This document shows positions 1 through 64,000 of a stretch of 64,000 bases of DNA, piece by piece (the stretch's first letter is position 1; every line of letters begins with the position of its first letter). A model generated the notes under the pieces. It was given only the letters and a program-made list of their open reading frames with translations. It did not search any database and was not told the origin of the DNA. The stretch comes from Cafeteria roenbergensis (taxonomy: Eukaryota > Sar > Bigyra > Bicosoecida > Cafeteriaceae): NCBI GenBank assembly GCA_008330645.1, contig VLTN01000028.1, forward strand, positions 248,001 to 312,000. Direction: 5' to 3'. The position numbers and the translations under genes are program-made.

Positions 1-195
1 CGCGCCGGGGTGACGGCGGTGTCGGCAGCGGCGTCCCGGGTCGGAACCGTGGTTGCAGATGTGAGGCGCCAGACTGTCGCCAAGGCGGAGGCCATGCGGC
101 GCCAGTCGACATCCCCCGACTCGGCGGCGCCCGACGACGAGTCGGCGGCCAAGTCCGCGCCGCCACTGCACAAGGAGGAGGACCCGAGCGCGTAG
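1..195 (+). CDS. C-terminal end of an unidentified protein (partial)
   Basis: The frame is open from base 1 and stops at 193-195, so this looks like the last 64 codons of a gene that begins outside the window. The visible tail is hydrophilic, with Ala, Ser, Lys and Asp/Glu, and ends in KEEDPSA. It resembles a disordered C-terminus and shows no domain. It converges on the minus-strand gene ending at 474. Function cannot be told. A chance open frame in GC-rich DNA cannot be excluded. Confidence 0.4.
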   Translation, partial: RAGVTAVSAAASRVGTVVADVRRQTVAKAEAMRRQSTSPDSAAPDDESAAKSAPPLHKEEDPSA

Positions 196-473
196 TGACG
201 ATGTGCCACTGTGTGAGGCCGGGGCAGTCGCGCCAAATGAACCTTGTTTTGTGCTCAGAGCAGCTCGCAACGCCGCACGACCAAGGGCCCGCGAAAATCA
301 CGCTCGAGGCCGCGGCACTGCACTCGGCGCAGCGCGTTGGTTGGGTGGCACCGCACTCGAACACCGCACATGACACACCCGTGGCTGCGGCTCAACAGCA
401 CGAGCCCCAACGATGCCGCGGGCCGAGAGTGCCATGGTCGAGACGATCCATGGTCGCGATGGATAGCGGCCGG

Positions 474-1079
474 CTACTCGGCGGGCTCTGCAGGCGCGGA
501 CCCTGCCTCGCGCGCTGCCACGGTCAGACACCCAGTGGCCTCCTCCCAAGTGTGCCCGCGGCCAGGGTCGGCCGCTGCGCCGTCCGCCCGCGAGGGCACT
601 GGCTCCCCGTCCGAGTCTTCGCTGGAGTCGTCGTCGGGGTTGAGGGCCTCAATTGCGCGAATGCTCTCCACGAGGGCCTCAGCCATCCGGCGCTGCTCGA
701 GAGTCATGTCCTCGTAGCGTGCTGGAGCAGCGGGGGCAGCGGGATCTTGGCCGTAGCCTCTGAGCGAGGCAGCGGATTCAGCCGGGTCAGACGCCGCCGG
801 CCGCCTCACCGGCTGGCGCTTCGGGTAAGGCTTGTGCAGACTGCGAGAAGGAGGCACGGCCGCAGGCGTCGGGAGGGAGGAGTGCGTCGTCTCCCAGGGC
901 GCTCCGAAGCGAATTCGGACAGCGAACTCGCAGGCCCAATCCACGATGCTGGATGCACGGGGGGCGCGGGCACTGGCTTTGCCGCGCTGCAACGAGCGTG
1001 GCCCCCGCCCTTCGCGCTCCAAAGCATGCGCGTGAGCTCTCCCCCCAGCCATTCCACGCGGTCGCCATTTCGTAGGCAT
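474..1079 (-). CDS. small hypothetical protein with acidic C-terminal third
   Basis: A 201-residue frame starts at the ATG at 1079 (MPTKWRPRG). An earlier in-frame ATG at 1169 would overlap the end of the next gene upstream. The first half is basic (Arg/Lys). The second half holds a predicted helix (YEDMTLEQRRMAEALVESIR, about residues 120-140), then an Asp/Ser/Glu-rich run. I do not recognise a family. A good acceptor-like tract ending TTCTCGCAG lies inside the frame, so an intron is possible, but no matching GTGAG donor lies upstream. The helix plus acidic run makes coding more likely than chance. Confidence 0.35.
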   Translation of the reverse strand: MPTKWRPRGMAGGRAHAHALEREGRGPRSLQRGKASARAPRASSIVDWACEFAVRIRFGAPWETTHSSLPTPAAVPPSRSLHKPYPKRQPVRRPAASDPAESAASLRGYGQDPAAPAAPARYEDMTLEQRRMAEALVESIRAIEALNPDDDSSEDSDGEPVPSRADGAAADPGRGHTWEEATGCLTVAAREAGSAPAEPAE

Positions 1080-1165
1080 GTGTGAACCCCCCCCCTTCCC
1101 GTCAAAACCTGCCCTGCTCCGTGCCCCCCTCGCGCAGCCTAGCGCGCAAGGCAGGCGCCGCCCTC

Positions 1166-1868
1166 TCACCCGCTCGTGCTGCCAGTGACCACGCCTCCGC
1201 CCTTGAAGTACCCGGGCTCATACTCGGCTCGAGCCACGGCCTTGTCACCTGGCTTCGCGAGCCCGATCCCGTTGCGCTGCGTGGCCTTGTCAGCCGGGTG
1301 AATCTTCCGCCGCCTCGTCAGCGCGGCCTCGATCGACGTCTCCGTCGTTGGCGCGAAGCGTCGCACCGTGCCGTCTTCCATGACTGGCTTGCCCTTCTTT
1401 CCAAGGTTCCGGTCCAGGTTCTCCGACAGGTCGGCAAACTGCCCGTCTGCCGGGCCCTTACCGTGAACACGCTCCGGACGACGGTGCTCTCGCCTTTGCG
1501 ACGTCCAAAATGCCTCATCCACCCTGCTGCCCCCGGATGCTGAGGCGCCCCGGCCGTCCTCTGGCACCTGCCGAATAGGCAGCCGCGCCTGCGGCCTGGA
1601 CTTTCCGCTGGAAGGCGCAGGGGCCTCATAGTGCCGACGCGCCACTCCTCCCAGCACGGTCTCCTCCTTCGACAGCGCGCCCGTCGCACCTCGAAGAACT
1701 TCGCCAACGCCCAGGCCACGCGAAGGGAGATCTACCAGGCCTGCGATACCCAATCCGGCGGTCGAGCGCACTCGATGACGCCATGTCGCGGCGTAGTTTC
1801 CCGGGCGCTCTCGCCTTCCGTTGCGCCGTCATCTCACGTTTTGCTGCGTGGCGCCGGCCCTGCTCCAT
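1166..1868 (-). CDS. conserved-looking hypothetical protein, two exons
   Basis: Exons are 1838-1868 and 1166-1740, giving 201 residues. The 97-base intron has donor GTGAGA and acceptor TCGCAG, and phase 1 on both sides restores the frame (MEQGRRHAAKR then LVDLPSRG). This tiny first exon gives the frame a proper ATG; the downstream frame alone has none. The protein is basic and ends in a compact region with an E-Y-E-P-G-Y-F-K-G-G-G motif near the C-terminus, the kind of PGYF/GG tail I associate loosely with small ciliary proteins. I cannot name a family. It begins 182 bases downstream of the WDR24 stop on the same strand. Confidence 0.5.
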
Positions 1869-2050
1869 CGCGTCCAGCGAGCGGATTCAGCAAGCAGCAG
1901 TCACGATACAAAAGCGGAACGGGGGCGGGCGGCTCTCGCAGGCCAGGCGCGTGAGTGCGCGCCGGTACCCGAATGCGTGAGTCTGTGGCCAATTTGCGAA
2001 GCTCTGCCCGCGCGGCGCACGCCAAGTCTTGCTGGACGACAACGCCGAGC

Positions 2051-5000
2051 TCAAAGCAACAAAAGCGCGTCGTCGTCGAGGTCCCCTTGCTCCCAGCCGT
2101 GCTCCCACGGGTCGGCGGCATGGGGCTGAGGCTCATGGGCACCCGCCTGGTCAGGGCGTCGGCTTGCAGTTGCCGCAGCGGCAAACGCGGCTGCGTGGCG
2201 GTCCAAGTCCGCAGGCGCGGTGGGCGGGAGCCGCCGCTGTGCCTTGACAGCAGCCTCGGCGCGCCTTGGCTCCGGGCCACGCGCAGCAGAGGAGCCACGC
2301 AGCAGCTGGGAGGCGTCTGGCTCCGCGACGAGCGGTCGCAGGTTGCAAGCGTGACCGCAGCCCGCAGGGCACACGGTCGACGAGCTCGCAAACCACTCCT
2401 GCATGTGCTCCAAGTGGCCTCCGTGGCCGCATCCCTGACACCACACGAACAGGCCGCTCACAGGCATCTGGCACAGCGAGCAAATGGGCGCTGTGCGCTT
2501 GCACCGCTCGCACACTGGCAGCGCCACCTCGGTGCGCCCGCTTGACCGAGGGTGGCCCTCGGCGCCGGGCAGGGGCGCCGCGGCCCCAGCGTGCTGCGCC
2601 TGCCAGCCGGCGTCGTCCGCGGGCGGCGCTGTCCCGGCCCCCCTCGCAACCACGCCCTCTGCCGCGCGCGACGCGGCCGCGAAGCCGGCGCGGCGGCCGT
2701 CGGCTCCGTCGTCGTCGTCATCGTCGGAAGACAGGGCCTCCGCGGGCAGGCTGACCGCGGGTGGCTGGACAGGCGTCACCATCTCTGCCTTGCACCTGGA
2801 GCAGGACACGTGGATCGTGGTGTGCTTCGTAGCCTCCTGCTGCATCGCCTGCAGGTTGCTCCTGGCCAGGATGGTCGAGGCAGGGGCCCACAGCCGCTGC
2901 TGGTGAAGCAGGTCCGCGTAGCAGTCGACCCACCGACTCAGGCGCCGTTCGCCAGCGGCGCGTCTCGCGCTCTGGCCCAGCACGCGCACGAGCGACACGC
3001 ACATCTGGACGTCCCCCGCCTCAGTGCAGTGCGCAAACACTCTCCGCACGAGCCTGTGACGCAGCAGCCTCATCGCCTTGCGGGCGTCGCGGCTCTCTAT
3101 CGCCGCCAAGGAGCGCAGAGGCGGAGCGGCAGGGCCGCTGCTGGCCCCAGCAGGACCGACGGCGGGGTCGGCTTCGGCCGACGCGGCGCCATCGGCTGCG
3201 CTCGCTGACCCGACCGCTCCTGCGCCGGAGGCAGCGCCACCTGGGGAGCTGGGAGCCACCCCGCTAGCCTGCAGAGAGCGAAGCCTTCGTCTGTTGCCCA
3301 CTGACGCGGCGGGCGACCCGGCATCGCTTGGGGGGCTAGCACGGGAGCCGGCCGGGTGAGACAAGGCTGTGCCGTCCAACGCCGATGACATCGACGACAC
3401 GCTCCCTGCCCCCGCTCGCGATCGACGACGAGCCACGGACCCTGCACCGCCTGGGGGAGCCGCGCCTCCGCTCGCACCGCGACGGCTGGCCACGCTGTCG
3501 GCAGCCATGCTGCTGCTCCGACTCAGGTGGCGGCGCGTCGTTGCGCCAAGCGAGGCGGACACGTCGGCGCCGCCCGCGCTGCCGGTCCTGGCCGCCCCTG
3601 CCGCGCCCGCCTTCTCTCGTGCGGAGGCGCTCGCGACGGCGAAGGGGCGCACTGCGCCTGGCTTGGCAGCAGGTTTGGACGCCCCTCCGCCCCCACCAGC
3701 GCCAGCGCTTCTGCTGGAGCTGCTGTCGCTGCAACTTTCGTTTCCGTCACCGCTGCCGTCGTCGTCGTGGTGGTGGGCTGTCCGGGTTGGAGACGAGGCG
3801 TCGAACGTGAAGCCGAGCGACGCTGCGGCCCCGCTGCGGCCAGCCGATGCCACGTCGATGTCGAGCCCCATCGCGCCCGTCCCGCCTTCGGGCGCCCCAG
3901 CAGCAGTGGTCGCCGCAGCGGCGGTGGCGGCCGGAGTGGGCCTCGCATTGGCTTCCGCTGGAACCGCTGCCACAGCAACAGCCTCCTCCGGCTCAAGCAG
4001 CCCCCACGGCCCAGCAGGAGCCAGCACCGCCCCTCCGCGCCGCACTCCCGTGGCTCCACCAGCCTTGGCCACCCTGGACGCAGCGCCCGGTGCGGTTGAC
4101 TTGCCTTCGCCGCGTGCAAGCTGCTCCTTGCTGTCCGCGGCACCGGCAGCCCCTGCGCCTGCACCATGGGCGTCGGCATCGAGGTCGGCGTCGTTTCTCT
4201 GGTCGAAGCTGTCGTCCTCGTCCTCGTCGGCGTCAGCGTCGCTCTCGGAAGGGAGCGATGACCAGTCGCTCATCGGGCCGGCCTGCACGCCTTCGTGCAG
4301 CCCGCCGGCTGCGCTCGAAGTCGCTGGTGGCGAGGCGTCCGGCCGCGAGTCAGGCCCAGCTGCTCCGCGATCTGGCTTCAGCCCGGCCACCCCCATAGCG
4401 CCCAGCAGGCCGTCCACAGACCACACTGCGCCGTCGTTGCCGAAGCCGCTTGAGCGGCGCCGGCTGTGACCCATGGCGCCGCTCTGCAGTGGCCCAGGGA
4501 CCGCGTGCCCACCCCCACCGGGCCGGCTTGCAGATTGCACTCCAGTGGCGCCTCCTCCAGCTTGAGCTGTGACGCTGCCGGCAGCAGCCGACGCCGCACC
4601 GGCCCCATGCGCACCGTGCCTGGACGCAGCAGAGTGCGGCGCGGTGAAGCGATTGCCCGGCGAGCCCGATGCCACGCCTCCAGGAGCAGCAGACGCGCTG
4701 TCGAGCCGCGAACCGTCGGCCCGGAGGAGCACCCCCTGCCCAAGCCCCGCTCCAGCGCCCCGCGCCTCCACGCCGGTCGCGGCAGCGGAAGCAGCAACGT
4801 TGCCGTCCGTCGCCGCTCCGCCTTGGTGCGCCCTGCCCGCCCCGCACACAGGCTGGAGCAGCGCTGCTAGCGCGCTCCACACCATGGCCGCCTCCGTGGC
4901 GCCGGCTCGCCGCGCCACCGACGCGTTCCAGGTGCACAGCTCCGCCCTGGAGCCGCCCTCTAGACGGTAGCCGAGCGCCATCTCGCGAAACGCCTCCATG

Positions 5001-7689
5001 GGAGACATAACGGCCCCCCGCGCGAAACCGCCGGCAGCAGTCGTTGCGTCTGCGTCTGCGTCTGCCGCTGCGTCGTCCGTCGTTGCGCGACCGGCTCTGA
5101 CCGGCGCTGTGGCCAGCCCCGCCGTCATGTACAAGACGTCGTTCACAACCTTGACGATGCTTCCCGGCGGGGGCGCGGCGAAGGCCTCTTTGGGAGTTTG
5201 CGAGGATAGCAGGCCCGACGGCGTCACGCGAATGCCGCCGTCCCCCCGCGGCGGGAAGGCTCCCATCCACTCGTCCATGGTATCCATGGCTGCCACGGCG
5301 GACTCACGGCCCCACCCTCCTCCGCCGCCTCCGCCTCGTGCTGCTCCGCCGCCGTTGGCCTGCGTCTGCTCCGCAGCTGCCTTGGCTGCAAGGACAGCCT
5401 GGAACCGCGGCACGTAGGAGCTTGGCTGCCGGCCCCTGGGGTGCGGCAGGGTGGGGAACCGGTGAGAGGGGTGCGGCCAGAGCGCCTCGCGGCGGAGGGG
5501 CTGGCAGAAGGCAGCGATGCCTGCTGCCGAGAGGGCGATGCCTGAGGTTCGGACGGTGTTGTGGGGTTGCGATGCGGCGGTGATGGGCATCAGCGCGACG
5601 CTCCCGCCAGAGGACACGACGATGAGGGCGCTGGCGCCAAGGCTCGAACTGCCCAGCGCGGGCTGGCGTTCGGCGAAGCGGGCCGACTGGGAGAGGCTGG
5701 TGCTGGTGACGGACATGGAGCTCGCTGTGGACGTTGTTGGCGCCGCCGCCACTATGGCAGAGCCGGCTGCGGAGGTGGCAAGCCGGGCAGAACGGGTGCT
5801 GGGATTTGCCGGGTTGGCCGGCAGTACGCGCCGCGGCCTCGCTCCCGAGGGGAGTGACCCCGAGCCGCTGCGCGAGGAGGCAGCGCCCGGGTGGCCAGAG
5901 CTTGCGGCTGTGCCGCCGACTGTCCCTGCTGAAGCTGCTGGCGTCAATGCTCCGTCCGAAACGCCGGACGGATCCTCATCGTCGTTCGACGACGAATCAC
6001 TGTCCTCGTCCTCCTCGTCGTTGCCGGCGCTGGCAGAGCCAGCCGCACCGCCGGATCCGTCGCCAGCACGGCTGTCGCCACGGCTGGCCCCCGCCCTGGA
6101 CGAGCCGACGGCGGAATTCGGTGTGCTTGACCCCTCCCCCGACCTGAGCGTCGCCGCTCCTGGGGCAGATCGAGCCGCCGCGAGGGAGTGAAGGTCCTCC
6201 CTCGGCACCCACGCCACAGCAGCGATGGCACCGTGCGAGGACGGCCTGTTGAACTCGGCAACGGGGATGCCGGGCCGGGAGATGTCCCACACTTTCACGC
6301 ACGAGCCGAGACTCGTCGTGTTGGCAGCAATGTGCAAGCACGTGCCCGGCCGCCATTGGATTCCCAGCACAACGCTGATTGCGGAGAGATTGGCCAGAAG
6401 CACCGGGGAGTCGCGCTGTCCGGCGCTCGCGGACATGGCTGCGTCGCTTGTAGCGCCCAGCGGGATGGCAACCACGTCGCGAGGGCCTCGCAGCCCAGAG
6501 GGTCCGCTGCCGAAGCGCGAACTGCCCGCGCCTGGGAGTTGCCCCGGACGGAGCTTGGGGGCGTGACCCGTGCCATGGGCGAGGCCGCCATGGCCAGAGG
6601 ACCACTCTTCACGGGCGCTTGTGAATCGGGGGCGCCTCCCCGCCGCGGCTGCCGACGCCGGGAAGCGATACGCCGACGAGGGGCCTGCTTGGGCGTGGCG
6701 GGCGATCGCTGCGGCGGCTTCCGGGCCGCAGATGGCCTCGATGACCGAAGCAGGAGCGAGGACATTGGATACGGTGGTCTCCGTTCCGGGGGCCACGCGG
6801 CGAGTGAGGTCCCACACCCGAACGCAGCAGTCGCGGCCCCCTGTGGCCAGAACCCCTGGCCACACGGGGTGCCAGGCAAGCGTCTGGGTAATGGCGCTGT
6901 GCGCCAGCATCGTGAGGATGGGCGCGGGCCGCTCTGGGTCTTCACTGAACACTTGCACACGGCCGTTTCGCAGGCCGCAGGCGAAGACTGCCTTGGGACC
7001 GGCGACGGTCCAGGCGATGGCTCGGATGCCCTCTTGACACCGTTTGGACCAGAGCACGGTGGGCGCTTGCTGGGCGGCCGACGGCACCTGCCACAAGCGT
7101 GCGATGCCGTCCTCTCCCCCGGCCAGCAGGTGCCACTCCTTGACAGGGTGCCACTTGATGCAGGCGGCCAAGCACGCCTCGCCGGCCGTGAGTGCCTGGC
7201 AGGACCAGTACGGGCGGTCGACCTCCTGGGTCCAGATGAGAATAGCGCCGTTCATTGCCACGGTGGCCACCACTCCGCTGTGGCGGGGGTGGCACGCGAG
7301 CTGCTGAATCTTGGACGCGTCGGACTTGCCGCGCTTCCGCCGCAGGCTCGAGGCCTCGGCCAAGCGGCCGTCCGAGTCGATGCTGATGGCCTTGAGCACT
7401 GCGGCACGAGCGAGAACATAGTCTTAATTGAGGTGCGTGCGAGCTCGGGCTGGGCGAGGCGCCGGCGGCGCGGGGAGGCTGCGGGAGCGACCAGCGAGGG
7501 CTCGTGCCGCCCCGCTCGCTGCCGCTTGCCCTGCCGATTCTGGGGCCCCACCGAGCGCCCGGGCTCACCCGCCTTGCCGCCGACCACACAGAACGACAGG
7601 TTTGCCGCGATGTCCAGCGTCGAGAGGCCGTTCGCGACGGAGCTCCCAATGCGCATCTCGTCGCCCGTCCACTCGCTGGTTCCTGCCAT
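2051..7689 (-). CDS. WDR24: WDR24-like GATOR2 subunit (WD40 plus C-terminal RING)
   Basis: Exons are 7569-7689 and 2051-7398 (donor GTGAGC, acceptor GCCGCAG, 170-base intron), giving 1,822 residues. WDR24 is a subunit of GATOR2, which opposes GATOR1 and so lets amino acids activate TORC1 at the lysosome or vacuole. The N-terminal 350 or so residues show at least five WD40 blades (NGAILIW, GIARLWQVP, CCVRVWDLT, SCVKVWDIS). Near residue 840, the segment ending AELCTWNASVARR matches the conserved helical region of WDR24. The C-terminus (about 1576-1730) carries the family's zinc/RING module, with SGLFVWCQGCGHGGHLEHM and CPAGCGHAC, an excellent match to the WDR24 end. The human protein is about 790 residues; here long Ala/Gly/Ser inserts more than double it. 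Intron phase 1 restores GGKAVLKAIS, which fits the family N-terminus. Confidence 0.92.
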
Positions 7690-8105
7690 GGTCGAGAGCC
7701 TGGGCGCGAGGACCGGGCGCGCGGCGCAGTTCTTTCCTCCAAAATAGGGGCGGCCGTTGCGTGGGGAAAATGGCACGCGCGAGCGTGTGCCGTGCCGGGT
7801 CGGAGGCCTCGCGGGCCAGCGCAGGCGGGGTTGGTCCAATATTGGCCTCCAGCAAGCATCCGCTTCACTTGGCGGGTCGTGCGGGTTCGCCGCAACGCGG
7901 AGAGGTCGAACCGCACAACGCTTCCTCTGCGCACCGCCTCGCTCGACGTGTCGAGTCTCGCGTGACAGACACTTGCTCGGAGCCTCGCCGGGCCAACAGC
8001 CTTTGCTCAGCGCAGTGCCTCGACCACGAGCTGCGAGTTTCGCACTCGGGTGAGGGAACTCGGACACGCAGCGCCGCTTGGCAGCCACCAGCGGCGGACC
8101 CTGCG
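7690..8105. other. divergent intergenic region
   Basis: These 416 bases separate the WDR24 start (minus) from the SHIPPO-like gene start (plus), so they presumably hold both promoters. The + strand frame of the downstream gene stays open through most of it but has no good upstream ATG and no protein-like composition. I see no RNA gene, TATA box or repeat. Confidence 0.5.
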
Positions 8106-8999
8106 ATGCAGTCTTCCGGTGGGGGGTCAGCGGAACGGGCTAGGCCAAGTACGCTGGGTTCCTCGTCCCTGCGCGCCGCGCTCGGCCGCTCCGGGAGGCC
8201 TTCCCGCCCAACTCCACTTGCGAGCGCGGGCTATGGCCAGGGGCTCGCCACAGCTGACGGTGTCTTCGGGCGCCGTCCCGCAAGCTCGCCGTATGACAGG
8301 CCAGCAACGGTCGGGCGCCCCCGAGCGGCCACTGCGTCGGCGTTGTTGCCGAGCACAAGTTCTCTTGGCTCCATGACCCGGCGCGGACAGAGAAAGGTTC
8401 CAGGTGGCCGGATGCCTGGCGCCGAGCGATTCACTGACCTGGACGCGTCTGCACGAGCGCCGTCGGTGCGCGGGACACTGCGGCGAAGCCGAACCACGAG
8501 CGGAGGGGGGCGGCGCAGCGGCGAGCCGGACGCAAGGCGCGTGCCGGAAGGCGCCATGACCCTGCGAGTCAATCCCCCAACCGGCGCTTTTACTCTGGAA
8601 GCTTCTTTGCTGAACGCGCCTCGTGTCATTCTTGGAAGAGCCAGGCGCGAGCTCGGCGAGCCCATCCCTGACACGCCCAGCGCGGGAAAGTACTTGCCCA
8701 AGGTGGGGAGCGTCGGCACCGAGCAGGTGCCAATCTCTTCCATGCGTTCCTTGCGGTCTTCGTCTTTCGCCCACTCCTCCAGGACTGCCCCATTCCCGGG
8801 TCAGAGCCCACCCCCGTCGGGGCCGGGCCCCAAGTACCAGCCCAACATGCCCGGCGACAAGCCTCGCTCAAAATCGACGCGGTTTGGGGCTGCGCACAGG
8901 TTTCACGACGAGCGCCCGACTGCACCTGGCCCAATTTCGTTCGAGGACGTGCGGAGGCACAGCCCGGCGTTCGGCTTCGGTGGCGCGCCACGCTTCTAA
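8106..8999 (+). CDS. PG-rich (SHIPPO/ODF3-like) ciliary protein
   Basis: A 297-residue frame from the ATG at 8106. The C-terminal half has spaced Pro-Gly-Pro motifs typical of sperm-tail PG-rich (SHIPPO) repeats: SAGKYLPKVG, then SGPGPKYQPNMPG near residue 237, TAPGPISF near 275, and a final PAFGFGGAPRF, which mirrors the repeat's PAFSFG core. Such proteins are mostly axonemal or microtubule-associated. The N-terminal half is Ser/Arg/Gly-rich and probably disordered. I chose this ATG because sequence upstream looks non-coding, though the frame extends to 7428. Only two or three degenerate repeats are visible, so the family call is moderate. Confidence 0.65.
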   Translation: MQSSGGGSAERARPSTLGSSSLRAALGRSGRPSRPTPLASAGYGQGLATADGVFGRRPASSPYDRPATVGRPRAATASALLPSTSSLGSMTRRGQRKVPGGRMPGAERFTDLDASARAPSVRGTLRRSRTTSGGGRRSGEPDARRVPEGAMTLRVNPPTGAFTLEASLLNAPRVILGRARRELGEPIPDTPSAGKYLPKVGSVGTEQVPISSMRSLRSSSFAHSSRTAPFPGQSPPPSGPGPKYQPNMPGDKPRSKSTRFGAAHRFHDERPTAPGPISFEDVRRHSPAFGFGGAPRF

Positions 9000-9237
9000 C
9001 GCGTGCTCGAAGCGACAAGCTGTGCGTGAAAGCAATCGGCATCGCGCGCGGGGGGGGATGGGGAGGGACGCAAGCGCGAAAAAGCGCGGGAGGGCAGTGG
9101 CCACCAGGTGGTCACTGCGACCGAATGACTGACAGTTGCGGCGAGTGTGAGTGAACTCGCGCCCCTAGAAACCGCTCCTGCAGCGGTGGCCAGAAGTCGC
9201 GCGGAAGCCTGCCACGCGGCACACAGTACATTCTGAG

Positions 9238-12200
9238 TCACGGGCCAGCGAGTCCCGCGAGAAGCGAAGACAGCCTTGACTTGATCGCGTCCAGGGTGGC
9301 TGGATCACTCGCATCGCCAGCCTTGGGCCGCTCTGCGCTGCGAGGCTTGGCCGCCGACCGCCGGGCTTGGGCCTCGAGGTCCTCGCGCTCCAGTTGCGCG
9401 GTGGCCTCCCCGATGGACGCACTGCCTCCCGCGCAGGGCTCGTTTGGTCCAAGGCAAACCGCGTGCCGGACACCGCGGCATCGCAGCAAGGCAGTCACGC
9501 CACGGGTCGCAATGTCGTACTCGAGATACAGGCCGGGCAAAAGCCGAAGCGCGAGCACGCCCCCTGGATCTCCTTGGCGCTCTGGGCCGGGTCGCGCGGC
9601 TGCAAGTGCGTTCCTGCCGCTCGCCGCCACGGGAGAGTCGGGAGTCGCCGCTCGCGGCTTGCGAAGCCCCGCCATCATGTCGTCGAGCCCGCTCACCGCA
9701 GACGCCAGGCTCCCGAGCTTGCTCTTGGCTGCCGCTGCATCGACAGGCGGCGCCTCGGCAGGAGCCAGCTTGCTCTTGGTGCGGTGCCCCTTGCAGCCGC
9801 TGCCAGCAACGCGGCCGTCCCCGCCCCACGACGACTTTACCTCGCCCGTGGAAGCGTCGCGGAGCTGGCCGGAACCGTCCCGGCGCACGACAAGAACCGG
9901 CCGTCCTGTCCCAGCGTCGCTCACTTGTCCCACCCCGAAACCGTCGAACGTCGCAAGCAGCGCAGATGCGCCGTGCCGAGGCCACGCCTGACCGCCCTTG
10001 GTCCTTCCTCCCACCCGAGTCCCCTTGCTGGAGCCGCCTCGATAGACGCGCGGCGCGAAGACTGTCATGCGGAACACCCGCGGCGTTGCTCCCCTGCGCC
10101 CAGGAGACGCGTCAGCTACCACCCGAGAGGCCTTCGTGTCCAGATCGACTGACACCGCGGTGGACCCGTCTGGCCAAAACAGAGTGGCCGAGCCGTCCCG
10201 CCCGCTCACCCGCACGGCGACCTTGCCTGGCGTGCCATTCGCTGCGCCAGAGGCTGCCGCAGTCGAGCCCGACACCACAGTAGAGCCCGCGCAGGACGTC
10301 TCGCCATCGCTTTCCGCCCCCCCCGCTGCGCCAGCACCCTGCCGCCCGCGCCTGCGAGCCGCGTATCGCCCCACGAAGTCGGGAGCTGGAGCACGGCCAG
10401 CGTCCTCCTGCGTCGATCGGCCGGGCGATGATGCCGCGAAACCGCCAGCGGCCACCCCTCGCCGGGCCGGCGACCGAATGGGCGACGCAGAGCGCGACCA
10501 CCCGCCCTCTGCTCCGCCTTCGTCCCCTTCCCGGTCACCGAGCGCAACGCCTTCGGTGACGCGGCCGTCACTCCCGTCGCTGCCTGCAGCCACTCCGGCC
10601 ACCGCCGCGCCTCCCCCTCCCCCTCCCCCCCGCGGCCCCCTTGCGCTGCCCCCGACCCTCCTCCGAGCCCTGCCCCCGCTCCCCTGGACCATGCCCGGAA
10701 TGCCCCCCCTGACCAGCTTCGCCCGCTGGAGCGTAGCCTGGGCGGCCTTGGTCCGGCCGGCCTTGGCCTTGGCCCGACGCTCCGCCGCCGTCTCGGTGGG
10801 CGTGCCGCCAGCCCCTGAAAGGCCCCCAAGCAGCCCCCCCAACGCCCGTTGAATGGCTTCGCGCGCGGCGGCCAGCTCCGAGAGGTCGTCGTCCGCCTCG
10901 CCGCCAGGCTGGTCCCCGTCGTCAGAGGGTCCGCCGGACGCGGTGCCCGCCTCCCTGCGCGCGGCCAGCCGCACGGCCGCCGCCGATGACGACGCCCCAG
11001 CGGCCAAGGACCCGCTCGCGCGCCCTTCCCCCCGTCCTCTTGCTGCGCTCCCGCCCGCCGCGCCGCGTCTTCCGCCCGGCTGCGTGGCCAACCGCGTTCC
11101 CGCAGCTGCCACGCGCCTCCTGTGCGCCGCGTTGCTCCGGCGTAGCAGAGCCCGGGCTCCTGCGCTCGCGGACCCGGCAGAGCTGACCACACTCTCCGCG
11201 GCGACAGAGCCGGCAGCGCCACCCCTCACTGACGCGGAAGCGACAGCTCCTCCGGCGGCTGCCGGCGACGTCGCCGCACTTGCCGCGCCCGAGGCGGCGA
11301 CAAGGCTATCCGGCAGAGCCGGCAGCACAGGCTGCAGCGCTGGCGTCACAGCTTTTCGCGACCTGAGCTGGCCACGCAGCCTGCGTCCGCGAGCAGAGCG
11401 CATCAGCACCTCGGCCTTGGCCAAGTCGTCCGGACCGAGGCGCTGTGCCCCAGCCTCGAAGGCTCCAGGGGGAGCAGATCCTTCCACCCTAGCTAGCGCG
11501 CGAGCAGCGGTTGCGGCGGCGACTGCTGCGCCAGCGGCGCCCCGCCCCCCCCTCCTGCGCGACCCGGCCCGGCCCGGAGGGGGCCGTGGCGGTTTCATCT
11601 CCAGCACGAGCGTTTTGAGAGACGGCGCGGAGAGAAGCAGCATCGCCCGGACAGCCTCCGGGTCTGGTGCCTCGGCGAGAGCGGGTGCGCTGGCGAGCGA
11701 CAGCACCGTGAGGGAGGGGAGCGATGCGAGCACCGCCGACGTCGCGCCCAGGTCTGAGACGGGGTTGGACGTGGCTAGGAGCCTCGAGAGGGAGCGGGAC
11801 CCTGCCAATGGGGCCAGCGACGTGACACGGTTGAAGGATACGTCGACGGACTCCAGATGAGGAAGTGACCCCAGGGAGCTGGCTCGGGCACGCACCGAGC
11901 CGACAGCGCCGGCATCGGGCTCGGCGTGCTCGGCAAGCTCCGCCACGACGGTGTCTTGCGAATCGTCCCAGTGAAGGGTCGCGAGCTCGTTGTGAGATGC
12001 GTTGAGCACGGCCAGTCGCGGACAGCCGGCGAGGCAGGGCAGCGACGCGAGGCAGTTGAACGACAAGACGAGCCGCTCCAGCAGCGGGAGGGCCGACAGG
12101 TTGCACACGTGCGAGAGCTTCTGCGCTTGAGCACCGCACAGCATCAGCACGGGCAGCGCGCCACTGGGACTTACGGGGCGAGGGGGACGGGGGCGAGGGT

Positions 12201-12398
12201 CCTGCAACGCAAACGGCCGCTGCTGCCTCGGAGGGCAACGGCAACACCCCAAGCCCAGCTCACCAGCTGCGAGAGGTTGAGCGAGGTGAGAGCTTGCAGG
12301 TGCCGGAAGTCGCTGGAGGGGGCCAGCGGCACCATTGCCCACGACGCAGTTGATGCGGCATCGAACTTGGCCGCGCCGGGATCCTCAGCGTCGTCCAT
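9238..12398 (-). CDS. leucine-rich repeat protein with FAM194/ERICH6-like C-terminus
   Basis: Exons are 12264-12398 and 9238-12120, giving 1,005 residues. The 143-base intron (donor GTGAGC, acceptor GCGCAG, phase 0) joins LTSLNLSQL to KLSHVCNLSALP, which restores 22-residue LRR spacing. LRRs of the SDS22-like type span about residues 30-235 (LERLVLSFNCLASL, LAVLNASHNELATL, LESVDVSFNRVTSL). A long Ala/Gly/Arg-rich disordered middle follows. Residues about 680-970 contain ATLFWPDGSTAVSVD and LALRLLPGLYLEYD, which resemble the C-terminal domain of glutamate-rich protein 6 (FAM194). Both parts are common in ciliary proteins, so an axonemal role is a reasonable inference. An alternative start upstream of 12398 in the same frame is possible. 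Confidence 0.75.
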
Positions 12399-12812
12399 GC
12401 CCTGCGTGGGCACAACCTTGGCGGGCCGCACTGAGCTGCGGTGTCCCCCTCCCCCCCCCCTGTGCGAGCCTGGCTGGTTTTCGGGAGTGATTGCCACGCT
12501 TCGCGAGGGCTCCCGCTGCTTGCCAGTGCAACCAGCAGAGCCGCAAATGCTGCCGCGCGCCGGCAAGGCCGTGCCGGACCGCGCATGCACGATGCCATGG
12601 GTCCGCTTGAATCTGGAAAGCGCGGCACCCTTCCTTGCAGCAGCAACTGGACCCTTTCGCGGTCGAACGCCTCGCGCGCGCGTGATGATGCGCGCTCCCA
12701 CGCAGCTCTGGGAAATATCGGGCATGGGCGGGCAGGGCACGCACACACTCGACCACGCAGACGGCGTGCGTGGCGTACAGGTGCAGGCAGGGTCATCGGC
12801 TTGCGCAGCCCA
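12399..12812. other. intergenic region between two minus-strand genes
   Basis: These 414 bases lie between the start of the LRR gene and the stop of the SPX-amidohydrolase gene, and include a C-rich tract near 12446-12461. They should hold the LRR promoter and the 3' untranslated region of the other gene. The frame of LRR exon 1 stays open to about 12746, but the upstream sequence is not protein-like. Confidence 0.5.
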
Positions 12813-15800
12813 CTAGGGGTGGCCGTCGTCCGTGGCGTCGTCAAGCGAGCCGCCAGCGATGCCGAGGTGAATGATGCGGTCGCCGCTCTGGCACACTGGG
12901 TTGTCGCTCCGGCCGATGACGATGCCGTCGCAGGGGGCGAAGTAGCGCTGGACGCAGTGTCCGAACACGGATCGCACGTCAGCGACCACGTCGCCCTTGC
13001 GAACCCACGAGAAGACGGGGGGCACCACGTAGAGGACGCCACCGGTGCGGGTGAAGATCCAGAAGGACTTGGAGCAGATCACGGGGTCGCGCCAGGCGCC
13101 GGGGTCCGCGCTCAGGGGGTGTCCGCGGACCAGGGCTGGCATGGGTGCGGGGTCGCGGAGGGTCATGACGCCCGTCGGCGCTGCCGAGGTGAAGGTGCCG
13201 TTGGCGGAGCTGGTGCCGGAGCCGGAGCGCGCGCGAGCGGACACCATGGTGGTCTGGTGGTGGTCGTCCCCAGGAAGGCCCCTGACGAGGCCCTGGGGGT
13301 CAACGGCCGCAGCGACGCGGGCCGGGGCGGCGGCGTGCGCGAGCATGGTGGCAGCCATGATTCCGGCGGTCGACGGCTCCCCAAGCTCCCCGACGGCGCT
13401 GGGCCGGAGCGCCGTGAAGCCGGCGCTCTGGGCCGCAGGGTCCGTCAGGACTGACACGCCGGGCGCAGGCGTGCCCGACTGCGCTGAGGAGGCAGCAGCA
13501 GCGGCAGCGCCGGCCGCTGCGTCGGTGGCAGCAGCCTCCGGGGCCGCCTGGCGTCCGGGCGCGGCATCGGACGCACTCACGGCCGTGGTGGTGATCAGAG
13601 TTGCAGAGCCGAAGGTGTACTTCTCCACGCGCTCGGTGACGTCGTCGGCAACGGCCGGGAGCATGCGGAGGTGGCGCAGCGTGCGGTAGACCCCCGCCAG
13701 TGCCCGCTCAATGAACGGGCGGTGGAAGCGCTGAGGGTTGCCGATCTCGACCGTGAGGGTGTGGATGCCGAGGTCCGAGGCGGCGCCGCGGAGGGTGCCG
13801 TCCTTGCCGCGGTTGTGGACGATGATCTGGGGGTGCTGGAGGAGGGCCAGGCGGAACACTGTGGGGTCCGTGAGGTCGGCGCGGACGTAGAGACTGTTCA
13901 CGCGGCCAAAGCTTGCCTGCGGGTTGTTTTGCCGTTCGTTTCGGCGCGGGCGGGCAGGGGGGGGGGGAGGGAGCGTAGTAGTGGGGTGCGGGGTGCGGGA
14001 GGGGGGGGGAGGGGGCAAGGCAAAGCGGGTGGACGATGGCGGTTGGCAAGCTTTGGGGAGGCAGAGGCAGGGCGCTGTCGGGCCCCCTTGTACGCTGCGC
14101 CGGCTCACGGTGTGCAGGTCGAGGAGGTAGTCCATGTCCCCGGCAGCGATGACGCGCTGCAGGAGGGCGTGGGCGAACTGCTGGGCGGCGGTGCCGTCGC
14201 GCTTTCCTGGCATGCAGCGGTTGAGGTCCGTGTTCTCTGGACCACCGCGCTGGTAGCGGATGTACCCGTGGGGGTTCGCAACGATGACGGCCACGATGGT
14301 TCCTGCCAGGTCGTCGCAGTCGAGCTCCTCGAACAGGCTGCGAGAGGGACAGAGTCAGAGACAGAGTCAGAGACAAGAGTCAGAGACAAGAGTCAGAGAC
14401 AAGAGTCGGAGTCGGAGACGAGAGAGAGAGAGCGAGTGGAGGTGGGGGACTGGCGGGACGCAGTGGGGCGGGGATGGGGGCCGGGCGACCAGCCGTGCGT
14501 CCGTGGCGCGAGCATGCAGGAGGCGCGCTGTCGCTCCGGCCTCACCGGTGAATGAGAGGCATGCCGTTGAGCTCGTTCCCGTGCAGCGCCGAGGTGATGC
14601 CGAGGGTGGGGCCTGCGCGACGACCCTTCGCAACCATGACGGGCACGGCGGTGGGGAGGGACAGTGGGTCCGTGCCCAGCGCGATGTAGAGCCGGGACAC
14701 GGCTCCCACTGGCAGGGCGTCGACGTCCAGGCGCTGGATGGTCTTGATGGCGGTCTCCACAACAGCGCTCTGCTTCCCCCGACGGCGCTTGGGGGCAGCG
14801 TAGGCGCGGAGGACGACGTCGACCTCGGCCTGAAGGGCGTCGAGGCACGAGGTGTCGCTGATGGAAAGCGTCGACGCCAGCGCGTTGAGCTCGGCACGAA
14901 CGGTGTCGATGGCTTCGTCCGCGGCAGCCGCTGCAGTCGTAGCAGCTGCGGCGGACGCCGAGGAAGAGGAAGAGGAGGAGGACCCGGCCGAGGCGGTGGG
15001 GCCGCGGAGCTCGCGGGAGACGGCCTGCTCGTGCACGCGCTTGTCCCACTTCTTGCCGATCTTGTCCATGGCCACGATGCAGAGCTGGGCAAAGTCGCGG
15101 ATGTCGGCTGCGGAGGCGAAGCGGAAGTTGTCGAGGGGGCGGGGAAGGGGGTTGCGGCACAGGAGGCGAGAAGCGGTGGTGTTGCCGTGGCCGGCGAGGC
15201 GCCTCCTTGGACGATTCGGGGCCGTGCAAGAACTTGGAGGGCTCGCGCGCAGGCAGGCCATGCACGGAGGGCGCGGTAGCCGACGTACCGCGCCAGCACG
15301 GCCAACAGCGAATGGCCGTGGGGCGGAGAGGGGCCGGGGGCGCAGCGGAATGCACCTGGGCTCACCGATTTCGTCGGCCAGGTCGATGGCGCTGGTCTGA
15401 AGCTTGGTCACCTGGGGCAGCAGGCGCGGGGGCGCAGACAGAGTGTGGGCGCCCGCGGCCAGAGATGAGTTGTGGGAAGCCGGGCCTGGGCCGCCCGACT
15501 CCGCCTCGATGTCGTCGGACAGCGCCGCTGCCTCGCGACCGAGCATCTCGGACTTGGAGTGCATCACGCGGACCACGCCGTCGTACCAGCGGGAGGCACG
15601 CTTGGCCTGCTCCGTGACCTCCTTCAGGAATTCGTTGCGGTGGTGGTGGGCAGTGGTGAGAACCCGAGACCCTTCGCGCTTGACCTCACCGGCAGTCGCC
15701 GGCGGGGAAACGCCTTCCGCCGCGACCACCGGCGGGTTTGCCGCCCCGGCATCGCCGTCCGCAGCGGCCCGGAAGCGCTTGGACGGGGAAACCCGAACGT

Positions 15801-16174
15801 GCGTTGAAATCACGGGCTCGCCCTGCTTGAGCTTGCTGGCGGGGATGTGCTCGGTTGCTCCCTCGATGATGCGAAGATCGCGGGGGCGCTTGCGCCGGCC
15901 GGCCGCGATGCTGCAAACAACACCGACCATAGGGGCGGCAGAAGGGACAGGGACTCGCTCTTCGGGAGAGGGGGGGGGGAGGGGGGCGACACGCAGCGGC
16001 AAGCCGGCCGCGGCGGCGAGGGCCATCGGAGAGCAAAACGCATCACGAGTTGACCCTCTCTCACCGGAGCTCCTCCACGACGTGGCGAATCTGGCGCTTC
16101 AGGGCCTTGTAGTCGATTGCATGCTCGCGCAGAGCAGGCTTGATGCGAACCGCAAGGGTTTTGCCGAATTTCAT
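12813..16174 (-). CDS. SPX domain fused to an AstE/AspA zinc amidohydrolase
   Basis: Five exons: 16065-16174, 15366-15910, 14546-15107, 14109-14337, 12813-13916; 849 residues. Introns are 154, 258, 208 and 192 bases, all GTGAGN...GCAG with matching phases. Residues 1 to about 300 are an SPX domain: it begins MKFGKTLAVRIKPALRE, has the lysine-bearing helix DYKALKRQI, then a long helix around EFLKEVTEQAKRASRWYDG and a final KIGKKWDK. SPX domains bind inositol pyrophosphates and report phosphate status. The C-terminal half is a succinylglutamate desuccinylase/aspartoacylase, with zinc ligands in HGNELNG (H394, E397) and DLHT (H481), substrate motif NTDLNR (to R446), and likely catalytic E539 in TVEIGN. 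The last part has the family's beta-rich end (SKSFWIFTRTGGVLYV). All active-site residues look intact. Substrate is unknown. Confidence 0.88.
14352..14436. repeat. tandem 13-base repeat in SPX-amidohydrolase intron 3
   Basis: About four to five copies of a unit close to AGTCAGAGACAAG on the + strand, running into (GA)n near 14420-14435. In the sense (minus) direction this is a CT-rich stretch directly upstream of the acceptor at 14338, so it forms the intron's polypyrimidine tract. Confidence 0.85.
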
Positions 16175-17948
16175 GACCAGACAAGCTGCCCAGCAGCGAG
16201 CAAGGTGCTCGCGGGGCGCTTGGGACGGCCACGTCTCTGCCGAGGGTCCGATCGCGGGAATGCTCCGCTGCATTGGGCAGAGCCACCCGTGCCGTCGCGA
16301 CAGCGACTCCAGCAAGCCGCCATTGCCGCGCACGCACAGCATGGGCAAGGCACCTGTGCCCGGGGTGCGGGCATGCTGCGTCCCCTGGGGCGGAGGAGAG
16401 CCGGCGCAACGAAGCCGTCGGATGCCAGAGCCCCTCGTCGCCTCGTGCCGTCGCGATCGCGACCCGACGCATCGCCATCCGCGACGCAAGCCAACAACGC
16501 GAGAGAGGGAGCTACTTTGTCGCTCTTTGGGCATGGTGGGCGCTTGCCGAACGCAGGGGGGCGCAGCGAGGTCTTGTTGCGAGAAGCAGCCAAGAGTCGC
16601 AAGCCCTGCCTGGGCAGGCCCCGCATGCCTCGATGCGCCGCCAGCCGGCACCCGGCTTGCAGGCGAATCGAACGGGGTGGAGGACTCTCAGCAAGCTGCT
16701 GGGTCACAGGCTCCCGGGACGCTTGTGCGGAATGCCTTGCCGGTCCGCCTTGCCCTTGCGCCGTGCTGGGCACACCGCGCAGGCGCCGGGAGTCGCGGCC
16801 TGGCACTTGCACGGTCGCGCGGAACGTGCCCCTACGCTTGGTCGGCATTGGTTGGCCCTGCGGGGCCCTATCTTTCATCTGCCAAGGCAGCTCGGGTTGG
16901 AACCCGAAGGGTCCACACGCAAATGCGCCGGGCCCAAAATTCGGCCGGAGCTTGGCCCGCGAGGGCAATGCGCCGAACTGCCGCCCCTCCGCACCGACGC
17001 CGAGCGGCGAGCTCCCGCCAAGGCGACAGCTGCATGCGACACCACAGAAGCACCAGGCCATGGCGCCACTCGCAAAACTCTTTATTGGCTTGTGGAAGTG
17101 GGATTGTGCGGCGAGGGGAGCGCCACTCGTGCCAAGGCGCTCTTGTTCGCGCCAGCCTGGCCATTGCCTCGCAGCCGATGCAGGTGGAAGTGCACCAAGG
17201 GCCACCACAGAGCAAACTTTCGGCGCAGGCAGTGCAGCCCGGCGGCAAAAGGGCGCTCAGCAAGGATGCACGATGCGGCTGCGATCGAAGTGCGAAACCG
17301 GGGACGGCGACTGTCGCTGTCGGGATTGGGTGCCAGAGCGGAAACGGGCACTTCGTTGCGTTCGACTTTGAGACCTTGAGGCCCCGCTGACGCTCCCCCG
17401 GCCTGGGGAACAGCAGCAAACAGGCCTGAATGAGGTGAGCACAGCGCATACGGCGCGGGCTTGGCAACCGCTGCGGCGCCCGCAGTGGTCGTGATCACAT
17501 CAAAGACCGCAAGCGCCAGTTTGCTTGATGCAAGCCGTTTTGGTGGCCAGGTCGGCTCCTTGAAGGGCCTTTGGAGCTTGCTCGAGGAACAGCCTGGCTG
17601 CGGGTTGGCATCCAGCTTCTGGGACTTGCTGCCCCGGCCGCAGCTTTCGCGAGCGGGGCGGGGGAAGCGGGCTTGCGCTGTGACACGTCAGAACCAAACC
17701 AATGCGCAGCCTCGCCGTCCGGTCGAGCGCGCAGGCTGCGCGCGCCCGCTCGCAAGCGAGGCGGGGGCCCAGCGCGTTCCCTCGTGCCCCCGCTTCCTTC
17801 CCCCTGCCACCCGGGAATCAACCCGCGCAGCCGCCATTCCGGGAGGCCGTCCAAGGCCGCCGCGAGTTCTGCCCCGAGGCCGCATGGCGACAGTTTTCTT
17901 CCGCTGGCTTGAAACTGTCGATTCGCTGTTCGTTCTCCCCCCAACGCC
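16175..17948. other. 1.8 kb between divergent genes, no supported gene
   Basis: This is the longest stretch without an assignable gene. It lies between the SPX-amidohydrolase start (minus) and the receptor start (plus). Several frames of 140-400 codons cross it on both strands, but none has recognisable motifs, and their composition looks like random GC-rich DNA. One minus-strand frame (17082-17498) has a good acceptor-like tract inside it (TGCTGTTCCCCAG) and ends at a TAA within an AATAAA hexamer (17081-17086). That could mark a short transcript, but I do not call it. It probably contains two promoters and perhaps 5' non-coding exons. Confidence 0.4.
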
Positions 17949-20900
17949 ATGCTTCGCCCCTCGAGCTGTTGTGGCCGCAGTTCCCGCACCGCCGGATACA
18001 GAGGGCCGAGGGGCAGCTCTTTGGTCCTCGAGGAGCAACAGCGGCAACGAGGCACGTGGCTGCGCCGCAGCCCCGGCGTGGCCAAGCTGGCGGTGCTGGT
18101 GGCAATCATAGTCTCTCCGTCCGCAAGGGCCTTGCGCTTCAGCCTCGACGTCCCGGACCAGGTGGAAGCGCTTGTCGACGTCGCCCTGGCTCACGGCTGG
18201 GCCAGAATCGGCTTCGCCCCAAGCGCCGGAGGCTCGAACGAGCAGCTTTGGTCTGACACCGAGGCCGAGCAGGCCCTGAGCCTGACTCTGCGGAACCACA
18301 ACCTCCCCCCCTGGGAACCGGCGGACGCACAGCTCGTGATCGCGTCGCCGCTGACATCGGCCGCCGTCCAGGCGCTTGCGACGAGTGTGGCCGGTACTCC
18401 TGCCCGCCTGGGTCTGCTCTCGGCGTCGTGCGCGTCGGGCACCGGCGCCGACGACGCTGCAGCGGCCGCGGCGTCGCAAGGCCCGGCCTCAGCGCTGCTT
18501 GGCCAGCCAGCGCTGCGACTGCCGCCCGTCGGCTCGCTCTGCGTCAGGCCGCTCCCCCCCCAGATGGAGCTGGATCGCGGCACCAACGTAACGCGCATCG
18601 GTGAGGCATGGCTGGAAAGCACAGATGCGTCCAGCGTCTCGTACTCTGCCGACGTTGCGTGGCGATGGGAGGGACTGTCCCTCGGGCCGCTCGCCAGCAA
18701 GTGTGGCGCCAACTGCACCACCGGCGCCCTCCGGGAGGGCTTCGTGTGGGAGTACACGGCTGGGCCTGAGACCGCCCAGGCAGGGGGCACAGGAGTTCGC
18801 CGGTTCTTGGCCCCCGGAGTTTCCAACAGGACGAGCTGCGGCGCGCCGACTGGGCTCCTGCCTGCAGCACAGCGCTCCTTGGTTCTGGGCCAGAGCACGC
18901 CCCTGACAGGGGCCGCGGCGGGCCTGGGCGTGAGCATGCAGCAAGGGATGCTGCGCGCGATCCGCCACCACCCGTCTTCGCACGGGCGTCGCCTGGTGCT
19001 CCTGTCGCTGGACGACGCGTATGTTCCCGCCAAGACGGCGGCCAACGTGCGGCGCCTGGTCGAAGAGGTGGGAATCTTCGCCCTGGTCGGGTCCGTCGGT
19101 TCTGCCACTGGCGCGGCAGTCGTAGACTACCTCAATGACATGGGAGTTCCGCACATCGGCCAGCTCTCAGGCGCCAATGTCTTTCGGTATCCGCCCCGGC
19201 GGTTCACCATCAATGTGCGCGCTGCGTATGCCGACGAAGCCGCGGCCATGGTGGACGAGGTCACGCAGTTCGGGCTGTCCAAGGTCGCGCTGGTCGCCCA
19301 AAACGACACGTATGGCAAGGCGGGGCTGGTGGGGCTGGAGACCGCGCTGGGCCCTCGCGGCCTCAAGCTTCACAGCATCGGCTACTACAGCTCGTCGGAC
19401 ATCCCGGGAACGATTGAGGGGGCCATATCCGCCATCAACAGCACTGGGGAGGACCCTGAGGCTGTCGTCTTTTTCGCGCTGGCCGACGCCGCCGCGTTGG
19501 CAATGCCGCTGCTGCGCAAGCAAATGCCGGGGGCGATGTTCATGCTCGCATCGCCCATCAGTCCGCCGTCTTTGCTCAAAGCACTGGCGGCGAACCCTGC
19601 GGTCGGCTCCACAAGCGCAGCTGCTTCCATTGTCGACGGGTCCTTCGTCACGCAGGCAGTCTGGCCGCCCGATCTCAGCTTTGGAGACTCCACCCGTGCG
19701 GACGTGAACTGGGTGGACAAGGAAGGAGAGTACGCGCTCGCCCTGGTGGCACTGGCGCTGGATGCCATCCCTGCTCCCGATGGCGGAGGCTGGGTGGGCT
19801 TGGACCTCATCAACGCCATCAACGACCGCTCCGTGTTCCGCGTGGACACGTCCACCGCGACCGGCAACGCGGTCCGGATCCTTGGCCCGTACTCCGCGGC
19901 CTGCTCGCAGGGGATGCGAAGCGTCGTGAAGACGCGCCTGACCAAGGTACCAGCGAACTCCGAGCCGGCGGGGCCCGGCGAAGGCAGCCTGCTCACCACC
20001 ATCACCGGGGTGTTTCAGTTTGATTCGTGCGGTGTGCTGGACACGTCTGCAGTCGAGCTCGCGGAGCCGCTGGTCTTCGGCCAAATCGTCCCCATCTCTG
20101 GCTTGCCAGACTGGGCCGAGCAGATGACGCTTGGCGTCCGGGCCGCGTTCGACGACGCCAACCGCGACGGCGGGATCAACGGCCGATTCGCAAACCTGGT
20201 GACTGCGGACGACGGGTACAACCCAACGCTGGCGGCAACTGAGGTCCGCAAGATGGTTGAGGACCAGAAGGTGCTCGCGATCGTGGGCACGGTCGGAACC
20301 GGCACCGCCTTGGCCATGCTCGAGTACCTGAAGCCGTTGAAGGTGCCGCTCATCGCCGCTGTCTCTGGGGCCCGGGAGCTGCGGAGGCCCTTCACGGCCG
20401 CGGCAGTGAACATTCGCGCCTCGTATGACGACGAAGCCTACCTGCTGGTGGACACGGCAGTTCGAGCGGGCAGGACGAGATGCTCCGTTTTCTTCCAGGA
20501 CGACGGCTTCGGCCGCTCCGGCTTGGAGGGGGCTCGCGTCGCGCTCTGGAACAACGGCCTCGCAATCCACTCCAACGCGTCCTACGACCGGTCACTCGGA
20601 GACACGAGCCAGGCGTTGGCCGTCTTGAGCGAGCGCACGCCGCCCGAGGCAGTCATCGTCTTCGCAGTCACCGGGCCGGCGGTGGAGTTCATTTGTTCTT
20701 CGTCGCTCCTGCCCTCCTGGGAGTCGGTGTGGTACCTGCTGCCCTCCGTTGTGGGGGAGGACTTTGGGGACTCGCTCGGCGGGGACTGTGCTTCGCGGGT
20801 GCGGGTGTTTGTCTCGAGGACGCTTCCCGACCCCACGAACTCCTCGGTCGGCGTCGTCAAGGCGTTCCAACAGTCGATCGACAGGCGATGCGGCGGCGAA

Positions 20901-23900
20901 GGCGCATGCGCCTACACGTCACAGGCCTTGGAGGGCTACCTCGGCGCGCGCCTGCTGCTCCAGGCCGTCGCCAGGGCGGGCTCCGAAATCGATGCCTACT
21001 CGGCCGACCCCAGCGACAGCTTCGAGCCCGCCCGCCGGGCGGCCCGGGAGTCCTTGCTCCAGTCGATCTACGACGCTGGCATGTTCTCCTTCGAGAAGCT
21101 GCGGGTTGGCCCGTACGGCGGCGAGTGCGGCAACGCCGCAGAGGTGGGCGCCGTCAACCTGGGTTGCGAGTGCAACCAAGGCATGCACAACGTCTTCCTT
21201 ACCGAGCTCGTTGCCGGAGCTCCGCAGTACCTGCCGTCTGGCGTGCTGGTGACCCCGTTCGGGTTCGAGCGGCGCCCCGAGGGCGACGTGTTCTTCGAGT
21301 CCTGCGGCGTGTCTGTGGAGTATAGGCCACAGTCGGAGCAGCCAATCGTGTTCGGGCAGTCGGCATCCTTCTCCGGAGACACGGCTGGCCTCGGGACAGG
21401 GATGCAGCGGGGAATCCGCGCCGCCTTTTCGTTCACCAACGGGCGCGGCGGCATCAACGGCAAGGAGGTGCGCCTCGTGTCCTTCGACGACGCCTACAAC
21501 CCTGCAAGGGCAATCAGCAACACCCAGGAAGCGCTGTCAGCGCACCGCGTGTTTGGCTACATCGGCTCCACAGGGACGCCGACTGCCAGCGCAGTGTTCC
21601 CGCTGGTGACAGAGGCGAAGGTCCCATGGATTGGCGCCCTGACGGGCGCGGGCTTCCTTCGGTCCCCCTTCGTTCCCACCATCGTCAACGCCCGTGCCTC
21701 GTACACGGACGAGTGCGCTGCAATGACGAAGCACCTCGTCGCCATGGGCATTTCAAAGGTGGCATTCTTCGGCCAAGACGACTCCTTCGGCGGCGCAGGG
21801 CTATCCGGCATCACCTTGTCGCTCAAGTTCCACCGCCTGTCCCTCATGGTGGACAGCCGCTACCCGAAGGGCACGGAGGCGGTCCACTCGGGCATCGTGG
21901 CCATGCTCTCGCTGCCCGAGCCCCCCGAGGCCATCGTCATGTTTGGCACCTCCAAGCCTCTAGGCCGGTTCGCCGCCATTTTGCGGGTCACGTTCGACAG
22001 CCTCGGCTACAAGCAGCCTGTACTGTACGCGACGTCGTTCGTGGGCGCGCGAGCCTGGCGCCGAGCGACAGTGAGCGCCATGGCCCTCGAGGCCTCGACC
22101 CCGATCCCAGACTACCTTGAAAACATGTTCGTCGCATCTGTCGTGCCCGTGCCCGACGACGCATCCCACCCGCTCGTCGCTGCATACCAGCAGGACATGA
22201 GGGAGGCAGGTCTCGTCTCGGGGCCGGTGGGCAGTGTGGGCCAGCCGTCCAAGTTCGAGTACGAGTCGCTGGAGGGCTGGATCGTGGGGCGGCTGACGAC
22301 CATGGCCTTGCAGCGGTCTGCGTCGGCGACGCGCGCCGACTTCTTGAAGGCCTTCTACACGACCTCGTACTTTCAAATCGCTGCTGGCAGCCAGGCCCTG
22401 GGCCCGTTCATCGACGGCGACTGCAACCAGGGCTCGAGGCGCATCTGGATTGTGCGGGCGAACGCGGACTTGAGCGTGGCGACCGGCTCCGTTGGTGACT
22501 ACTTGCTCGACGAGTCTTTCGACTTTTCCGACCTCGGCTGCGGGGTGCTCGCAGAGTACTCCAAGCCCAACTGCCCGGATGGCAGCGAGCGGGTCTCGCT
22601 CAGCAACACGACGGAAGCCTTCACCTGCCACAAGTGCGCCCGCGGGTTCTTCAGCTCGGGCGGGGCCCCTTGCCGCGAGTGCCCAGCTGGCTCGGTGGCG
22701 GCGGACGAAGGGTCCCCGGCGTGCATCAAGTGCGGCCCTGGCCGCTTCCAAGACAGGCCTGGCCAAACCGCGTGCTTGGGCTGCGACATCTTCAGCTTCA
22801 GCACCGGCGCGGCCAATGCCCGCTGCACATCGTGCGGTCCCAACGCCATGACGTTCAGCGAGGGCGCGACGTCCCGAGCCGCCTGCATGTGCAGCCCGGG
22901 CTACTTTGGCTCTCCACACGTCGAGCCGGACGCCACCGTGCTCGAGGCGGTGCGGCTGGGGGCCGACCCCCCTCCGCTGCCAGGCTCCGATGGGTCCATG
23001 GAAGCCGTGGAGCTTGTCCCGGGCACATCTTACGTTCCCATAGCCCACCAGGACGGGCTCTGCCGTCCGTGCCCAGTCGGCGCGCGCTGCTGCCGGAGCG
23101 AGGCAGAGGGCGTGCCCGAAACAGCCGCGAGCGCCCTCAACAGCACCGCAGCCTCCACAGCGCAGCGCTGCCGAACGGGGACCATCATGCCTCTGCCCAC
23201 AAGCGGGCACATCGAGTCCACACGGCTGCCAGCCACCATGGTGGCATGCAATCCCGCGCAGTCCTGCGTCGGCGTCGAGCGCGAGAGCCAGCTGAACGAG
23301 TCAAGGCGGTGCGCGGTTGGCTACGAAGGCCTGCACTGCGGGCACTGCGTCGATGGCTTCTACAACTTCTACGGCGTGTGCAACCCTTGTGGCTCCGACG
23401 ACGAGGCCTGGGGCCGCGCGGCAGGGATGGCCCTGTTCATCTTGGTCATCGTCCTGTCCGCGCTGGAGCTCTCGACGCGCAAGAGCACGTACACCGGCCT
23501 GGGGCTGATGCTTAACAGCCTGCAGATTGGCGGCCTGTTCAATGCAGTGTTTGCGCGCTGGCCCCGCATGGCTGACAGCTTCTACGCGGCTGCGGCAGTG
23601 GTCACGTTCAGGCTCGACTCCTTCAGCCCGGAGTGCAAGCTGCAGCACTTGTACCCTCGGGATATCTTCGAGCGCCAAATTATGTGGCTTGTGCTTCCTT
23701 GTGGGTTTGCGCTGGTATATGTGGTGATCTATGGCATCGTTCTTTGCCTGCGCGCCTTGATCGTGCAGTGCGGCTGCACCGTTCGGGGTCGATACTTAGG
23801 CTACTGCGGCATGCTGCGGATGCTCACCCTCCCCTTTCCCAAGTTGAACGCGACGTTCGTCAGCGGCTTTTCCCGGCTCGCGATTTCCGGCTACCCTGTC

Positions 23901-25769
23901 TTGGTGTCGCACGCGCTCCGCACGATGCAGTGCGTTTCGCTCGAGGACGGCGTCGTTGTGCTGAACGACTCTCTTGGAGCCCGATGCTACGACGACAACT
24001 GGTTCGGGTGGCTCTGGACTTCGATCGTGGGCATGATCCTGTACGGCATCGGCATTCCTGCCGGGCTCTACCTGCTCATGGTGGCCTCCCGCGAGGCGGC
24101 GGCGATGCGGGTGGCAGAGGTGAAGCACCAGAATCGCGCCAAGCGCATCGTCGAGCTGGTTCGTGAGGCCAGGACCCCCGTCGCAAGGGGCGGAGCCACG
24201 CCGCTTGGCGCGAGCGCACCCGCTGGCGCTGGTGCCGCGGCTGCCAGGGGGGCGGACGCTGCAGGAAGGCCCGAGGCAAGCGCCGAAGCAGCATTGGACT
24301 CTGCTCCTCAGCAGCACCCCCCCGACCGTGAAAAGAATGGTGGTCCATGTGAGGCGGCAGTGGCGTCGCCAGGCCATGCGCACCCGACTTCGGAACGCCA
24401 GCAGAGCACCTCTTCGTTTGATCAGCATGTCGACGCGTACGTGGACGACCCCCCTAGCCGAGTCAAGGAGCTGATCGGCAGGGTGGCCCAAGCGCTCGGA
24501 ACCCCGAAAGCAAGCGATGCTCCGCAACTGCTCGGCCATGCATCTCGCGCAGCTGGTCCCTCCGCTACCAGTTCTCGCACGGCAGGGGCAGAGTCAGCCA
24601 AGCTCCAGCAGGGCGTCAGGCCAGCGCCTCGCAGCGAAGCACACTCCCCGCCGCCAAACCCACCAGCAGACGACTCACGCAGAGTCCACCTCTTCGATTG
24701 GAAGAGTTCCAAGGCGAGCTCGGCTGGTCAGTCCCTCGGGCTCAGGCTCGCCGGCATTCCTGACCATGTTGTTCTCCGTGCTACGCAAACCCCGGGGGTT
24801 GATGAAGGCCTCTCTGCTCGCGTCCGTGAGCGCACACTTCAAGGCAGCACAGTTGTCACTCACGACGAGCTGGAGCAGTGGCGTGACGAAGACTTGAAGC
24901 ACGCTCGGGAGAATACTTCAGACGTGCTGGTGGACGCTGACCATTTGTTGTGGCCCTTCATCGTTGACTACAGGGAAGACGCGTACTACTGGTCGCTTGT
25001 GGAGATGGCAGAGTTCGCACTCATCGTCCTTGCAACAACGTTTGTGACCGACCCAGTGTCACAAATGAGTCTCATGCTCCTCTCCATCCTCGCCTTCATG
25101 CTGCTTGTCATCGTCAATCAGCCGTTCCGCTCCGACTTCTTCAACAGGGTTGAGCTCTTCAACGATGGACTTCAGATTCTGTCGCTGGTGGTCGGCATTT
25201 CGTTCGTCCGGGAGCCGCGGCCGATCTCCGAGGAGGCATCTGACGTGCTACTGCTGGTGATGATTTCCGCAAACCTGGTGAATCTCGCGTCATCAATCGT
25301 CCGCGACGTGTCAGACAAAGTGGACGACTGGAAGCGGCGTTCGTTCTGGGGCTCGTGGCGAGTGGCCGCGACCGCAAGGTCCGCGCGAAGGGCGAAGAGG
25401 GGGGGGCGCTCAGCGGGAGGCGGGAAGCAAGCCAAGCAGCGGGCGGCTCAGGCACAAGTCGCGCCCACTCTGATCGTGTGGGACGACGAAGGGGAGACCC
25501 TTGCAGGGAGGAGTGCGTGCAAGCAGGATTCGAGCAATCCTGGGGCTCAGGCTCCAGCAGCTGGGTCCACAGCCGAATCTGCTTCCGGCGAGGCGCTGTC
25601 TGGGGCTCGCCACCTCGCGGCTGCTGCGGAGACGACGGCGCAAGTCCCAACTGCGCAGTCCAAGGCAGAAATCGGGACCGCGTCCGCAAGAGGCAGCAGC
25701 AGCAGCAGCAGAGGACTGAGGGGGCACGCCAGGCTTCACGTTGACACCAGCATTGGCAACCCTGGCTAG
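17949..25769 (+). CDS. giant membrane receptor with three tandem periplasmic-binding-type domains
   Basis: A single 2,606-residue frame. A hydrophobic segment at about 43-58 acts as signal sequence or anchor. Three successive type-1 periplasmic-binding (Leu/Ile/Val-binding, ANF-receptor-like) modules start near residues 308 (LVLGQSTPLTGAAAGLG), 705 (LVFGQIVPISGLPDW) and 1130 (IVFGQSASFSGDTAGLG). Each repeats a GGING or similar loop, a DDAYNP-type motif and a GSVGS/GTVGT/GSTGT turn. A Cys-rich ephrin-receptor/TNFR-like region follows at about 1540-1820 (CPAGSVAADEG, CGPGRFQDRPGQTACLGC). Membrane segments lie near 1826, 1911, 2018, 2350, 2372, 2405 and 2434, with a disordered cytoplasmic loop of about 270 residues between the third and fourth of these. 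Family members bind amino acids or similar small ligands extracellularly; ligand and output here are unknown. An acceptor-like CGCAG at about 18070 leaves room for a different first exon. Confidence 0.85.
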   Translation: MLRPSSCCGRSSRTAGYRGPRGSSLVLEEQQRQRGTWLRRSPGVAKLAVLVAIIVSPSARALRFSLDVPDQVEALVDVALAHGWARIGFAPSAGGSNEQLWSDTEAEQALSLTLRNHNLPPWEPADAQLVIASPLTSAAVQALATSVAGTPARLGLLSASCASGTGADDAAAAAASQGPASALLGQPALRLPPVGSLCVRPLPPQMELDRGTNVTRIGEAWLESTDASSVSYSADVAWRWEGLSLGPLASKCGANCTTGALREGFVWEYTAGPETAQAGGTGVRRFLAPGVSNRTSCGAPTGLLPAAQRSLVLGQSTPLTGAAAGLGVSMQQGMLRAIRHHPSSHGRRLVLLSLDDAYVPAKTAANVRRLVEEVGIFALVGSVGSATGAAVVDYLNDMGVPHIGQLSGANVFRYPPRRFTINVRAAYADEAAAMVDEVTQFGLSKVALVAQNDTYGKAGLVGLETALGPRGLKLHSIGYYSSSDIPGTIEGAISAINSTGEDPEAVVFFALADAAALAMPLLRKQMPGAMFMLASPISPPSLLKALAANPAVGSTSAAASIVDGSFVTQAVWPPDLSFGDSTRADVNWVDKEGEYALALVALALDAIPAPDGGGWVGLDLINAINDRSVFRVDTSTATGNAVRILGPYSAACSQGMRSVVKTRLTKVPANSEPAGPGEGSLLTTITGVFQFDSCGVLDTSAVELAEPLVFGQIVPISGLPDWAEQMTLGVRAAFDDANRDGGINGRFANLVTADDGYNPTLAATEVRKMVEDQKVLAIVGTVGTGTALAMLEYLKPLKVPLIAAVSGARELRRPFTAAAVNIRASYDDEAYLLVDTAVRAGRTRCSVFFQDDGFGRSGLEGARVALWNNGLAIHSNASYDRSLGDTSQALAVLSERTPPEAVIVFAVTGPAVEFICSSSLLPSWESVWYLLPSVVGEDFGDSLGGDCASRVRVFVSRTLPDPTNSSVGVVKAFQQSIDRRCGGEGACAYTSQALEGYLGARLLLQAVARAGSEIDAYSADPSDSFEPARRAARESLLQSIYDAGMFSFEKLRVGPYGGECGNAAEVGAVNLGCECNQGMHNVFLTELVAGAPQYLPSGVLVTPFGFERRPEGDVFFESCGVSVEYRPQSEQPIVFGQSASFSGDTAGLGTGMQRGIRAAFSFTNGRGGINGKEVRLVSFDDAYNPARAISNTQEALSAHRVFGYIGSTGTPTASAVFPLVTEAKVPWIGALTGAGFLRSPFVPTIVNARASYTDECAAMTKHLVAMGISKVAFFGQDDSFGGAGLSGITLSLKFHRLSLMVDSRYPKGTEAVHSGIVAMLSLPEPPEAIVMFGTSKPLGRFAAILRVTFDSLGYKQPVLYATSFVGARAWRRATVSAMALEASTPIPDYLENMFVASVVPVPDDASHPLVAAYQQDMREAGLVSGPVGSVGQPSKFEYESLEGWIVGRLTTMALQRSASATRADFLKAFYTTSYFQIAAGSQALGPFIDGDCNQGSRRIWIVRANADLSVATGSVGDYLLDESFDFSDLGCGVLAEYSKPNCPDGSERVSLSNTTEAFTCHKCARGFFSSGGAPCRECPAGSVAADEGSPACIKCGPGRFQDRPGQTACLGCDIFSFSTGAANARCTSCGPNAMTFSEGATSRAACMCSPGYFGSPHVEPDATVLEAVRLGADPPPLPGSDGSMEAVELVPGTSYVPIAHQDGLCRPCPVGARCCRSEAEGVPETAASALNSTAASTAQRCRTGTIMPLPTSGHIESTRLPATMVACNPAQSCVGVERESQLNESRRCAVGYEGLHCGHCVDGFYNFYGVCNPCGSDDEAWGRAAGMALFILVIVLSALELSTRKSTYTGLGLMLNSLQIGGLFNAVFARWPRMADSFYAAAAVVTFRLDSFSPECKLQHLYPRDIFERQIMWLVLPCGFALVYVVIYGIVLCLRALIVQCGCTVRGRYLGYCGMLRMLTLPFPKLNATFVSGFSRLAISGYPVLVSHALRTMQCVSLEDGVVVLNDSLGARCYDDNWFGWLWTSIVGMILYGIGIPAGLYLLMVASREAAAMRVAEVKHQNRAKRIVELVREARTPVARGGATPLGASAPAGAGAAAARGADAAGRPEASAEAALDSAPQQHPPDREKNGGPCEAAVASPGHAHPTSERQQSTSSFDQHVDAYVDDPPSRVKELIGRVAQALGTPKASDAPQLLGHASRAAGPSATSSRTAGAESAKLQQGVRPAPRSEAHSPPPNPPADDSRRVHLFDWKSSKASSAGQSLGLRLAGIPDHVVLRATQTPGVDEGLSARVRERTLQGSTVVTHDELEQWRDEDLKHARENTSDVLVDADHLLWPFIVDYREDAYYWSLVEMAEFALIVLATTFVTDPVSQMSLMLLSILAFMLLVIVNQPFRSDFFNRVELFNDGLQILSLVVGISFVREPRPISEEASDVLLLVMISANLVNLASSIVRDVSDKVDDWKRRSFWGSWRVAATARSARRAKRGGRSAGGGKQAKQRAAQAQVAPTLIVWDDEGETLAGRSACKQDSSNPGAQAPAAGSTAESASGEALSGARHLAAAAETTAQVPTAQSKAEIGTASARGSSSSSRGLRGHARLHVDTSIGNPG

Positions 25770-26092
25770 GCGCCCAGCTTGGCCGAAAAGTGTCGAGCAA
25801 TGAGCGACGGGACAGGAGTTTCCCCGGTGGCAGGGTGGCGGGGAGCTGCTCCACAGGCTCCACGCTCATTGCACTGCGCTTGGGCTGTCGCAGCGGCGCG
25901 AGTGGCGCAGCGCATCGCTGCGTGCTCGGGCGCACCGAGTGCCTGGAGAGCTGCTGTTGCTGGGGCTTGCGCAAGGCCGCAGCACTGCAAACAGCACGCA
26001 CTCGCGGACACCCTGCGACTGGCACTCAAGCCTTGCGCGCGTCCCCCACTGGGCGAGGCGCGAATCACGGGGGTCGCGGCTCGGGGCGCCCG
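25770..26092. other. convergent intergenic region
   Basis: These 323 bases lie between the stops of the receptor gene (plus) and the secreted-protein gene (minus) and presumably hold both 3' untranslated regions. I see no canonical AATAAA and no other feature. Confidence 0.5.
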
Positions 26093-27064
26093 TCAGGACA
26101 TGGCTGCCGCCCCGGTCAAGTAGTAGTCGATCGGGTGCACCGACAGGCTCCGGCCTCCCTGGTTGTTCCCAAAGGCCACATAACCCGAGGAATCCGAGCC
26201 TGGCTCGGCGCCCTCGGGGTAGAGCGCCGCGAAGTACGCCCACGTCGGCGGCTGGCTCAGCAGGCCCGACAGCTTGAGGTTGGGGATGGAGGTTGGCATG
26301 GGCGCCGTCTCAACGGGAGCGTACGTCCCGTTGGATGTGAGCCACACGTACCCGAACTGCGTGCCCGCCGAGTTGAGCATCGCGATCCCGCCGAGCGTGT
26401 CGATGTTGTGGGTGTTGTCGCACTTGGCCCACATGGACGCGGGCAGCGGCTGCACGAGCTGCTCGGCATGCGTAATCTTGTGCGCATCGAGGTCGATGGT
26501 GATCATCCAATCGGCCCTGTGCTGCGCCGAAGTCTTGACACCCACCCACATGATGTTTTGGTTGCTGCACTGCGTCGTGCCGCCGATGGGGACGGTGTCG
26601 TTGGCCAACACGTACGAGCTGATGTCAACCACCTGGGACACGCCGCCGTTGAGCACGCGCACAACGTGGGTGCTTCCGTTGGCTCCGAGCGCCACGGTGA
26701 AAGCGCCCCCAGTGGCCTTGTCGAGGTGCAGGTTGTGGGCGATGGCACCTGGAATGGCGGTCTTGCTGGACACCACGCCTGTCGAGACCGTGATGTTGTA
26801 CAGCCACGAGTTGCTCTTCCGGTCCGTGGTGGTGAACATGCAGCAGTCGCCGTACGGGCGGCAGCGAAACGCGTCCACGTCCACGCGCTCCTGCGGGCCG
26901 ATGGGGACCGTGGCCACCGCGGAGCCGCGCTGCGCAAATCCGTCCAAGTTGAACAGACTCACGCTGCCGGCGGCGTAGTCTGGCGTCATGCCGATCCAGA
27001 CGTGGGCCGAGGCAAGTGCAGGGGCCAGGGCGGCCGCGAGCAGGGCGGGCAGGCATCCCCGCAT
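26093..27064 (-). CDS. secreted protein of unknown function
   Basis: A 323-residue single-exon frame. The N-terminus is a classical signal peptide (MRGCLPALLAAALAPALASA, likely cut after residue 20). The mature part has regular beta-strand-like stretches, with SLFNLDGF, VDVDAFRCRPYGDCCMF, AIAHNLHLDKATGGAF and HNIDTLGGIAMLN, suggesting a beta-propeller-like fold, though I cannot assign a family. Several N-glycosylation sequons are present (NITV, NGST, NGTY) and no membrane segment follows the signal, so secretion or residence in the endomembrane system is likely. It has few low-complexity runs compared with its neighbours. Confidence 0.8.
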   Translation of the reverse strand: MRGCLPALLAAALAPALASAHVWIGMTPDYAAGSVSLFNLDGFAQRGSAVATVPIGPQERVDVDAFRCRPYGDCCMFTTTDRKSNSWLYNITVSTGVVSSKTAIPGAIAHNLHLDKATGGAFTVALGANGSTHVVRVLNGGVSQVVDISSYVLANDTVPIGGTTQCSNQNIMWVGVKTSAQHRADWMITIDLDAHKITHAEQLVQPLPASMWAKCDNTHNIDTLGGIAMLNSAGTQFGYVWLTSNGTYAPVETAPMPTSIPNLKLSGLLSQPPTWAYFAALYPEGAEPGSDSSGYVAFGNNQGGRSLSVHPIDYYLTGAAAMS

Positions 27065-27577
27065 GGTCCCACGCGGCGTTCAGGAGTGGCACATGCGGCG
27101 AAAAAGGCGGGCAGCGCCGTCAGGCTTTGCCAAGTTGCACTTTGTCATCGGCTTTTTCGCAGCAAACAGAGCGCCGTCGCGGGCTGCTGGCCTCGTGGTG
27201 CAGGCAGCGGCGCTTGCGCGCGTGCCCGGTATGCCGCCGACCCCATTCGCCTCAGGACCGTGCTACTGGTGCAAGTCTCCCGTTCCGCGCCGCAGGACCT
27301 GTAGTTTGCGGCTGCCGCCCCGAGGCGCGCGCGCGACCCTGGGAGTGAGGCGAGTGCTGGGGCAGGCCCGCTTGTGTGCCAGCCCGCGCGTGAGTGGGGG
27401 GCTTCTGTGGCGTGCTCTTGGTGCAGCGGTGGCGTCCACGGCAGCGCGCACGGTCTCGCGCGCATGTGGCCTGCCTGTCGGGCTCTGCCGGCCGCTCCAC
27501 TTTGAGCTGGGGCTCCGCACCGCAATTCCTCGCGCTGCCAGGACTTTGAGGCACCCGTTGGCTCGCTGCAGTGAAGC
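27065..27577. other. divergent promoter region
   Basis: These 513 bases separate the starts of the secreted-protein gene (minus) and the NOC3-like gene (plus). Overlapping open frames here show no motif. I see no RNA gene or repeat. Confidence 0.5.
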
Positions 27578-30500
27578 ATGCACAGCGGGGCATCGTCGGC
27601 TCGGCGTGCGGCTGCGGTGGCAAAGTCTGGGGCGGCCGCAAGCAAGGGCCGCAAGCGTCAGCGGTCGCACGGGCGCCCGTCGCCTGGCGCCGGGGCCGAC
27701 AGCGATGAAGACATGGAGATGCCGTTCGAGCGCATGGGGATGCGGCGCCCCTTTGGCGCCGAGTGGCACGACGGCGAGCAGGCGGCGCGCATGCCCGTAA
27801 AGGGGGCCGACGGCCAGATGGAGTCCCTTATGAGCTACCGGCAGGAGCAGGCGGCGCGCGAGCGGGCCGAGGCTGCGCGGCCATACGCAATCCAGCAGAT
27901 GCGCGAGGACGCTGAGGACTCGCAGCGGGCCGCTGCTGCAGGGGAGAGCGAGGCTCACATGAGCAAGAAGGAGCGCCGGGCGGCCAAGGCTGCCAGGCGC
28001 GCCGCTCAGGCGCCGCCGGGCGCCGAGGGAGCGGAGGACGACAGCGACGATGGCGAGCCGCTGGACGCAGGCCTTGACGCGGAGGATTTTGGGGCGGAGA
28101 GGGACGCGGCCAAGGCCGGCGCCTCCGAGGTGCTTGCTGAGATCAAGGCCGAGCGGGCAGCGAAGCGGGCTCGGGGGGAGGCCGTTGCCGGGCCGCCCAA
28201 GAGCAAGGGCAGCGACGCCACCACTCGCCGGCTGGTGGAGGCGCTGGGCAGGGGCAGCTACCGCGCGTGGCTCAAGCTGCCGCGCCAGGAGCGTATCACG
28301 CGCCGGCAGCGCGCCCTCGCCCGCATCGCGGATCTCTCGCAGGGCATCATTGCAGCCCCTGAGAAGTGCGTGGGCACGGGCAAGTCGGTCGAGGAGGCCG
28401 AGTCGGAGGCCGCCAGCGGCGCGGCCGGCGCGGCGGCGGACAACGGGTCCTCCAAGGGCAAAAAGGACGCGCTCGCTGAGCTCCACGCGTTCTGTAGTGA
28501 GGGCGACCCCGTGATCCGCCGGGCGGCCATGCTCTCCGAGCTGGAGGTGCTGAAGGACATTGTGCCCGGCTACCGCATCAGGGTGGAGGGCGCGGACGGG
28601 GGTCAGGGCGAGGGCGCAGTGCGGCTCTCGAGGGAGGTGAAGAAGCTTCGGCGGTTCGAGGCCGCGCTCGTGGCCGCCTACCGCCGCTTCCTCGTCTACG
28701 TTGAGGCGACTGTGCGGGAGATGCCCTCAGCCGCGCAGGTGGCGGCAGAGGCCGCCCGCAGCGGCGCTGAGGGGGCGGCGGCTGCCGCCGGTCACGACGA
28801 CATCACGGCCGCCGCCGAGCGCGTTGCGTCTCTCCCGTTCCGCCAGCGCAAAACCGCCGAGCGCAAGGCCGTCCAGGCTGCCGACAGGGGCCTCGTCACC
28901 TCCGACGCGGACGCCGCCACGGCGCGCGCCCTGGGTCTGGACGCCCTGCGCTGCCAGTGCACCATGCTCTCGGAGCTGCCGCACTTCAACTTCGCGAGGA
29001 ACCTCATTGCGGCCGTGGTCCCGCGCGCCGCCTGCCACGCGGACAACGAGGTGGCTGACATCTGCACGGCTGCTCTGCGCCGCCTGTTCAGCGGGGACAC
29101 TTCCCCCGGGTCGGAGGCCTCCCTGGAGGCCGTCCGCGCCGCGGCCAGGCTGGTTCGCAAGCGGGGCAGCCGCATGCGGCCCGCCTTCGTGCGCGCCCTC
29201 GCGTCTCTCCCCATTCGCGCGTCGCTCATCGAGGAGGACCGCCGCGAGAGACGCGAGCGCGCCGCGGCGAAGGCCCGCAAGGGCCGCAAGAAGGGCGTCA
29301 ACGCCGGCCAGGACGAGGTGGCAGCCGCCATGGCAATGGCCGACGCCGACGACCGCGACAAGCGCATCCAGGCCCAGGTGGACATGCTGGCGTCGCTCTT
29401 CCACGTGTACTTCCGCCTCCTGCGGGCGGAGCGCAACGGAAAGACCCTGCCCATCGTGCTGGAAGGACTGGCCAAGTTCGCCCACCTCGCCGACGTCGCC
29501 ATCGTCACGGACCTGGTGGCCGCCCTGCGCGACCTGGTGGCCTCCTCAACCGTAATCAGCTACTCAGAGGCGCAGGCAATGGTCGACACCGGGGGCGGCG
29601 AGGGCGCGGCCGCTGCGGCCATGGCGGCGGGGGCCGAGGCGGAGGAGGCGCTGCGTCTTTCCAGGCAGCTTGCCAAGGCCCACAGCGCGGAGCGGGCGGG
29701 CGTCGTCGGCGGCTACACCACTTCCGGCGAGCGGGTGGAGTCGCTTGCTCAAGCGACCACCTTTGGCGCGTTTACGGGCCCGCAGGAGGGTCAGGGAGCT
29801 GGCCGGCGAAACCGCCGCTCCAAGAGCGGCAGAGCCCTGGAGCCCCCCTCTCAGGCAGAGCTGGCGTCGCTCGGCTTGCTCTGCCCCACCGGGCTGGGAA
29901 TCCGCATCCCAGCCGCCACCGCCTTTGGGGTGGTGCAGACGGCCATGCGCGTGCTGGCCGGCCCCGGAAAGTCGCTCAACATCAGCCCCGGAGACTTTGT
30001 GGCGTTCGCCTACCGCGCCCTGCTGGCAGTGTGCAGCCCGCCCCGGCCCGAGGACGACGCCGCTGGCAGCGGCAGCGCCAGCGGCAGCGGCAGCGGCAGC
30101 GGCAGCGGCAGCGGCAGCGGCAGCGGCGCTGCTGGGCGGGCAGGGCGGCGCGGCCGCGGGCCGGCGGCCGACCCCTCCAACGCCGCGGCCGTCGCCGACG
30201 CCGCAGCTGTCGCCGACGTTCGTCTCGCCATCCGCACCGTGTCTTCGTGCATCCTGCAGCGCCAGGAAGAGGACCTAGACCGGGTCGCCGCCTTCTTCAA
30301 CCGTATCCTCATCGTGGCCTGCACGCAGCCCCCCGCCTGTGCGGCCGCGCTCGTCGCCCTGGCCCGGTCTGTCCTCGGCAGGTATCCCTCCGTCGCCCAG
30401 ACGCTGGACAACCCCGCCGACCGCGTGGCCAGGGGCAACCACGTCGTCGACGGCGGCGCCCTCGCTGCAGCCGCCGGGCTCTCGGCCACCGCATGGTCCA

Positions 30501-32023
30501 TGTGCGGGGCTCTGCTGAGGCACTGGCACCCCGCAGTGCGCAACGTGGCCCAGGCGCTCGCCTCCCGCAAGCCGCCCCCGCCGTCCGCCAACGCCATCGC
30601 CGTGCTCGATGCCCTCAGCACGGCCGAGGCCGAGGGGGTGGCCGTGATGCCCCGCCCCCCCGGCCAGCTCGGCGTCCTCATCCGCTCTGCCGAGGCCCTG
30701 GGCAAGGCCAAGGAGCGACTCCGCCGCGCAGCCGACGAGCTCGAGCAGGCAGCGGGGGGCCCCGAGGGGCTTCCCGGGGCCAGCGACGAGGACGAGGACG
30801 AGGGTGAGGACGAGGACGAGGACGACGCTGACTCGCTTGCAGGGGGGGCTGAGGTGCCCCCTGCTTGGGGATACGGCCCTGCCGACACCGTGCAGTCACA
30901 GCTCGAGGCTTGGGCCGTCTCGCCTGCCGAGGGCAGGCAGGCGGCGATTCATTGCGCCGCAGACGCCGAGGCAGCGCTCGGTTCCCGCGCGCCCGGCCGC
31001 GCCGCTCTCATGTCCGGCAGCCTCGCCGAGGCGGTGCTGGCGAGCGAGGAGGCGGTGTGGGCGCTGGCGGACGGAAAGAGCGACGCGGCATCCCTCGCCA
31101 TGGCCGTCGGCGCCGACGCCGCAACCCTCTCCAGCGCCTCGGGGCAGGGCCGCCTCCCCCGAGTGACGTCAGCCAAGGGGGCCGCGGCACGAGCCGGGCC
31201 CTTGGCAGCCGCGGCAGCCGCGGCAGAGGCCGGCATCGACATCGCTGACCAGCTGTGGTGGGACGACCTGGAGAGGTCGATGCGCCTGCCAGCGATGGGC
31301 GCAGAGCTCGAGGACGTTCCGAGCAATGACGAGGACGAGGACGACGAGGAGGACGAGGAGGAGGAGGACGGCTCCGACGCTGTTCTTGCGGCAGCTGTGG
31401 CAAGCAAACCAGCCAAGGCCGCCAAGGTTGCCGCAGAGGTGGCTCCCCGCCTGGTGGGCATGCCTGCCGCCCCACAGGGCGCCGACTTGCTCCGTGTGGA
31501 CCATGCCGCAGGCGTCGCCGACTTTGGCAGCTCCGACGAGGAGGGCGATGCCGAGGACGAGGAGGCGGAGGAGGACGACGACGACGAGGAGGACGGCGCG
31601 GGGCGCAGCGGCGGCAGCCGCAAGCATCTCAAGGGGGGGCGGCGGCGCCACGGCGGCGATGACAGCGGCGAGGCTGGAGCGGGCGGGGGACGTGGCCGCG
31701 GCGGCAGCGGCGGGCGTGGCGGCGGGCGAGGCGGTGGGCGAGGCGGCGGGCGTGGCGGCAAACGCCCCCGTGACGACGGCGCAGAGGCCACCGGCTCTGC
31801 CAAGCGCGGCCGGGGCGCTTCGCGGGGCGGAGGCCGTGGCGGCGGCGAAGTTGGCCGCCGGGGAGGCTTTGGCGGGCGCGACGGAGGCCGTGGCGGCGGC
31901 AGGGGCGGCCGAGGTGGCTTTGGCGGACGTGAAGGCGGTGGGGGTGGCCGCGGCCGAAGCAGCGGAGGTAGCGGCGGCCGGGGGCGTGGAGGCGGCCGGG
32001 GCCGGGGCGGCGGCCGCCGCTGA
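27578..32023 (+). CDS. NOC3L: nucleolar complex protein 3 (NOC3/FAD24 family) with RGG tail
   Basis: A 1,481-residue single-exon frame. NOC3 acts with NOC2 in nucleolar and nuclear pre-60S ribosome maturation and has also been linked to replication licensing. Family signatures in order: LKDIVPGYRIR near 326 followed by VKKLRRFEAAL, the block MLSELPHFNFARNLI near 463, VLEGLAKFAHLADVAIVTDL near 626, the NISPGDFVAFAYRAL region near 805, and a late LRHWHPAVRNVAQAL segment near 984. Human NOC3L is about 800 residues. Here the extra length comes from a charged N-terminus, a Gly-Ser run at about 829-850, acidic runs, and a C-terminal RGG/GRG tail from about 1368 to the end. An RGG tail suggests RNA binding and nucleolar retention, and I do not recall one in NOC3 from model species. 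Confidence 0.9.
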   Translation: MHSGASSARRAAAVAKSGAAASKGRKRQRSHGRPSPGAGADSDEDMEMPFERMGMRRPFGAEWHDGEQAARMPVKGADGQMESLMSYRQEQAARERAEAARPYAIQQMREDAEDSQRAAAAGESEAHMSKKERRAAKAARRAAQAPPGAEGAEDDSDDGEPLDAGLDAEDFGAERDAAKAGASEVLAEIKAERAAKRARGEAVAGPPKSKGSDATTRRLVEALGRGSYRAWLKLPRQERITRRQRALARIADLSQGIIAAPEKCVGTGKSVEEAESEAASGAAGAAADNGSSKGKKDALAELHAFCSEGDPVIRRAAMLSELEVLKDIVPGYRIRVEGADGGQGEGAVRLSREVKKLRRFEAALVAAYRRFLVYVEATVREMPSAAQVAAEAARSGAEGAAAAAGHDDITAAAERVASLPFRQRKTAERKAVQAADRGLVTSDADAATARALGLDALRCQCTMLSELPHFNFARNLIAAVVPRAACHADNEVADICTAALRRLFSGDTSPGSEASLEAVRAAARLVRKRGSRMRPAFVRALASLPIRASLIEEDRRERRERAAAKARKGRKKGVNAGQDEVAAAMAMADADDRDKRIQAQVDMLASLFHVYFRLLRAERNGKTLPIVLEGLAKFAHLADVAIVTDLVAALRDLVASSTVISYSEAQAMVDTGGGEGAAAAAMAAGAEAEEALRLSRQLAKAHSAERAGVVGGYTTSGERVESLAQATTFGAFTGPQEGQGAGRRNRRSKSGRALEPPSQAELASLGLLCPTGLGIRIPAATAFGVVQTAMRVLAGPGKSLNISPGDFVAFAYRALLAVCSPPRPEDDAAGSGSASGSGSGSGSGSGSGSGAAGRAGRRGRGPAADPSNAAAVADAAAVADVRLAIRTVSSCILQRQEEDLDRVAAFFNRILIVACTQPPACAAALVALARSVLGRYPSVAQTLDNPADRVARGNHVVDGGALAAAAGLSATAWSMCGALLRHWHPAVRNVAQALASRKPPPPSANAIAVLDALSTAEAEGVAVMPRPPGQLGVLIRSAEALGKAKERLRRAADELEQAAGGPEGLPGASDEDEDEGEDEDEDDADSLAGGAEVPPAWGYGPADTVQSQLEAWAVSPAEGRQAAIHCAADAEAALGSRAPGRAALMSGSLAEAVLASEEAVWALADGKSDAASLAMAVGADAATLSSASGQGRLPRVTSAKGAAARAGPLAAAAAAAEAGIDIADQLWWDDLERSMRLPAMGAELEDVPSNDEDEDDEEDEEEEDGSDAVLAAAVASKPAKAAKVAAEVAPRLVGMPAAPQGADLLRVDHAAGVADFGSSDEEGDAEDEEAEEDDDDEEDGAGRSGGSRKHLKGGRRRHGGDDSGEAGAGGGRGRGGSGGRGGGRGGGRGGGRGGKRPRDDGAEATGSAKRGRGASRGGGRGGGEVGRRGGFGGRDGGRGGGRGGRGGFGGREGGGGGRGRSSGGSGGRGRGGGRGRGGGRR
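30063..30128 (+). repeat. GGCAGC microsatellite coding for Gly-Ser
   Basis: About eleven units of GGCAGC, with one or two variants, inside the NOC3-like coding region. It encodes a Gly-Ser linker, and the length is likely to vary between strains. Confidence 0.9.
31680..32020 (+). repeat. RGG/GRG-coding GC-rich repeat tract
   Basis: An imperfect GGC/CGT/GGG-rich tract of about 340 bases encoding alternating Gly and Arg (GGRGGGRGGGRGG) at the end of the NOC3-like protein. The minus strand gives long meaningless Ala/Pro/Ser frames over the same bases. Confidence 0.9.
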
Positions 32024-32624
32024 TGGCTGCGCAGGCCGATGGAGCACCGCGTGCGGCAGCGGGCAGCCGACTGATCGGTTGCGGGCCGAATTGCGAGATG
32101 CCACGCGCCCTGAAATTCACGGTGACCGATGCATCAAGCCGTCTGGCAACTCCGCGCAGCCACAGCTCGCCCCTTGTCAAGCCACCCCTTGTCAAGCCAC
32201 CCCGTGCCAGCGCCGCGCAGACGCCACACCCTCTGCGACTGCGCTCTCTCTCGGACAAAACGCTGGCGCAGCGAGGACCGCAATCACGCGGCCCAACGCC
32301 GCGAGCAACGCCTCACACCGCCTGCCTCGCCGTCTGCCTGCGTGATGGATGGAGTGCGCGAGTGATGCTTGCGCGATCGATTGACAATCAGATCCATTGG
32401 AGCAGACACGCCGCCCAACCCACTCACTCAACCCTCCCCTGGAGGGTCCCAAGGCAGCCGCAGCTGCCACCGGTCACGGCAGCACGAGCCAGCCGGCCGC
32501 TGTCATTGCCCGGTCGCAGCCGCTGCAGCTGCCATTGCTGCCGCTGCCACTGCCGCCATAGTTGCCACTGCACCGCGCCCACAGCCACAGAGCGGCCACC
32601 CACCCGTCCCACCGCGGCGCTGTC
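32024..32624. other. convergent intergenic region with small repeats
   Basis: These 601 bases lie between the stops of the NOC3-like gene and the NDUFA12 gene. They contain two perfect copies of a 15-base unit (CCCTTGTCAAGCCAC, 32171-32200) and an imperfect CTGCxGCCA-type repeat near 32517-32570. No gene is supported. Confidence 0.5.
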
Positions 32625-34282
32625 TCAGGGAAGCCCGTTGTCGACGGACCCGACGCCGCCGGCGGCCTTCCACTTTGCGGCGATGCCCTCGATGACGGCG
32701 ACCCGCTCCTCCGCGGCCTTGAGCGCCTCCGTTGCCAGGGCAATGGGCTCCTCCGTCTGCCTGGGGTTGTACTCGGCGGACTCTGCGAGGGTGCGGAGCG
32801 TCTTCTTGAGCTCGCGCACGCGGGAGCGGGCGTCGATGAGAGACCAGGTTCCCTGGGTGTCGGCGACGAAGGCGGCCTCCTCCTCGGTGTACGCAAGGTC
32901 GGTGGGCAGGCCGAAGGTGGGGGTGGCCGCGGCGGCGGCGCCGTCCGAGGGCGCGAAGTTGAAGCCCTGGCGGGCCCGGAGCGACTCCGCGGTGTCGGCC
33001 AGAGTCCAGGCGGCGCGCGCGGGGCGGGCGTGCTTGTTGCGCGGGTCGAGGGGGTGGCCCGGCTGCGTGTAGAACTTCTCCTCGTTGGGCTTGGACCAGC
33101 TTCCGTTGCCGACCCCGAATGCGCGGGGGCGGGTGGAGGACTCGTTGCGGGACGCGGGCGCGACCACGCCTCCGAGGTTGCGCTGGTAGATTGCGTCGGA
33201 CTTCTCCACCGTGGCGATGTACTCGAGGTCCTTGGTCGAGCCAGTGGTGGTCTGCAGCAGGCGTGGGGGGCGGGCGCAGGAGCAGGGGCGGACCGGGCTG
33301 GAGGGGGGCACAGGCGGCGGCAGCAAGGCAGGGACGAGGACGAGCAAACCCAGAACACCTCTGCTCTCCGAAGCGCGCGTCCCCGCGACCCGGCGACGCC
33401 CGGGAAGCACGGAGCATGGGAACGACCGGGTTTGGTACGCCGGCGAGCAGGTGCAGGGGCGCTGACCTTGGTGGGGGGGTCGTCGGTGATCTGGTGCAGC
33501 CAGATGTGCCACTCGGCCGGGATTGTGCTGGGGTCGCAGCCGTCCTTCGGGATCTCCCCGGCGTACTCCACCCAGCGGTTCTGGCCTGCGCGGCGGGGCG
33601 AGACAAAACGCAGGAGGCGAAGAGAGGGTGAGGACGGGGCGCTAGGTGACAGCGGCGAGGACAAGCGCAGGCCAGGCCTGCTCGCAGCGAGCGCTTGCAG
33701 GCGCGCACCCGCGCTGCGCCGCGGAGGCGGGCCCGCTAGGCACAGCTGGCAGAGGGGCGGAAGGGCGAGAGCACGTCGTGGCATGGCGCGGAGCGCAGCT
33801 CACCCAGCGGGTAGTCCTCGTTGTTCTCGTAGTACTTGTTGCCTGCGGACACACGGCAGCCGATCGTTGCGGGAGGAGCGAAGGCGGCTGACAAAGGCCC
33901 CGCGCAAGCGGCAGCACGTCGCAGACTGCAGCCCCCACCGCTGCTCGATCGGGGCGGGGCGCGCCCCCCCGATCGGCGGCTCCTTCGCCTTGCCGAGCGG
34001 GGGCGACGGCAGCCGCGCGGCCGAGGCGTCGGGCGCAGCAGAACCCCCTTGTGGCAGCCGGGCCAGAGGTCCGTGCCGCGCCCTTGTCCCGCCCACAGCA
34101 ACCGCAGCAATAGCCCGTCAAGGCCCGCGCCGAGGGGGGTGATGGAAGGCCTCACCGAGCTCGTCCACGCCCACGAGGCGGCCAAACTTGATCGTGCGCC
34201 ACTGCCAGAGCTTGAACATGGTCCCGCGGACCCCGAACTCGCGGAAAGCCCGCACGAGGTTGAACGGGTTTGCCGCCGCCAT
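32625..34282 (-). CDS. NDUFA12: complex I subunit NDUFA12 (B17.2) with long C-terminal extension
   Basis: Four exons: 34156-34282, 33804-33842, 33467-33585, 32625-33251; 303 residues. Introns are 313, 218 and 215 bases, with donors GTGAGG, GTGAGC and GTCAGC and acceptors ending GCAG. Residues 1-95 are the accessory subunit of mitochondrial NADH:ubiquinone oxidoreductase: FREFGVRGTMFKLWQWRT, VGVDELGNKYYEN, NRWVEYAGE, PAEWHIWLHQITDDPPTK. The family is usually about 145 residues and ends soon after with a YVPYSTTR-like segment. Here exon 4 instead encodes about 208 residues (EEKFYTQPGHPLDPRN, then a helical end ELKKTLRTLAE...AAKWKAAG) that I do not recognise. Its junction is phase 0 with acceptor CTGCAG. 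The extension could be lineage-specific complex I structure or a second function. Confidence 0.88.
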
Positions 34283-34805
34283 CCTAGGAGCCGCTAGCGC
34301 GAGTGGGCGCCCCGCCCTGGCGGGGCCAGCGGGAGCCGGATGGCCGGACGTCGTCGTCGAGCGGCAGCGACGGGCGCGCTCGCCTCGTGGTGGCTCTGCC
34401 GGCCGGCCGCAATGGGAAACAGCCGCGGCAGGCGCAGTTCGCGGCGCCCGGTCGCAGAGGCGAGCGGCGCGGCGGGGAGACACTGTAGGAGCGCCGAGCA
34501 GCGGCGGCAGGCTTGGCTGGCGCAGCTTGGAAGGCGCAGGCCGCCCCCTCGACACTATCGGCACAATTTGCAACACTGGCGCGAGGGTGGAGGAGCGGAG
34601 GAGAACGCCTCGTCAGGCGTTGCATGCACAGGCCATAGCGACGCAAGCGAGCTTTGGCCCCGCACCCGCGCTGGAGCGCGGCATGCGGGGCCGCCAAACT
34701 CGCAACCTGCCTTGACAGAGCCGCGGAGGCAAGGAATATTTTCTTGAGCATGTTCTCCGACGGCCGCCGCACTCTCCTCGCCGGGTTCGGACCCGCCGAG
34801 CAAGG
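34283..34805. other. divergent promoter region
   Basis: These 523 bases lie between the NDUFA12 start (minus) and the RING-H2 gene start (plus). Open frames here have no motif. No RNA gene is seen; a GGTTCGGACCC near 34785 is not a proper tRNA B box. Confidence 0.5.
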
Positions 34806-37800
34806 ATGGCTGACCAGGACACCGTGAACCGACTGTTACAGCGCGCCGAGGGACTCGGCTTCGCCCTGCGCTGCGCCGCAAGCAACCTATCGCAGGCCGG
34901 GCTTCAAGTCGCAGCGCGCGCAAGAACCGTGCACGTTGTCGACGGCGGGCCGGAGGCCTGCGGCGCCGACCCAGACAGCACCGTGCCGCGCTACGTGCAC
35001 GCCGTGATGACGTCCGTCGCGGACGAGACCAAGGCCACTGTCATCGCCACCGGGCGACTGCTGGGCGGCATCGACGCCTATTGGAGGGTGTGCTCAGACG
35101 CGTCGCGCGCGTGCAGGCGGGACATGACCGCGCCTCCCCGCGGCATTGACAGCGTGCTAGAGCTGATGTGCGAGGTGCTGGCGCGCGCACACGCTCTCTG
35201 CTGCCACGCCATCGTGCGTGCGAGGTGGGCCACCACACTGAGGGCGGACGAGGTGGACGAGGGTGAGAGAGGTTCCAGAGCGCGCCTGCACGACGTCCGA
35301 GCCGCAGCAAAGCTGCAATTCTGCCGCAGCTCGTGCTCTGAACTCGTGCACGGGCATTGGCATCGCGCCTCATCGCGGGCCCGCTTGCAATGATCGCGTG
35401 CTCGGGCCAGCGTTGGCGGGGAGGCCTTGCCCCGCCACCAAGAATCCGTGTCTGCCGCAGTGCCAACCCGTGCCGCTCCCTCCCTGTGGCACAACCCCGC
35501 ACCGTGCCCCGACCGCAGAGATGCTCCTCGCCCACTCGACGGACATGCTCGAGCCGCTATGGACCAACAAGGAGTGGAGGCGACGCCTGGCGGGCTGGGC
35601 CGCAGCCCTGGACGACCGCCCCGTCGAAACGGCGATTCTTTCCTCCGTGGCGCTGCTCTGCCTCTTCGCCGCGCTCACCAAGGCGATGTACCCGCAGGAC
35701 TCCCCGCTGGCGGATGACGCCACTGGCTATCTCTCCGACCCCACGCTGGACTTCGAACTGCCGCCTCCTCCCGGCAGCTCCTCCCCCTCCTCCTCCTCCT
35801 CCTTTTCTGCTGACAGCGCCAGCGAGGCGATCACCGGCGCTGCAGCCACTGCAGCGTCGAAGCTCCATGACTTTGCCACCTCTGCCGTGTCTGGCCAACC
35901 CTCCTCCCAATCTGGCGATAGCGGCAGCGGCAGCGGCAGCGGCAGCAGCAGCGCCGGCCCCTCCTGGTGGTGGTTGCTCGAGGCGATGGGTGCTCCCCCC
36001 GCCGACCGTGCTCTGCTCGCGCTGCGAAACCGCCTCGGGTTCGTCACCCTCGATCAATCGTCGACGTCGTCCCTCCTGCAGAGCCCTTGGCCCCGCGCCA
36101 TTCCGGTGGACACGAACCCTCAGTTCCGCTCGGACAAGCTCAACCGCGAAAGCGTGTCCGAGGCCCTGGATGCCGCCTGGCTTGCTCGCCACGCCAGCAT
36201 CGCCGCCCCGGACTTTGCAGAGCGCGCCGCCGACTTCACTGCCCGTGCCTCCAGCGCAGTCTTCACGGCGCTGGCGGGCGCCGCCGCCGTCGGCGCCGCC
36301 GCCTGGGCGGGAATCCGAACCGTCCGGTGGGCTGGCGCGTCAGCGACTCCCAAGCTTCGCACGCGTGCGCTGGCAGAGCTGGAGCGAGCGGCAGAGCTGG
36401 CCCTGGCCGGCCTTGATCGGCTGCTCGGCCAGTCTCTGGGCGAGGAGGCGGCCACGGCTGCCAGGCACAGAGCCTGGGCCGCTGGCGGCGCTGCTGCTGC
36501 TGCTGCTGCTGCTGCTGGGCCGCTGGCTGGACTGGCGGGATCATCAGGTCTGCCAGGCGGCATGTCGCTCGAGGGAGAGCCGCGTCGCGCGGACGTCGGG
36601 GCGGGCGTCACTGACGCTGCAGGCATTGCTGGCGGTTTCACGCCTGGCTTCAGCGCCCTGGGCCCTCGTGGAGCCGCGATGGCGGCACCCCCGAGCCAGC
36701 TCTACCGGGGGATGACGTCAAGCACAGGGGACCTGCGTCGCTCAATGGGGGCCTTCCCATCGAACACCCCGATGACGTCATCCATGACCTCGAACGTGTC
36801 GTCAGCGGCCTCCATGATGACGGTCCAAGGGGTCGGCGGGAGGACTCTGGGTGGCTCTGCCGCCCGCCGGAGCACCGCCCACGCGTGGGACGTGGAGGCG
36901 GCGTCTCTCACCGTTGAGCTGAACGAGGTGCTCGAGGCGTTGGAGAGCTCTGCCAGCGGTGCGGCGTCGCTCAGCCGCCTGATTCGAGCGATGCAGCCGC
37001 TGCGCGTGCGTCTGGCTGCGGCTGACTGGAAGACGCGGCAGGTGGCGGGCGAATCCGCTGCTGGTGCTGCTGGTGCTGCTGGCGCTGCTGCTTCAACGGG
37101 CGTAGCGGGCACCGAGGCTGCCGTCGACGACGACTGGTGCAGTGAGGCTGGGCTTGATGCGGACGACGACTTGAGCGACGCGGAGGCGGAGCGCGTTGCT
37201 CTCTTCCTCCTCGGACTTGTGGCGCCTGGAGACGACGACGGCCTGCGGTCAGCAATCGCCGCCGGAGCAAGGCCAGCCCCAGCCTCGGCTTCTGCTGCCG
37301 GTGCCGGCGAGGCTGCGGCGCAGGGCGGCATGGGTAGCAGGAAGGATCAGGAAGGATCGAGTGGCAGGGTCGGCGGTGCAGGAGCCAAGGCGCGGGCATT
37401 TGGCGGGGCACGGGGCGTCGCCGGGGCGGTCGAGCCAGGGGGAACTGGCTCCACCGGCCACCACGCCCAGCAGCGGAGCGAAGCCTTTGGGGCGAGCGGT
37501 GGCGGAGGCGGCGGCGGGGGCCGCGGTGGCGGCGGCGACACGCCGCTCGCAGGCCAGCTTTCACCGCGGACCGCCGATGCCCTCAGCGCAGTGGAGGAGG
37601 TGCTCCGCGTCTCCTCGCCGCGGGACAAGGGCTTCCAGCGAATCCTTGCGTCCATGCAAAGATTGGAGCTGGCCTCGACGCACGGGTGCGACGAGCTGTG
37701 CGCGCCCGAGTGCGTGTTCTGTCTGGAGCCGATGCTGCCCCACCAGCCGTTGGTGCGGTCCTCGCGTGGCGACTGCAGCCGGTTCCATATCTTCCACCGG

Positions 37801-38004
37801 AGCTGCTTCTCGCTGCGCTGGGCGCAGGACAACGGGTGCCCTGTGTGCCGGGAGCCGGTGTTCGGCCTGCGGCCTGCCGCCGTGGACACGCCCTTCTTGC
37901 TCCACGCCCCGATGCGCGGAGGTGGGGCCCGCAACGGGGCACGGTCCGGCGGTGCGGTGACGGACACGCTGCTCTCAGTGCTGGGTCTGTCCTCAGGGCA
38001 GTAG
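34806..38004 (+). CDS. membrane-associated RING-H2 protein (probable E3 ubiquitin ligase)
   Basis: Proposed exons are 34806-35262 and 35519-38004 (donor GTGAGA, acceptor ACCGCAG, 256-base intron, phase 1), giving 980 residues. Exon 2 alone could start at the ATG at 35521 (827 residues). The C-terminus has a clear C3H2C3 RING-H2 finger: CVFC, then CSRFHIFHRSC, then CPVC (37717-37854). Two hydrophobic segments lie in exon 2: TAILSSVALLCLFAALTKAM and AVFTALAGAAAVGAAAWAG. The linkers are Ala/Ser/Gly-rich, with a GCT-coded alanine run at 36490-36517. The short exon 1 part is helical with several Cys and no known domain. RING-H2 proteins recruit E2 enzymes; the substrate is unknown. Exon 1 is less certain than exon 2. 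Confidence 0.72.
36490..36517 (+). repeat. GCT trinucleotide run (polyalanine)
   Basis: Nine or so perfect CTG/GCT units inside the RING-H2 coding region, encoding an alanine run. A second, imperfect GCTGCTGGT run lies near 37062-37095. Confidence 0.9.
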
Positions 38005-38326
38005 GGGGGTCCCCGTTGGTCAGAGCGGCGCGCGCTGTGGCGCCTGGGGCGGGGGTTGCTTGTTTTTGAATCTCACGCCGTGCTGGGTCGCAGCGGCGGG
38101 TCGCTTGCGGCAGCCGAGCTGAGGGAGGCCGTGTGTCTGTGTGTATGTGTGTATGTGCGTGCATTCTTCCCCCCCCCCCCCCCCCTCACCTGGCAATGCA
38201 AGAACTTTCTGAGTGTCTCCGTGAACCAGCTGCCGGGGCCCGCTCACGCATGCAGCGGCAGACGTGCGAGCACTCAACGCTTGGCAGAACACGTTGCCGC
38301 AGACAACAGACACACGCGCCGCGGGC
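38005..38326. other. convergent intergenic region with TG and C tracts
   Basis: These 322 bases lie between the stops of the RING-H2 gene and the low-complexity minus-strand gene. They contain a TG/TGTA-rich tract at 38131-38160, followed at 38169-38185 by 17 consecutive C. The region is otherwise featureless. Confidence 0.7.
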
Positions 38327-41300
38327 CTAGCGGCGCAACGCGCCTCTCAGCCAGTCGAACTCGTCCCCGGCGGGGCCCTTCCCCGGCCCGCCTCCCCCGC
38401 CGGCCGCAACCTGCGGTTGCGGCCGCGTTGCCCGTGGCCTGGGGTGCTCGCCCCCCATCGTGGACAGGGTTCTGATCTCGAGAGCGCGGGCCACCGCCTC
38501 CGTTGGGCTGGTGCTTCCGCTCGCAGCCGCCCTGTCGAACGACTCGAACGACGCGGGCGAGTCGCCCACCGGACGCGCTTGCCGGCCCGCTTGCCGGTTC
38601 GCTTGCTGGTGCTGGTGGGTCGGTGGCGTCCACACTGATGCAGGCATGGGCGGGGTTGCCTCTTGCGCTGACGAGGCGGCTCGCGCCGGGCTGTGCGCCT
38701 CTTGCGCTGGCTGCGGCCGGGCCGGTGACGGCGACACAGAGTGCTTTTCCTCGTGGAAGGCCCGCTGAGCGCCGTAGCCTTGGCTGGATCCATCGCGGGC
38801 AGGGCTCCCAGCATGGCGCGCCATCGAGCCCCTGTCATGCTGCAGTCTCGAAGTGGGGCGAGCAGGCGCAGCGCGTGCTGCAGTTGAAGCTGCACCCTCG
38901 GTTGCAGTTGAAGTTGTAACTTCGGTTGCTGTGGAAGCTGCAGCAGCTGTCGAGCGAATGTCACTTGCCGCTGCCAGAGCGTTGTCCCGGCCACTGGGGC
39001 GGGATCGGCGCCCATCGGCGGTGGGTGGTGCTGCCGGGCGCCGTTCCGCCCCTGACACGGCTGTGGTGGCAGAGCCGGTTCGCGGAGGCGAGAGCTCTGC
39101 CGTGAGGAGCTGATCCTGCCGAATTGAAATCTGCCGCGCGCTGCTCTCGCTGGTGGCGCCAGCGGCCGCGTCCGTGGCTGCTGCGGGAATTGCCTCCGCG
39201 CGACTGGCCTCGGCCGCCCCAGGGCTGACGAGCGCCTGCTCCAGTCGGCGAAGCTGGCCCGTGACCGGCGACGTCGGCGACGTCGCAGGAGAGGCGGCGG
39301 CGGAGACTGAGGCGGAGGCGGAGGACGATCCAGGGGCAGAGCGAGGCGGCGAAACCGCCGGGGCCGACGCCACCGACGCCGAATTTGGCCCTGGACGCAG
39401 CTTGGATCCGGCAGAGCTGCGACGGGGCACCGACCCGAGCTGACCCTCGAAGGACTGCCGGAGGTGGTCGCCTGAAGGGCCTGGCAGCGAAGTGGGCGGA
39501 GCGGCGGGCCGCGTCGCCTTGGAAGCCACGGGGGAGGCGGTGGCGGCGGCGGCAGCAGCTGCATAGGGACCACTTCGGGCGGGATTGCGGGCCGCTCGGT
39601 CAGCAGGGGGGGCGGCATGAGAAGCGGCAGAGGCGGCATCCGCAACCCTGTGCTGGGTGCTCTCCGCCGCACCAAGCGCGCCCTGCGGGTAAGAGCGCTC
39701 GTGGCGAGGTGGCGGGGCGACGCCAAACTCCGCACCAGCGCCGCTGAACTCCGCACCGAACGCAGTCGCGTCTTCCCCCGCCCCGCTCCGCTCCTCTCGG
39801 CCACCGTCCGGCTGTCTCGAGCGCTGCGGTTTCGCGGACCGCTTGGCCCCCACCAGCTGGCGCACGTCAGGAACCCTCCCGTCCCCGAGCTCAGGCCACG
39901 CATCCGCCGCCCCGTGGCCAGCTCTTCCGGCTCTGCCAGGGGCGTCGCGGTGAGAGAGCTCGTCGGGCCAGTGCTGCGGGCGCGCGGACAAGGCGGCGGG
40001 ATCGGCAGAGCTGCGACGTGAAGAGCGACTTGAGCGAAGATCCGTAGGTCCAGAGGTCCCATCGGCTCTACCATTATGGCTACCCACTTCGCCGTTGAGG
40101 TGGCCGTCGCCGGCCAGAAGCTCGGGCGCATCGTCCATTGCTTCCAGAATCTGCTGCCTGAGCGAAGTGGCCTCGGCATCGGGCGAGTGACGGCCAGGTT
40201 GGGCAGCAGAAGCCTCCGCAGAGACGGCACGGGTGTCATGCGGCTCTGCAGGGCTCGAATGCCCCTGGAGGGACTGCTCTACCGACAGAGCCGCCCTCGA
40301 TGCCAAGGCGCCGAGACGAGATGCCGCTTGGGAAAAGCCTTGCTCTGCCGGCCGGCCGGGCACGGAGGACGAAGTGGCAGAGCCACCAAAGCGAGGAGAG
40401 AGCTGCTGCCGGTGCTGGAGCTGGCGCTGGTGCTGGTGCTGGCCAAGGCCTGCGTCGCCTGTGGAGCCGCCTCCATCGCCTGCCTCCTGCGCATCAGTCC
40501 ACTCCGCCCCTACGCCCTGAGCAATCCGCCTCAAGTGCTTCAGGACAATGTCCTCCACCTCCGATCCTGCCGCCGATCCTGCCGTTGGCGCGACTGCTGC
40601 CGGTTCGTGAAGAGCACTGGAGACTGGGCGGGGCACGAGGGCCCTGTCAAACAATTCACCGCCGGCACCAGCGCCGTTCGATACAGTGGCAGTTGCAGCA
40701 GCGATTGAAGCTGCAGCCACGCCGCTTGGAGACTGCCTTCCCGATGCCAGGGGCGAGGGGGCCGCTGAAACCGCCCGGCGGCCGCCTTGTCCCTGCGAGA
40801 GGCGGAGCCGCGACCCGGCACCCGCTCCGGCGGATGGCGACCCCGGGGCGGAGAAGGAACCGAAATCGCCCATCGACCCGTGCGGGGAGCGGAGCACGCC
40901 GTCCTCTAGGTGGCTCTGCTGAAGGTGCTGGTGACGCTGCGGCGATGCGCCGCTGACCCATGGCTGACTGGGGGACTGCGTTCCGCCGAGCAGGCGGCCG
41001 GGGTGCGGCCCGCGACTGCCAGTTGACCCGGCTCTGCCGGCGGGGGACGTGGTGGCCGACGCTCCCGGCTCAGCGGGGGGACACACCGAAGCTGGGGCGG
41101 AGGTCCCAGCGCGGCCGCTCGGCTGGCTCTGCCCGGAGGCGCTGCCAGCGTACCCTGCAGTTGCAGTTACAGTTGCAGTTTTGGTTGCGGTTGGGTGAGG
41201 GTCGGTCACCGGGGGAGGCGGAGGGGGAGGAGGGGGAGCCCCAGCGGCCACACCAAGGGACGCAGCGGTGAGTGTGTCGTGACGCGATGCCGACTGGTCG

Positions 41301-42727
41301 CCGATGGCGGGACTCGGGTCGAGCTCGCCTCCCCCCGCGCGGGGTCTGGCGGTTTCAGCTGCAGAGCCTCCCTCCAGAAGCGGCCTCACGGCCTCGATCA
41401 CGTGCGAGGGGAGGCCGAGAGGCCCTCCCAATTGCTGCGCCGATTTGAGAGACGTCGGGGATCGGCCTGACCCGGAGGGGCCTCCTGCCGCCGCGGACGC
41501 CGTGGACACGGTGAGTAGGTGGTTCATAGCCACCATGAGGGCCTCAACGCGCTGCCTGCTGGCGGCGAGGAGGGCTGCTGCGTCGGCGGTGGCGCGACGG
41601 GCCGCGGCCGACGCCTCCATCTCGGTCGCGAGGCGGCGCTTGGTGGCTAGGAGGGCCTTGCTGGTGCGGAGAAGGAGCTCATCGGCGGAAAGAAACGCCG
41701 CCGCGGGCACGGGTTCGCCTCGGCGGGCGGCGGCACGTGCCAGACGGATCATGCGGGGCTGATCGAGCGGTGATGCCGGCAAGACAGACAGCGAGTCCGA
41801 TGCTGCTGCCGGGGCAGGAGGTTCCCCGGTCACAGCCGTGTGCTCCGCGGCGGCCCGGCGACGGCCAGTGGGGGAGAGGTCTGGCGTGCGCGGAGCAATC
41901 CGCGATCCTTCCAGAGGGTGCCTGCCGCTGTGGCCAGCAGCACTGCCGCCGCCACGGGAGGCGACGCCGCCCTTGCCAACGCTGCTGCCGTGGGCTGCTT
42001 CGTCTGCGAACCGTCCGCTTAGCGCCGCCCCTCGCGCAGGCGAGGCATCGTTGTTGCGGCCGTGACGGAGCTCGGTGCCCTGGCCTCCCCAGCCACCGAG
42101 GGAAGACCCCCCCGCGTCGGCCGGGGAGCGGGAGAGCCGCCTGGAGGGCACCGACCCGGAGCGGCGCGGGAGGGACGTCCCTCCCGCGGCGGTTTCGCCT
42201 GGGGTGCTTGTGGCCGCGGGGCTGCCGGAGACGCTCTTGCGTGAGCGCACCGCGCTGGATGCGCGGCCGGCCGTCCCCGGGGTGAGGTAGCGGCGGGCCG
42301 GTGCGCCGGAGGAGGCTGTGGCGGCACTCCCGTCGGTGTGCCTTCCGGCTCGCGCCGATGCCACGGACGACGGCATGTTGGGCGTCGGGACAGGCTGGCC
42401 CTCCCGGCGCACGGCCTGGGAGCGCTGGCGCCATGCCACTGTTGGGGTGGTCGAAAGGCGCTCATGGGCGTTGCTGGGCTTGCGGCGGCTGGGGCGGCGG
42501 GCGGCAGCCCTCGTCTCGGCAGCATGATCGGCGGGTGCGTCGGATGCGCCGCCCTCCAGGCCCTGGCGCGAGGCGCTCGGCCTTGACGCCACGGACACGC
42601 TGTTGAAGCGCGAGGGAGCTTGGCTGCGGGGACCGGGGGCGCAAAGAAGCGGGTGCCGCTTGGGCGGGGCGGGGGCGGAGCGGTCGGAGTCGCGACGCGC
42701 TGGCAGGCTGAGACGCTCGGCCTGCAT
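38327..42727 (-). CDS. large low-complexity protein with a short coiled-coil
   Basis: A 1,466-residue frame from the ATG at 42727 (MQAERLSLPARRD). The frame stays open to 42952, but the extra residues look untranslated. Composition is Ala/Ser/Pro/Gly/Arg throughout, so most of the protein should be disordered. One ordered part stands out: a helix of about 60 residues containing ADELLLRTSKALLATKRRLA and continuing through ASRQRVEALMVAMNHLL (about 41500-41690). A poly-Pro run and a Thr-Ala-rich repeat (ATKTATVTATAG) follow. I recognise no domain. The uninterrupted frame is far longer than any competing one on either strand over this span, which supports coding. A cytoskeletal or scaffold role is only a guess. 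Confidence 0.6.
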   Translation of the reverse strand: MQAERLSLPARRDSDRSAPAPPKRHPLLCAPGPRSQAPSRFNSVSVASRPSASRQGLEGGASDAPADHAAETRAAARRPSRRKPSNAHERLSTTPTVAWRQRSQAVRREGQPVPTPNMPSSVASARAGRHTDGSAATASSGAPARRYLTPGTAGRASSAVRSRKSVSGSPAATSTPGETAAGGTSLPRRSGSVPSRRLSRSPADAGGSSLGGWGGQGTELRHGRNNDASPARGAALSGRFADEAAHGSSVGKGGVASRGGGSAAGHSGRHPLEGSRIAPRTPDLSPTGRRRAAAEHTAVTGEPPAPAAASDSLSVLPASPLDQPRMIRLARAAARRGEPVPAAAFLSADELLLRTSKALLATKRRLATEMEASAAARRATADAAALLAASRQRVEALMVAMNHLLTVSTASAAAGGPSGSGRSPTSLKSAQQLGGPLGLPSHVIEAVRPLLEGGSAAETARPRAGGGELDPSPAIGDQSASRHDTLTAASLGVAAGAPPPPPPPPPVTDPHPTATKTATVTATAGYAGSASGQSQPSGRAGTSAPASVCPPAEPGASATTSPAGRAGSTGSRGPHPGRLLGGTQSPSQPWVSGASPQRHQHLQQSHLEDGVLRSPHGSMGDFGSFSAPGSPSAGAGAGSRLRLSQGQGGRRAVSAAPSPLASGRQSPSGVAAASIAAATATVSNGAGAGGELFDRALVPRPVSSALHEPAAVAPTAGSAAGSEVEDIVLKHLRRIAQGVGAEWTDAQEAGDGGGSTGDAGLGQHQHQRQLQHRQQLSPRFGGSATSSSVPGRPAEQGFSQAASRLGALASRAALSVEQSLQGHSSPAEPHDTRAVSAEASAAQPGRHSPDAEATSLRQQILEAMDDAPELLAGDGHLNGEVGSHNGRADGTSGPTDLRSSRSSRRSSADPAALSARPQHWPDELSHRDAPGRAGRAGHGAADAWPELGDGRVPDVRQLVGAKRSAKPQRSRQPDGGREERSGAGEDATAFGAEFSGAGAEFGVAPPPRHERSYPQGALGAAESTQHRVADAASAASHAAPPADRAARNPARSGPYAAAAAAATASPVASKATRPAAPPTSLPGPSGDHLRQSFEGQLGSVPRRSSAGSKLRPGPNSASVASAPAVSPPRSAPGSSSASASVSAAASPATSPTSPVTGQLRRLEQALVSPGAAEASRAEAIPAAATDAAAGATSESSARQISIRQDQLLTAELSPPRTGSATTAVSGAERRPAAPPTADGRRSRPSGRDNALAAASDIRSTAAAASTATEVTTSTATEGAASTAARAAPARPTSRLQHDRGSMARHAGSPARDGSSQGYGAQRAFHEEKHSVSPSPARPQPAQEAHSPARAASSAQEATPPMPASVWTPPTHQHQQANRQAGRQARPVGDSPASFESFDRAAASGSTSPTEAVARALEIRTLSTMGGEHPRPRATRPQPQVAAGGGGGPGKGPAGDEFDWLRGALRR

Positions 42728-43115
42728 CGCGCTCACCGGCGCTCCATGGCAGCAGCCAAAGCGCCAGGCTCGCGCGGCTGGCCCGGTTCGGTTGTTCAGG
42801 CCGGCCTCGGGACGCGCGGGCGGCGCGGACAGGCTCCGCTGTGCTTCCCCCTGCCGCGGGTTGCCTTTCGGGAGCCTCGTTTGGCGCGGTCCGCGCGCGT
42901 GGATGACCTGGCAGAGCCATTCGTCGAGCGAGGCGCGGCAGCGGCAAGCCAACCGACCGCGCCAAAGGGCTACCGCGCCACCGGCGCGCCCGCTGCTACG
43001 TGCGTCCAGGAACCTCGGTCTCCGCCCCCGTGCACCTGCACGGCAGAGCGGGAGCAGTGCGGCGGCCCTTGCGTCGCATCCCCCACCAGTCCGAGGCCAA
43101 TTGCGGCCTGCCGAT
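42728..43115. other. divergent promoter region
   Basis: These 388 bases lie between the start of the low-complexity gene (minus) and the PH-domain gene (plus). They shrink to 163 bases if the minus gene starts at 42952. No other feature is seen. Confidence 0.45.
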
Positions 43116-46100
43116 ATGGCGACTCATGGCAGCCAGAGCGCCTCTGACGAGCCCGTGTTCCGGCGCGGGTGGCTGTACAAGGCGGCGAAAACCGGCAACA
43201 AGTTTCGCAAGCGGTGAGCATGCTGCGCGGGCGAGCGCTCCCACACTCCGTGCGCGAGTCTGCGGGACCGGGCCGGCCGGCTGCGACCGGATTGCGCGTG
43301 GGGAGGAGACGGCGCCTCGCGGCGCACGACCAGGCTGCCATTTGCGGCGGTGTCCCGCCCCTTTGCGCCCCATCCCCCGCGCCGTGAACTGCCTTCTCCA
43401 GTCGGCAGTCCTGCGGGCCCCCGGGGGGGGAACGAGGCGCTCGCCGCGATGCCGCGCGCACGACGCTAGCGTAGCGAGTTGCGCCGACCGATCTCGCGCC
43501 TCGCGCGCGTCCTGCACGTCTGACCGCAAGTCGCAGGTGGGCCATCATGACCAGCTCGGGCCTTGTGTGCCAAAAGGACCAGCACGTCTCTGACGGATCG
43601 GCCCCGAGGTTCATCCCCATCGCCGGCTCCGTGATGCGCGACGGAGTGCCACCTCGCGTCGGCTCGCCCGATTTCGCCTTCACCATCGGCTGCCGCTCCC
43701 CCGCCCGCGAGCTCTTCTTCCACTGCAGCAACGCAGAGGACCTTCAGGGGTGGAAAGACGCCTTTGCGGCCGCTCAGGCGGCCGCAGCGGCGACTGCAAA
43801 CCGTCCGACCCCCCCTGCCCGGTCCCCACCCGCCGGCACCCCGGCCGGCGCCACAAGCGCGACGCGCGCGGCAGAGGACACACCGTACGACGAGCACGCG
43901 TTCGGGGGCGACGACGACGACGGCGCAAGCGAGCACGGCCACGACCGCGACGGCAGCCAGGCCCGCCCCGGCCACTCTGTCGGCTCCTCACCGGCTGGCT
44001 CAGGCGTCGGAGCGGCGCCGGCCACCGCCCCGGCAGGGCCACCATCCGTACCGAGAGGGCAGCCCAGTGCCGCTGCCCCCGCTCAGGCGGCCAAGCCTCC
44101 CCCGCCCGGACCCCGCCCCTCGCCGCCCCCGGCAAACCCTTCCGCATCCCGCCATCGCTACGCTCCCATGACGGCGGCGGAGCTGGAGTCTCTCCCGGAG
44201 GGCGAAGGCGCCCCCGCTGGCACCCAGCAGCAGGACCACACGCCGGCGCCCGGCTCGCAAGCCTCCAGCGTGGCCGCTCGCGACGCTCCGCCGCCTGCCC
44301 CCGCGTCCCACCACGACGCCCCTCCCGCCCCCGCCGGCCGCCTCTCCATGGCATCCGCTGCACGGGTAGCCAGCATGGCCAGCAGCGCCAGGAGCCTCTG
44401 CCGCTTCAACGTCATTTGGACGGACCCGGCGCCGCAGCCGGGCGAGAACGCCACCCGAAGCCTCCGCCTCGGCGTGCCGGCCGCTCGCGCCGCCACCGTC
44501 ACAGCCAAGAAGTTCCTCGCCGCAGCCGCGAAAAAGGTCGGTGTCGCGCCCGACCTCCTCACCCTCTGGGCCCCTTTCCAGTCCCGCGAAACCGCGCAGC
44601 CGGCGGTGGACGCCCTCATCCTGGACGGGACCGTCACCGACTACGTTCCCGCCACGGCCCCTCTCGGCCCCGACACCCGGGGCGGCGAGTTCGGCCTCGG
44701 GCCGGGCTGCACCCTCTACCTGCACCATGCATCGCTGGGCGATCGCCCGGTGATGCACGAGGCGCCCATGCCCCCAGAGGTCCCGCCCACCCCCGGCATG
44801 ACTCCCCGCGGTGGCGGCCTCGGAAGCTCGACCGGATCCCTCGCAGTCCCGCCGCCCACCCCGCAGCAGCAGCCCCAGCCAGCCGCGCCCTTGGCGGCCG
44901 CCCCTGCCCCTGCCGCTGTACCGGCGCCGCTGCAGGCACCGCGCTCCGCCCCCGGCTCTGCCGCCACGTCCGTTGCGTCCTCCCCGCTCCGCCACGAGGC
45001 CTTTCCCTACGGCCATGCAGACGACTCCGCTCCCGCCGCTCCGGCCGCTCCCGCCTGGCCCGGGAAAGCGGCTCTGCCAGGCTCTGCCACAGCGGCGGCC
45101 TCGCCTGCCCTTGCAGCTGCGACCGCTCGCGACGACGAATCCCCAGAGGCGACCGAGCGGCGGCTGGCTTCCGACTTCGTGTCCCGTCGCTTGCATTTGC
45201 GCCGCATTTTCGCCTCCGCTGTCGGCTCCGCTGAGGCGGCAGGAGCGCTGTCGCGCCTGCCGGCACCAGCCGACGGGGCGGAGCCGGAGCCGGCAGTGCC
45301 AGTTGACGACGTCGTCGACGGGCTGTACCGGGACAAACATGCATCCTCATGGGGTGGCCTCTCCCAGCTCTGCAGGGCACTTCGAGCGGCCGGATCCGGC
45401 CCCCAGGGCCTCGTGTCGTGGTCCGATTTGATGGTCGCGCATGCCGGCTTGAGAGACGTTTTGACCGGGGCCGGCGCGGGCAGCGACGAGGACGAGGATG
45501 AGGACGATTCCGGTGCCGGTACCAGTGCCGGTGCCGGCACCAGTGCCAGTGCCGGTGCCGGTACCAGTGCCGGGGCCGGTGCCGGTGCGACCGAGGACTA
45601 CTCGGGCCTCGGGGCTGAGGCGGCCAGCGATGGTGCCGGCGGCAGCGACGGCGGGCCCTCTGGGGCTGCTTTCCAGGCATCCGAGCGACTCAGCGCCGCT
45701 CTGGCGGCCGCCGCGGCGTCTCTCGCAGCCTCGGACGCTGAGAGCGCGGAGGACGACTTGGAGGGCAGATCCGCTCTCACCATGACTGTGAAGCTGGGTC
45801 CCAACGCCAACGGCGATATCCTCGTGAACCCTTTCGACGACGTCGACGCTCTGGTGGCAGGGTTCTTCGCCGAGTGTCAGGCAACCGGCGAGGCAGCGAG
45901 AGACGCTGCGGGCGATGCCGCCGCTGGTGACACGGAGCACAAGGGCGAGACCGCTGCCGACGGCTCCGCACTCCCCGTGTGGACGGCAGCGGAGCTAGAG
46001 GACGAGTATGGCGACGAAATGCGCGACTCCGTGAGAGGCGTGCAGGTGTCGGCGCTCGAGGCGCTGGTGCGGGCTACCCGCGCCCAGCGGGACGACCTGG

Positions 46101-47602
46101 CCGCGGCGCTGCGGTCGGTCCTTCGCACCGCCGAGGAGGAGGGCGTGGACTGTGGCGCTTCCGCCGGAGTCTCTGCTTCTGGAGAAGTGGGAGGGCGGTG
46201 GCAGAGCCGTGTTGCAGAGCTTGAGGCTGCGCTTGCGGAGGCAGCCGACGCGCGCGACGAGGCGCAGGCGGAGCTGGCTGCTTTGCTGGGCACACAGGGC
46301 GGGGCAGGCGCCAACGGCGGCAAGGCCAAGGCAGCAGCAGGCGAGCAGGGCGAAGGGGGAGGCGGCGGCGCCGGCGCCGGCGGCGGCGAAGCCTCTGCTG
46401 ACGCGCTGGAGGGCGGGGCGGAGGACGCGGACGATGCGGCCGAGGGCACGCTGGAAGAGCAGGTGGCGAGGCTTCGGCGCGAGCTGGCGGCGTCCCGTTC
46501 GCGGGAGGCGGACGCCAAGGCTGCCCTCGAGTCGGAGCGCCAGAAGCGCGAGTGGGCGGGCCAGATCGCCGGAGCGCGGGAAGCCGCCTCAGGCGGCGCC
46601 GGCTCGGGCGGCGATGGCGGCGCGGACGCGATGAAGGCCGTGCTGACGCGCGACGAGTGGCGGTCGTGGGCGGCGGAGAAGCGCGCGATCCTGGCTCGTG
46701 CCAACGCGGATCGCGCAGCGCTTGCAGAGGAGAATCGCCGCCTCCGCGAGGCGCAGACGCCCCAGGCAGCGTCCCTGGAGGGCAGGTTCCGCAGGGCGGA
46801 CGAGGCCCGGGCCAGGATGGAGAACGAGGTGGCGACTCTCACGTCCGCGCGGCGCAGGGCCGAGGACGAGCTGCGCTCTGTCTACCGGCAGTGGGACGCC
46901 GATGGGCAGGCCTGGGCCGCGGAGCGGCGCCGCCTCCACGAACAGGTCGAGGCGCTTGCGATGGCGGCGTCCCAGGCCGCGTCCGAGGGTGCGGCGACGG
47001 CCGCGGAGGCAGCTGGGATTCGAAGCGCGGATGACGCGGCAGGCGAAATCCGTCGGCTCCTCAGCGAAAAGGCGACACTGCTGCGCAGCTGGAGCGCCGA
47101 GGCCGAAGTTCTGGTGTCCGCGTGGCGCGAGGACCGGCGCGGGGTGGGGCAGGGCGCCGAGCGCGTTCGCAGGCGGGCAGCAATGCTGCTGAGGCAGTCT
47201 CGTGCGGCCCTCCAGGCAACGACGGGCGATGCCGCGCCGCGGGACGGGGCCGCCGCATCCAGCGGCAACCTCGCCGTTCTCGGCAGGGCCGTCGAGGACG
47301 CGGCTGCGGTGGCGGAGGCAGTGTTGCGTGAGGTTGACTCGTGGGGGGTAGCGGTCGCGGGGGGCTCGATGGCGGGGACGGTCGCGTCGCTGCGCGGCCG
47401 CCTCGAGACGGCAGGCGTTGCTGAGCAGTCGTCAATGGCGCTTGGGCACCTCGCAGCGGGCGGCCGGTCTCCCAGCCACTCCGCCGCGGCGCCGGCGACC
47501 CCAGCTGGGAGTGCGTCCAGCTCTCCGGCGGCGGGGCGTCAGCCGCTCGGCAGCGCGTGGCGGACGCCTGCAGGCGTTCAGCCAGTCAGCCCAGCGAGCT
47601 GA
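43116..47602 (+). CDS. PH-domain protein with long coiled-coil C-terminus
   Basis: Exons are 43116-43213 and 43537-47602 (donor GTGAGC, acceptor GTCGCAG, 323-base intron, phase 2), giving 1,387 residues. The splice joins GWLYKAAKTGNKFRKR to WAIMTSSGLVCQKDQ, recreating the start of a pleckstrin-homology domain. It ends with FTIGCRSPARELFFHCSNAE and DLQGWKDAFAAA (about residues 16-115). PH domains bind phosphoinositides or partner proteins at membranes. A disordered Pro/Ala stretch follows, then a ubiquitin-like or RA-like fold at about 317-433 (FNVIWTDPAP...KKFLAAAAKKVGV...GPGCTLYLHH). The last 450 residues are mostly coiled coil (LEEQVARLRRELAASRSREA). The architecture suggests a membrane-cytoskeleton adaptor; I do not recognise an orthologue. 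Confidence 0.78.
45511..45589 (+). repeat. imperfect GGTGCCGGTACC minisatellite (Ala-Gly-Thr coding)
   Basis: About 80 bases of GGTGCCGGTACCAGTGCC-like units inside the PH-domain gene, encoding AGAGTSAGAGTSASAGAGT, a flexible linker next to an acidic run. Confidence 0.9.
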
Positions 47603-48077
47603 GACCTGTTTTTCTGCTTCGTTCTTGCGTGAATGTCGTGCGCATCGAGTCAACGCTGCACATGCGCCGGCGCGGCACAGCCTCGCCATGCCCCCACCAG
47701 AACCTTCAAGGAGGCATGGGGGCGCTCAGCGCCGGGGCGCCCTCCCCCGCCCCTCCCCGAGGGCAGGCGCAAGCTGGACACGTGCCGCATTGCTCTGTCT
47801 GCCGCCGGCAAGGCCAGACGGCAAGATTTTGCGGCAAGCGACGGGAGCGCACCCGGCCGCTCCTCCAGCTCGCTGTCAAGCAAGTGCGGGAGGGGGCGAG
47901 GGAGCCCACTGGCCTCTCTGCCTCTTGGCTGTGGCGTGCGGCAGCGCAGGCTCGCGCACCTCGAGGGCCTGAGCCCCTGCCCGCGACGCGACGTTGGGCA
48001 AGGCGCACGGTTCCTGCCGTCGCCCCGGGCTCGCGGAAAGAGCCCCGCCGCGGCTCGCCCGCTCCACGCCGCGGCCC
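47603..48077. other. intergenic region upstream of the sensor-gene array
   Basis: These 475 bases lie between the PH-domain gene stop and the ATG at 48078. The frame of the next gene is open from 47994, but the added residues are not conserved in its paralogues. No other feature is seen. Confidence 0.45.
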
Positions 48078-51000
48078 ATGCCCACCACCACCAAGTTCGC
48101 GACCTGGGACTCGGCCGCACATGCCACCGCCGCCCCGGAGAAGAGGGGCGACAAGCGCAGTCAGCGGGGGCTCGGCTGCACCTCCCTTTCTGTTGCCTTG
48201 TGCCTCGCGGGGCTGGCTTCGTCGGCAGGCCTGAGCATCGCAGCTCCCTGGATCAGCCCCGCCGAAGACATTGGCGCCCGCCTGGGCATGCCTGCCCAGC
48301 GGGTCGCCCTCTGGCTCGTCGCGCGTACGCGGCACCGGCTCTTCGCGGACTCGGACTGGCGGCATTACATGTTCGCGACGCTCTCGCTCACGGCCGGCCG
48401 CTTCGTCTCTCTGGCCCTGCTGCTCGTCGTGGGGGTGTACCTGTCCAACAGCACGTTCGCGTTCGGTCGCATGGCACACGCCAAGGCCACCGCGTTTGCT
48501 ATCGGGGCCATCATTGCGGCTCTCGTGCCGCTGTCCGCGGAGGCGCTCGGAGCAACCCGAGTCGTTCTGTTCTTCGGGCCCGAGGGCACGTGCGGCTGGA
48601 TCAGCGAGGAGAGCCTGGTCCACTACGAGCTGGTGGGCTTCTCTGCGGCACTTGTCACCTACCTGTGGCCGAGCCAGCACCGGGGCCGCGTGGCATGCTG
48701 CGGGCGCGCGTGGCGACTGGCCACGTTTTTCGTGCTGCTCAGCAGCTGCGCAGTGGTGACCTTCTTCGCCACCGCGATCCAGGCAACTCATGTCTCCCCT
48801 TGGGCGTACGCGTTTTGCGCCGTGGTGACTGCGCTCGCCAACGTGTCCACGCTCTGCGCCTCGCGCGCCAGGCTGTGCCTCACGCGGGGCCAGTCGTTGC
48901 ACGAGGGCAGCCTGCTGGCTGGCGCTCGCGTCTTGCAGCACATTGCCCTGCCCGTGCTTCAGGTTGGCGTCATGGCGTACCTGCACACCACCATGGTGCC
49001 GGACGGGTGCCCGTCCTGGGCACGCGCCGGAACGCGGAGCAGCGCCACTGGACCCGATGCCGGAGTGGCGTGGCCCGAGTCCGTGGATGCGAGCGATCCG
49101 CAAGCGGTGGCGAGGGTGCTGGCCGCACTGAACCGCTCCGCCGCCCTGGAGGTGGCCACAGCAATCTTGACGGCGAGCGTCTGCATCGGCGCAATGCTCA
49201 AGGCGCAAGAGGTGTTCACGCGCACCCAAGCTGCTGCGAGCCACGCCGCTGAGCAGGACCTCCGGAGCGGCATCGCCTTCGTCTCCATGCGCTCGCGCGG
49301 ACCGCTCAACGCCGCCGCCCTCAGCCTCGCCCTCCTCAGGCCCGGCGGCGCGTCCGGCTCGCACGACATCCCGCGGGCCGATCTGCTGCGGGAGCTGCGC
49401 GCCAGCGTGCAGCGGTCGAAGCGGCACCTGGACGGGCTGCTGCTGTGGGGCAAGGCGAGCGCCAATGCGGCGGCGGACGTGGTGCCGGCGGCGTGGGGGC
49501 GGCTGGACGACGCGTGGGGCCGTCGGATCTGCAGCGGGTTCCTCGGCGAGACGGCGGCGTCGGGCCGTCGCCTGAGCGTGAGCGTGTGGCCGGTGGGGGA
49601 CCGGGCGGCGGCCGCGGCGCCCGCAGTGCGAGAAAAGCGAGGAGCACTATGGCGTGCCGTGGCGACTGGATTCGACGACGGGGAGCGCGACGCAATGAAG
49701 CCTCACTCTTGGCTGGTGCCAGACAAGCCTGTGGCCGGCAGCGGGCACTTCGAGGTCTTGGCTGACCACGACCGAATTTTGGCAGTGTGCAGCAACGCCG
49801 TGTCCTTCGCCTTCAGTTTGGAGGCGCCGTCCGACCGCGAGGCAGCTGGCCGCCGCTCGCAGCCGCCAGTCGACTGGCCCGCCTCTCCAATCAGCGAGTC
49901 GTCGGAGGAAAGCTCTGACGCCCCTGGCGAGCAACGAAGGCACGTCCAGGTGGCTGCGTGGGTCGAATACGGGCCCACCCCCCACCTGGCCGGGCATGCC
50001 TCCCTAAGCGCCGCAGAAGACTTTTCAAGTTTCGCAGACCTCAGAGTGGGTCGCAGGAAGCGGACGTCTTCATCCACCACAGACGTGACAGAGTGCGAGG
50101 CTGGACAAGCTGTGTTGGCGCACGACGACGCTCCCCATGAGTCCCGAACCCCCTCCACGGGCTTCAGCCGAACGTTTGCCCCGTTCGGGCCCGCAAGCCT
50201 TTGGCCGGAGGGCGCCGTGGCCGCAACGCTCGTGCTCGCCATAGCAGACGACGGGCCAGGGCTCAAGCCGGAAGTCGTTGCTTCCGGCCGGGTCGTGGAG
50301 CCCTTTGCAGCCTTTCGGGGTGGGGGTGGCCTCGGACCGCCAGACCTCGGGCTGGCGGTGGTCAGAAGCGTCGTGGTCGAGGGGATGAGGGGCTCTGTTC
50401 GAGTGTCAAGCGGCCTGGGGGTCGGCACATCCGTTCAAGTGCGGATCCCAGTCAAGGCACGGAGGCTCCCTCAAAGTTGCTTGGGGCAGGGGTCATCCGT
50501 GGGCTGCCAGCTCGAATCGCAGACGTCCCCGGGCGGAGGCTGGTCGGTCAACGCGGTCTCAATCAGCACTGGCAGCCGACTGAAGGCGTCCCCTGCTCAT
50601 TCCAGGTCTGACAGGCCTGCAAGGGCCAGGCGAGGCGTCAAAGCACCTGATTCGAAGCCCTCTCCTCTGCGGAAGCAGCGTGTAATCGTGCACGGTGCAT
50701 GTCGCGACCAGGCCCCTGGCTCTGCGAAGCTCCCGGCTGCCAGGCCACTCCACCACGAGCTGAAGCCAGAGGCCGCCAAGCCAGCCGCTCCCCGAGCAGT
50801 GTCCAGCACAGGGCGGCCTTCCAGGGCAGCACGGGCCCAGCGAAGGACCGAAAAACTTTGGGGGCGCCAGCAGCGTGCCAGGGTTGGCAAGAACAAGCCG
50901 TCCATCGACGGCGTGGCGTGGGTGTGCGACGACGACTTCGCCACGCGCTCGCTGCTGTCGTCGCTGCTGCGGCGCCAGGGGCTGCGCGTGGAGGCCTTCG

Positions 51001-51389
51001 CCGACGGCCAGGACGCCGTGGACCGCATGCGGACGTTGCTGGCTGAGGACGCCGGCCGTGCCGCGGACGGGGAGGACGGCGGCGCGACGTGCCCGGCGGC
51101 GAGCATCCTGCCGCGGTTGCTGGTGGTGGACGGGTCGATGCCGCGCTTGGGCGGCGTGGGCACGCTCGCTGCGGTCCGGGCGCTGCGGGCGGAGGCGTCG
51201 TCGCTGGGCGCGGTGGGCGTGGTGTCGGCGCTGGACGAGCTGCGGGCGATCGCGGTGACGGGCGACGCCACGAGCGAGGGCCGCCGTGCGTTCCTCGAGG
51301 CGGGCGCGTCGTCGGTAATCGCGAAGCCGGTGGATGCAACTGCTCTTGCTGACTGCGTCCAAGCCCTCGTGGCCGGGCCCCATTCCTGA
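48078..51389 (+). CDS. hybrid histidine-kinase-like membrane sensor 1, phosphoacceptor His replaced
   Basis: 1,103 residues, single exon. The N-terminal 390 residues have about seven or eight hydrophobic segments (FVSLALLLVVGVYLS, FFVLLSSCAVVTFF) with a loop containing DGCPSWARAG shared in form by its neighbours. The HisKA-like helix reads FVSMRSRGPLNAAALSLALL; where kinases have S-H-E-x-R-T-P-L-N, this has Met at residue 404. The second helix (RSKRHLDGLLLWGKAS) is normal. The ATPase has an N-box (HDRILAVCSNAVSFAF, about 564), G1 box IADDGPG (about 721) and PDLGLAVVRSVV, with an insertion of about 150 residues between N and G1. The receiver (from about 945) has the acidic CDDD, likely phosphoacceptor D1018 in VVDGSMP, Thr in VTGD and Lys in AKPV. 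It is the most divergent of the three receiver-bearing copies. A start at 47994 is possible but unsupported. Confidence 0.85.
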   Translation: MPTTTKFATWDSAAHATAAPEKRGDKRSQRGLGCTSLSVALCLAGLASSAGLSIAAPWISPAEDIGARLGMPAQRVALWLVARTRHRLFADSDWRHYMFATLSLTAGRFVSLALLLVVGVYLSNSTFAFGRMAHAKATAFAIGAIIAALVPLSAEALGATRVVLFFGPEGTCGWISEESLVHYELVGFSAALVTYLWPSQHRGRVACCGRAWRLATFFVLLSSCAVVTFFATAIQATHVSPWAYAFCAVVTALANVSTLCASRARLCLTRGQSLHEGSLLAGARVLQHIALPVLQVGVMAYLHTTMVPDGCPSWARAGTRSSATGPDAGVAWPESVDASDPQAVARVLAALNRSAALEVATAILTASVCIGAMLKAQEVFTRTQAAASHAAEQDLRSGIAFVSMRSRGPLNAAALSLALLRPGGASGSHDIPRADLLRELRASVQRSKRHLDGLLLWGKASANAAADVVPAAWGRLDDAWGRRICSGFLGETAASGRRLSVSVWPVGDRAAAAAPAVREKRGALWRAVATGFDDGERDAMKPHSWLVPDKPVAGSGHFEVLADHDRILAVCSNAVSFAFSLEAPSDREAAGRRSQPPVDWPASPISESSEESSDAPGEQRRHVQVAAWVEYGPTPHLAGHASLSAAEDFSSFADLRVGRRKRTSSSTTDVTECEAGQAVLAHDDAPHESRTPSTGFSRTFAPFGPASLWPEGAVAATLVLAIADDGPGLKPEVVASGRVVEPFAAFRGGGGLGPPDLGLAVVRSVVVEGMRGSVRVSSGLGVGTSVQVRIPVKARRLPQSCLGQGSSVGCQLESQTSPGGGWSVNAVSISTGSRLKASPAHSRSDRPARARRGVKAPDSKPSPLRKQRVIVHGACRDQAPGSAKLPAARPLHHELKPEAAKPAAPRAVSSTGRPSRAARAQRRTEKLWGRQQRARVGKNKPSIDGVAWVCDDDFATRSLLSSLLRRQGLRVEAFADGQDAVDRMRTLLAEDAGRAADGEDGGATCPAASILPRLLVVDGSMPRLGGVGTLAAVRALRAEASSLGAVGVVSALDELRAIAVTGDATSEGRRAFLEAGASSVIAKPVDATALADCVQALVAGPHS
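49255..49615 (+). repeat. HisKA-coding block repeated four times across the sensor array
   Basis: This block of about 340-360 bases recurs at 53098-53456, 57723-58082 and 61951-62283 with only a handful of base changes. It encodes the HisKA-like helices from LRSGIAFVSM to GRRLSVSVWP. Flanking sequence differs much more between copies 1, 4 and the 2/3 pair, which points to homogenisation of this block. Confidence 0.9.
50911..51334 (+). repeat. receiver-coding block repeated three times
   Basis: About 424 bases nearly identical to 55321-55745 and 59934-60357. They encode the whole receiver from GVAWVCDDDF to IAKPV. Copy 1 matches copies 2 and 3 here at DNA level, although its ATPase and linker differ clearly. 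Confidence 0.9.
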
Positions 51390-51873
51390 ACTCAGAAGAT
51401 GTCAACAAACGCCGCGTGAGGTGCAGAGAGTTTTTCGTCGGTGCGAGGCAGGGGCTGTCAGCTGCTTTTTAGCTCGACAATCCGCCCCAGAGCCCAGTGT
51501 TTGCCGTGCGTTTACGTCAAGCAGCATTGCCATTGCTTTGGATGGCTCCGGCTCGAATCGAATGACGATAGCCCCGCAACGCAGAACACTGCACTGCTCG
51601 CTGCTGCCAGCACGGCCAAGCGCAGGCGGAAACACGAGCGTGGGCCAGCTGTCTTGCCATGGCATCCTTGCCGGAAGTGAAACGCATGCTTCAGGCTTGG
51701 CGCCGCGTAGTGAGATTGCTTCCTGCTGCCTGGGCGGCCTTTCCGTCCGGAGCTGCCCTGCGAGCGCTGCCAGCAGCCGAACGTGGCTGGAGCAACGCCT
51801 CCGCGCTGCGGCCGCGTCGGTTCCCAGTGCGCGCACCCTCGAGCTCGCGCCACCGGGGCACACCCCGCCTCCC
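51390..51873. other. intergenic region between sensor genes 1 and 2
   Basis: These 484 bases presumably hold the 3' end of sensor gene 1 and the promoter of sensor gene 2. The last 40 bases (GAGCTCGCGCCAC...) resemble the matching position upstream of sensor gene 3, so the duplication unit may begin just before the start codon. No other feature is seen. Confidence 0.45.
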
Positions 51874-54800
51874 ATGGACGGCTGGGCAAGCTTCGAGGCC
51901 CGGCGGGAGTCGGCCTCGCGCGGCGATGCAGTCGCGGCCGGGCGCGGCGGCAGCAGCACGGCTTGTGTCGCCGTGAGCTTCGCAGCGTTCCTCGCGGTCT
52001 GGACTTGCGTGAGCGCTTTGACGTACTTGCGGACGAGCACGGACGAGTACTACGAAGTGGATGACGCGCTGGCGCTGCCGGTGTTCTCGTGGGTGCGGGA
52101 CAGCCAGCGGCTGGGCGGCCGGCCGTTCGGGCGAGGGTTTGACGGCGAGCTGCGACACATCGTGGACGTGGCCAAGTCGTCAGCCACGGCAAGGATCGTC
52201 GCCATCATTGGCACCCTGGTCACTCTGGTGCTGGTGTGGAGCCGTCGCCGGCACTTGGAGCTGGCGATCAAGGCGAAGATGCTGGTGCTGGCCGTGGCAG
52301 TGCTCGGGGGCGAGGCGGGGTATATTTTCGACGGCTCCTTCGGGAAGCACCGCGTCGACCCGATAATGGGGCTTCAAGGCTCTTGCCTTTGGATGCCGCT
52401 GGCCGTTACCCAGTCGTACGTTGCCGTGGCGCTTGCCGGCATCTTCGCGACAGTGTTCTTGCCGGGCCCGAGCAACACGATCGAGTGCCGTTGCTGGCGA
52501 GGGCCGTCGATGACGGCGCGTTTGTCGGACATTTTGCGCGCATTCGGGGGGATCACGCTTTGCTTCTTCGCGGTTCTGTGGGTAAGTTACTCATCGGTCC
52601 TCCAGCTTGACGCCACGTCCAGTCCAGTATTCCAGGTCGTTGTCCTCAGTGCTGGAGCAATGATGTGTTCCATCAGCATCGCAGGGGCGTACATCATCGT
52701 GCAAAGGCGCCGCTCCGACGACCCGGTGGTGCGTGGGACGCTTCGGGCGACAGTAGCCACGGTGCTCCAAGGCGTCGGTGTGCCGCTGATTCAGTGCGCG
52801 ATGCTTGGGTTTGTTTCGCATTCCTCTGCCAACTCTGCGGGCTGTCCCGCCTGGGCACAGGCCGGCCGGGGCCTCGACGCGCCGTCTGTGCCACCCTCGA
52901 CTCTGCGCTGGCCTCAGGGGCTGGACCCACAGGATGCCGACGTCCGCGAGCGCGTGTACGGCTCGCTGTACCTGACTGCGGGGTTTCATTGGGCAACGTG
53001 CGTGATTGCTTCGTTCGTGGCCGTGGTGGTGTTCGTTCAGGCGGTCGAGTCCGACTCGCGATGGGAGTCCAAGGCGGCCACCGCCGCCTCCCGCAAGCTC
53101 CGGAGCGGCATCGCCTTCGTCTCCATGCGCTCGCGCGGACCGCTCAACGCCGCCGCCCTCAGCCTCGCCCTCCTCAGGCCCGGCGGCGCGTCCGGCTCGC
53201 ACGACATCCCGCGGGCCGATCTGCTGCGGGAGCTGCGCGCCAGCGTGCAGCGGTCGAAGCGGCACCTGGACGGGCTGCTGCTGTGGGGCAAGGCGAGCGC
53301 CAAGGCGGCGGCGGACGTGGTGCCGGCGGCGTGGGGGCGGCTGGACGACGCGTGGGGCCGTCGGATCTGCAGCGGGTTCCGCGGCGAGACGGCGGCGTCG
53401 GGCCGTCGTCTGAGCGTGAGCGTGTGGCCGGTGGGGGACCGGGCGGCGGCCGCGGCGGGCGACGTCGGGGCGTCGCTGGGAGGCGAGTCGCGCCGCGGGC
53501 CGTCGTCGCAGGGGTGGCGCGCGGTGTGCGCGGATGAGGCGTCGGGGGGCGCGGGGAGCCGGGTGAGTCCGCTCCCGTGGCTGGTGCCGGGGCCGAGCGC
53601 GGTGTGCACTGGCAACCTGGAGGTGCTGGCCGACCACGACCGGCTGCTGGCTGTGTGCCGCAACGCGGTGTCGTTCGCGTTCAGCCAGGAGCCGCCCCCG
53701 ACGGACCGGCTGTCGTCGGGCGTGTCAAGCAGCGCATCTGCGCCCGGCGACGCCTCACAGCAGTGTCCGCTGTCGAGCGGGGCGGGGCGGTCGGCGGGCG
53801 AGGTGCAGGTGGCCGTGTGGGCGGAGCCCGATGATCCGGAGGATCCGCAGAGCCCGTCGTTGGACTGTGTGGCTGGCGCGGGAAGCGAGGGCGAGGGTGC
53901 AGCGGGCGTGGTAGCTGGCGGTGCTGGGGGTGCTGGCGCAGACGGCGACGTCGGCGGTGGCATGGACGCCACCGCGGGTGTCGGGCCGGTCCGCGTCGGC
54001 GTGGCGGCTCGTGCGCCGGGCCAGGTGTGGGGCGGTCGCGGGGTCAGCGTCGGCGCGGCATCGGTGCCGTCGAGGCGCCGAGTGGTGCCGCTGGGGGAGG
54101 GCGCGCAGTCGGCCATCGACAGCCGTCCCCGGGGGATACTGCGTCGCAGCTCGCTGGGCGACGTGCTGCGCATGCGGTCGTACATGGCCCGCGCCACGCT
54201 GGTGGTCGCGGTGGCGGACAACGGGCCGGGCATGGACCCCGAGGCGGTGTCGTCGGGCAGCGTCCTGGAGCCGTTCGCGGCGATGCGCGGGGCGGCGAGG
54301 AGCACGCCGTCGGACCTGGGGCTGGCGGTGGTCAAGAGCGTTGTGGTGGACGGCATGGGGGGGTCAGTGCGCGTGTCGAGCCGGGTGGGCGTGGGCTCGG
54401 TGGTGCAGGCTCGCGTTCCGGTGTGGGTCCGGCTGGACAGCGGGGCGCCTGCGATGTCGCACTTCGGGCGCAGCATCAACGCTGGGGGGTGTGCCGGGGT
54501 GGCCAGGGCGCCCGTGGGATCGCTGGGCAAGTCTGTCTCGTCGGGGCCCTCCCGCCAGGCAGCGTTGGTGAGGCTGGCCATGTCATCATCCACAACGGGA
54601 TCGACCTCGGCGCACCAGGAACACGCAGGGCATGCACTTGCGGAGGGCGATGCGGCCTTTCAGTCACTTCGTGGTGCGTCTGCGATTGCAGTTCGCTCGG
54701 TTGTGGGCCAGGCCACGGCGCCTCGCCCTGCCGGGGGTGACGCCTCATCCGCGGTGGCTGCGAACACGCCTGCCGCAGTCGCACCGCGGCGGTCCGGGGC

Positions 54801-55806
54801 GCACCTGCAGCCCCTGTCCGTGACGGGCATCAACGACCCGTCGCTTGGTCGCTTGCGCAGCTGCAGCACGGCTCCCGGCGAGGGCGAGGGCGCGAGCGCG
54901 AGCGCAGTCGCTGAGTGCGCCGGCACGGGTCGCCCTGCGATGGTCGTGGGCGCGGGGAGCCCGAGGGCCGTGCGGCAGAAGGGCCTCACGGTGGAGGGCC
55001 GCGGGTCCAGCCACAGGCGCATGGCGGGCGGGGAGCGGCGCACCAGCGACGGCGACGGCCTGTCCAGCCCGGCGAGGCAGCAGCGCGCGCCGCCTCGTGA
55101 GCGCTCGTCTGAGGGGCGTGGCCCGCGCGCGCAGCGGGAGCGCCGCCAGTCGCCGACAGGCGCTGCGGCCGTCAGCCCGTCCAGGGCGCGATCGCGGGCG
55201 GAGCGGGAGGCGCGTCGGCAGCAGCGTGCGCCCCGCGCAGGGCCGTCGCCCTCGTCTCGCGCCGGGAGCAGCTCCGCCGCGGGCGCGCGCGCGTCTCGGC
55301 GTGGTCGGCTGGCGCTGAGCGGCGTGGCGTGGGTGTGCGACGACGACTTCGCCACGCGCTCGCTGCTGTCGTCGCTGCTGCGGCGCCAGGGGCTGCGCGT
55401 GGAGGCCTTCGCCGACGGCCAGGACGCCGTGGACCGCATGCGGACGCTGCTGGCCGAGGACGCCGGCCGTGCCGCGGACGGGGAGGACGGCGGTGCGACG
55501 TGCCCGGCGGCGAGCAGCCTGCCGCGGTTGCTGGTGGTGGACGGGTCGATGCCGCGCTTGGGCGGCGTGGGCACGCTCGCTGCGGTCCGGGCGCTGCGGG
55601 CGGAGGCGTCGTCGCTGGGCGTGGTGGGCGTGGTGTCGGCGCTGGACGAGCTGCGGGCGATCGCGGTGACGGGCGACGCCACGAGCGAGGGCCGCCGTGC
55701 GTTCCTCGAGGCGGGCGCGTCGTCGGTAATCGCGAAGCCGGTGGAGGCCGAGGTGCTGCTCGCGAGTCTGGGTGACGTGTTGGGGTCGTCGAGCGAGGAG
55801 GCATGA
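51874..55806 (+). CDS. hybrid histidine-kinase-like membrane sensor 2, phosphoacceptor His replaced
   Basis: 1,310 residues, single exon, starting MDGWASFEARRESASR as in copy 3. About eight membrane segments lie in the first 395 residues (ACVAVSFAAFLAVWTCVSAL, IVAIIGTLVTLVLVW, VAVALAGIFATVFLPG), with a loop carrying GCPAWAQAGRGLDAPSVPP before the last one. The HisKA-like box has Met418 in place of the phosphoacceptor His (SMRSRGPLNA). The ATPase N-box lies near 588 (HDRLLAVCRNAVSFAF) and G1 near 781 (VADNGPGMD), separated by an insert of about 190 residues. G2 reads SDLGLAVVKSVV. A Ser/Arg-rich linker of about 300 residues leads to a complete receiver with D1223 in VVDGSMP and Lys in IAKPV. 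From the HisKA block to the stop it is nearly identical to copy 3, so this is a very recent duplicate. Confidence 0.85.
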   Translation: MDGWASFEARRESASRGDAVAAGRGGSSTACVAVSFAAFLAVWTCVSALTYLRTSTDEYYEVDDALALPVFSWVRDSQRLGGRPFGRGFDGELRHIVDVAKSSATARIVAIIGTLVTLVLVWSRRRHLELAIKAKMLVLAVAVLGGEAGYIFDGSFGKHRVDPIMGLQGSCLWMPLAVTQSYVAVALAGIFATVFLPGPSNTIECRCWRGPSMTARLSDILRAFGGITLCFFAVLWVSYSSVLQLDATSSPVFQVVVLSAGAMMCSISIAGAYIIVQRRRSDDPVVRGTLRATVATVLQGVGVPLIQCAMLGFVSHSSANSAGCPAWAQAGRGLDAPSVPPSTLRWPQGLDPQDADVRERVYGSLYLTAGFHWATCVIASFVAVVVFVQAVESDSRWESKAATAASRKLRSGIAFVSMRSRGPLNAAALSLALLRPGGASGSHDIPRADLLRELRASVQRSKRHLDGLLLWGKASAKAAADVVPAAWGRLDDAWGRRICSGFRGETAASGRRLSVSVWPVGDRAAAAAGDVGASLGGESRRGPSSQGWRAVCADEASGGAGSRVSPLPWLVPGPSAVCTGNLEVLADHDRLLAVCRNAVSFAFSQEPPPTDRLSSGVSSSASAPGDASQQCPLSSGAGRSAGEVQVAVWAEPDDPEDPQSPSLDCVAGAGSEGEGAAGVVAGGAGGAGADGDVGGGMDATAGVGPVRVGVAARAPGQVWGGRGVSVGAASVPSRRRVVPLGEGAQSAIDSRPRGILRRSSLGDVLRMRSYMARATLVVAVADNGPGMDPEAVSSGSVLEPFAAMRGAARSTPSDLGLAVVKSVVVDGMGGSVRVSSRVGVGSVVQARVPVWVRLDSGAPAMSHFGRSINAGGCAGVARAPVGSLGKSVSSGPSRQAALVRLAMSSSTTGSTSAHQEHAGHALAEGDAAFQSLRGASAIAVRSVVGQATAPRPAGGDASSAVAANTPAAVAPRRSGAHLQPLSVTGINDPSLGRLRSCSTAPGEGEGASASAVAECAGTGRPAMVVGAGSPRAVRQKGLTVEGRGSSHRRMAGGERRTSDGDGLSSPARQQRAPPRERSSEGRGPRAQRERRQSPTGAAAVSPSRARSRAEREARRQQRAPRAGPSPSSRAGSSSAAGARASRRGRLALSGVAWVCDDDFATRSLLSSLLRRQGLRVEAFADGQDAVDRMRTLLAEDAGRAADGEDGGATCPAASSLPRLLVVDGSMPRLGGVGTLAAVRALRAEASSLGVVGVVSALDELRAIAVTGDATSEGRRAFLEAGASSVIAKPVEAEVLLASLGDVLGSSSEEA

Positions 55807-56498
55807 GTGTTTCCACATCGTGGGGGTGGAGGCCGTGGCTCGCGAGCTCGTGTGGTGCTGCAGCGTGGTCCCTAGCTGGCTGTGTCATCGCGCGCCTGCG
55901 CTCCCAACGTCTGGAAGCGCGAAGGGGCACGCCCTATCAAGCGCAATGCTGCACATGCGCGGGCCAACGCGACAAGCGAAGCTGCCACCAGCTGTTCTTC
56001 AGCGATCGGACCGCGCTGTTTGCAACCAGCTCGTCCCGCTTGCAAGGCGCGAGTCTGCCGCGTCGAGGTCCATGGCAAGGCATCCGCTCTCCGGCCGGTT
56101 GCCCGCTCATGGACAAGCACCATCACTCGCTGGGTGTGCTCAGTGCGAGGGGGCCATGGGTGGCCGCTTCAGGCAGCAAACCGCCGGCGAGCACCGCTGC
56201 GCGTCGCTCTCCGCCTCTGGCGCTGCTCGGCTCGTTCCCTTCCCGCGGCGGCAGCAACATCAGCCGCTAGTTCCAGCGACGTGCGACTGGCGGGCTTGAG
56301 TCACGCCGCCGAGGCCTGGCGGTCGAGCTCAGTGGCCGAAGATCCCGCCACAGGGCCGGCGTGCTGACTTGCGTGGCCCAACTTGACTGGCACACCAGCC
56401 CAGCGGAAACGCCTCTGCCGCTGCTGGTCGCGCCGACCCCCGCCCGCGCACTCGCGAGCTCGCGCCACTGCGCTCCGCCCTCACCCACCCCACTTCCC
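55807..56498. other. intergenic region between sensor genes 2 and 3
   Basis: These 692 bases are unlike the flanking near-identical genes except close to the next ATG. Frames crossing them have no motif. Presumed promoter of sensor gene 3. Confidence 0.45.
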
Positions 56499-59400
56499 AT
56501 GGACGGCTGGGCAAGCTTCGAGGCCCGGCGGGAGTCGGCCTCGCGCGGCGATGCAGTCGCGGCCTGGCGCGGCGGCAGCAGCACGGCTTGTGTCGCCGTG
56601 AGCTTCGCGGCGTTCCTCGCGGTCTGGACTTGCGTGAGCGCTCTGGCGCACGTGGAGACGAGCACGGACGAGTACTACGAAGTGGATGACGCGCTGGCGC
56701 TGCCGGTGTTCTCGTGGGTGCGGGACAGCCAGCGGCTGGGCGGCCAGCCGTTCGGGCGAGGGTTTGACGGCGAGCTGCGACACATCGTGGACGTGGCCAA
56801 GTCGACGGCGACCGCGCGGGTGGTCTCCGTGGTCGGCACCCTGGTCACTCTGGTGCTGGTGTGGAGCCGTCGCCGGCACTTGGAGCTGGCGATCAAGGCG
56901 AAGATGCTGGTGCTGGCCGTGGCAGTGCTCGGGGCCGAAGCGGGCAAGTTGCTCGTGGGCATATGGGGGCAGCACCGCGTCGACCCGACGTTCGGACTGA
57001 ACGGCTCGTGTTTGTGGGTGTCCCTCATGACCCCACAGTCGTACATTGCCGTGGTGCTCGCCGGGATGTTCGCGACAGTGTTCTTGCCGGGCCCGAGGAG
57101 CACGATCGAGTGCCGTTGCTGGCGAGTGCCAATGATGACGGCCCGAGTCATCGAGGTGGCGCGCGCGGCTGCAGGGATCACGTTGTGCATCTCTGCGGTT
57201 CTGTGGGTAAACTTCGCGTCCTTGTTCCAACTCCGGCCCGCTTCGGGCCACACCTTCCGCGTCCTGGTCGTTAGTGCTGCTGTCATGCTGATCGCAATCA
57301 GCATCGCTGGGGCGTACATCATCGTGCAAAGGCGCCGCTCTGACGACCCGGTGGTGCGTGGGACGCTTCGGGCGACAGTAGCCACGGTGCTCCAAGGCGT
57401 CGGTGTGCCGCTGATTGCCACGGCGATGCTTGCCTACCTCGCTCACACGTCCGACAACTCTGCGGGCTGTCCCGCCTGGGCACAGGCCGGCCGGGGCCTC
57501 GACGCGCCGTCTGTGCCACCCTCGACTCTGCGCTGGCCTCAGGGGCTGGACCCACAGGATGCCGACGTCCGCGAGCGCGTGTATGGCTCGCTGTACCTGA
57601 CTGCAGCCTCGCATTGGGCAGGGTGCATGATTGCATCGTTCGTGGCCGTGGTGGTGTTCGTTCAGGCGGTCGAGTCCGACTCGCGATGGAAGTCCAAGGC
57701 GGCCACCGCCGCCTCCCGCAAGCTCCGGAGCGGCATCGCCTTCGTCTCCATGCGCTCGCGCGGACCGCTCAACGCCGCCGCCCTCAGCCTCGCCCTCCTC
57801 AGGCCCGGCGGCGCGTCCGGCTCGCACGACATCCCGCGGGCCGATCTGCTGCGGGAGCTGCGCGCCAGCGTGCAGCGGTCGAAGCGGCACCTGGACGGGC
57901 TGCTGCTGTGGGGCAAGGCGAGCGCCAAGGCGGAGGCGGACGTGGTGCCGGCGGCGTGGGGGCGGCTGGACGACGCGTGGGGCCGTCGGATCTGCGGCGG
58001 GTTCCGCGGCGAGACGGCGGCGTCGGGCCGTCGCCTGAGCGTGAGCGTGTGGCCGGTGGGGGACCGGGCGGCGGCCGCGGCGGGCGACGTCGGGGAGTCG
58101 CTGGGAGGCGAGTCGCGCCGCGGGCGGTCGTCGCAGGGGTGGCGCGCGGTGTGCGCGGATGAGGCGTCGGGGGGCGCGGGGAGCCGGGTGAGTCCGCTCC
58201 CGTGGCTGGTGCCGGGGCCGAGCGCGGTGTGCACTGGCAACCTGGAGGTGCTGGCCGACCACGACCGGCTGCTGGCGGTGTGCCGCAACGCGGTGTCGTT
58301 CGCGTTCAGCCAGGAGCCGCCCCCGACGGACCGACTGTCGTCGGGCGTGTCAAGCAGCGCATCTGCGCCCGGCGACGCCTCACAGCAGTGTCCGCTGTCG
58401 AGCGGGGCGGGGCGGTCGGCGGGCGAGGTGCAGGTGGCCGTGTGGGCGGAGCCCGAGGAGCCGCAGGGCGCGTCGTTGGACTGTGTGGCCGGCGCGGGGA
58501 GCGAGGGCGAGGGTGCAGCGGGCGTGGTAGCTGAGGGTGCTGGCGCAGACGGCGACGTCGGCGGTGGCATGGACGCCACCGCGGGTGTCGGGCCGGTCCG
58601 CGTCGGCGTGGCGGCTCGTGCGCCGGGCCAGGTGTGGGGCGGTCGCGGGGTCAGCGTCGGCGCGGCATCGGTGCCGTCGAGGCGCCGAGTGGTGCCGTTG
58701 GGGGAGGGCGCGCAGTCGGCCATCGACAGCCGTCCCCGGGGGATACTGCGCCGCAGCTCGCTGGGCGACGTGCTGCGCATGCGGTCGTACATGGCCCGCG
58801 CCACGCTGGTGGTCGCGGTGGCGGACAACGGGCCGGGCATGCACCCCGAGGCGGTGTCGTCGGGCAGCGTCCTGGAGCCGTTCGCGGCGATGCGCGGGGC
58901 GGCGAGGAGCACGCCGTCGGACCTGGGGCTGGCGGTGGTCAAGAGCGTTGTGGTGGACGGCATGGGGGGGTCAGTGCGCGTGTCGAGCCGGGTGGGCGTG
59001 GGCTCGGTGGTGCAGGCTCGCGTTCCGGTGTGGGTCCGGCTGGACAGCGGGGCGCCTGCGATGTCGCATTTTGGGCGCAGCATCAACGCGGGAGGGTGTG
59101 CCGGGGTGGCCAGGGCGCCCGTGGGATCGCTGGGCAAGTCCGTGTCGTCGGGGCCCTCCCGCCAGGCAGCGTTGGTGAGGCTGGCCATGTCATCATCCAC
59201 AACGGGATCGACCTCGGTGCACCAGGAACACGCAGGGCATGCACTTGCGGAGGGCGATGCGGCCTTTCAGTCACTTCGTGGTGCGTCTGCGATTGCAGTT
59301 CGCTCGGTTGTGGGCCAGGCCACGGCGCCTCGCCCTGCCGGGGGTGACGCCTCATCCGCGGTGGCTGCGAACACGCCTGCCGCAGTCGCACCGCGGCGGT

Positions 59401-60443
59401 CCGGGGCGCACCTGCAGCCCCTGTCCGTGACGGGCATCAACGACCCGTCGCTTGGTCGCTTGCGCAGCTGCAGCACGGCTCCCGGCGAAGGCGAGGGCGA
59501 GGGCGCGAGCGCGAGCGCAGTCGCTGAGTGCGCCGGCACGGGTCGCCCTGCGATGGTCGTGGGCGCGGGGAGCCCGAGGGCCGTGCGGCAGAAGGGCCTC
59601 ACGGTGGAGGGCCGCGGGTCCAGCCACAGGCGCATGGCGGGCGGGGAGCGGCGCACCAGCGACGGCGACGGCCCGTCCAGCCCGGCGAGGCAGCAGCGCG
59701 CGCCGCCTCGTGAGCGCTCGCATGAGGGGCGTGACCCGCGCGCGCAGCGGGAGCGCCGCCAGTCGCCGACGGGCGCTGCGGCTGTCAGCCCGTCCAGGGC
59801 GCGATCGCGGGCGGAGCGGGAGGCGCGTCGGCAGCAGCGTGCGCCCCGCGCAGGGCCGTCGCCCTCGTCTCGCGCCGGGAGCAGCTCCGCCGCGGGCGCG
59901 CGCGCGTCTCGGCGTGGTCGGCTGGCGCTGAGCGGCGTGGCGTGGGTGTGCGACGACGACTTCGCCACGCGCTCGCTGCTGTCGTCGCTGCTGCGGCGCC
60001 AGGGGCTGCGCGTGGAGGCCTTCGCCGACGGCCAGGACGCCGTGGACCGCATGCGGACGTTGCTGGCCGAGGACGCCGGCCGTGCCGCGGACGGGGAGGA
60101 CGGCGGTGCGACGTGCCCGGCGGCGAGCAGCCTGCCGCGGTTGCTGGTGGTGGACGGGTCGATGCCGCGCTTGGGCGGCGTGGGCACGCTCGCTGCGGTC
60201 CGGGCGCTGCGGGCGGAGGCGTCGTCGCTGGGCGCGGTGGGCGTGGTGTCGGCGCTGGACGAGCTGCGGGCGATCGCGGTGACGGGCGACGCCACGAGCG
60301 AGGGCCGCCGTGCGTTCCTCGAGGCGGGCGCGTCGTCGGTGATCGCGAAGCCGGTGGAGGCCGAGGTGCTGCTCGCGAGTCTGGGTGACGTGTTGGGGTC
60401 GTCGAGCGAGGGCGGGCGTGATCGCAGCAGGGTCGTAGTTTGA
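56499..60443 (+). CDS. hybrid histidine-kinase-like membrane sensor 3, phosphoacceptor His replaced
   Basis: 1,314 residues, single exon, same architecture as copy 2: about eight membrane segments, HisKA-like box with Met418 for His, ATPase with a long loop insert, Ser/Arg linker, and receiver with D1219 in VVDGSMP. The cytoplasmic half differs from copy 2 by only a few residues (EEPQGAS replacing a slightly longer Asp/Pro stretch; one extra Gly-Glu pair near 59490; NGPGMH for NGPGMD after the G1 box). In contrast, several membrane and loop stretches between 56930 and 57290 differ strongly. The C-terminus ends GGRDRSRVVV, unlike copy 2. It is the third of four same-strand genes. Confidence 0.85.
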   Translation: MDGWASFEARRESASRGDAVAAWRGGSSTACVAVSFAAFLAVWTCVSALAHVETSTDEYYEVDDALALPVFSWVRDSQRLGGQPFGRGFDGELRHIVDVAKSTATARVVSVVGTLVTLVLVWSRRRHLELAIKAKMLVLAVAVLGAEAGKLLVGIWGQHRVDPTFGLNGSCLWVSLMTPQSYIAVVLAGMFATVFLPGPRSTIECRCWRVPMMTARVIEVARAAAGITLCISAVLWVNFASLFQLRPASGHTFRVLVVSAAVMLIAISIAGAYIIVQRRRSDDPVVRGTLRATVATVLQGVGVPLIATAMLAYLAHTSDNSAGCPAWAQAGRGLDAPSVPPSTLRWPQGLDPQDADVRERVYGSLYLTAASHWAGCMIASFVAVVVFVQAVESDSRWKSKAATAASRKLRSGIAFVSMRSRGPLNAAALSLALLRPGGASGSHDIPRADLLRELRASVQRSKRHLDGLLLWGKASAKAEADVVPAAWGRLDDAWGRRICGGFRGETAASGRRLSVSVWPVGDRAAAAAGDVGESLGGESRRGRSSQGWRAVCADEASGGAGSRVSPLPWLVPGPSAVCTGNLEVLADHDRLLAVCRNAVSFAFSQEPPPTDRLSSGVSSSASAPGDASQQCPLSSGAGRSAGEVQVAVWAEPEEPQGASLDCVAGAGSEGEGAAGVVAEGAGADGDVGGGMDATAGVGPVRVGVAARAPGQVWGGRGVSVGAASVPSRRRVVPLGEGAQSAIDSRPRGILRRSSLGDVLRMRSYMARATLVVAVADNGPGMHPEAVSSGSVLEPFAAMRGAARSTPSDLGLAVVKSVVVDGMGGSVRVSSRVGVGSVVQARVPVWVRLDSGAPAMSHFGRSINAGGCAGVARAPVGSLGKSVSSGPSRQAALVRLAMSSSTTGSTSVHQEHAGHALAEGDAAFQSLRGASAIAVRSVVGQATAPRPAGGDASSAVAANTPAAVAPRRSGAHLQPLSVTGINDPSLGRLRSCSTAPGEGEGEGASASAVAECAGTGRPAMVVGAGSPRAVRQKGLTVEGRGSSHRRMAGGERRTSDGDGPSSPARQQRAPPRERSHEGRDPRAQRERRQSPTGAAAVSPSRARSRAEREARRQQRAPRAGPSPSSRAGSSSAAGARASRRGRLALSGVAWVCDDDFATRSLLSSLLRRQGLRVEAFADGQDAVDRMRTLLAEDAGRAADGEDGGATCPAASSLPRLLVVDGSMPRLGGVGTLAAVRALRAEASSLGAVGVVSALDELRAIAVTGDATSEGRRAFLEAGASSVIAKPVEAEVLLASLGDVLGSSSEGGRDRSRVVV

Positions 60444-60727
60444 GCTGTGAGCAGCTGGCGCAATCGTTGCCACATTCAGTGAGCTGACCGCTTTTCACCT
60501 GCCTCTGACACACTTGGCAACACTCACGAGCTGCCATGGTCCGGCGGCGTGCGTGTGGCGGCGCGCTGTGCTTGGCTTGCCCAGCCTCGCAGCCGTTTCT
60601 CTCTCGAGTTGCTCTTTTGGAACTTGCCTCAGGCCAAGCGTGTCGCTGACCGTGCACTCACCGGCCCTTTGTCGCTTTACGAGCTGACCCGACCTCCGCC
60701 CAGCGTTCAGGCACGCGCTCCTGCTCA

Positions 60728-63127
60728 ATGTGGGTGACCCATACGACAGCGGCAGCTCCTTGCGCGCTTCAGCGGCCGCCTGTGACGCCAGCCAAGCGCT
60801 CGGCTCTCGCTTCCGTTGCTGTCGTCCTCTTTTGCGCGCTCCTGGCCGCATGGGGTGCCAAGGCGGCATTCGGCGACTTGATTTGGCAGCATGAGCGGTA
60901 CTACACCCTGCGTCGGTCAGAAACTCGGCTCGTGACGGCATGGCTGCGCGAGGAGTGCCTGAGAGTCGGAGCAGCGAGGTGCAAAGTGGCATCAGGCGCG
61001 CATGACCGAGTGCTGCGCGCGTCAGCCACAAAGGTTGGCGCGGAAGTCACTTCCACGGCCATTGCCCTGCTGATGATTCGGTTTGTTGTGGCTCGGTGGC
61101 CCGTCCTGGAAGGACCCACGCGGGCCAAAGCCGTGGTCTTGGCCTCGGCGGTGTTTTCGAGCGAGCTGGGAACTGCGCGGCGCTGGATCACTGGCACGTC
61201 GTTCCTCGACCCACTGGCCGGGCCGGTGGGCAGCTGCCTGTGGATATCAGAGTCCACGGCGCAGGCTTTTGGCGCCACATGTGTGGCGGCGCTGTTCGCC
61301 ACGCTCTACGCGTCAGGGCCGAACAGCGACATCAGGCCTTGGTGCGCTCGGCGCAGCAGCGGCGCGCCGCCCCCGACCCGATGGGAGATGGCCCGTGACT
61401 GCGTCGCGCCCGCGTTCATTGTGGCGCAGTTCCTGTGGGCCAGCGTTTCGGTCCACGCTCAGCCAGCGAAAGAGACAGGCGTGGTGTTCACCATCCTCAC
61501 GGCAGTTGTGTTGGCCGTTGCGGTGGCAGGCTTTGGGGCGCACGTGCTGCAGGCGCTTCGGCTGTGGCGCCATCGCAATGGCATGCCAGGCGAGAGTGTG
61601 CGGGCTTTGCTCGCAACAAGCTTGCAACGGGTGCTCGTTGCGATGCTTGTGACCTCCATGGCTGTGTATGTGTCGGCGGATTCGACTGGCTCAGGCTGCC
61701 CAGCCTGGGCTGCTGCGGGAGCCGGGTTTGACCGCCCCAGCGTCCCCGACGCACCTGCTGTTTGGCCCCAGGGCCTGGATGCTGGAGATCCTGACGTCGT
61801 GGAGCGTGTGGTCCGCACGCTTGTTCTGTCGGCAGTGCTCAGCGCTGGCCGCAGCGCGCTGGTGGTGATCCTCGCAGTCATCGTCGTGTTTCAGTCGTCC
61901 GCCTCCGAAAGCCGATGGCGCAGCTGGTTTGCTTCGAAAGCTGAGCAGGACCTCCGGAGCGGCATCGCCTTCGTCTCCATGCGCTCGCGCGGACCGCTCA
62001 ACGCCGCCGCCCTCAGCCTCGCCCTCCTCAGGCCCGGCGGCGCGTCCGGCTCGCACGACATCCCACGGGCCGATCTGCTGCGGGAGCTGCGCGCCAGCGT
62101 GCAGCGGTCGAAGCGGCACCTGGACGGGCTGCTGCTGTGGGGCAAGGCGAGCGCCAATGCGGCGGCGGACGTGGTGCCGGCGGCGTGGGGGCGGCTGGAC
62201 GACGCGTGGGGCCGTCGGATCTGTGGCGGGTTCCGCGGCGAGACGGCGGCGTCGGGCCGTCGCCTGAGCGTGAGCGTGTGGCCGGAGGCACCGCCGGTCG
62301 GAGGTGCTGCCGGTCCGTGGCCTATGAGGTGCAAAGGTTGCTCGCTACCTGGCCCCAGCACGGCGTGGCACTCGACGGTCTCCGGGCCGTCGCGCGTGAG
62401 GTGCAGGGCAGTTCATCCGCTCCCGTGGCTGGTGCCAGCCTCAGGCATCGTCGGGGCAGGCCACCTGGAGGTGCTGGCCGACCACGACCGGCTGCTGGCT
62501 GTTTGCCGCAACGCGGTGTCGTTCGCGTTCAGCCAGGAGCCATCAGCCAGGACGAGAGCTGAGCGCCCGAGCAGCTGCCCAGCGTGCGGAGAAGTGCAAG
62601 TGGCCGCTTGGGTCGAGCTGCAGTACCTGCAGCCCACGCGCACTGCTGTGCCGCGGGCTGGCTCGTCGGCCAGCACAGCGTGCAGCACGCCACGCGCTGC
62701 CCGTGTCGCTCCGGCCGCGGCTGGGCCGTTGCGGGCAATGTCAGCGGAGACGCAGGAGCTGGACGTGACGGAGGCGAGCGACAATCCTGACGAGGGCACC
62801 AAGGCGCGGACTCACTCTCGCTTCCCAGCAGCACCTGGCCTCGACGTACCGCTTGGGGCTTCCGTTGGGGCTACTCTTGTCGTTGCCGTGGCGGACGACG
62901 GCCCTGGCCTGGACCCCGAGACCGTCGCTTCGGGCCGTGTCTTCGATCCCTTCTCTGCACGCCGTGGCACCTCCACGGCGCTTCCAACAGATTTGGGAAT
63001 GGCAGTTGTCAAGAGCGTGGCGGCCGCCATGGGAGGGCACGTGACCGTGTCGAGCAGGCTAGGCGTCGGAACTGTTGTGCACGCCCGGATTCCCGTGCGT
63101 GTCAGGCGCAAGCCCAGGGAAGATTGA
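60728..63127 (+). CDS. histidine-kinase-like membrane sensor 4, no receiver, phosphoacceptor His replaced
   Basis: 799 residues, single exon. The membrane part is divergent in sequence but parallel in layout to copies 2 and 3 (VAVVLFCALLAAWGAKAAFG, VVFTILTAVVLAVAVAGFG, loop with GCPAWAAAGAGFDRPSVPD). The HisKA-like block, with Met418 for His, is nearly identical in DNA to the other three copies, and the AEQDLRSG lead-in matches copy 1. The ATPase has its N-box near 588, VADDGPGLDPE near 720 and TDLGMAVVKSV, then the protein ends soon after (RVRRKPRED). There is no receiver and no remnant of one before the convergent eL30 gene 156 bases on. The start at 60728 gives MWVTHTTAAAP directly before the first hydrophobic segment. 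Confidence 0.83.
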   Translation: MWVTHTTAAAPCALQRPPVTPAKRSALASVAVVLFCALLAAWGAKAAFGDLIWQHERYYTLRRSETRLVTAWLREECLRVGAARCKVASGAHDRVLRASATKVGAEVTSTAIALLMIRFVVARWPVLEGPTRAKAVVLASAVFSSELGTARRWITGTSFLDPLAGPVGSCLWISESTAQAFGATCVAALFATLYASGPNSDIRPWCARRSSGAPPPTRWEMARDCVAPAFIVAQFLWASVSVHAQPAKETGVVFTILTAVVLAVAVAGFGAHVLQALRLWRHRNGMPGESVRALLATSLQRVLVAMLVTSMAVYVSADSTGSGCPAWAAAGAGFDRPSVPDAPAVWPQGLDAGDPDVVERVVRTLVLSAVLSAGRSALVVILAVIVVFQSSASESRWRSWFASKAEQDLRSGIAFVSMRSRGPLNAAALSLALLRPGGASGSHDIPRADLLRELRASVQRSKRHLDGLLLWGKASANAAADVVPAAWGRLDDAWGRRICGGFRGETAASGRRLSVSVWPEAPPVGGAAGPWPMRCKGCSLPGPSTAWHSTVSGPSRVRCRAVHPLPWLVPASGIVGAGHLEVLADHDRLLAVCRNAVSFAFSQEPSARTRAERPSSCPACGEVQVAAWVELQYLQPTRTAVPRAGSSASTACSTPRAARVAPAAAGPLRAMSAETQELDVTEASDNPDEGTKARTHSRFPAAPGLDVPLGASVGATLVVAVADDGPGLDPETVASGRVFDPFSARRGTSTALPTDLGMAVVKSVAAAMGGHVTVSSRLGVGTVVHARIPVRVRRKPRED

Positions 63128-63283
63128 CAATGCCCATGTAGCCATTTTCGTTCGACCCCCAGCTATGTGTGTGTTGCGCGTGCCCGCGCAAGAGCCACGA
63201 TCTGCACCGGGCGTGTTCTCCCGCTATTGGCGAAACCAAAGGCATGCAGCCACATCCGCCGCACGCATGTCGTCCACCAACAC

Positions 63284-63970
63284 TCAAGCCTTGATGGTCT
63301 CGAGGATGTCGGAGTCGCCGGCATCCATGACGGTCATCACGGAGCAACGGTACAGCTTCTTGCAGGCAGTGCCGAGGAGGTTGTTGTCACCCGCGAACTG
63401 GTGCACGCCGGACTTGGACAGCATGGCGTAGTACTCGAGCTCGGACCGGCGGAGGGGCGGGCAGTTGTTCGAGATGATCACAAGCTTGGCATCGCCCTGC
63501 GGAAAGGCAAGAAAGGGGCATCGCGCGATACGACGAGTGAGCAGGCGCCACGAGCTCAGCGCAGGTCTTGCAGCAGGCCTCGCTCGCTAGCAGTCTCCGC
63601 CCGAGTCTGGCCACCCAGGCCTCCAGGAAGGGCAGCCATCTCATCCCGGAACACCGGCCAGTCCAGCTAGCCCAGCCGCGCGCGCCAGAACCAGTGGAGG
63701 AACGCACCGTGCGCAGCGCCTTGAGGGTCTGCTTGTAGCCCATGGCATAGCGGCCAGACTTGATCACAAGCTGGATGCGGGAGTTGATCGACTCCTGGCT
63801 CTTCTTCTGCGGTACCCCAGGAAGCCAAGGGAGCGGGCGGGGCGTGACCAGTGGCTCCGGGCGGCCGCACAGCAGCGGGGGTTCTGCAGCAGTGCGAAGG
63901 CAGGTCGCCGGCGCGAGGCAGCGCCGCCCGTGCAGGCCGTTCCCGGACTCACGGACTTCTTCGAGGGCAT
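63284..63970 (-). CDS. RPL30: 60S ribosomal protein eL30
   Basis: Three coding exons: 63953-63970, 63708-63806, 63284-63496; 109 residues, close to the usual 115. Introns are 146 bases (GTGAGT...ACCGCAG) and 211 bases (GTGCGT...TCCGCAG), both phase 0. The product is the large-subunit protein eL30: it begins [16 protein letters not shown], continues [17 protein letters not shown], and has the family core [17 protein letters not shown] and [13 protein letters not shown]. The ATG follows directly on CCCCGCAG with a pyrimidine-rich tract upstream (63971-64000 on the complementary strand), so the first coding exon is probably an 18-base exon preceded by an intron in the 5' untranslated region outside the window. 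It converges on sensor gene 4. Confidence 0.95.
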
Positions 63971-64000
63971 CTGCGGGGAAGGGACGGCAAAAGCAAGGGT

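Follow-up and report, generated by a model that had tools for sequence, protein, structure and literature searches.

The subfamily II ethylene receptors of plants, i.e., ETR2, EIN4 and ERS2, are not known to carry the phosphoacceptor His. They are described as membrane receptors whose histidine-kinase module has diverged and which have a receiver in some members only, while the ethylene-receptor family also has autokinase-active members, and like and unlike receptors form higher-order complexes (PMC3485614). The phosphoacceptor His is likewise replaced in the pseudo-histidine kinase DivL of Caulobacter, in this case by Tyr, and the DivL core is described as no longer serving catalysis, but dimerisation and the binding of response regulators (PMC4211667). 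A third case is the ChrS pseudokinase variant of Corynebacterium glutamicum, a dead kinase reported to work through its active paralogue, in a system where the native paralogues heterodimerise and a truncated version showed no interaction (PMC9491836).

Here, we compare with these systems an array of four tandem + strand open reading frames from Cafeteria roenbergensis/burkhardae strain BVI, a eukaryote of the bicosoecid stramenopiles. The window, i.e., the whole stretch of 64,000 nucleotides that was analysed, corresponds to C28:248001-312000 (loci are labelled contig:position) and has a GC content of 66–74%. The genome searched comprised 167 contigs and 36,303,456 bases, while the CrBVI assembly in print is given as 36,327,047 bp in 170 contigs, with an N50 of 460,467 and 70.1% GC (PMC6972860). 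According to the ORF and Pfam reading, the array encodes membrane receptors of hybrid histidine-kinase layout (the TM helices of copy 1 were judged from the sequence by eye):

48078-51389, + strand: copy 1, multi-TM sensor, DHp with Met404, degenerate CA and receiver, 1131 aa (ORF and start; Pfam HATPase_c, Response_reg)
51874-55806, + strand: copy 2, architecture as copy 1, Met418, 1490 aa (ORF, Pfam)
56499-60443, + strand: copy 3, architecture as copy 1, Met418, 1360 aa (ORF, Pfam)
60728-63127, + strand: copy 4, sensor, DHp with Met418 and CA, without receiver, 799 aa (ORF, Pfam, receiver search)

The array shares with the subfamily II ethylene receptors the membrane-receptor layout, the diverged kinase module, a receiver in only some members and a family that also has apparently active kinases; complexes of like and unlike receptors would be a further parallel. 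Yet, the array has another multi-TM sensor. Ethylene receptors of this subfamily have an N-terminal transmembrane ethylene-binding domain plus GAF, and no GAF or any other sensor family was found above the Pfam cut-off in any of the four copies. In addition, gene conversion has homogenised the DHp helix of the array. DivL is said to keep its N, G1, F and G2 boxes (PMC4211667), whereas N-box and G2 are altered in the array; DivL is also, unlike the array, PAS-based and bacterial. In turn, the ChrS variant carries a laboratory-evolved CA frameshift (PMC9491836), while the array is a natural lineage.

Pfam recognised HATPase_c in all four copies, with 37.4–47.9 bits against a cut-off of 26.4, and tblastn with the array masked found no further copies within the window. 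An open frame resembling enoyl-CoA hydratase (by eye) lies downstream of copy 4. Elsewhere in the window (17949-25769), a 2606-aa open frame encodes a large receptor with three stretches matching Peripla_BP_6/ANF receptor (bacterial-type amino-acid-binding) and, weakly, ephrin-receptor-like repeats. Relatives outside the genome were found neither in viral contigs (exact DNA pattern and protein pattern) nor in prokaryote genomes, and as the genome of the window and its closest kin may be missing from what these searches covered, they are silent on other Cafeteria strains. No paper treating the four genes was found by title or abstract start among the open-licence papers listed for pseudokinase histidine kinases, Cafeteria histidine kinases, gene conversion in hybrid kinases and protist expansions.

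The sequence-only reading held that Met replaces the phosphoacceptor His in all four copies (S-M-R-S-R-G-P-L-N; Met404 in copy 1 and Met418 in the others). Alignment with paralogues of the same genome bears this out, including the numbering, which runs from the ATGs at 48078, 51874, 56499 and 60728. The Met codons lie in open frames at 49287-49289, 53125-53127, 57750-57752 and 61979-61981 (copies 1–4), and paralogue boxes such as FVSHGARGPLN (C13), AVSHASRGPLN (C44:219k) and YVSHEARGPLN (several others) place Met exactly at the His column. The placement rests on these paralogues because the Pfam HisKA profile misses all four window copies; it is thus the alignment, and not the profile, that puts Met at the phosphoacceptor position. 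No conserved His elsewhere in helix 1 takes the phosphoacceptor place, and the helix-2 His of the array copies (KRHLD) is also present in paralogues that retain the helix-1 His.

The H-box DNA is the same in all four copies (TCC ATG CGC TCG CGC GGA), and since the paralogues shown in the alignment use CAC, ATG needs all three bases changed. Such a codon change would be explained by a compensated pair of indels, in which the loss of one base and the gain of another close by turned S-H-A-S into S-M-R-S. The pair might reflect a sequencing or assembly error, since near-identical tracts can mislead polishing. We find an error scarcely credible, as the same Met stands in four copies whose flanks are distinct, N-box and G2 losses exist besides it, and polishing of the assemblies is described as having used PacBio reads first and Illumina reads afterwards (PMC6972860).

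Genome searches for paralogues gave at least 40 HATPase_c, at least 28 HisKA and at least 51 helix-region matches, which overlap. A scan with an H-box pattern that admitted no residue but H or M in the phosphoacceptor column returned 49 matches, three of which were dropped by eye (C28:250432 −, C42:101191 + and C45:186592 −), leaving the four Met boxes of the window and 42 His boxes; four further His boxes (C36, C6:257k, C20 and C21) were recognised by eye. As the H/M-only pattern is biased, every locus from the HATPase_c, HisKA and helix searches was traced to a surveyed gene, with the exception of C30, C76 and C40:140k. By eye, the matches C30 and C76 appear to be other genes and C40:140k another kind of kinase. 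His is retained in 46 of 46 H-boxes reached outside the array, as opposed to none of the four within it; among the 46, C110 and C141 look nearly the same as C10 and C6, of which they may be alleles. Met in four of four copies against none of 46 elsewhere is more than chance. Like the array, the numerous hybrid kinases of this Cafeteria genome (C13:175k, C44:219k, C45:186k and others) have the helix-1/helix-2 motifs, the same CA motif order and often a receiver; unlike it, the paralogues carry His in all those read and the N-box Asn in 24 of 36 scored. In one paralogue, C6:257.6k (L038), the reading frame breaks directly after the H-box SHEARS.

The survey covers loci other than nine receiver matches without a found kinase (C79, C6:713k, C1:137k, C1:143k, C14:311k, C14:315k, C39, C7 and C9:233k). 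Three of these nine were read in part, yielding one atypical His-bearing box and two pieces without a box. The first, the receiver protein L066 (C6:711.8-714.6k), has upstream an apparent, very diverged kinase module with the box AYHELTNSL; upstream of the receiver protein L068 (C1:141.5-144.8k) lies a similar apparent module with a G2-like TTGLGHTL (both by eye). The HisKA/HATPase_c searches missed both modules, and the piece read of the third locus holds neither a box nor a G2-like stretch.

The general base of HisKA kinases is the Glu at H+1, Thr/Asn at H+4 has a role in the phosphatase activity of HisKA proteins, and helix alpha4 begins at the G2 box. The second Asn of the NxxxNA motif is described as typically coordinating Mg-ATP, while Lys/Arg just past the N-box touches the ATP phosphates, which sit where helix alpha4 has its N-terminal end (PMC10017428); EnvZ is said to bind ATP no longer once one N-box Asn is lost (PMC3848655). 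The ATP-binding boxes of the array had been read as intact, which holds true for G1 in all four copies and fails for the N-box and G2, altered in all four:

49755-49826, + strand: degenerate N-box of copy 1, NAVSFAFS against NAxSNAxK in active-looking paralogues (profile scan, scoring)
53623-53694, + strand: degenerate N-box of copy 2 (profile scan, scoring)
58248-58319, + strand: degenerate N-box of copy 3 (profile scan, scoring)
62471-62542, + strand: degenerate N-box of copy 4 (profile scan, scoring)
50223-50456, + strand: G1-F-G2 of copy 1, G1 DDGPG, G2 Gly replaced by Asp (PDLGL)
54193-54423, + strand: G1-F-G2 of copy 2, G1 DNGPG, G2 SDLGL
58800-59030, + strand: G1-F-G2 of copy 3, G1 DNGPG, G2 SDLGL
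62837-63100, + strand: G1-F-G2 of copy 4, G1 DDGPG, G2 TDLGM

In each copy, the Mg-ligand Asn (the second Asn of the N-box) is replaced by Phe and the next Lys by Ser, giving NAVSFAFSQ (SL in copy 1) where active-looking paralogues have NAxSNAxK(H). Window G1 reads D(D/N)GPG versus their DNGxG, with DxGxG present in all four copies, while G2 reads (P/S/T)DLGL/M versus SSGLGL or near, with GLGL in none of the four. By manual count, the G2 Gly before L is found in all 36 scored others and is Asp in the four array copies; GLGL in full occurs in 22 of the 36.

These counts refer to the 40 of 46 genes with enough CA to score (C23, three C26 genes, C38_106k and C110 were incomplete or unaligned), and N-boxes were located by a profile scan, used instead of a regular-expression search that missed nearly all paralogues. 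The second N-box Asn is present in 24 of the 40 scored kinases, and 23 of these 24 have Glu at H+1, the lone exception being C44_210k with Gln. Glu at H+1 thus occurs in 23 of 36 scored paralogues, while the four array copies have Arg. Neither residue is found in the remaining 16 kinases, i.e., 12 with His and the four window genes with Met. The association between N-box Asn and H+1 Glu is strong (Fisher p = 2.7e-10, ignoring shared ancestry, with at least two lineages involved). In nine of the 12 His-bearing, Asn-less genes (C38, C44:271-283k, C70 and C8:113k) the N-box scores poorly, which is to be read as "no recognisable N-box". Gly at H+4 is shared by 28 of the 40 scored kinases, including the four array copies.

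Judged by these residues, the array departs from a histidine-kinase enzyme in its His, N-box Asn and G2, and agrees with one in G1. The four copies are predicted to be histidine pseudokinases, with the domains of the family and its catalytic residues lost; that reading, first proposed from the missing His, is strengthened by the damage to the ATP-Mg site. Nucleotide binding without catalysis may persist, because HATPase_c scores above cut-off in all four copies and G1 is kept. An AlphaFold model of the DHp-CA core of the four copies (mean pLDDT 35.7) was too poor for use.

It had also been suggested that phosphate transfer uses another residue. A Ser stands directly before Met and another two residues after it, and Ser/Thr kinase activity, as this explanation would have it for the array, is said of subfamily II ethylene receptors (PMC3485614). 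However, the Mg ligand, the phosphate-side Lys and the G2 Gly are missing in all four copies, and many paralogues that have the His carry the preceding Ser as well. These losses make phosphorylation of another residue, such as the neighbouring serines, very improbable.

In trees built from motif blocks, the four copies form one clade (99.9/100), which persists at 100/100 both without the H-, N- and G-box columns and on the CA blocks alone. With all columns, its neighbours are C44_219k, C13_175k and C9_688k (91/91), in which His is present and the N-box Asn absent. Removal of the trait columns leaves C13 and C44_219 as neighbours with only moderate support (79/74) and C9 drops out, while on the CA blocks alone all three remain (84/70). 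By descent, the array genes appear to belong to the HisKA-type hybrid kinases, given HATPase_c and their shared ancestry with His-bearing paralogues; the C-terminal receiver with Asp, Thr and Lys of such kinases is present in copies 1–3 and was not found in copy 4. Because neighbours without N-box Asn and H+1 Glu retain His, catalysis and the ATP site were probably lost ahead of His in the array lineage.

The H-box of each copy lies in a tract of roughly 350 bp (346–360 bp and 98.8–99.2% identity against copy 1 by BLAST):

49248-49619, + strand: homogenised DHp tract of copy 1 (Met codon 49287-49289), 98.8–99.2% to copies 2–4, sharp edges
53098-53457, + strand: homogenised DHp tract of copy 2 (Met codon 53125-53127), delimited against copy 1 (BLAST, dS)
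57723-58082, + strand: homogenised DHp tract of copy 3 (Met codon 57750-57752), delimited against copy 1 (BLAST, dS)
61940-62285, + strand: homogenised DHp tract of copy 4 (Met codon 61979-61981), delimited against copy 1 (BLAST, dS)

Over 113 DHp codons, the copies are 97.6–99.1% identical, with dS of 0–0.04 in all six pairs. For copy 1, dS is 0–0.03 in the tract versus 0.84–2.6 in the two adjoining regions, while in the sensor copies 2/3 have a dS of 0.26 and the five other pairs 1.4–2.0, close to saturation. A second tract of the same kind covers the receivers of copies 1–3 (426 bp at 98.8–99.1% against copy 1 by BLAST); in pairs without copy 1, the BLAST match extends past the DHp or receiver tract. 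Selection on the protein does not hold silent sites identical, and the tracts are for this reason attributed to gene conversion or recent exchange. The DHp of four copies and the receivers of three are thus best read as gene-converted while the sensors diverged.

It follows that the Met, within a gene-converted tract of a single clade of four genes, is one event that was copied. Its sameness, which had been taken to suggest that the change is fixed and functional, is uninformative on independent fixation, and that argument fails. In contrast, G1-G2 is not part of the converted tract, and five pairs have diverged there (dS from 1.4 to off scale), with the G2 Asp common to all four copies. Copy 1 has the N-box Phe and Ser in common with copies 2–4, with an N-box dS of about 2, or off scale, between them. 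Shared at such high dS, the N-box and G2 losses appear to be old. For copies 2/4 and 3/4, N-box dS is 0.15–0.20. As it is copy 1 alone whose N-box has diverged from the others, this box may also have been exchanged between copies.

We observed the same conversion pattern among 22 paralogue pairs clearly in three of four C64 genes and partially in helix 2 of C44:271/275k and in helix 1 of the C22 pair, while it is absent in the C40, C38 and C50/C54 pairs. The C64 locus (C64:23-50k, L027-L029) is a second tandem array, in which His is kept, three of four DHp helices are near-identical at silent sites and the sensors are near saturation.

Copies 2/3 are the sole pair with low yet measurable sensor dS, and here dN is 0.137 and dS 0.262 (dN/dS 0.52, Fisher p = 1.9e-4). 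In G1-G2, dN/dS is 0.15–0.16 in pairs 1/2, 1/3, 2/4 and 3/4, a rough value as dS is high (dN/dS is rough wherever dS exceeds 1, and the pair 1/4 has an off-scale dS in G1-G2). The insert and linker after the DHp give 0.35–0.75 among diverged pairs, also roughly, with dS mostly above 0.8. The proteins thus appear to be kept by purifying selection, including a CA not expected to catalyse, and it is this selection, seen outside the converted tracts, that speaks for functional genes. The opposite view, that a tandem array is decaying and lost its His without selection, draws on several catalytic losses occurring together, on copy 4 being without a receiver and on the frame break at the H-box of C6:257k. 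We regard decay as improbable in view of the dN/dS of copies 2/3, the low CA dN/dS between diverged copies and the conserved G1 and receiver residues; the long open frames are weak evidence at 70% GC.

The receivers, too, had been described as intact, and this is true of copies 1–3, in which the Asp, acidic pair, Thr and Lys are kept; copy 4 has none according to Pfam, the genome receiver search and its downstream sequence.

50909-51359, + strand: receiver of copy 1, Asp codon 51129, homogenised tract 50909-51334 (receiver search, BLAST)
55320-55767, + strand: receiver of copy 2, Asp codon 55540, homogenised tract 55320-55745 (Pfam, BLAST)
59933-60380, + strand: receiver of copy 3, Asp codon 60153, homogenised tract 59933-60358 (Pfam, BLAST)

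Such receivers might act as a phosphate sink or decoy, draining phosphoryl groups from active paralogues or competing for partners, with the kinase core as a dimeriser. The conservation and homogenisation of the receiver residues in copies 1–3 and the presence of about two dozen genome kinases with an intact-looking N-box speak for this role, yet copy 4 has a homogenised DHp and conserved CA sequence without any receiver. We consider the sink unlikely as the main function, though it has a real chance of being right.

The explanation that we favour, and hold to be fairly probable, is that the array represents a pseudokinase lineage under purifying selection, in which the ATP site was probably lost before His and whose products act as non-catalytic, dimerising receptors beside active paralogues. 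Different sensors would bind ligand and be conformationally coupled through one common dimer interface. Because their DHp helices are the same, the copies possibly dimerise with one another, and the partners could be homodimers, heterodimers among the four copies or complexes with active paralogues. The receivers of copies 1–3 would obtain phosphate only in trans, in keeping with the earlier idea that other proteins feed them, or serve as a docking surface. No autokinase activity would be expected, and H+4 is Gly rather than Thr/Asn. An expression study of stationary phase deals with a flagellate that is presumably Cafeteria. Genes upregulated in stationary phase in that flagellate are described as enriched in histidine-kinase and receiver domains (PMC7852580).

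A HPt/ChpT-like protein needs a phosphorylatable His, in place of which all four array copies have Met; the 12 His-bearing, Asn-less paralogues would supply one. Several paralogues (C38:97-106k, C44:268-283k, C70:32-37k and C8:111-114k; L039, L023, L024, L053, L054 and L033) keep His (SHHARG, NHHARG, GHHSRG), mostly have a receiver, show no recognisable N-box and are absent from the HATPase_c listing; they are candidate dead kinases serving as phosphotransfer proteins. Whole-genome search with HPt (PF01627) gave three weak matches, none over cut-off and none HPt-like by eye, although one could be concealed by an intron or by divergence; the receiver-domain matches listed for the genome number 51, without any over-cut-off HPt. 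It is conceivable, albeit quite doubtful, that Cafeteria has a whole signalling layer of dead kinases. The 12 His-only paralogues would be its phosphotransfer hubs and the Met copies, one step further on, interchangeable receptor subunits, whose dimer helix is held by conversion, whose sensors pair freely and which modulate active or hub subunits.

The 40 scored kinases of this one genome form a staged series, from 24 apparently active ones with the N-box Asn, through 12 with His only, to four with neither. As such a series exists within a single genome, it becomes testable in which order the losses came and why His was retained after kinase loss. Bacterial paralogues usually evolve insulation; free pairing of Cafeteria sensors, if true, would be the reverse. 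A homogenised dimer helix combined with diverged sensors suggests receptors selected for mixing, not separation.
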